Source: a virus. Taken from it: a DNA stretch of 26,584 bases. Below the pieces are notes generated by a model. The model was given only the letters and a program-made list of their open reading frames with translations. It was not told the origin of the DNA and did not search any database. Within the stretch, counting starts at the first letter, position 1. Every line of letters begins with the position of its first letter. Shown here in pieces: positions 1-26,584 of the stretch. Made by a program: the position numbers and the translations under genes. Location: IMG/VR virus record IMGVR_UViG_3300030047_000110, positions 1 to 26,584 of that record, one strand, 5' to 3'.

Positions 1-146
1 CCAGGCTTACCCCTGTTACATCCGCCATAACTAGACTGTAAATCCTCACGGAATTTATCAAACTCCTCTTGTGTATTTACCGAACCTTCAACAACCCACA
101 TTCCCGGCGGGACTGCGAAGTTATTCAAGCTGTCGATCTGATACTG
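1..146. repeat. End overlap, left copy (matches 26439-26584)
   Basis: Bases 1-146 equal bases 26439-26584 except at 20 (A here, G at 26458). Because the repeat falls inside the portal coding sequence and the frame joins perfectly, it is best read as the closing overlap of a circular or circularly permuted assembly rather than a physical terminal repeat. Confidence 0.85.
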
Positions 147-851
147 ATATGCGCCAACAGCCAAGCTGAATGCGTGCTGGCAAGCCTCAGCATTACCGTA
201 ACCCACAATCGTTGAACCCGCACAGCGGTTGCGTATGTGCAAGATTTGATCCTGTTCAAAGCTCTGATACCTACGGCAACCATAAGGGCGATAGTCGTAC
301 TTAGTAATGCCAAACTCATTGGTCACTATGCTGATATACTCGGAGTCTAACGGGGTCAAACTGGTAAGCTGTCCCTGTGAGTCAACACCCTTCAAAACGT
401 AACAGTTACCAATCAAGCCTAGAGACTCAGAAATCACTTTAAAGAATTCCGTCTGTGACCAACCCGGAGCTGGATTTTTCATCAAGTCTAAGAAAGGGTG
501 CTCGTAAATTTCAACAAGTTGTTTCTTGCTGTTCCGTAGATTGATTTTCGCACTGGTGGCAATCTCCTTTTGGACTGACTTGGTAAGGACTCCGTGATTA
601 GTCATCATCTTACCGACTCTACCAGCATCAACGCTTGCGTAAAGGTGGTAAGGAATTGAGCTTAAAGCCGCACTGATTTTTTGATTTGCGGCAAATATAT
701 AGCCCTTATGCAATGCCATTAATTTTATGGGGTCGTTGGTAAGTTTCACCTTTTCTGGTAAATGTGGCGTAATGCTTGATACTGTTCCTGAATAAGAACT
801 AACCGCTTTTTCTACAATGTCTGTCTTCTTAAATCTTTTTAACCAATCCAT
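1..851 (-). CDS. HK97-type portal protein, N-terminal part (continues at the right end)
   Basis: The ATG at 851 follows AGAGGT by six bases. The frame stays open to base 1 and, when the window is circularised across the 146-bp end overlap, runs on without a break to the TAA at 25943, giving about 448 aa. The portal forms the dodecameric DNA gate at the head vertex and docks the terminase and the connectors. Visible features fit HK97-type portals: a start in MDWLKRF, a segment reading SSIPYHLY, and DLMKNPAPGWSQTEFFK followed by GLIGNCYVLK, the usual 'L...PN...T..ef...l...l.l.GNayv' pattern. It lies 16 bases downstream of the large terminase, the standard order. The base at 20 makes codon 278 Cys here but Arg in the right-end copy. 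Confidence 0.9.
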   Translation of the reverse strand, partial: MDWLKRFKKTDIVEKAVSSYSGTVSSITPHLPEKVKLTNDPIKLMALHKGYIFAANQKISAALSSIPYHLYASVDAGRVGKMMTNHGVLTKSVQKEIATSAKINLRNSKKQLVEIYEHPFLDLMKNPAPGWSQTEFFKVISESLGLIGNCYVLKGVDSQGQLTSLTPLDSEYISIVTNEFGITKYDYRPYGCRRYQSFEQDQILHIRNRCAGSTIVGYGNAEACQHAFSLAVGAYQYQIDSLNNFAVPPGMWVVEGSVNTQEEFDKFREDLQSSYGGCNRGKP

Positions 852-867
852 TTTTTACCTCTGTTAT

Positions 868-2202
868 TTAAAGTGTTCCGAAAAATAATCTGCTTACGTG
901 TTGTTTGTCTCTGCCTATATCTGCCAAGTGCCATACCGCATATCTACAGGCGTCTATCACGTCCCAATCACGGGTTTTATTTACCCTGCCTGTCTCTGAA
1001 TTTCTATGCGCCTGTTCTAGCTCTGAAATCAATATTTCGCAGCTTGGGTCTATAATTAATCTATCCTCTGACATAAGGGAATTAATCAACTCAATACTAG
1101 CTTCAATATTCTTCACAGAGTTAATGATTTTCCACTGTGCGTTTTCCGCTTCATTCTTAAAAACAGCATTAGCACTATCGTTTACAACATAACCCCCAAA
1201 ACCGCGATAAGGTTCAAGCCATTGCAAAGCTTCTCTGTGTGTCACTGCCTTTTTATTATGTTCTCCGAAAATGTAAATTCTACCGTCTTTGTCTTTTCCT
1301 GCGATTACAAATCCCGCATAGGCTCCACCTCCACCAAGGTCAACACTTGGTACAATTTCAGTACAGTAATCCAAGCTCATAAAGTCTCTGCATTTCTTGA
1401 CATGACGGGCTTTATCAAAGCGGTTAAAAACGCCGTCAGCGGTGTCTGTCCACTCACCTTTAAGCATTCTCTTTTTTGTATCATCATCAAGTGTTCCTAA
1501 TCTGTCCGTATATCCGTCTGGTAAATAAGGATTGGTGTCACTAGAAACGCAAATCATTTTGCGAGTTGCTACACGCTCTTGGACATAGTGTTTATATATC
1601 CAGTGTCCTTTATGTAGGGGATTTGTAGCACAATAAATCTTATTTCCTAACGGGTGTGGCATACGGGGTCTTATCATCGTTTCGCAATAAGCATCACGGC
1701 TAATCTGTGATAATTCTTCAATGAAACATGCGGCACAATTCAGAGATTTAATTTTGCTACTGTCAGCGACACCAAGACACAATATAACGCTTCCATTTGT
1801 GAGACTGATAATACCGTTTACTTTGTTGTCTGATTCAATTTCAGAAGGGAACAATAAAGGTTCGCGCCATTCTCCGGTTTTAGTGACTTCACCATATTTC
1901 AACAGTCTTACAGTTGACCTCTGCAAATCGGTGTAATTCTGTCTGATAAGAGCAACAGTCGTATTAGGCACTGCTACATATTCCAATAGCTTGACTAAAA
2001 GTGCCATTGATTTACCACTACCAGCGCCACCACTAAATAGAACCTCGTTATAACCCTTTTCACCCGATTCAACAAATTCTGTTTGTTTCGGGGTTAAGAT
2101 TATTTCTGTCTCAATATCACCGGCTCTTAAACGAGATTTTAGACCAGCCTGTAAAAGCTGTTCCTCGAGTTCAATTTGTTCAATCTCTGTGAGTTTTGCC
2201 AT
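868..2202 (-). CDS. terL: Terminase large subunit
   Basis: The 444-aa protein packages DNA into proheads and cuts it. The ATPase half has a Walker A (SGGAGSGKS, residues 57-65), a Walker B with catalytic glutamates (ACFIEEL, about 159-164) and a coupling motif ATNP (192-195). The RNase H-like nuclease half has acidic residues in SVDLGGGGAYAG (D288), VVNDSAN (D342) and DWDVIDACRYAVW (D414/D417). The length and motif order match Terminase_3/Terminase_6 family enzymes. No clear ribosome site precedes the ATG at 2202. The previous gene stops only six bases upstream, so translation is probably coupled. The packaging mode (cos or headful) cannot be read from the sequence. Confidence 0.95.
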   Translation of the reverse strand: MAKLTEIEQIELEEQLLQAGLKSRLRAGDIETEIILTPKQTEFVESGEKGYNEVLFSGGAGSGKSMALLVKLLEYVAVPNTTVALIRQNYTDLQRSTVRLLKYGEVTKTGEWREPLLFPSEIESDNKVNGIISLTNGSVILCLGVADSSKIKSLNCAACFIEELSQISRDAYCETMIRPRMPHPLGNKIYCATNPLHKGHWIYKHYVQERVATRKMICVSSDTNPYLPDGYTDRLGTLDDDTKKRMLKGEWTDTADGVFNRFDKARHVKKCRDFMSLDYCTEIVPSVDLGGGGAYAGFVIAGKDKDGRIYIFGEHNKKAVTHREALQWLEPYRGFGGYVVNDSANAVFKNEAENAQWKIINSVKNIEASIELINSLMSEDRLIIDPSCEILISELEQAHRNSETGRVNKTRDWDVIDACRYAVWHLADIGRDKQHVSRLFFGTL

Positions 2203-2208
2203 TAGTAA

Positions 2209-2433
2209 TTAAATATTGATTTTAGGTATTTCTATTTTTACAGGCTTATCGTATGTGTGTCTGATAGTCAGAATATGACGGGCATACACTTGACTTGCTC
2301 CGTTCGCTTTAAGCCAAGCTAAGGCACCTTGTAGCTGTGTCTTATCACCGTTACCAGTTGCAACAGCTTCAATAATGGCCATAGCAGATTCTGCTGTCAT
2401 ACCGTCTGATTTTACTTTCTTACTTGTTGCCAT
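2209..2433 (-). CDS. Small protein in the small-terminase position
   Basis: The ORF encodes 74 aa starting at an ATG with GAGG 9-12 bases upstream. It overlaps the preceding gene by 14 bases and ends six bases before the large terminase. The sequence is a helix-rich alanine/glycine protein (AMAIIEAVATGNGDKTQL, then ALAWLKANGASQVYARHI) with a basic N-terminus. Position suggests a DNA-recognition small terminase. However, I see no convincing helix-turn-helix and it is shorter than most TerS proteins, so this role is an inference from context only. Confidence 0.65.
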   Translation of the reverse strand: MATSKKVKSDGMTAESAMAIIEAVATGNGDKTQLQGALAWLKANGASQVYARHILTIRHTYDKPVKIEIPKINI

Positions 2434-2587
2434 AAATCTGCCTCTGTCTGTGATACATCACCGAGATTAGTATCCGCTGTGTGTCACTGCCTGTTTTATC
2501 CTCTTTTATCGCTTGTAAAAGGACTTGGTACATTTTGCGAGTCCGTGCCATTTTAATTATGTAATCAATTGTTTTTTGTGGGTCCAT
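2420..2587 (-). CDS. Small hypothetical protein (55 aa)
   Basis: I chose the ATG at 2585-2587 because AAGGAA lies just upstream; the longer open frame above it runs through the radical SAM gene and looks like shadow. The product starts MDPQKTIDYIIKMARTRK and is basic and helical. It overlaps the end of the radical SAM gene by 23 bases and the next gene by 14 bases, the tight packing typical of a real operon member. I do not recognise a family. Confidence 0.55.
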   Translation of the reverse strand: MDPQKTIDYIIKMARTRKMYQVLLQAIKEDKTGSDTQRILISVMYHRQRQIYGNK

Positions 2588-3416
2588 TTGATTCCTTATA
2601 TTTCCTAGCTTCTGTAAACAGGATATAGGGATTAGCCCACACCCTTTGAAACTGTCTCCATTCCCTGTTTGTCTCTCCTGTCTTGTCCCTCCAAAGCATC
2701 GCCATAGGATAGAACCCGGCATCAATCGTCTGGTGCATCCTGGCTAATGCCTGGGACATCGTATCTTTCGGCCAACCACAAAGGACATAAGCCCTGAGCG
2801 CGTGCGAATTCTCTTTATACCCCGCTTGTCTCAATAGCTTTCCTGCTTCAACCAACGGCTCTAAATCATCTTGGGTGTCATACGCAAAAAACATTTGCTG
2901 TGTCTTGATTTTCTTCAACTCTACTGCTTGCCATAGCTTTAATCTCTTTGCTTCTAAACCACCAGTAAACACCGGTTTGTTTTTCTGCCTCTCCAACATG
3001 CTTAACACAGATTTAATGTGATCGTCAGAACACGCTAATAAATTGTCATCTAGCACATTCCAACCATCAACAATCGGCAATTCCCTAACCGTGTCCCCTT
3101 CCCTCTTCCACACCGAACAGAACCAGCATTTATTAGGGCATCCCCTGCTTGTGATTGTGTAACCGTTTCCGATGTACTGACCGCTGATAAATGCCTCTGA
3201 CCTCTGTCCAGTTGCTGGTCCTCCAATTGACACAGGGGCAACTACTCGCCATTGATCCGCAAGAGACTCCGCTAAAGGTAAGTCCCATGAGAACGTGACT
3301 GAAATATCTATCCTGTCTGCAAAATCAGTCTTCTCTGGCCCAACGCCAATTCTTACTAACTCATCAATTGGGGTTGCTCTTGTCTTATGTGGAAATACTC
3401 TCAATATCTTTTCCAA
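2565..3416 (-). CDS. Phage radical SAM protein of unknown substrate
   Basis: The 283-aa protein carries the radical SAM cluster motif CPNKCWFC (C93, C97, C100, CxxxCxxC) that binds a [4Fe-4S] cluster and SAM. Flanking blocks (SIGGPA near 64-68, TITSRGC at 87-93, VLDDNLLACS near 121-130, FTGGLEAKRL) resemble a radical SAM group I recall from phages and prophages of anaerobes; its reaction is unknown to me. The start is a TTG at 3416 with AGAGGA eight bases upstream; the nearby ATG at 3423 is out of frame. It is the first gene of late block A, 77 bases below a copy of the conserved late-promoter motif, so it is probably expressed with the packaging genes. Confidence 0.85.
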   Translation of the reverse strand: MEKILRVFPHKTRATPIDELVRIGVGPEKTDFADRIDISVTFSWDLPLAESLADQWRVVAPVSIGGPATGQRSEAFISGQYIGNGYTITSRGCPNKCWFCSVWKREGDTVRELPIVDGWNVLDDNLLACSDDHIKSVLSMLERQKNKPVFTGGLEAKRLKLWQAVELKKIKTQQMFFAYDTQDDLEPLVEAGKLLRQAGYKENSHALRAYVLCGWPKDTMSQALARMHQTIDAGFYPMAMLWRDKTGETNREWRQFQRVWANPYILFTEARKYKESNGPTKNN

Positions 3417-3492
3417 TGGTCATCCTCTTGTTAAATGGAAAAGGCGTGATATACGGCAACAAAAGGACAAGCCCGCATAATCACACCTGTAA

Positions 3493-3505
3493 GATATATA
3501 GCGGC
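3493..3505 (-). promoter_or_regulatory. Conserved late-promoter motif, copy A
   Basis: On the minus strand this reads GCCGCTATATATC. The identical 13-mer occurs at 11101-11113 and 15804-15816 and nowhere else in the window. With copy B the identity extends to 17 bp (3490-3506 and 11098-11114). It lies 77 bases upstream of the radical SAM start and points into late block A. The TATATAT core without a shared -35 resembles extended -10 promoters such as the T4 late type. That it is a promoter is an inference. Confidence 0.6.
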
Positions 3506-3520
3506 TTAAGTATAATACAT

Positions 3521-3549
3521 TTGCTATTCTATATATTTAATTGAATATT
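3521..3549 (+). promoter_or_regulatory. Candidate sigma70-type promoter for the sigma-like genes
   Basis: TTGCTA at 3521-3526 and AATATT at 3544-3549 are separated by 17 bp, 55 bases before the first sigma-like gene. A perfect TATAAT at 3511-3516 is a competing -10 but lacks a recognisable -35. In this AT-rich sequence such matches are weak evidence. Confidence 0.3.
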
Positions 3550-3604
3550 CTAATTTAAGACATACGGATTTAATTAAGAATCCCCGTTTAACCGAGATAA
3601 CTTT

Positions 3605-4144
3605 ATGACAGATACAACAGATATAAATCACCTTTTGACGGATTATGACAAGGCGATTAAACAAATAGCTCTTAAAGTGGCAGGTAAGAACACCTCAATT
3701 CTTGCCGACCTAGAACAAGCTGGGAGAAACCACTTTTGTAAACTCATAAAAACCTATGACTCTAAAAAGGGCAGATTTTGGGCATATACCAGTAAAGCCC
3801 TTGAACGTAAAATGAGAGAGAGCCACGGCGGGTTAATTACTGTCAGTGATAACAGGCGCAAAAAGGTACAGGATTTTGACACCATCCCCGAACATGCAGA
3901 CAATCAGCTTTGGTGCAGTGACAAGGACGCTGATACAGCAGAGTCAGAGATTAATATGCAAAATATCCTGTCCAAAATAGAACTTGAAATAGAGTCAATG
4001 TCTGAGCCCAATAAAACCGCTTTTAAGTCTTACATTATCAGTCTCGAAAAGGGCCAAAAGGGACACCTTAAAAAGGATCAAAAGTTGATATGGGCGGGTC
4101 TGGTTCTAAAATATCGCAATGAGGTAATAGACCTATGGACTTAG
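3605..4144 (+). CDS. Sigma-70 region 2-like phage transcription factor (first of pair)
   Basis: The 179-aa protein has a block at residues about 31-80 that reads like sigma-70 region 2: DLEQAGRNHF, then LIKTYDSKKGRFWAYTSKAL and ERKMRE, matching the family pattern 'DLvQeG..gL..a...fD...G.fstYa...i...m'. A variable acidic stretch follows (about 87-115), then helices without an obvious region 4 helix-turn-helix. It is one of only three plus-strand genes. Its TAG overlaps the start of the next gene by 10 bases, so the two are co-translated. The expected role is to redirect host RNA polymerase to phage promoters; the three copies of the 13-bp motif are natural targets. The family match was made by eye. 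Confidence 0.65.
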   Translation: MTDTTDINHLLTDYDKAIKQIALKVAGKNTSILADLEQAGRNHFCKLIKTYDSKKGRFWAYTSKALERKMRESHGGLITVSDNRRKKVQDFDTIPEHADNQLWCSDKDADTAESEINMQNILSKIELEIESMSEPNKTAFKSYIISLEKGQKGHLKKDQKLIWAGLVLKYRNEVIDLWT

Positions 4145-4695
4145 GCATTGTATCCAATGTTGCTTTGCAATCGGGTATCCCCGACATAGCAACTCAAACC
4201 AACCTCTTGAATCAGTACGATGATAGGATCATTGCAAGGGTTAATCAGATTACTTACTGGAACGATAAAAGCGATTGTTACCAAATCGCCAGACTCGCAT
4301 TTTTAGAAGCCTGTCAGAAACACAATCCTAAATATGGAAGTCTTTGGACATTTGCCGGGTTAATCATTAATCAGAGGGTACGTAATTTTATGTACCACTA
4401 TTCGACATCGATAACTTGTCCTTGGGGTAAGACTGTTGAGACTAAATTATTACAGGATATCTTTGGCACAGAAGACAATGAGAAAAAAGAAGCAGAGAAG
4501 GTCATGGCGATTAAGAATCTGATAGACACGATGAAAGTTAGAACCTGTCTAATTAAAAACAGATACCAACGTCAAAAGGCATTGGAATATCTAAGCGGAA
4601 AAGACATTAACAACAGGCACCTCAGAATACGAGTAAGGAAAGCAATTCTAGCCGTCTGTGAAGACCTAAGACTTGATTACCTTTTGTTACTCTGA
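4135..4695 (+). CDS. Sigma-70 region 2-like phage transcription factor (second of pair)
   Basis: The 186-aa protein has a segment at residues 49-84 (YQIARLAFLEACQKHNPKYG, then SLWTFAGLIINQRV) that aligns without gaps to residues 37-72 of the preceding protein. Q, R, F, K, G and W coincide, and aromatics are conserved at the region 2.3 position. The two genes are probably diverged duplicates. A basic C-terminal stretch (about 140-170, ending RHLRIRVRKAI) could be a degenerate region 4 or a polymerase- or DNA-binding tail. GAGG lies 11 bases before the ATG at 4135. The gene end overlaps the convergent membrane-protein gene by 9 bases. It may be an alternative sigma or a co-activator of the first one. 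Confidence 0.55.
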   Translation: MDLGIVSNVALQSGIPDIATQTNLLNQYDDRIIARVNQITYWNDKSDCYQIARLAFLEACQKHNPKYGSLWTFAGLIINQRVRNFMYHYSTSITCPWGKTVETKLLQDIFGTEDNEKKEAEKVMAIKNLIDTMKVRTCLIKNRYQRQKALEYLSGKDINNRHLRIRVRKAILAVCEDLRLDYLLLL

Positions 4696-5103
4696 GTAGT
4701 CCTTAACCGTGTCCGCTGTGCTCTGTATAAATGTTGAAGCCTTATCGATCTGGTGTGTATAGATAGTAGCAAGACCTAAAAGCGTAATGACGATACCAAG
4801 GGTGATAATAACGGTTCTCATATCTGCAATAAGAGCCTTATAAAGTTGATTCATTAAACCCTGTGGGGCTTGGGGTACTTCTGTTTTTTTAGCTTCAAGT
4901 TCTGCTTCTTCTTTTATGTCTTCCTGCCTCAACATCAACAAGGTATATATACCCTTTGTGATTGTCTGGATGAGTGAGTTCAAAGAATCGTGTGCGGGGC
5001 AAGCGTTAGCTGGTCTAGGCGTATTCTGCGCCTTATCCTGAGCTCGTGTTAGTTCTTCCATTGCTTGACCGATAATCTTTATTAACTGTTCTTTCTCGCC
5101 CAT
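4687..5103 (-). CDS. Single-span membrane protein, possible lysis-related protein
   Basis: The ATG at 5103 is preferred over the longer frame (5136) because GAGAGG sits seven bases upstream. The 138-aa product has a charged, helical N-terminal half (EKEQLIKIIGQAMEELTRAQ), a glutamate/lysine-rich linker near 60-78, and one strong membrane segment at about 97-115 (VIITLGIVITLLGLATIY). About 20 residues follow it. It is the last gene of the tail operon, a common place for holins or spanins. One internal span with a long soluble N-terminus does not match a holin class I can name, so lysis is only a possibility. Confidence 0.7.
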   Translation of the reverse strand: MGEKEQLIKIIGQAMEELTRAQDKAQNTPRPANACPAHDSLNSLIQTITKGIYTLLMLRQEDIKEEAELEAKKTEVPQAPQGLMNQLYKALIADMRTVIITLGIVITLLGLATIYTHQIDKASTFIQSTADTVKDYSE

Positions 5104-5154
5104 ATAAACCTCTCTTCTAAAATGTTGTTGAATCAAAATATTATCTAGTTTTTG

Positions 5155-6180
5155 CTAGGCTTCGAAATCGTAATCGATTACCCACCACATACAGGAAATC
5201 ACAAGCCCTGCCTGTCTCATACCGCTTTCCCCTGTTCCACTGTTTTGGGCAGGGATACTTGACCAAGGCAGTTGATCTGCAAATCCCCAGTCTGTGATAG
5301 GACCCATTACCGGGACCGATTTTGAGGTTGCTGTCACGCCTGTAAAAACTTGATCAATAACGTAGTGACCTTCTATCCAGTTGGGATTTCCGAAATTGTA
5401 AAAATCGAAGGTGCTAAACAGGGTTGCCATGTTGGCATTATCTATCCTGTAAACCGTCGTTATAGTCTTAGGGTCTGCTGTCATGCCTGTAATGATTTCT
5501 GCGGGACTGTAGCAATACCAAACCGTTTGGTCTATTGGGGTTCCTGCCGTATTTTTGCTACGCCAGATTGCAAGCATAGGCTCAGCGGTACTATTTTCAA
5601 ATGCTGGAACGGACGGGATTAAGGTAGGATCTCCGTATGGCCCTGTGCTGTCGCCAATAGCAATTTTGCGCATATGGTCAATATCCCAAGAGGTGTGGGT
5701 TACAACCCTCGTTAAGGCTGAAAGGGCTATCTCCAAATCCTTGAAAAGCCAAGGCCCGGCTAGGTCTTTAGGTTGTATCTTGCCCTTGGTTGTCCAGTTG
5801 GAATAATCAGGCCATTCATCAACGGGAGTTTGTCCATTGGGCATTCTATGCCAACCGTGATTACCATTATGCCAGGGCAAGCCAGCAACTGACATAAAGG
5901 TTTCTGTGTTTGGAAAGGTTGAAATCAATACGCCGTCTGCAACCTTGTCCAAACCCGCATTGCAAAATCTTGTGCATAACGACTCGATCTCAGCTTGGCA
6001 GGTTTGAACAAAGTCGTAGACACTTACCCTGTCAGTGTCAAAGCTTGTGATATGCAACAACTCTTCAAGTGTGCAAGGGGCACCAACTGCCGCAATTCTC
6101 TTGTTTAATGCAACGGCGATTTCTTTGGCGATTGCTAGGTCTTGCCAACTGGTATCAACGGTTATAGGGCTAAAGCTCAT
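5155..6180 (-). CDS. Distal tail or tail-tip protein (unknown family)
   Basis: The 341-aa protein is rich in tryptophan and aromatic residues. It has a helical N-terminus (WQDLAIAKEIAVALNKRIAA) and a beta-rich remainder with no motif I recognise. Segments such as HNGNHGWHRMPNG and GNPNWIEGHYV suggest a globular, possibly carbohydrate-contacting fold, but that is only an impression. The start overlaps the upstream stop (TAATG at 6180), indicating coupled translation. It lies downstream of the tape measure with two smaller proteins, so it is most likely a tail-tip or adsorption protein. No lysozyme or amidase catalytic motif is visible. Confidence 0.7.
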   Translation of the reverse strand: MSFSPITVDTSWQDLAIAKEIAVALNKRIAAVGAPCTLEELLHITSFDTDRVSVYDFVQTCQAEIESLCTRFCNAGLDKVADGVLISTFPNTETFMSVAGLPWHNGNHGWHRMPNGQTPVDEWPDYSNWTTKGKIQPKDLAGPWLFKDLEIALSALTRVVTHTSWDIDHMRKIAIGDSTGPYGDPTLIPSVPAFENSTAEPMLAIWRSKNTAGTPIDQTVWYCYSPAEIITGMTADPKTITTVYRIDNANMATLFSTFDFYNFGNPNWIEGHYVIDQVFTGVTATSKSVPVMGPITDWGFADQLPWSSIPAQNSGTGESGMRQAGLVISCMWWVIDYDFEA

Positions 6181-6692
6181 TACACAAGGTATCCACGGTC
6201 GATTGATAATTTACCATCAGCACCAACACCAAGTAACAACTTGTCATCCTCTGTTTCAAACGCTCTAACCGTTGCTTTATCAACAGTCTTAACCAAGATG
6301 GTACAGGTAAAAATGCCTGAGTCTGTAATAATATTGTGGGTCACTTCCTCATATCCAAGAGGGATTGAGGGTATCTCTGATGTAGTAACGACAAGCTTGT
6401 GTTTATCACTGGAGTCAACGGTGATCCCCGTAACGATTGGTTGAGGATTTGTATAGGTTTGCTCGGTACTGGATATCGTGATGTCACTACCAGCAGGGCC
6501 GATATACCTGATAACAAAGCCCTTGCCGTTTAGCTGTAATGGCTTGTCGATTACAATATTGGTGCCGTCACCTCTGATCGTCTCAATGACATTGGCAGTT
6601 TTTTCGAGAGTATCGTGTAAAGGAATTTGACACAGAGGCACACCACGATTAAACCTCTTGAACCAACCGAATATATTTTCGCTGTATGACAT
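6180..6692 (-). CDS. Distal tail-region protein (170 aa, unknown)
   Basis: The 170-aa product begins MSYSENIFGWFKRFNRGV and is mostly beta-prone (alternating hydrophobic strands such as FVIRYIGPAGSDITISS). It ends in DKLLLGVGADGKLSIDRGYL, which resembles the repeats seen in phage fibre or baseplate proteins. The start lies three bases after the upstream stop with no separate ribosome site, so it depends on coupling. A structural role in the tail tip is inferred from order (tape measure, 100 aa, 170 aa, 341 aa). Confidence 0.7.
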   Translation of the reverse strand: MSYSENIFGWFKRFNRGVPLCQIPLHDTLEKTANVIETIRGDGTNIVIDKPLQLNGKGFVIRYIGPAGSDITISSTEQTYTNPQPIVTGITVDSSDKHKLVVTTSEIPSIPLGYEEVTHNIITDSGIFTCTILVKTVDKATVRAFETEDDKLLLGVGADGKLSIDRGYLV

Positions 6693-6695
6693 AGT

Positions 6696-6998
6696 TTAAG
6701 CCTCAACAGGTACTTGATACTCATAAATTTGGAAGACACTGACTTCGACTTCGTACATATGCCCACCAACCCAACGACATTGGGCATTGATACCAGCCAT
6801 AGGGTTATGCACTGCGGTTTGACAAGCTAATGCTGCGGTTTTGGTCATTCCGACATAAGCATATCTGCCCGTTGTTATGTCGTTTAGGATTTGACACCAT
6901 ACACCTTGTAGGGCGTGATATCCGATTGACACCGTGTAAGTAGTAAGGGGTTCATACTCTTGTTTGTTGGTGTCGCTATATTGTGTAATTAGAGCCAT
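6696..6998 (-). CDS. Small tail-region protein (100 aa)
   Basis: The start is the ATG at 6998, preceded by GGAGGG at a good distance; the longer frame to 7067 lies inside the tape measure gene and has no such site. The product (MALITQYSDTNKQEYEPLTT...) is compact and beta-rich, with two cysteines in AALACQTAVHNP and INAQCRW. It begins one base after the tape measure stop. I do not recognise the family; position suggests a distal tail component. Confidence 0.75.
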   Translation of the reverse strand: MALITQYSDTNKQEYEPLTTYTVSIGYHALQGVWCQILNDITTGRYAYVGMTKTAALACQTAVHNPMAGINAQCRWVGGHMYEVEVSVFQIYEYQVPVEA

Positions 6999-6999
6999 T

Positions 7000-8802
7000 T
7001 TATAACCCTCCGGATTCGGACGTTGCAGCCTTGATGGTTTTAGCAATTTCTTCCGTTGCTTTAGCAATCCGTTCCTGCTTCTTTAAGATTTCTTCCTGCA
7101 TCTTTTCTTGTGCGATTTGAAAATCCTCAGCTTGGTTCTTTGCCCAAATTGCCTTGTTTTGATTATCCAACAACTCTTGATCCTTTTTACGTGCAAGGGC
7201 TAGAGTCTCTTTATCTTTTTTGGACATATGCAAACCGGGTTTATTCTCTTTCCCTGCCAGCACTTCTAAACGCCTTTCCATTTTGTTATTTTGTTTCTCG
7301 GTGGCTTTATCCTTCTGTGCTTGTTCCTCATGATTTTTAATGTAGTCAGAGGCAGTCTGTGCGGCAAGGTCTGCAATTTTACGCTCGGTGTCGGCTAGGT
7401 CTTGGCGTGCCTCTGCCTCTTGATCTGCGGCTTTCTTTATGTCCTTGGTAGTCTGTAATATTTCAAGATTCAATCCGTCAATAGCATCCTGTGTGTGCTC
7501 GTTCTCAATCGCTTTTTCGGCGGCCTTGGCTTTACCCTCTGCTAAAGTTTTTTGTTTATCTATAGCTTTCTTATCTAAGACAGCTTTCTCATTTAAATCT
7601 GCGGCTTCGTTCTCTGCGGCCATGGCTTGAACTTCGTTAATCCTTTTCTGATTTTCAAACTTTTCTTTCATTGCTTGGACAATCTGCTTTGACGTTTTTG
7701 GAGTCTCATCCCAACTGCCACTAGCCCCATGATTTTTGGATTCTTCTGCCTGAGTATTAGTATTTCCAACACCGCCAAAACCAACACCAATAACAGGTAC
7801 GATTTTAGCGTTAGGGTCTTTCTTATTAAGCCAATCGGGAGTTAAGGCATTTTTAATTGCTTCCCCAACGTAATCGGCACCCTCTCTAAAACTAGCAACG
7901 ATCAAATCACCAACATCAGAAAGAGTATCTGTAAATTGGCCCTTGGTTGTCAGACTATTGAAAATGTCCTTAGCGAATGCGGCACCGTCTTTAAGACTCT
8001 TGGTAAAACCCTTGAAGCTGTCACTCTCAACAAATGCGGCAATCTTGTCCCCTGCATCGGAAAATGTCTGGCCTAAATTCAAACCCTCGATAACGGCAAG
8101 GATAAGCTTTGTCCTTACCTCTTTAATCTTGCCTGTGAATTCATCCCAACCACCACCTGTGGATTTGAGATTTGCTTTGAGCTGTTCCTGTCCTGCGTTG
8201 ATCATCTTTTGCGCCGCGTCAAAAGCAGACATCGTGTCTGTAGCCTCACGGACTCCGGGACTAAAACGCTTGAATCCCTCAATGTCACCATCAAGAGCAC
8301 GGGCAACAGCACGCATAGCGGTACTACCCTCTATACCAAGTGCCTCTAAGCCTTTAACCGACCTAACGGCACCGTCCATATTTTGAGCACTCACACCAAT
8401 TGCGAGTAATCCTGACACTAGGTTTTTAATCTCTGTACCACTTCCGCCCACGTCTTTTTTAATCGAACTTGCTAAGTCTCTCATCTGTGTAGCAAGCTCT
8501 GGAGTGTATGCACCTACACTGCGCAATGTTGCATCAAGTTTGAGGTTAGCCCGCTCTGCGGCTAAAGCACTTGTTACCATCTCAGACAATGAGCCGACAA
8601 CCCACTTTAGTCCACCCTTTGCAATGTCATACAGTGCCATGCCCCAAGCGACAGTTGTGGCTTTGAGCCCACCCATACGGCCCTCGGTTGTTTTAACGGC
8701 CTCTCCCATACTCGACAGGGATTGTTTTGCTTGGTCTGTTCCCGTTTTGTCATAAGAAGAGGAAATCTTGAATCCTACGCTATAGCCCGGTTCTGTTGCC
8801 AT
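7000..8802 (-). CDS. Tail tape measure protein
   Basis: The 600-aa protein sets siphophage tail length. The N-terminal third has the typical TMP pattern: VGFKISSSYDKTGTDQAKQ, a GG..a...a.W hydrophobic helix near 45-70, and repeated VSGLLAIGVSAQNMDGAV-type segments with ALGIEGSTAMRAV. The C-terminal 200 residues are almost pure charged coiled coil (alanine, lysine and glutamate rich, about 370-590). It is short for a TMP; using the family rule of about 1.5 angstrom per residue this implies a tail near 90 nm. The start overlaps the upstream stop as TAATG at 8802. It is the longest tail gene in the window. Confidence 0.85.
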   Translation of the reverse strand: MATEPGYSVGFKISSSYDKTGTDQAKQSLSSMGEAVKTTEGRMGGLKATTVAWGMALYDIAKGGLKWVVGSLSEMVTSALAAERANLKLDATLRSVGAYTPELATQMRDLASSIKKDVGGSGTEIKNLVSGLLAIGVSAQNMDGAVRSVKGLEALGIEGSTAMRAVARALDGDIEGFKRFSPGVREATDTMSAFDAAQKMINAGQEQLKANLKSTGGGWDEFTGKIKEVRTKLILAVIEGLNLGQTFSDAGDKIAAFVESDSFKGFTKSLKDGAAFAKDIFNSLTTKGQFTDTLSDVGDLIVASFREGADYVGEAIKNALTPDWLNKKDPNAKIVPVIGVGFGGVGNTNTQAEESKNHGASGSWDETPKTSKQIVQAMKEKFENQKRINEVQAMAAENEAADLNEKAVLDKKAIDKQKTLAEGKAKAAEKAIENEHTQDAIDGLNLEILQTTKDIKKAADQEAEARQDLADTERKIADLAAQTASDYIKNHEEQAQKDKATEKQNNKMERRLEVLAGKENKPGLHMSKKDKETLALARKKDQELLDNQNKAIWAKNQAEDFQIAQEKMQEEILKKQERIAKATEEIAKTIKAATSESGGL

Positions 8803-9527
8803 TATTGCACCTGTATTTTAGCTTCTAATGCTTTTGTTTTGATTACCAACAGAGTCCTTGCATATTCGGCATGCGCTTTAAGGTTCGCCTCTTTAGATAC
8901 GACTCCCTGATTGCGTTGATACTTCCTGAGAATCCCAAAAAGCCTGGACTCACTAATCAACTGCATATCGGAGAGACTCAAACCTAAACCAGAGGCGATT
9001 AACTCATCAATAATCAACTGTCTTAAATCTGCTGTCGCTGTCTCTGTTACTTCTTTTTCCGTCTGTCTCTCTGACGGCTCGGGATAAATATCACTGCCGC
9101 TGTCATTACCCCATAAAGCAAACTGTAAAGCCGTTCTAAGCTGCTCTGAGGTTACAGGTAAGCACTTATGCCAATCCTGTATAGCGTTGACTACAGAGGC
9201 TCTATCAAGCATTTCTGGACGTTGGAAAAATCCTCTAGTCTGAGCATGGGCACAAGCGAACAAGAGGCAAGACGTGTATGTCTCTGCATCTTGTGCAAAC
9301 CATCTCATTGGGTATGTGTCAACCCAAGCCTCAGATTGCAGGGTCGGCTCGTAGATCGGGATATCCCCAGCCCACCCGATCCTTGGGGCGGACATGATAT
9401 TGCCACTATTAGCACTGCGTTCCACCCTAAGCCCAAGCTCGTTGAGTTTGATAATGTCAGACGGGCAGAGGCTAAGGCCCTCTGCTTCCATGTCTGATAT
9501 GTCACCCATAGCCATTTCGCTAATCAT
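8802..9527 (-). CDS. Protein in the tail assembly chaperone position (241 aa)
   Basis: It lies between the major tail protein and the tape measure gene, where siphophages keep tail assembly chaperones (lambda gpG/gpGT, often made by frameshift). The product is helical; the middle has a segment WFAQDAETYTSCLLFACAHA followed by RGFFQRPEMLDRASVVNAIQ, and a charged linker near 150-165. I see no clear second overlapping frame or slippery site, so if it is a chaperone it appears to be a single product. The start at 9527 has no ribosome site but is four bases below the upstream stop; an ATG a few codons in is equally possible. Confidence 0.7.
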   Translation of the reverse strand: MISEMAMGDISDMEAEGLSLCPSDIIKLNELGLRVERSANSGNIMSAPRIGWAGDIPIYEPTLQSEAWVDTYPMRWFAQDAETYTSCLLFACAHAQTRGFFQRPEMLDRASVVNAIQDWHKCLPVTSEQLRTALQFALWGNDSGSDIYPEPSERQTEKEVTETATADLRQLIIDELIASGLGLSLSDMQLISESRLFGILRKYQRNQGVVSKEANLKAHAEYARTLLVIKTKALEAKIQVQ

Positions 9528-9531
9528 AAGA

Positions 9532-10215
9532 TTATGCGGTTGGCTCTGTTGACTCTAAGGACTTAACTAACGTAACAGTCCAAGAAGGATAATCGCTGTC
9601 AGGATTAGACACTGTAAGAGGTGCAGTGATATCCCAATTGGTACCAGCGGTGATAACAGGGACTGCTGATCCTGACTGTACAATCGTAGCTGAGACTGTA
9701 GCCTTTGCGCCTGACACGTCATGACTGATTACGTCACCTTCTTGCGTCGCTGTTGTTACGTCACAATCTGCGGTGTAAGTGCATTCGTTTAAATCTGCGC
9801 CTGTGCCAGAGAGGGTAAATGCTGAGTCAATAATCTGTGCTTTGTGCCTGACGCTGCAAACGACAGTGCCTAAATCAACAGTGCTAGAAACAGTGCCAGC
9901 GGCTTGTATAGTGATTCCGTTAGCACTTAGTTCGGGGGCTTTACCAGCACTGGTTTTGATAGTGATAGATTTTAAAACAACCTTGTCTGTGCCTACTGTG
10001 GTTAAATCACCAAGGGTAATTGTCTTAGATAAACTTGCCGCTAATTTGTAATCAGAACTAGGTGTCTTTTGTTCGCCGAAAACTTCACGGGCTACGATAT
10101 CGCCTCTATCGTTCACCGCCTCTTTTGTCTGAGCTGTCTTGTTTTCTGTTGAACTAATCAAAGTCAATGCTGTATCTGCTAATCCTACGTAATCTACTGG
10201 GGTACTGAATGCCAT
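9532..10215 (-). CDS. Major tail (tube) protein
   Basis: The ATG at 10215 has GAGAGGA eight bases upstream, one of the stronger sites in the operon. The 227-aa product begins MAFSTPVDYVGLADTALTLI, the kind of start seen in tail tube proteins. It is almost entirely beta-prone, threonine/serine/alanine rich with few aromatics. The order terminator, tube, chaperone, tape measure supports the call. The last 80 residues (TNWDITAPLTVSNPDSDYPS...) may be an added Ig-like surface domain. The assignment rests on composition and order rather than a diagnostic motif. Confidence 0.7.
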   Translation of the reverse strand: MAFSTPVDYVGLADTALTLISSTENKTAQTKEAVNDRGDIVAREVFGEQKTPSSDYKLAASLSKTITLGDLTTVGTDKVVLKSITIKTSAGKAPELSANGITIQAAGTVSSTVDLGTVVCSVRHKAQIIDSAFTLSGTGADLNECTYTADCDVTTATQEGDVISHDVSGAKATVSATIVQSGSAVPVITAGTNWDITAPLTVSNPDSDYPSWTVTLVKSLESTEPTA

Positions 10216-10275
10216 ATATAATCCTCTCTTAAAATGTCTCTTTTGAGACTGTGTTAGCGCCTCAATAGAGGCTGG

Positions 10276-10728
10276 TTAAATCTCTGTATCAACAGGCGTT
10301 AAAATGACACCTGAAAATGTGTAATTGAGAACTGAAGACCAAAGCTGATTAGCCGAATCAAAGCTTGGTTCTTCTCCTTCTTCACCTGTGAATCCGTCTA
10401 CCCTAAATGTGTCTGTTGTAAGCAAGTCACAGGGGATGTCAATATTTCCTTCCCAGTCTTCGAGACAGTTGATAACTGGGTCGGTCATTGCTGCTAAAAG
10501 GTCGGTGTCTTTACCATCCTTCTTATCGGCCATGATTGTAATTTTGCAACTAATATCGACTATCGGGTTGTTGGTCGATCTACGCTTACGTTGTCCCATT
10601 TTAACTAGTACACACGTCCTGTCTCTTAGCTGCTCTGTGGGCACGATATAACCGTAGACTCTATCATCGGTAATGTCTGACAAAGCCTCTACAATCAACT
10701 GTTCTAACTTCTGCTCTAAATATGCCAT
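10276..10728 (-). CDS. Tail terminator or tail completion protein
   Basis: The 150-aa protein lies between the HK97-gp10-like gene and the major tail protein, the place of the tail terminator (lambda gpU / HK97 gp11-like) that caps the tail and joins it to the head. The pattern is consistent: an N-terminal helix (YLEQKLEQLIVEALSDITD), then strands with CVLVKMGQRKRR and VDISCKITIMA, and a helix with LLAAMTDPVINCLEDW. No decisive motif is visible. The ribosome site is weak. Confidence 0.6.
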   Translation of the reverse strand: MAYLEQKLEQLIVEALSDITDDRVYGYIVPTEQLRDRTCVLVKMGQRKRRSTNNPIVDISCKITIMADKKDGKDTDLLAAMTDPVINCLEDWEGNIDIPCDLLTTDTFRVDGFTGEEGEEPSFDSANQLWSSVLNYTFSGVILTPVDTEI

Positions 10729-10753
10729 ATTAAATTCTCGCTTATGCTACAAA

Positions 10754-11068
10754 TCAAATTACACTCGCTTTAAATTTCAAAAGTAGTTTTGCTAACGCGC
10801 GTCTTAAAAATGCTACAGGTCTAATCTTCTTCGTTCCAAATTCCATATATCCAGCGTATGGGGTTTTGCTACCGATAAAAACGCTATCCCCAAGGTCAAC
10901 AAGTTCAATGCTGTTTTTAAGCTGTCCAGTTTTAACAGGTGCTAAGTTCTGCGCTTCTAGTTGGACATTTTTACAAGCTCGTTTAAAATCCCTTTTGATT
11001 CGTCTTTCCATTTGTTCAAAGAGATTTGGTTTTATACCCGTTGTTTTTATGCTCAAATTTAAAGACAC
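10754..11068 (-). CDS. HK97 gp10-like head-tail connector protein
   Basis: The 104-aa protein matches the HK97-gp10 family: a helical, basic N-terminal half with VQLEAQNLAPVKTGQLKNSI, then the signature TPYAGYMEFGTKKIRPVAFL, followed by RRAL. These proteins form part of the neck or tail completion. It is the first gene of late block B; a copy of the 13-bp late motif lies 33 bases upstream, so its transcript would have a very short leader. Confidence 0.85.
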   Translation of the reverse strand: MSLNLSIKTTGIKPNLFEQMERRIKRDFKRACKNVQLEAQNLAPVKTGQLKNSIELVDLGDSVFIGSKTPYAGYMEFGTKKIRPVAFLRRALAKLLLKFKASVI

Positions 11069-11100
11069 AATTTATCCGTTATTACGTGGTCTGCTTATAA

Positions 11101-11113
11101 GATATATAGCGGC
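11101..11113 (-). promoter_or_regulatory. Conserved late-promoter motif, copy B
   Basis: The minus strand reads GCCGCTATATATC, identical to copies A and C. It lies in the 57-bp gap between the DUF1353 gene and the gp10-like gene, 33 bases before the latter's ATG. A gap in an otherwise tightly packed operon, containing this motif, suggests a new transcript start for the tail genes. Flanking bases match copy A over 17 bp. Confidence 0.6.
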
Positions 11114-11125
11114 TCAGACTACCTT

Positions 11126-11581
11126 TTAGACTTTCTCGATTTTGATAAATGCTCTGTACTTATCAATATGCTCGGGAGTCTGTGACCAACAAGACCAACC
11201 GAAAGACCTTACAGCAGTCCAAATAGCTAGTCTTTTTGCTTGGTCTGCACCATATACCCCTGCTACGTTTTGAAAGAAACTGTCTGCTGATGGTCTATCG
11301 AATGGGTCTAAATGTACGCAATAAAACAGGTCATGAAACAAGGCTGGAACAATAATATCATGACTCATCTTGTCACCGACAATTGACCGCATAATCCTAG
11401 GAATTGAAGCCCCGTCATAATCAAAGCCTTTTAAGGCAGTAATCAAATAGCCGTTGTATCTAATCTTAAAATCTTCCAGCAACCACCAACCCCCATCCTT
11501 ATCTGGATAGTAGAATGGTTGAAGCTTAGGGAAACTAATACCAGCGTCTTTACCAAGACAATCTATGACTTGGAAATCCAA
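11126..11581 (-). CDS. DUF1353 family protein
   Basis: The 151-aa protein matches DUF1353 by its core GFDYDGASIPRIM, then VPALFHDLFYC and RPSADSFFQ, with conserved D, H and AD residues that suggest a small hydrolase or metal-binding site. The biochemical role of the family is not established; it is found in many phages and prophages. It starts with TTG at 11581, one base after the stop of the lipoprotein gene, and has no ribosome site of its own, so it is probably translated by reinitiation. It is the last gene of late block C. It may be worth testing as a lysis enzyme, since no endolysin is recognised elsewhere. Confidence 0.8.
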   Translation of the reverse strand: MDFQVIDCLGKDAGISFPKLQPFYYPDKDGGWWLLEDFKIRYNGYLITALKGFDYDGASIPRIMRSIVGDKMSHDIIVPALFHDLFYCVHLDPFDRPSADSFFQNVAGVYGADQAKRLAIWTAVRSFGWSCWSQTPEHIDKYRAFIKIEKV

Positions 11582-11582
11582 A

Positions 11583-11855
11583 TTACTTTAGACCCGTACT
11601 GAGTTTAGCGGCTTCAAGACCTGCTTCAACGCCTGCCTTGATACCCGCCTCTAAATTGGCTTGTCCACCATCGGTTTTGTAGCCTGACAAGCTAGCATTG
11701 ATAAGGCCGTTGGTGTCTGCTGTTACTGATAATGCCTGAAGTTCCGTCGGCCAAAGAACGGCTATACGCCATGCTGACCAATCCCTGCCTTTTGCGTGAT
11801 CTAAAACGCATCCTTGAAGAGTTAATGCCAGTGCTAAAATTGCTAATGTCTTCAT
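11583..11855 (-). CDS. Small predicted lipoprotein
   Basis: The ATG at 11855 is chosen over the GTG at 11867 because AGGTGG lies eight bases before it. The 90-aa product has a type II signal peptide: MKTLAILALALTLQ followed by the lipobox LQGC (lipidated Cys16). The mature part contains WSAWRIAVLWPTELQAL and a C-terminal alanine/glycine helix (IKAGVEAGLEAAKLS). It could be an Rz1-like outer membrane spanin, a surface-exclusion lipoprotein or a structural moron; no inner membrane partner is adjacent. Its presence indicates a host with lipoprotein processing. Confidence 0.75.
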   Translation of the reverse strand: MKTLAILALALTLQGCVLDHAKGRDWSAWRIAVLWPTELQALSVTADTNGLINASLSGYKTDGGQANLEAGIKAGVEAGLEAAKLSTGLK

Positions 11856-11871
11856 ATTTTCAACCACCTAT

Positions 11872-12708
11872 TTAGTATGTTGCGTACAGTGCCGATATTT
11901 CTTCCACCGTCAATTCCCTGTTGTAAATCCTGATATCGTACATTGAGCCATTGGCGTAGTAACTCAGTGACGGGCTTGCCCCAATCGTTACTGGTGCGGC
12001 AGTGATTATGCTTGTTGTAAGGTTGTCGGAATCGTTTCCGTTGTGGTAGTTGTTACCGTCCGCATTCAAGTATATGCCGACACCGGCACCAGTGGCTGTG
12101 CCATCGTACGTGACCACGACAAAGTTCCAGTTGCCGTCAGCAATGTTGAAGCTTCCACCTGCGTAAGATTGTAATTCTGATTCACCAAAATATGTACCAC
12201 CGTTAAGTTGGAGATACATACCGCCGTACACACTAAAAATAGACCATCCCGTCTGTGTGTGACTAGTGTCTTGGTTTCCAATCAGAATCTCATATGCAGG
12301 ACTTGTCTTAACCCAGAAACTGACAGAGAAAGGCGTGTCTGCATCAAGGATTGGTGCGTTTGCAACACTGACATAATCAACCAGCCCGTCAAATATAAGC
12401 ACCTGTCCAAACCTTGTATCTGTAACGCTGTTGTCACTGGTGTAGTTGTATACACCGTCTGTCCATACACCGTTGCCAGTAGATCCAACAGTATCAGTAA
12501 CCGTTGAGTTGTTGGCGTGATCATCCATCTTATACCAAGCGATTACACCGTCAGGAATGACAGGAGCAACATACGCAGTCCAAATCTGAGTTTCTCCGAT
12601 GTAAGCCTTTGCAAGCGGAGTGTCGCCGACATACATTTTGGAGTAATCGGGAAGTGCTCCAAACGCCGACAGGGACAAAAGACAAAATGCTATGATGTTT
12701 CTGAGCAT
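11872..12708 (-). CDS. Secreted LamG (concanavalin-like) lectin domain protein
   Basis: The 278-aa protein has a Sec signal peptide (MLRNIIAFCLLSLSAFGA, cleavage after about residue 18). A short repeat-like linker follows (MYVGDTPLAKAYIGETQIW). A Laminin G-like jelly-roll domain covers about residues 54-278: GVIAWYKMDDHANNS, TPFSVSFWVKTS, GNWNFVVVTYDG and a final SMYDIRIYNRELTVEEI. LamG_3 domains usually bind sugars. GAGG precedes the ATG at 12708. A signal peptide is unusual on a virion protein. It may instead be exported to the cell surface, or the leader may have been kept from a host gene. The GDT..aYiGetqiW motif also occurs in some phage tail proteins. Confidence 0.8.
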   Translation of the reverse strand: MLRNIIAFCLLSLSAFGALPDYSKMYVGDTPLAKAYIGETQIWTAYVAPVIPDGVIAWYKMDDHANNSTVTDTVGSTGNGVWTDGVYNYTSDNSVTDTRFGQVLIFDGLVDYVSVANAPILDADTPFSVSFWVKTSPAYEILIGNQDTSHTQTGWSIFSVYGGMYLQLNGGTYFGESELQSYAGGSFNIADGNWNFVVVTYDGTATGAGVGIYLNADGNNYHNGNDSDNLTTSIITAAPVTIGASPSLSYYANGSMYDIRIYNRELTVEEISALYATY

Positions 12709-12712
12709 TTGA

Positions 12713-13609
12713 TTACCTCGTGAGATAGAGAGTTGTCGAAATCTTGGGTGTCAATGCGTCATACTCAGCCTGCGTCAACGATTTGATCCGGGTAATCTCA
12801 ACACTTGTAACCATTCCGTTGGTTGCGCTGTGGAGTGCCGTAATCTGCTCTTGTAGGTTGTTGGTGCTTATCCCTATAGCTTCTACAGCCTGACTCAATT
12901 CTTGAACGCTGGCATAGATTTTGAAACAGTTTGTCTGTACCTCACTTATCACGGGATAACTGATATGCACACTGCCATATTCACCGCTGTTGCCTGCTGT
13001 TAAATCAAAAGGAGGTGTGCCGTATCCCGACCACATTGAGCCGTCTGTGAATTCCATGCTGATACTGTAATTTCCATTCTCACCCGTACCTCTGATTAAC
13101 CAATCGCCATTTGGTACATAAGTAATATCGTTGAAAGTTGACGGATTAGCCCACGGTTGATGTACTTCACCGATAGCGGTTGAAATCCAATCGAAGGTGA
13201 AAATCAGATTAGCGGTATCCGGTTCAATAACCGTAACAACCTCGTACATTAGTAGATTTGTCGCTGTATCCACCGAGACAAAGTGGTTTGAATCGACACT
13301 AATAATCTTACTGTTATCATAACTCGGGATTACAGGTACAGGAATCAACGCTATAGCCTGTTCAAGTGCTGTAGTGGTGACATAGGATGGTTTATCTGCT
13401 GTCCATACAGGGTCTGTTTCTACAGGTACGGGGATGGTTATAATTGCTTCTGTGACAATCCCGGTTACTGTCTGATAATTAGGCTTAGTGTCAATCTGTG
13501 CCTGTAAATTGCTTTGGACATTGTAAAGCTGATTACTGTTAACCAAACTCACCGCGTTTACCATGGAAACTAGAAACAGAAAAAAGAAAAGGGTTTTAAA
13601 AACTGTCAT
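12713..13609 (-). CDS. Signal-peptide-bearing fibre-like protein
   Basis: The 298-aa protein starts with a strong signal peptide (MTVFKTLFFFLFLVSMVNA, AxA-like cleavage after residue 19). The rest looks like a phage fibre or adhesin. A proline/threonine-rich stem (IITIPVPVETDPVWTADKPS, then ALIPVPVIPS) is followed by a beta-rich domain (about 110-235) and a C-terminal coiled coil (AVEAIGISTNNLQEQITALH). It ends with LTQAEYDALTPK and TLYLTR, a C-terminal motif common in phage minor structural proteins. AGAGGA precedes the ATG at 13609. It lies among head-tail connector genes rather than after the tape measure, an unusual place for a fibre. Confidence 0.7.
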   Translation of the reverse strand: MTVFKTLFFFLFLVSMVNAVSLVNSNQLYNVQSNLQAQIDTKPNYQTVTGIVTEAIITIPVPVETDPVWTADKPSYVTTTALEQAIALIPVPVIPSYDNSKIISVDSNHFVSVDTATNLLMYEVVTVIEPDTANLIFTFDWISTAIGEVHQPWANPSTFNDITYVPNGDWLIRGTGENGNYSISMEFTDGSMWSGYGTPPFDLTAGNSGEYGSVHISYPVISEVQTNCFKIYASVQELSQAVEAIGISTNNLQEQITALHSATNGMVTSVEITRIKSLTQAEYDALTPKISTTLYLTR

Positions 13610-13612
13610 AAA

Positions 13613-13927
13613 TTAGGTCCTCTTGGAAAGTGCGAATATGCTGTGTTGATATCCGTTTGGTGTGGTTACTGTTTTAGGCTCTGCCTGAATGCTGTAGGTA
13701 ATGCCGTCAATTGCTACCTGCCAAGTCTCGTTGATAACTACTCTATAAGCAGGGCTGAGTTTACAGGTCAATTCGTACTGATAAGTTACCCCGGCAAATT
13801 TACCGTATTGACTTTGAGAATCACTGACACCGACAAACCAAACATTAATCAAAAACTCTGGTGTATAAATGGTTTTTGGATTGGTCGTATTGGGCTTTAA
13901 AAAACAGGCTTTGAAATTCTGTAACAT
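13613..13927 (-). CDS. Head-tail joining (stopper) protein candidate
   Basis: The 104-aa protein follows the adaptor-like gene and precedes non-virion-like insertions, in the position of SPP1 gp16-type head closure proteins. It is beta-rich, with YQYELTCKLSPAYRV, WQVAIDGITYSIQAEPKT and a final SIFALSKRT, a pattern seen in small beta-barrel stoppers. No diagnostic motif is visible, so the assignment depends on length and order. The ribosome site is weak (GGAT). Confidence 0.6.
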   Translation of the reverse strand: MLQNFKACFLKPNTTNPKTIYTPEFLINVWFVGVSDSQSQYGKFAGVTYQYELTCKLSPAYRVVINETWQVAIDGITYSIQAEPKTVTTPNGYQHSIFALSKRT

Positions 13928-13930
13928 AAT

Positions 13931-14422
13931 TTACATCCAGATATGGAGTTGACGGAAAGGCGAAAGGGCGGATTTATAACCGGATAAAATATCTGTGTGT
14001 TGAACACCATCAGCAAGCGTATAGGTTAGGCCCGTCATTGACTCAGACTTGCACAAGTTGCTTTGTCCTGCGTTGTCGATACTGGCTTTTATCATCTCAG
14101 CAACGACCTTTTGTAAACCAACTGGAACAGGGGTAGCACTAATACGCCATGAGTACCCGCAATATGACTCGACCAAATCGCTGACACCAACGGCGAAGAA
14201 ATTAAACTCAGCCTCTGTCATTCCTAAATCAGTTTGGCGTGTAGCAATGAGATAGGTTTCTGTTGAGATAAGGGATTCGCCAACAACAGCGATATAAGGA
14301 GGAGGATTTAAAAGACCGCCGTCTGGACTGATATCGAGATTTAGATTATCACCTGTACCTGTGACTATGACGGGATGATAAAGACCATCTGAGGGATTAA
14401 AAATGTAAGTTGGATTCGGCAT
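13931..14422 (-). CDS. Head-tail adaptor (gp6/gp15-like) protein candidate
   Basis: The 163-aa protein lies directly after the capsid gene. Its core is helical: TYLIATRQTDLGMTEAEFNF, then VSDLVESYCGYSW and VPVGLQKVVAEMIKASIDNA, resembling HK97 gp6-type adaptors that sit under the portal. The N-terminal 45 residues form a separate proline/glycine-rich strand region. The ATG at 14422 has AAGGAG nine bases upstream. A sigma70-like promoter (14450-14478) and the capsid gene terminator lie just upstream, so it can be transcribed independently of the capsid gene. Confidence 0.65.
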   Translation of the reverse strand: MPNPTYIFNPSDGLYHPVIVTGTGDNLNLDISPDGGLLNPPPYIAVVGESLISTETYLIATRQTDLGMTEAEFNFFAVGVSDLVESYCGYSWRISATPVPVGLQKVVAEMIKASIDNAGQSNLCKSESMTGLTYTLADGVQHTDILSGYKSALSPFRQLHIWM

Positions 14423-14449
14423 TAGGATTTACTCCTTTTAGATTTGAAA

Positions 14450-14478
14450 TTCATACAGGCTATATAAAGGCCTGTCAG
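14450..14478 (-). promoter_or_regulatory. Candidate sigma70-type promoter for the connector genes
   Basis: On the minus strand CTGACA (14473-14478) and TATGAA (14450-14455) are separated by exactly 17 bp. They sit between the capsid gene terminator and the adaptor gene, whose ATG is 28 bases further down. A promoter here would restart transcription after the terminator. It is unlike the 13-bp late motif. Confidence 0.4.
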
Positions 14479-14483
14479 TTAGC

Positions 14484-14513
14484 AAAAAGGGCTAGTCTTT
14501 TACACCTAGCCCC
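14484..14513 (-). terminator. Rho-independent terminator after the major capsid gene
   Basis: The minus strand forms a perfect 7-bp stem GGGCTAG/CTAGCCC around a 10-base loop, followed by TTTTTG. It lies 33 bases after the capsid stop. It would cut most transcripts after the capsid gene and so raise capsid over connector expression. Confidence 0.75.
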
Positions 14514-14545
14514 TTCTGTCTTTCTATATTTCAATCACCGCTATA

Positions 14546-15688
14546 TTAGGCCTGCTTAAGGTAAGCGAACGGTGCATATTCAACACCATCAATTGTTTTC
14601 TTAACACCAGCGATAGCACCACCAACGAACACGCGGACAGCGTAAGCCTTGCAATCCTTCAAGAAACCAGCATTTGTATTCGGTTCCACTTCAACACCAG
14701 TGCTCACAAATTCGTAATTCTCAGGAAGAGAACCGAATACCAACGGCTTTGCAGCAGGGACATTCACAGAAGTAAATACCTTGTATCCTTTAAGAGTCTT
14801 AACTGCGCCATCTGTGATTTTCTGACCATTAAGATTGGTTTCATCGGCAAGAGCCGTAACCAATAAACGCCAGTAAGCAGAGTTACAATAGAAAGCGTTC
14901 TTGTCGGAGTCAAAGACCTTACCCATAACGATATCAATCTTATCCTCTTCAACTGTACCAATAGCGGTAACAGTCACAGCGGTGGACTTGGCACTAGTAC
15001 AAATTCCTTCAAATCCAGAATTGGAAGCAAATGCACCGGCGAACATACCATTCTCAATTGCGCGAACTGCCTTATTGTGTATCTGGTTAGTAACGCTCTG
15101 GTCTGCTCCATTCTGCATACGCAAAATATCGTTAGAAACAAGAACGGTACCAAATATTTTACCAAGATTTACCTTCGTGACTTTAAGAGGAGCGTCAAGC
15201 TCGGATTCCGTTGCTTCTGCTGTATAGCCAGTAATTGCAACATCGCCATCACCGCAAGCACCATCATAAAGCACGTTATAAGTTAACGCCTCTGTTTGTG
15301 CTTGCTTGGCCTGATTGATAATTGGGGAATCAATAATAGCTGTAACGATCGTACCGCTTTCAACTGGTGAAAGTGTAGCCGCTCCAGTAATAGCTTTGGT
15401 TTCCAAATTGGAAATTGCCTTAGAAATAATATCCATGTTTTTTTCTCCTGCTGTCTTTGTGACAGCCTTAAATGATTTTTGCTCTACCTTGATCTTGTCT
15501 GCTTCTGCCTTTACTAGTTCCGTTTCTGCTTCTGCTTGATCTTGTGCTTCCAGGTCTGCGGTGTACATTTCCGCGCTCTGGTCGGCAATCAAAGCATCAC
15601 AAACGCTCTGGTCTTCTACTTCTAAAATTGCGTCAACCTCATAGGGCTGATTTTCGATTGTAACTGGCTTAAGTATTTTGAGTTTCAA
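14546..15688 (-). CDS. HK97-fold major capsid protein with scaffold-like N-terminus and internal start
   Basis: The full frame is 380 aa. Residues 1-84 start with an SH3-like piece (KPVTIENQPYEVDAILEVED) and continue as a charged coiled coil (about 45-75), like the HK97 delta (scaffold) domain. The capsid fold follows (SPVESGTIVTAIIDSPII, AVRAIENGMFAGAFASNSGF, and a C-terminal YAVRVFVGGAIAGVK). The full start is TTG at 15688 with AGGGA upstream. In frame, an ATG at 15436 (residue 85) has AGGAGA eight bases before it, a stronger signal than the TTG, so a 296-aa short form is likely also made. The late motif copy C lies 116 bases upstream and a terminator follows. Confidence 0.88.
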   Translation of the reverse strand: MKLKILKPVTIENQPYEVDAILEVEDQSVCDALIADQSAEMYTADLEAQDQAEAETELVKAEADKIKVEQKSFKAVTKTAGEKNMDIISKAISNLETKAITGAATLSPVESGTIVTAIIDSPIINQAKQAQTEALTYNVLYDGACGDGDVAITGYTAEATESELDAPLKVTKVNLGKIFGTVLVSNDILRMQNGADQSVTNQIHNKAVRAIENGMFAGAFASNSGFEGICTSAKSTAVTVTAIGTVEEDKIDIVMGKVFDSDKNAFYCNSAYWRLLVTALADETNLNGQKITDGAVKTLKGYKVFTSVNVPAAKPLVFGSLPENYEFVSTGVEVEPNTNAGFLKDCKAYAVRVFVGGAIAGVKKTIDGVEYAPFAYLKQA

Positions 15689-15803
15689 GATTTATCCCTG
15701 GGGTTTTACCCCTGTGCCTTGGCTTTGCCATAGGTCTTGGTGTATCTCAGCTAGATATTGGCTCTGTGAGGTGTAAGCACAGTATCCCGTATCTCTGCTA
15801 CCT

Positions 15804-15816
15804 GATATATAGCGGC
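15804..15816 (-). promoter_or_regulatory. Conserved late-promoter motif, copy C
   Basis: The minus strand reads GCCGCTATATATC, as in copies A and B, 116 bases before the TTG start of the capsid gene. It is the only copy whose immediate downstream flank (AGGTAGC) differs from the CTTA of copies A and B, which limits the conserved core to 13 bp. Confidence 0.58.
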
Positions 15817-15964
15817 ATATCTGGCTAAAGGCAGTTCCCAGGTACGAGGGTTAGACACCGATTGAAATGTAAAAAAGACTTACCCAAATTAGGACGTTAT
15901 CACGTCCGCTTTTGAGGATAAGTCCTGTAAACTCTGAATATTTGCGAAAAAACGAGGGTATTAT

Positions 15965-16018
15965 GGTAATAGTTTTAAAATCACATACTTGGTGCTACTT
16001 TCCGCTAACACTATTACC
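15965..16018. repeat. 54-bp inverted-repeat site, candidate attP
   Basis: GGTAATAGT (15965-15973) and its exact reverse complement ACTATTACC (16010-16018) bound a 54-bp site that ends 53 bases before the integrase start. Large serine integrases use attP sites of about 50 bp with outer arms read by the zinc-ribbon domain. The size and position fit. The central dinucleotide cannot be fixed without an attB; a repressor operator is the alternative. Confidence 0.4.
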
Positions 16019-16071
16019 CAGAATCCGATAAAATTAAAGGCGTTGACAGTTAAAGGAATAAAGGAAACGCC

Positions 16072-17826
16072 ATGAAGAACAAATCAAGTGTAGGGTACGG
16101 ACGGACCAGCAGTGAAGACGCCAGCGGTGATAAAGTCAGCGTTGATGTTCAAAAACAGGACTACCTTAAAGCCTGTACTAAAAACAACTGGGTTAATCTT
16201 GGTTGGTTTGAAGACCGTGATACAAGTGGGCGGTGTTATGAGGCTGGAAGTCCATTAATCCCGCTTGATAAAGTGACAAGCGATTACCTGAGTAAGAACA
16301 GTCTCAAAAAACAGACTCGCTTAGGACTCAAAAAGGCACTTGATACCAAAGCGGATATCTTTGTCGTACGTGACATTACCCGCTTTGCCCGTCCATTATC
16401 CGGTTCAATGCTTAGTTCACACTTGCAGAACCGCTTGAACGAATCCAATACAGTGCTTTGGAGTCTTGACCAAGGCGAGATTAAGAAAGACTTAAGTCAG
16501 AAGATTCTAAAGTCGGTTCAAGACGAGCTGTATGATGATGATATCAAGCGCAAGACGGCACAGTCTAAAGCATCAAGACTCAGCAACAGGGATAAAGGAC
16601 TGCCTTACACCGACTGTTACTGCTTAGGTTTCAGGTCTTATAAGGGAAAGGTGGAGGTTATCCCTGCCGAACTTGAAACGGTTAAGAAAATCTTCCGGTT
16701 GTATGAAGCAGGTCAAACCATCCGAGGAATTACTGTCAAACTTAATCAAGACGGGAACAAACCGCTAGAAGCAAAGTGTTTCGGGCGTAGGTCTGTTACC
16801 TGTATCTTAAAACGGTCTTGGTATGCTGGTTATCAGTTGAACAGTATCGGCACTTACATTGAATCTACCGAGTTTAGCCATTATGCTGTGGTAAGCCTCA
16901 ATACTTGGCTCGGAATACAGCAACGCCTCAACAAGAACGAAAGCTCTGGTGTTAAAAGAGAAAACAAGTTCGCCCATGTCCTAGCCGGATTAGTAAGATG
17001 TGGTTATTGCGGAGCTTTGATGGTTCCCTACCGCGCCACGAATGCCCACGGCTTGCCCCTGCGCTATTACCGCTGTAAGAACACCTATAATGATGCGGTG
17101 ACTACTGGACATGACTGCAACAGTGCTATGATACGAGAATCTTATTCAGAACTAGCAGCTATAGACCAGAAAGACAGGTACATAGGTAAGGGTGTAATCA
17201 CCGACAAATGCTTAAACGGACTGGTAGAATTCATGTTCCCGTGGGTTTTGGCTGGTTACATCAAGCAACTGACAGAAGCGGATATCACACCTGAGTTGAA
17301 AGACAAGAAAACCAAGCTCGGGTTTCAACTGGAAGCTCTGAAAGCTAAGAACGTTTCACGATATAAGGACTACGAAAACAAACTGTTTGACAAAAGCACC
17401 TATCAAACCCTGACACAAGAATCAAAGGCTATAGAGGAAAGTCTGAATAACCAGCTCAAAGAAGTCTTAGCAAGTATCACAACTGCCGCTAATCGCTCCA
17501 CAATTGCGTTTAAAGACGTGGAACAGCTTGACCTGATAAACCATAGCACCTATACCCAGCTCATAAAGCAGGTGGTTTCTGGAGTGTCTGTGTATCAGGA
17601 CCGAATTGAGATTACAGTAACCGACTCTGATAAGTCTTATACCTTCCCTAGACTCACCAAAGGCAAGACCCGCAGCTTACCCGCTTACAAGGTTGCCGTG
17701 GTAATAGACAAGACTGATAAACTCGTTCCCAAGATTCTAATCGAATACCAGTATCCTAAAACCGTCTGTCAAGCTTCTGATGTCTACGCCAGAACCAACC
17801 TGCTTATCAAGACAGTCAATAACTGA
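16072..17826 (+). CDS. int: Large serine integrase
   Basis: The 584-aa protein integrates phage DNA at a host attachment site. The N-terminal resolvase domain has R11 and the nucleophile serine in GRTSSED (S13, or S14), and the arginines of VVRDITRFARP (about 98-108). A recombinase domain follows (about 165-290; GFRSYKGKVEVIPAELETVK, then IFRLYEAG). Next is a zinc ribbon with C310, C313, C335 and C349 (LVRCGYCGAL, YYRCKN, HDC). A coiled coil (about 405-475) interrupts the C-terminal DNA-binding part. AAGGAA precedes the ATG. The length is normal for the family. It is on the strand opposite to its neighbours and has its own terminator. No excisionase (RDF) is recognised. Confidence 0.93.
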   Translation: MKNKSSVGYGRTSSEDASGDKVSVDVQKQDYLKACTKNNWVNLGWFEDRDTSGRCYEAGSPLIPLDKVTSDYLSKNSLKKQTRLGLKKALDTKADIFVVRDITRFARPLSGSMLSSHLQNRLNESNTVLWSLDQGEIKKDLSQKILKSVQDELYDDDIKRKTAQSKASRLSNRDKGLPYTDCYCLGFRSYKGKVEVIPAELETVKKIFRLYEAGQTIRGITVKLNQDGNKPLEAKCFGRRSVTCILKRSWYAGYQLNSIGTYIESTEFSHYAVVSLNTWLGIQQRLNKNESSGVKRENKFAHVLAGLVRCGYCGALMVPYRATNAHGLPLRYYRCKNTYNDAVTTGHDCNSAMIRESYSELAAIDQKDRYIGKGVITDKCLNGLVEFMFPWVLAGYIKQLTEADITPELKDKKTKLGFQLEALKAKNVSRYKDYENKLFDKSTYQTLTQESKAIEESLNNQLKEVLASITTAANRSTIAFKDVEQLDLINHSTYTQLIKQVVSGVSVYQDRIEITVTDSDKSYTFPRLTKGKTRSLPAYKVAVVIDKTDKLVPKILIEYQYPKTVCQASDVYARTNLLIKTVNN

Positions 17827-17858
17827 GTAAGAACCTATCAAGGAACAATCCTAACCAA

Positions 17859-17887
17859 GGGCAAGGTGTAAAGCCTTGCCTTTCTTA
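17859..17887 (+). terminator. Terminator after the integrase gene
   Basis: A perfect 7-bp stem GGCAAGG/CCTTGCC (17860-17866 and 17874-17880) with a 7-base loop is followed by TTTCTT, 33 bases after the integrase stop. Confidence 0.7.
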
Positions 17888-18550
17888 TTGTCTGTCCTAA
17901 GCTGTCCTAGTCTCAGAATAAATGAGTTTAGGACTCTAGTCGGATAAAACACCTATACACTAACCCGGAATTTCGGCTCCAAGTTTAAGACTGACTATCC
18001 CGATATTTGACTGCTTTCCTTCTTAGCAAGGAACGATATGGGGCTATGATCTGACTATATACTCTACCAGGTACGCACCAGGTCACTGATAGTCTACTGT
18101 AATAAGAAGGTATCAAGACTGGTACAGGATTAAACTTAGATTCGTTCTAACTACTGAAATATCAAGTAGTTATTACATACTACTATAAATACAAATGCAG
18201 GTAAGTTCTGATAATAATTGGTAAACTAATCATAACATCTTAATAATCAATGACTTAGTGTTTTTGTATACCTTCCATAAGTACTATTATGAGACGTGCT
18301 TCTATCTGTAGAGACAGGTTACTCTATAACCAAAGTAGGATATCCTGACTATAAGCTTTATGCTTAGTCTAACCATAGGAATTGATGATGACACTATTGC
18401 GAAAAGTGTCGAAGTGAGTATTCTTTGAGGCTGCATTAAGTAGAAAGTACCTCTGATTCTTTCATTAGTCCTAGATACTTACTGCCTAGCATTACGTGGT
18501 TACAGATAGCCGCTACCTGCTTCCTGATCTTGTAGTAATCCTTCTTTCTT
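17888..18550. other. Gene-free region between convergent terminators, rich in GACTA/TAGTC repeats and hairpins
   Basis: No ORF longer than about 20 codons with a start was seen. The stretch holds eight copies of GACTA/TAGTC (17908, 17937, 17993, 18053, 18090, 18347, 18365, 18466). It also has several short stems: TTCCTT/AAGGAA near 18017-18034, AACTACT/AGTAGTT at 18149-18171, a bulged GACTAAGC stem at 18347-18369, and GACACT/AGTGTC at 18390-18410. It could be a structured non-coding RNA, an attachment or partition site, or decayed sequence. Confidence 0.45.
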
Positions 18551-18580
18551 ATTTAAAAGGGGCTCCGGTGTGCAAGCCCC
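18551..18580 (-). terminator. Terminator after the M41-type peptidase gene
   Basis: The minus strand forms GGGGCT, a 10-base loop, AGCCCC, then TTTTAAAT, 15 bases after the peptidase stop. It marks the end of the early block. Confidence 0.7.
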
Positions 18581-18594
18581 ATAGGTTCTGTTTC

Positions 18595-19071
18595 TTAAGC
18601 TGCGATTAGTTCTTTGGATTCTTCTTTGCCGTATTTAAGTACGATCTTTTTGAGATTTTCCCCTTTAAGGGTTTGCCCGGTATAGAGGATATCAGCGACC
18701 CTCTTTATAAGATCAATGTGGAATTTAACCACATTTTCAACCTCAGAAAGCAACCCGTCTTTTTCGGTTAAGAGTGTTTCAAGGTTGATACCAAATTCCT
18801 CGATAAGACGTAGATCGGCACCGGAATGATTAAGTGATTTTTCCGTAATCCCTCCCCAGAACACATTTTCAGCCGCGAATCCTGCCAGCACACCAAATAC
18901 CCAAGCAGCTTTATTGGATGGTGTTTCCCAACACATTCCGCCACCTGCCTTGGTTTTAATAACCGACTTGGTTTGTGCGACGAATACGTAATTTACCTTT
19001 ACGCCGAAAACCGTTGCTATGACTGCATGACCGGCTTCATGGATTGCATTGACATACTTCTGTTGATTCAT
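18595..19071 (-). CDS. Stand-alone M41 (FtsH-type) metallopeptidase domain protein
   Basis: The 158-aa protein starts MNQQKYVNAI and contains HEAGH (H11-E12-x-x-H15), the zinc-binding and catalytic motif of the M41 peptidases, followed by AVIAT as in FtsH. A GFAAENVFWGG segment (about 64-74) and SGADLRLIEE (D86, candidate third zinc ligand) match the later FtsH peptidase helices. The AAA+ ATPase and membrane segments of FtsH are absent, so it would act on unfolded or partner-delivered substrates. It has its own sigma70-like promoter and a structured leader, and a terminator, so it is a separate early or lysogenic unit. Possible roles are clearance of a repressor or host factor, or an adaptor that competes with host FtsH; none is shown by the sequence. 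Confidence 0.75.
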   Translation of the reverse strand: MNQQKYVNAIHEAGHAVIATVFGVKVNYVFVAQTKSVIKTKAGGGMCWETPSNKAAWVFGVLAGFAAENVFWGGITEKSLNHSGADLRLIEEFGINLETLLTEKDGLLSEVENVVKFHIDLIKRVADILYTGQTLKGENLKKIVLKYGKEESKELIAA

Positions 19072-19101
19072 ATAGTTTTGTTCCCTTTCTTTAGTTATTG
19101 G

Positions 19102-19123
19102 AAGGGCTGCTATTAAAGCCCTT
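19102..19123 (-). promoter_or_regulatory. Hairpin in the peptidase gene leader
   Basis: AAGGGCT (19102-19108) pairs perfectly with AGCCCTT (19117-19123) across an 8-base loop in the 5' leader, about 30 bases before the peptidase start. There is no T-run after it, so it is not a terminator. It could protect the messenger or affect translation. Confidence 0.4.
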
Positions 19124-19216
19124 GCCCGTCATTATTGACAGGACTCTCTCCAGCGATATCTAAGATGCTTTATCTCACTTAAGACTCAGCTTTCTTGTCT
19201 CACTTTCAATACTTGC

Positions 19217-19245
19217 AGTATATCAGATTATAAAGGTTTTGTCCA
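19217..19245 (-). promoter_or_regulatory. Sigma70-type promoter of the peptidase gene
   Basis: The minus strand carries TGGACA (19240-19245), a 17-bp spacer and TATACT (19217-19222), the best sigma70 match in the window. It lies just after the terminator at 19298-19332 and gives the peptidase gene a leader of about 140 bases. Confidence 0.65.
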
Positions 19246-19297
19246 TAGCACCTGATGCTTTTCTTCACTTTTGTATTATGTTTCTAGATAGTGTTAT

Positions 19298-19332
19298 AAA
19301 AGAAAAAGACAGGGCTTTCTTAGTTCCCTGTC
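19298..19332 (-). terminator. Terminator of the replication operon
   Basis: On the minus strand GACAGGG and CCCTGTC form a perfect 7-bp stem with an 11-base loop, followed by TTTTTCTTTT, 31 bases after the end of the 105-aa gene. It separates the polymerase/HNH operon from the peptidase gene. Confidence 0.8.
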
Positions 19333-19363
19333 TGATTCTGTTTTAGGTGTATTCGGGTTTATT

Positions 19364-19681
19364 TTACTGCTGTAGTGCCTCCGTGATCTCGGTTTGAAAC
19401 TGAGCCATCCATATCCAATCCTCTAGGGTAAAGCCGCAAGCCTTGCCTGTAGTGATGCTACCATCATTTTTGACATATATTCTTCTCTTTTCGAGAGTGA
19501 CAGAAGGTGAGCTTGACCATTGAAGGACTGCATACCAGTAATAGTTCTTGGTGTCCTTCTCTGTATTGACCAAGACCCGCTTGAATTCTTTAATCATTCT
19601 GTGCGTCACCTTCCCCGGTTCTTTCTTATGAATGTCCTCGGGCTGATTAGGTGTGAGACTTTTACCTCGTTTGATTTTCAT
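19364..19681 (-). CDS. Hypothetical protein (105 aa)
   Basis: The ATG at 19681 overlaps the upstream stop as ATGA. The product has a very basic N-terminus (MKIKRGKSLTPNQPEDIHKK), a strand-rich middle (KNYYWYAVLQWSSSPSVTLE) and a C-terminal acidic helix (LEDWIWMAQFQTEITEALQQ). No family is recognised. As the last gene of the replication operon it may be a DNA- or RNA-binding accessory protein, based only on charge and context. Confidence 0.7.
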   Translation of the reverse strand: MKIKRGKSLTPNQPEDIHKKEPGKVTHRMIKEFKRVLVNTEKDTKNYYWYAVLQWSSSPSVTLEKRRIYVKNDGSITTGKACGFTLEDWIWMAQFQTEITEALQQ

Positions 19682-20121
19682 TTATTTACCCCCTTTTCCC
19701 AGATATGGACTACGATTTTACCATCCTGATAAGGTTCATCCTCAATTTTGCGTTGTGGATTTGGTGTCAGACTCACCATATACTCGGTATAGTCGCTGAT
19801 GCTGCGTAGGGTGCATATGTACGTCGTTCTGTCTTCCCTGTGTCTGTGGACAAGGTAAGTCGTGCTGTGCGTTGTAGGTGTGTCCTGAGCTGGTTTAAAC
19901 GTCGTTGCTGGTAGCATCTGCTTTGTCTTGTATGTCATCTGTGTTTCCTTGTTTGTAGATACCAAATCGGTATCTGATATAACCTTGATAACTTTATTTA
20001 AAAAAATACTAATAAATTGGTTTCTGTTTTTAATATCGTTCTTGTCTGTGTAAAAAGCTGCGAAGAATCCGGCTTCGTAGCAATCAATCAAAATCTGTGT
20101 TACTTTATCTTCAGTATTCAT
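19678..20121 (-). CDS. Hypothetical protein (147 aa), possible internal start
   Basis: The ATG at 20121 overlaps the HNH gene stop as TAATG and has a strong AAGGAGG upstream. The first 60 residues are helical and contain NTEDKVTQILIDCYEAGFFA. The C-terminal part (from MTYKTKQM) is different in character, threonine-rich and beta-prone. An in-frame ATG at 19938 (residue 62) has its own AAGGAA seven bases upstream, so an 86-aa form could also be made. I do not recognise either part. Confidence 0.7.
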   Translation of the reverse strand: MNTEDKVTQILIDCYEAGFFAAFYTDKNDIKNRNQFISIFLNKVIKVISDTDLVSTNKETQMTYKTKQMLPATTFKPAQDTPTTHSTTYLVHRHREDRTTYICTLRSISDYTEYMVSLTPNPQRKIEDEPYQDGKIVVHIWEKGVNK

Positions 20122-20657
20122 TATTTAACCTCCTTTTGGATTTCATCGATGCGAGCTTGCAACTTTCTACGTGCCCAAGCTGATTTCATTTTTTTGCTTT
20201 GGTTGAGTCTCCAGTCAGGATCTCCGCCACGCTCTAAAGCGTGTAAACGGGCGTGGTCACTACGGCTCATTACAGCGAGGTTAGAGGGTTGATTGTTGCA
20301 ACCGTCGCCATCAATGTGATGTATGACACAACCGTCATACCAAGTGCCTACCGATTTGCAAACGAGGATATGCTCAAAGCACCAGCTATCAACAGCGGTT
20401 TGAACCATGATGTATGTACGATTTCCCTTTTGGAGATAAAAGCTTCCTTGTGTGTCTCTCGCTGTATAGCCGCGCTGAGTACCCGCCATGCCCTGCTGTT
20501 GCAGATAGGCACAGATAGCACCGACACTCGGGATATGCCCATAGCGAGTGCTGTAGAGTGCCTGGATGCGCAAATAGAGGTTGTCGCTGTGATCCTGATA
20601 TAGAGACTCGATTTCTTCTGTCATCGTGTTGAGATTTTTAGTTACGTCTTTCTTCAT
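20121..20657 (-). CDS. HNH endonuclease family protein (178 aa)
   Basis: The C-terminal half has the HNH pattern VIHHIDGDGCNN (H113-H114), SNLAVM (N126) and SDHARLH (H135), as in HNH_3-type phage homing or nicking endonucleases. A basic helix follows (NQSKKMKSAWARRKLQARI). The N-terminal 60 residues contain HIPSVGAICAYLQQQG, which could be a DNA-reading helix-turn-helix. AAAGGAC precedes the ATG at 20657. It sits inside the replication operon; it may be a free-standing homing nuclease or may have been adopted for DNA processing. Confidence 0.8.
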   Translation of the reverse strand: MKKDVTKNLNTMTEEIESLYQDHSDNLYLRIQALYSTRYGHIPSVGAICAYLQQQGMAGTQRGYTARDTQGSFYLQKGNRTYIMVQTAVDSWCFEHILVCKSVGTWYDGCVIHHIDGDGCNNQPSNLAVMSRSDHARLHALERGGDPDWRLNQSKKMKSAWARRKLQARIDEIQKEVK

Positions 20658-20770
20658 TTATTGTCCTTTTTGTTGTACGCAATTAATTAATTTAATCGCG
20701 CATATCTATGTCTAAATTATTCAAATTTCTTTCAATCGCTGTTGTAAGTGATTGGATATCAACAGAAATA

Positions 20771-21097
20771 TTATTTTAAATCAGGTGATATTTCTTCTGT
20801 TTCGTTAATGAATACTGCTATTCTCAAAGCCTTTCTATTCCATATGCCTCTAGTTTTATAGTATAGCTTGAACCATCTTACAAGTGCTGGATTACCAAAC
20901 CACATCCAAAATTCTTTAGTATGATCGTCGTATGTTGCTTGAACCGTACGACCGCTAATAATGTATTTAATCTGTAGCAATGGGCAACTGTCACCGAAAA
21001 CCCAAGGATTATCTCTTACGACTACTACTGAGCCTGTTCTTTCTTTTTCGGATATTGTTATTATTCCTTTACCTGCATTTGTATTTGTTTCTGTCAT
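20771..21097 (-). CDS. Hypothetical protein (108 aa), possibly frameshifted at its 3' end
   Basis: The ATG at 21097 has AAGGAA upstream. The product (MTETNTNAGKGIITISEKER...) has a beta-rich middle (SGRTVQATYDDHTKEFWMWF) and a basic helical end; no family is recognised. It stops at 20771 right after a TTTT/AAA run. In the next frame a further 27 codons stay open to 20692 and read like protein (SVDIQSLTTAIERNLNNLDI). One base fewer in the A-run would extend the gene to about 135 aa. The gene may therefore be truncated by an indel or a sequencing error, or use +1 frameshifting. Confidence 0.65.
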   Translation of the reverse strand: MTETNTNAGKGIITISEKERTGSVVVVRDNPWVFGDSCPLLQIKYIISGRTVQATYDDHTKEFWMWFGNPALVRWFKLYYKTRGIWNRKALRIAVFINETEEISPDLK

Positions 21098-21108
21098 TGT
21101 GATTCCTT

Positions 21109-21705
21109 TTATTTTTTTAATGCCATATAAATCTGATATTTTCCATCATAAGGTTGTGGTAATATCTTTGCTTTTTTCCACCTATTCATCGCTTTTAATA
21201 GCGGTTGAAGATTAGTGTAGTGGTAACATATCGTCTGTTGTTTTTCATCTGTTAAATTAAATTTGCTACAAGGCATAATATGATCTATTTCCCATACATT
21301 ACCGTAATTTTCCCATGTCATACCGTCTGTAAATTTAGATTCTAAATGGATTCTAAATTCGCTTATTGAACAACTAAGAGTGGTTTTTATTAATTTTTCA
21401 GTAGTAACCTTATTCCTGATTATGGCTGCCACTCTGGATGTTAATTTAGTTCTGATTTTTAAATGTGGATTTCTTCCTATTTTGTCTTTGAGTTTTTCGT
21501 TTAATACTACCCTATTTTGTTTACTATATATTGAATTGTAATCAGGGTTACGTCTGTCGAATTCTTGTTTTTTAATCCTAAAGTATTCTTTATGGTCAAC
21601 ATAATATTGATTACATTTTGTTTTATTATCTAAGTAGTATTTCCTAGACCTTGCTTTTATTTTCTCTTTATTTCTTTCGTAATATGATTCATTTGTTTCG
21701 TTCAT
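21109..21705 (-). CDS. HNH endonuclease family protein (198 aa)
   Basis: The ATG at 21705 is chosen because AAAGGAA sits just upstream; the longer frame to 21786 lies inside the polymerase gene. The N-terminal 60 residues are a basic, tyrosine-rich repeat region (YYERNKEKIKARSRKYYLDN) typical of DNA-gripping segments in phage HNH nucleases. The C-terminal motif is WEIDHIMPCSKFNL (D141-H142), then YHYTNLQPLL (H162, N165) and N174 with K177. This subgroup is widespread as free-standing homing nucleases. Its messenger is markedly AT-rich compared with its neighbours, which suggests later acquisition. Confidence 0.85.
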   Translation of the reverse strand: MNETNESYYERNKEKIKARSRKYYLDNKTKCNQYYVDHKEYFRIKKQEFDRRNPDYNSIYSKQNRVVLNEKLKDKIGRNPHLKIRTKLTSRVAAIIRNKVTTEKLIKTTLSCSISEFRIHLESKFTDGMTWENYGNVWEIDHIMPCSKFNLTDEKQQTICYHYTNLQPLLKAMNRWKKAKILPQPYDGKYQIYMALKK

Positions 21706-21716
21706 TTTATTTCCTT

Positions 21717-23138
21717 TTATTGTGCGGCATAAAGTGCCGCGTATTTTTCTTCTGTCTCTGTCGCTGTGGTTACGTCCACATACCAAGTCGTTTTAAAAAT
21801 CGGTTTGATTTCAACACTGTTTATTTTTGCCGTCATGATTTGTTTAACCCGATTTTCTAAAAGCACCACGTTTGCAACCATCATATTTTCCGAGCCGTAG
21901 ACTAAAATTGAATCGTGTATAGGTAGAAAATTAATCCCCGCTTTTACCAGCTCTTGCCATACCGATCTTGCCCAGGTGCTTTCGGCCCGTTGTACATCGA
22001 TGCAGTTATTGACGCTTGGCTTGTAGTTTTGAAGTGTTGCAGCTTCTTTGGTTCTTATTTCTGTCTTGACTGTTTTGAGGTAGTCGGCGAGAACCGGATA
22101 AGACACCTGAAGGTTTTTCATCTCGGAAGAATTGCTATCTCCGAAAAGAGCTGCGAACATCATTTCTTTTGCTTTAGCTCTACTCCAGTTAAGACCGCGT
22201 TTAGCCGCGTATCTCTCGTACAGAAACCCGTCGTTGATATCTTGGGTAAAAGCGGTATCGGTGATACCAGAATCAGCCATGTTAATCGCTGTGAGTGTTG
22301 GCTGAGCACTTACCATGTCGATTTCAAACAGAGGGACTTTATCACCGAGCTTAGAAAACTTTCTTAACGTCTTTGGGCAATTGGTAATCCCTGAATGCAA
22401 TCTCTTACCGAAAGGATCAACGCGACAGATAATCCACTTCTCATCCTGCTTGATCTGTGACCATGAGTCTATTTGCTTACACTGGCGAATGAATTCTTTT
22501 CTCCAATTCTTACGGTCAAAAACTGTTCCCTCAGCAATTGCTTTTTGTTGGACTAGTTTTAAGGCTTGGTGTCTCTGACTCAGTGCGTAATCTTTCCCGC
22601 TGATATCGAATATCAATTTCTTGTGGTACTTGTTGATTACATCCCTGTCAATGCGGGTGAAAGGGTTTTGACGAAGATAAAGCCATTGAGTCCAAGTGTT
22701 GTAAGCGTTTTTGGTTACGAGGTTGACTTGCTTCTCGGGACTATCCCAAACCTGTTTATCAATGTCATAGATTGCAGGGATAAACACTTTCGCATTGAGA
22801 TTGAACCAGTATTTTTTTGCTACGGTTATTACGCCATGTTTGATTAGCGTATCCATGATCTTTTGGTTATACCTGTTACCCAGGAGCTGCACTCTGACAC
22901 TGTGATAGATACAGGTCTGGTAAGGTGCGAGTCTGACGTGTAGGTCTGAGACTGTGCGCTCTCTCTGCATATCATAGCGGTGGGTCCTAAAAATGTAGCT
23001 GAGAAGTAACCAGCATCTTTCTTTTTCTAGAAGGTCTAAATCTTTTTCTACGTCGCTGATTTTTTGGTGGTTTGGTACTGAAATTATCTTAACCGCTTTT
23101 GAGGTTAGGAATTGTTGGATATCGTCTCTGTATGGCAT
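21717..23138 (-). CDS. Family A DNA polymerase palm/fingers protein without exonuclease
   Basis: The 473-aa protein carries the three polymerase motifs of family A. Motif A is LFEIDMVSAQPTL with D274 (a DxxSxQ form of the usual DYSQ). Motif B is RAKAKEMMFAALFG at 320-333, an exact fit to RxxxKxxxxxxxYG apart from F for Y. Motif C is LPIHDSILV with H408-D409. At 473 aa it is much shorter than Pol I (about 930). I see no DEDD exonuclease motifs; the first 230 residues are a helical domain of unknown kind. RLHSGITNCPKTLRKF (247-261) precedes motif A. It is probably the phage replicase and opens the early operon. GGGAG lies before the ATG at 23138. Confidence 0.75.
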   Translation of the reverse strand: MPYRDDIQQFLTSKAVKIISVPNHQKISDVEKDLDLLEKERCWLLLSYIFRTHRYDMQRERTVSDLHVRLAPYQTCIYHSVRVQLLGNRYNQKIMDTLIKHGVITVAKKYWFNLNAKVFIPAIYDIDKQVWDSPEKQVNLVTKNAYNTWTQWLYLRQNPFTRIDRDVINKYHKKLIFDISGKDYALSQRHQALKLVQQKAIAEGTVFDRKNWRKEFIRQCKQIDSWSQIKQDEKWIICRVDPFGKRLHSGITNCPKTLRKFSKLGDKVPLFEIDMVSAQPTLTAINMADSGITDTAFTQDINDGFLYERYAAKRGLNWSRAKAKEMMFAALFGDSNSSEMKNLQVSYPVLADYLKTVKTEIRTKEAATLQNYKPSVNNCIDVQRAESTWARSVWQELVKAGINFLPIHDSILVYGSENMMVANVVLLENRVKQIMTAKINSVEIKPIFKTTWYVDVTTATETEEKYAALYAAQ

Positions 23139-23258
23139 ATATACTCCCGTCTGTACTCCTTAAGTTAAAGTTTGCTTGTGGAAGGGCGGAGTATTTGACC
23201 TTTGTCATTTATTGTTTGGTATCTGGTAATTAATCAGCATCAATAAACTATCCACAGC

Positions 23259-23275
23259 AACAATATTATATTGTT
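23259..23275. promoter_or_regulatory. 17-bp palindrome overlapping a -10 box, operator candidate
   Basis: AACAATAT and ATATTGTT flank a single central base, a perfect palindrome. On the minus strand it includes TATAAT. It lies 121 bases before the polymerase start. It fits a dimeric repressor site controlling the early operon, though no repressor gene is recognised in the window. Confidence 0.45.
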
Positions 23276-23497
23276 TATAAAAAGAAATATTACCTTTTGG
23301 CATGTTTTGGTAAAAATAATTGAAAATAAATGCAACTTTCTTACTTTTGAACAGTTTTTGAGCTGTTTTAAGGTGAAACTTAGCTCTTTAGCTCTGATAT
23401 GCTCAGGCTTACAGCCTGTTGCCGGGATACCGTCAATCTCGGAATACCTCGGTAAAAGTCTCCTTGCAGGGGCTGAAATATCACAGAAAGAATGCCT

Positions 23498-23639
23498 AAA
23501 ATCTTAATAAACCCCAATGATTTCACTACTTTTGACTAAAAGTGTATGGCTAAGGGAGGTGGTTGGGGTTGGGATTTGCTAAAACCACCCAATCCCCTTA
23601 GTAATACACTTTTGAGAAAATCTTTAAAAAACCCAATGA
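23498..23639. repeat. Direct-repeat-flanked hairpin with G-rich arm, candidate replication origin
   Basis: Two 23-base direct repeats (23498-23520 and 23617-23639, 20 of 23 identical) flank a 76-base hairpin. The stem pairs 23538-23547 with 23604-23613 (10 bp), 23550-23556 with 23595-23601 (7 bp) and 23558-23564 with 23583-23589 (7 bp). The left arm and loop contain a G-run series (23554-23573) that could form a G-quadruplex. It lies upstream of the polymerase gene. Origin function is inferred from structure and neighbour. Confidence 0.5.
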
Positions 23640-23689
23640 ATACGATGTTTTTTACGATTCTTTCTTGTTCTTTTTTTATTTGAAACTGA

Positions 23690-23736
23690 GGCTTTAGCCG
23701 AAAGTGGCGGTATTCCGTCCACCGGACTTTAGTCCG
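23690..23736. repeat. Two small hairpins with CTTTAG centres
   Basis: GGCTTTAGCC (23690-23699) and CGGACTTTAGTCCG (23723-23736) are perfect short inverted repeats sharing CTTTAG at the centre, as does AGCTCTTTAGCT at 23382-23393. They follow the NrdG-like gene stop on the minus strand and could slow or end transcription, but no T-run follows the second-listed stem directly. Confidence 0.35.
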
Positions 23737-23772
23737 TGTATGTCAGTGGGTACGCAGTACGACAAAAAGACT

Positions 23773-24216
23773 TCACCGTCTGAATCTTGAAGATAAGTCC
23801 ATCCCCGTCTTAACGTCATAAAACCGCTGGTTACTCTGAGGATCTGAAATAGGAATTCCTGTCCACCTACCGACCTTTACAAAATCAAGACGGTTTAAAA
23901 GGCTTTGGTCTATCAGGTCTAAGTCAGTCAATCCGCTGTACAAGCAATTTTTGTAACCTGCGGCTTTAGATAAATCAAGATACGGCAATAGCATTTCAGG
24001 ATTCCAGCAACCACCCATAAAGACAACGCAAGTAGCAAGGCCGTAGTTTGACAACAGTAATTCTTCAAAGTCCTTTAAGCTGAATTCGGTAGCTGTCTTG
24101 AATCCGCGATAGCTACACCCTTGGCACTTATAAGGACAATTGGCGACCATTATACCTATCGACACTTCCCCAGGCACTTCGGTTAAAACAATCTGCGGTA
24201 TGTGATAAATCTTCAT
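23773..24216 (-). CDS. nrdG: NrdG-like anaerobic RNR-activating radical SAM protein
   Basis: The 147-aa product has the cluster motif CPYKCQGC (C27, C31, C34, CxxxCxxC), then CVVFMGGCWNPE and the C-terminal family signature LDFVKVGRW, followed by PISDPQSNQRFYDV. NrdG makes the glycyl radical on class III ribonucleotide reductase. No nrdD lies in the window, so it would activate the host enzyme or another glycyl-radical protein. I chose the ATG at 24216 because family members begin just here; a 22-residue extension to 24282 (MKCGGGAFWRCLRG...) is possible, and neither start has a good ribosome site. It follows the protease gene at the end of late block A. Confidence 0.82.
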   Translation of the reverse strand: MKIYHIPQIVLTEVPGEVSIGIMVANCPYKCQGCSYRGFKTATEFSLKDFEELLLSNYGLATCVVFMGGCWNPEMLLPYLDLSKAAGYKNCLYSGLTDLDLIDQSLLNRLDFVKVGRWTGIPISDPQSNQRFYDVKTGMDLSSRFRR

Positions 24217-24308
24217 AGTAAAAGCAAAGACACCACCAACACCGCGTAAACAGCGCCAGAAGGCACCGCCACCGCATTTCATGGTATCAGTAGTGTCTTT
24301 ATGAGGGG

Positions 24309-25943
24309 TTAGACTAAACGGCCCGCTGCAAGCATTCTGGCGCGGTCTAACAGCTCCGGTGTCATAACGGCTTTGTATGCACCTTTACGGATCAGCGTAA
24401 CTTTGATCGGGACTTTGACCTCTGGGATTATTTCAACAGGGACAACCTTAACCGCTTTTGTCTCTATCTCAGTTACAGACTTAGACTCTGCTGCTGGCGG
24501 GACTGTAGGCACAAGGACACAACGACAGTTGATATGTCCCCAACCCCCAGCCTTGGCACTGTCAACAGAGTCAAAATTATCTGAGGTTCCCGAGACTGAA
24601 AGGAATTGATCTAGAAAAGGTTCGCAACCACTGCATAATTTTTCATCATCCAAGCCTTGGACTTGGACTATATCCCCACTGCCTGACTCTTTAAGCAGGT
24701 TAGACAGGATATCCTTTTGAGCACCAAAGCTAGAGATGTTAGCGGTAGCTGCATTGCTTGCCGTCATATCGAGGGTTGGTATTGACTCCTGATTTGCTAA
24801 AGCCTGTTCAACCCGTTTTTTGTAATCGGCTAAGGTTTGATTCTCTGGAATGGTTTTAAGGTAGTCTTCAACAAACTGATTACGCCATGCGTCAACCTTG
24901 GCAATGTCCTTGATCGGCGTCACTCCGTCGTAACCTGTCCGGTATCCTGCAAAGACTTGATCCGCCATACCCTCTACCTGGGTACGGATCAAAGCATCGG
25001 CCTTAGAGCCGGCACCGGATAGAATGTCTGACACCTCTGTCGTAACGTCGGCAACTGGCTTGCTGATATCGATACCCTGTATCTGAGTACCTGCCTCTGT
25101 CCATACCTCGTTGAGTTTGTCTGTCAGGTCTGTTTCTTGCGTCTTTAGAGAGTCAATAAATCCTCTGAGGTTCAAGAGCGCGGGATTAGGCACAGGTGCT
25201 GCGGCTTTAGTAACTACAGGCAAAGTCATGGCCTTGGTTTGGATTGATTCTAGGGCCATTCTGGACTCGTTTAAAGCCCTCTCGGTTTCAATCAGTTTTT
25301 CGGTAGTTTCTAACAAAGCCTTGGTGTCTGGTTTATCCATACCCAAAAATGTCTGCATCTGCTTTGACTCACAAGTCAACGACTTTGATGTTATGCCAGT
25401 TACGACACAAGCCGGATTCATAGGTACGGGAGCCCAAGACGTTTCAATCCAGTCACATTTAGTGACAATACGCTTAGTAGCATCTGTGACATATTTAGCC
25501 AATTTGTGCTTTTCAACATAGTCAATAAATGCCCTTGTACCACGTTGCAAAGTTTGTTTTGGTTTAACCGTGATAGACAAAGCCCTAATAGCTCCGCTAC
25601 GGACACCGTTAAAAATATCCCGACCTAACTCTTGGTCTAGGAAGTGCTTGATTTTGAGCGTGATTGCCTCAGGTTTAATTTCCCAACTCACAGCCTTAGA
25701 CGGGCTAATCTGGTCTGAAAACTGATGGGCAAAGAACATTTCCCCTGCATAGAAATCCGCACATACGCCCATAGGGTCAATAATGTCCCCCTCTCTATCT
25801 GTGTTTGGGGTACAAGCAATTCCTAGCGTATAATCACCTTCAACTCCGATAACACCCTGAGCACTCTTACGCAAAATCTCTGCGTCGTCTGCAATGATGT
25901 CTTTAAGGTCTGGATAAAACGTCTTGATTTGTGAAAATGTCAT
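24309..25943 (-). CDS. Fused prohead protease and minor head (gp7-like) protein
   Basis: The 544-aa protein appears to join two head proteins. Residues 1-180 match the HK97-type prohead protease (S78/U35): GIACTPNTDREGDIIDPMGV, H73 in FFAHQF, S123 in IRALSITV (50 residues later) and the closing SWAPVPMNPAC. Residues 190-300 are a linker with a coiled coil. The C-terminal part matches SPP1 gp7-type head morphogenesis proteins: LCSGCEPF, then GGWGHINCRCVLVPT (CxxC...HxNCRC). The protease matures capsid and portal; the gp7-like part helps assembly and is usually a separate gene or fused to the portal. It begins at TAATG with the portal stop (25943). Confidence 0.75.
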   Translation of the reverse strand: MTFSQIKTFYPDLKDIIADDAEILRKSAQGVIGVEGDYTLGIACTPNTDREGDIIDPMGVCADFYAGEMFFAHQFSDQISPSKAVSWEIKPEAITLKIKHFLDQELGRDIFNGVRSGAIRALSITVKPKQTLQRGTRAFIDYVEKHKLAKYVTDATKRIVTKCDWIETSWAPVPMNPACVVTGITSKSLTCESKQMQTFLGMDKPDTKALLETTEKLIETERALNESRMALESIQTKAMTLPVVTKAAAPVPNPALLNLRGFIDSLKTQETDLTDKLNEVWTEAGTQIQGIDISKPVADVTTEVSDILSGAGSKADALIRTQVEGMADQVFAGYRTGYDGVTPIKDIAKVDAWRNQFVEDYLKTIPENQTLADYKKRVEQALANQESIPTLDMTASNAATANISSFGAQKDILSNLLKESGSGDIVQVQGLDDEKLCSGCEPFLDQFLSVSGTSDNFDSVDSAKAGGWGHINCRCVLVPTVPPAAESKSVTEIETKAVKVVPVEIIPEVKVPIKVTLIRKGAYKAVMTPELLDRARMLAAGRLV

Positions 25944-26584
25944 TATTTTGATTCTCCGTTTTCAATTGTTGGATTGATTGCCTGTCCCTGTATCGCTGTT
26001 GATGCATTAGCCGCAATCGGCTTGTCGTATTCGGCACCGTCAAGCAACGGTAAGGATTTAACCGCGCGGCATTCATTTACCGACATAATACCAGCGTTTT
26101 TAAGTGTCGCTAAAACCGTTGCCTGTTCCAACGGGTCTGCATCCAATATTTCTGAGGAATCAATCCAAAGAATAAGGTCACTGTCATAGTATTTCGCAAC
26201 GATTTCTGTGTTGATTTGGTCTAAGATTAAACTAATTTTAGGGAACACTCCGAAACGCATAAGCTGTTGCATAGCGGCTAAACTTGTAGCTTTGTTGCTG
26301 TTGGTTTCGTCAAGACAGGAAAGAGGTACGGCAAAGCAAGCCGCGATTTCTTTTTTGGCTTCAAGCATGAATTTATCGATTTGAGCATCAGCCATGGTGG
26401 AAGTTGTAGGCACCCATTTTAGAAGACCAGCACTCACCCCAGGCTTACCCCTGTTACGTCCGCCATAACTAGACTGTAAATCCTCACGGAATTTATCAAA
26501 CTCCTCTTGTGTATTTACCGAACCTTCAACAACCCACATTCCCGGCGGGACTGCGAAGTTATTCAAGCTGTCGATCTGATACTG
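25943..26584 (-). CDS. HK97-type portal protein, C-terminal part (continues from the left end)
   Basis: This is the rest of the portal gene whose start is at 851. Bases 26439-26584 repeat bases 1-146, so the frame joins exactly. It holds SYGGRNRGKPGVSAGLLKWV and ACFAVPLSCLDETNSNKATS, followed by the conserved helix MQQLMRFGVFPKISLILDQI, all typical of HK97-type portals (the 'f.vPp.ll.....t..s..e' region). The last part contains SVNECRAVKSLPLLDG, the usual '.t.NE.R.....p..gg.' end of the family. An apparent TTG start at 26566 is only an internal codon. Confidence 0.9.
   Translation of the reverse strand, partial: QYQIDSLNNFAVPPGMWVVEGSVNTQEEFDKFREDLQSSYGGRNRGKPGVSAGLLKWVPTTSTMADAQIDKFMLEAKKEIAACFAVPLSCLDETNSNKATSLAAMQQLMRFGVFPKISLILDQINTEIVAKYYDSDLILWIDSSEILDADPLEQATVLATLKNAGIMSVNECRAVKSLPLLDGAEYDKPIAANASTAIQGQAINPTIENGESK
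26439..26584. repeat. End overlap, right copy (matches 1-146)
   Basis: This is the second copy of the 146-base overlap. The G at 26458 gives arginine in the portal where the left copy gives cysteine. Confidence 0.85.

Follow-up and report, generated by a model that had tools for sequence, protein, structure and literature searches.

Late promoters of phages and promoters of flagellar genes

In bacteriophage T4, the late promoters are recognized by gp55, a phage sigma factor that lacks the usual region 4 and acts together with gp33 and the gp45 clamp. The promoter itself, TATAAATA, covers positions -13 to -6 (PMC1524935). In phages phiEco32 and 7-11, the phage sigma promoters have the forms TAATGTATA and TGTGATGTTATA, and they were detected through repeats between intergenic regions (PMC4331800). 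Among the late promoters of the Listeria phage CKA15, extended -10 promoters that lack a -35 have been described (PMC12282133), and the consensus of flagellar sigma-28 promoters is TAAA...GCCGATAA (PMC8325347, PMC2859248).

Here, we compare with these systems a repeated word of the phage genome IMGVR_UViG_3300030047_000110, which was analysed over its whole length of 26,584 nt (the window). The record carries a 146-bp direct repeat at both ends, with one mismatch, so that the unit measures about 26,438 bp and is either complete or permuted. Both record ends are bridged, at 99.95-100% identity, by another contig of the metagenome of origin (L004/L005), which, judged by this identity, is the same phage and no independent relative. 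Most of the genes are encoded on the minus strand, the plus strand carrying a serine integrase and two small tandem genes, and intergenic DNA makes up 10.9% of the genome. The sites and the genes around them are the following:

3493-3505, minus strand, site 1, exact copy of GCCGCTATATATC, candidate late promoter of the radical SAM/terminase/portal block
11101-11113, minus strand, site 2, exact copy of GCCGCTATATATC, candidate late promoter of the tail block
15804-15816, minus strand, site 3, exact copy of GCCGCTATATATC, candidate late promoter of the major capsid gene
2565-3416, minus strand, radical SAM gene, first behind site 1
868-2202, minus strand, terminase large subunit, within the site 1 block
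23538-23613, minus strand, long inverted repeat at which the site 1 block probably ends
10754-11068, minus strand, HK97-gp10-like tail gene, first behind site 2
14546-15688, minus strand, putative major capsid gene, so named from its position and a match to PHROG 486 (virion structural protein, 3e-4)
14484-14517, minus strand, intrinsic terminator (AGAAGGGGCTAG...CTAGCCCTTTTT), 3' of the capsid gene
16072-17826, plus strand, serine integrase

A 13-bp word upstream of virion genes

The first-pass annotation had pointed to three identical 13-bp motifs, and this is what the genome holds: GCCGCTATATATC occurs exactly three times, at the coordinates listed and on the minus strand only, a scan allowing one mismatch adds no further copy, and no other 13-mer is present three times. 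The remaining GCCGNTAT words, on both strands, fall within genes. As also described before, the sites are intergenic, co-oriented and shortly upstream of virion blocks, at 76 nt from the start codon of the radical SAM gene (3416) for site 1, 32 nt from that of the HK97-gp10-like tail gene (11068) for site 2 and 115 nt from that of the putative major capsid gene (15688) for site 3. Behind site 1, the order is radical SAM gene, 74-aa ORF, terminase, portal gene (spanning the record ends), protease/MuF-like head gene and NrdG3-like gene. Site 2 lies downstream of the stop of a DUF1353 gene and upstream of the tail genes. At site 3, the capsid gene is found behind the site as proposed, but the proposed capsid block is probably one gene, followed by the terminator at 14484-14517 (z -4.9; 0 of 200 shuffles fold equally well); because this terminator closes the capsid gene, site 3 would serve a separate unit.

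The head gene at 24309-25943 has a prohead-protease-like N-terminal part and a MuF-like C-terminal part (GxE...CxxC...HINCRC), apparently joined. At the end of a late block, 23773-24282 encodes an NrdG3-like anaerobic ribonucleotide reductase activase (92.5 bits, cut-off 151.7), and a reductase gene to match it is absent from the phage.

Could such a repeat arise by chance? Markov copies of the genome contained 0.013 to 0.06 three-fold 13-mers per genome and, with all DNA counted, a three-fold 13-mer appeared in 1 to 5% of the simulated genomes, which leaves some room for coincidence. In 2,000 simulated intergenic sets, however, the longest word common to three regions measured 8 to 11 bases, compared with 13 in the real set, and a word of 12 or 13 was attained in none of them. 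Since, moreover, all three copies are intergenic, on one strand and each near the start of a virion block, we consider it quite unlikely that they arose by chance or serve as a repeated site for DNA packaging, replication or recombination and not for transcription.

Outside the 13 bases, identity among the three sites is no higher than expected by chance, with 5 of 60 upstream columns identical (5.5 expected) and 1 of 40 downstream columns (2.8 expected); no common element lies within these 40 downstream bases, and the earlier statement that no -35 is shared holds over the 60 bases upstream. With the identity limited to 13 bases, a duplicated leader is not favoured, nor is an RNA element or a -35 common to the sites. 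A structured-RNA reading was not retained, as no Rfam family was found at the sites and the predicted leaders are unlike in sequence and at best fold only a little more stably than shuffles, otherwise less stably. A short and isolated word of 13 bases might also be bound by some other regulator of the phage, activating or repressing, close to ordinary host promoters, with no -10 element involved, and several early genes have no assigned function. A site-specific activator, however, would need a second conserved element at a fixed distance, and none is present; the word, in addition, is not a full palindrome and its TATATAT resembles a -10. We therefore regard this explanation as unlikely.

A possible fourth site is located directly behind the capsid terminator:

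14459-14471, minus strand, degenerate copy of the motif, GCCTTTATATAGC, identical at 10 of 13 bases

It lies 36 nt upstream of the head-tail adaptor gene and sits in the dyad ACAGGC...GCCTGT. Across all intergenic DNA, read on one strand, 0.5 matches of 10/13 are expected, with P 0.02 for that gap, and as a possible fourth promoter GCCTTTATATAGC is suggestive only.

Between the integrase and the early operon, a stretch of 768 nt (17827-18594) holds no convincing gene. On the minus strand, it begins behind a terminator (18580-18559) with GCGGCTATCTGTAACCACGTAAT, a partial motif at 18513, and it ends with a bidirectional terminator (17857-17883); ACCACGTAAT occurs in this stretch and also downstream of site 2. 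Its folding is not better than that of shuffles, and a noncoding RNA or an attachment region are possible identities. The last gene of the early operon (18595-19071) encodes a small HEAGH metalloprotease-like protein with Peptidase_M41/M50 matches under the cut-off.

Does the word recur in related phages? IMG/VR was queried with the terminase, the capsid protein, sigma A and the protease/MuF protein, one at a time, GTDB contigs were queried with the terminase, and alignments were made of the terminase and radical SAM proteins. The same-metagenome fragment aside, IMG/VR, 85,000 genomes, phage and plasmid records and 1,185 further genomes from three phyla yielded no related phage. Beyond the phage itself (L004/L005), the searches brought up nothing but remote terminases (identity about 33% at most) and radical SAM genes shared by horizontal transfer; they are most sensitive to close relatives, so distant kin may exist. 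The nearest terminase seen, at about 30-33%, is that of L220 (G1113:C12:29000-48000), a genome whose phylum is that of L113 (a Clostridium record); a radical SAM gene of phage type lies about 8 kb away from it, so that the two genes are paired as in this phage. Relatives of the radical SAM gene (PHROG 9298) at 40-60% identity are carried by dozens of IMG/VR contigs that have almost nothing else in common with this phage. Judged by this distribution, PHROG 9298 is a horizontally moving phage family of unassigned function, and no exact or one-mismatch GCCGCTATATATC was found at comparable places in the phages that carry it. IMG/VR matches to the motif alone were set aside, being on unrelated contigs and looking like coding-sequence coincidences.

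Candidate readers of the word

What could read these sites? Beside site 1, two tandem genes encode sigma-like proteins:

3605-4144, plus strand, sigma-like protein A, 179 aa, region 2 only, from profile matches
4135-4695, plus strand, sigma-like protein B, 186 aa, region 2 only, from profile matches
3511-3516, plus strand, TATAAT, possible host-type -10 for A and B

Both proteins match Pfam Sigma70_r2 under the curated cut-off (A 5e-4, B 2.7e-3). Sigma families account for nearly all of their NCBIfam matches, the best being FliA for A (4e-6) and SigI for B (5e-7); A scores 26.8 bits with the FliA family, whose cut-off is 201, and B also matches PHROG 351, a phage sigma family. When the FliA model was searched on the window, a match appeared at 3617-3943 (8e-7). 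A six-frame search of the window with Sigma70_r2 gave no match, so that the sigma evidence consists of two independent weak matches side by side. No region 4 was detected in A or B by hmmscan, nor by a search of the genome, and its apparent absence is in keeping with that of a -35. A BLAST of A against B gave no alignment, and AlphaFold without an alignment gave models of no use for both proteins.

Taken together with the placement of the sites, these matches make it probable that GCCGCTATATATC is the core of a -10-only late promoter, read by the host RNA polymerase carrying A, B or both. The proposal that a phage sigma reads the word thus gains partial support, from the co-oriented intergenic copies, the missing -35, the weak sigma matches beside site 1 and the lack of a detectable region 4. 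That the sites are promoters, that A and B are their readers and that they act late is what we infer, in the following order. Early, the host RNA polymerase would transcribe the replication genes as well as A and B, the latter two from a promoter of their own; that no copy of GCCGCTATATATC is present upstream of A and B themselves counts against the proposal. The candidate for the A and B promoter, TATAAT, is without a good -35 and has site 1 inside its upstream spacer, so that late transcription might shut off the A and B genes. A and/or B would join the host RNA polymerase and guide it to GCCGCTATATATC, where TATATAT would be melted as the -10 and GCCGC would be read in duplex form as an extended -10; since no region 4 is detectable in either protein, a -35 would not be used. 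RNA synthesis would begin 6-7 bases downstream and continue across the packaging/portal, capsid and tail blocks. If the T4 late-promoter spacing is applied to TATATATC, the predicted +1 is about 3487 (G), 11095 (A) and 15798 (G), a purine at all three sites given that spacing, and the predicted leaders measure about 71, 27 and 110 nt for sites 1, 2 and 3.

The reader might instead be an RNA polymerase of the phage itself. The divergent protein encoded by 21717-23138 shows palm-polymerase-like motifs by eye (EIDMVSAQP, LFGDS, PIHDSIL), has no Pfam match and a weak one to PHROG 4756, and has a distant relative in the 735-kb phage genome LR756501. HDE is usual in DNA polymerase A and HDS is seen in T7-type RNA polymerases; with HDS in place of HDE and no identifiable family, the protein could be a small single-subunit RNA polymerase for which the sites are promoters. 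However, its gene stands first in the early operon, together with HNH genes, and no other candidate for a replication polymerase is present, which makes a DNA polymerase likelier, and PF00940 and PF00476 both gave no match, the PF00940 control being silent too. We give this reading the least credit of all, and hold it to be very improbable.

If GCCGCTATATATC is indeed a -10-only promoter read through A and/or B, the phage would have a complete and very small late regulon, with three or four promoters and two candidate specificity proteins, small enough to be rebuilt from purified parts and belonging to a phage without known relatives. It would also give an example of a region-4-less sigma protein relying on a GC-rich extended -10, and an additional promoter word for the annotation of uncultivated phages.

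Comparison with flagellar, T4 and phiEco32-type promoters

The -10 of flagellar sigma promoters in Bacillus has the form GCCGATAT. The 5' part of the motif, GCCGCTAT, agrees with it at 7 of 8 positions and with GCCGATAA at 6 of 8; the probability that a random 13-mer reaches 7/8 to either sigma-28 form is 0.004, other sigma families not being counted. As in promoters of the sigma-28 group (FliA, SigD, WhiG), GCCG is followed by TAT, the GCCGC of the motif is closer to the flagellar -10 than to the T4 motif, and protein A finds its best family match in FliA. The differences are that the motif continues as TATATATC and that A has no detectable region 4. The 7/8 and 6/8 agreements would also suit promoters for the flagellar-type factor of the host itself, but TAAA is not found at the expected distance (it lies 15 bases upstream at site 2 only, with no common position among the sites), and we judge this very unlikely.

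Membership of A in the FliA/SigD/WhiG group is itself not supported. In E. coli FliA, the residues thought to read GCCG are D81, R84 and R91; when A was aligned with 19 FliA-family proteins (3.5 bits, a weak alignment), these positions corresponded to E, G and an unmatched residue. The GCCG-reading residues are thus apparently not kept, which makes true sigma-28 membership unlikely, and the score is below the cut-off and no region 4 was detected. The motif may work like a GCCG-extended -10. A paired or split late sigma, in which the region-2-only A and B would jointly read a GCCG-type extended -10 without a -35, having a flagellar-like preference and different residues, is a tentative and rather doubtful version of this idea; the flagellar-sigma-like DNA preference would, as part of it, have been arrived at or kept.

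With T4 late promoters, the sites have in common a short AT-rich -10, the lack of a -35, the position upstream of late genes, a candidate reader without the usual region 4 and a possible purine +1 spacing. The likening of the motif to the T4 late promoter is therefore apt as regards the -35, but TATATATC agrees with TATAAATA at only about 6 of 8 positions, and the 13-bp identity begins 5 bases earlier, with a GCCGC that has no T4 counterpart. T4, besides, is a large lytic phage. The phiEco32 and 7-11 systems resemble this one in having a few near-identical words upstream of late genes (9-12 bp in those phages) and a phage sigma as reader, here a candidate one, and also in that the words came to light through a comparison of intergenic regions. 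They differ from it in the word and in having one sigma with an anti-sigma, whereas two tandem sigma-like genes are present here and an anti-sigma was not found. The first-pass suggestion of a previously undescribed regulon is thus fair for the motif, but regulons of this kind are already known from T4, phiEco32 and 7-11: what is new is the word, the tandem sigma-like pair and the phage, and the principle is one already described.
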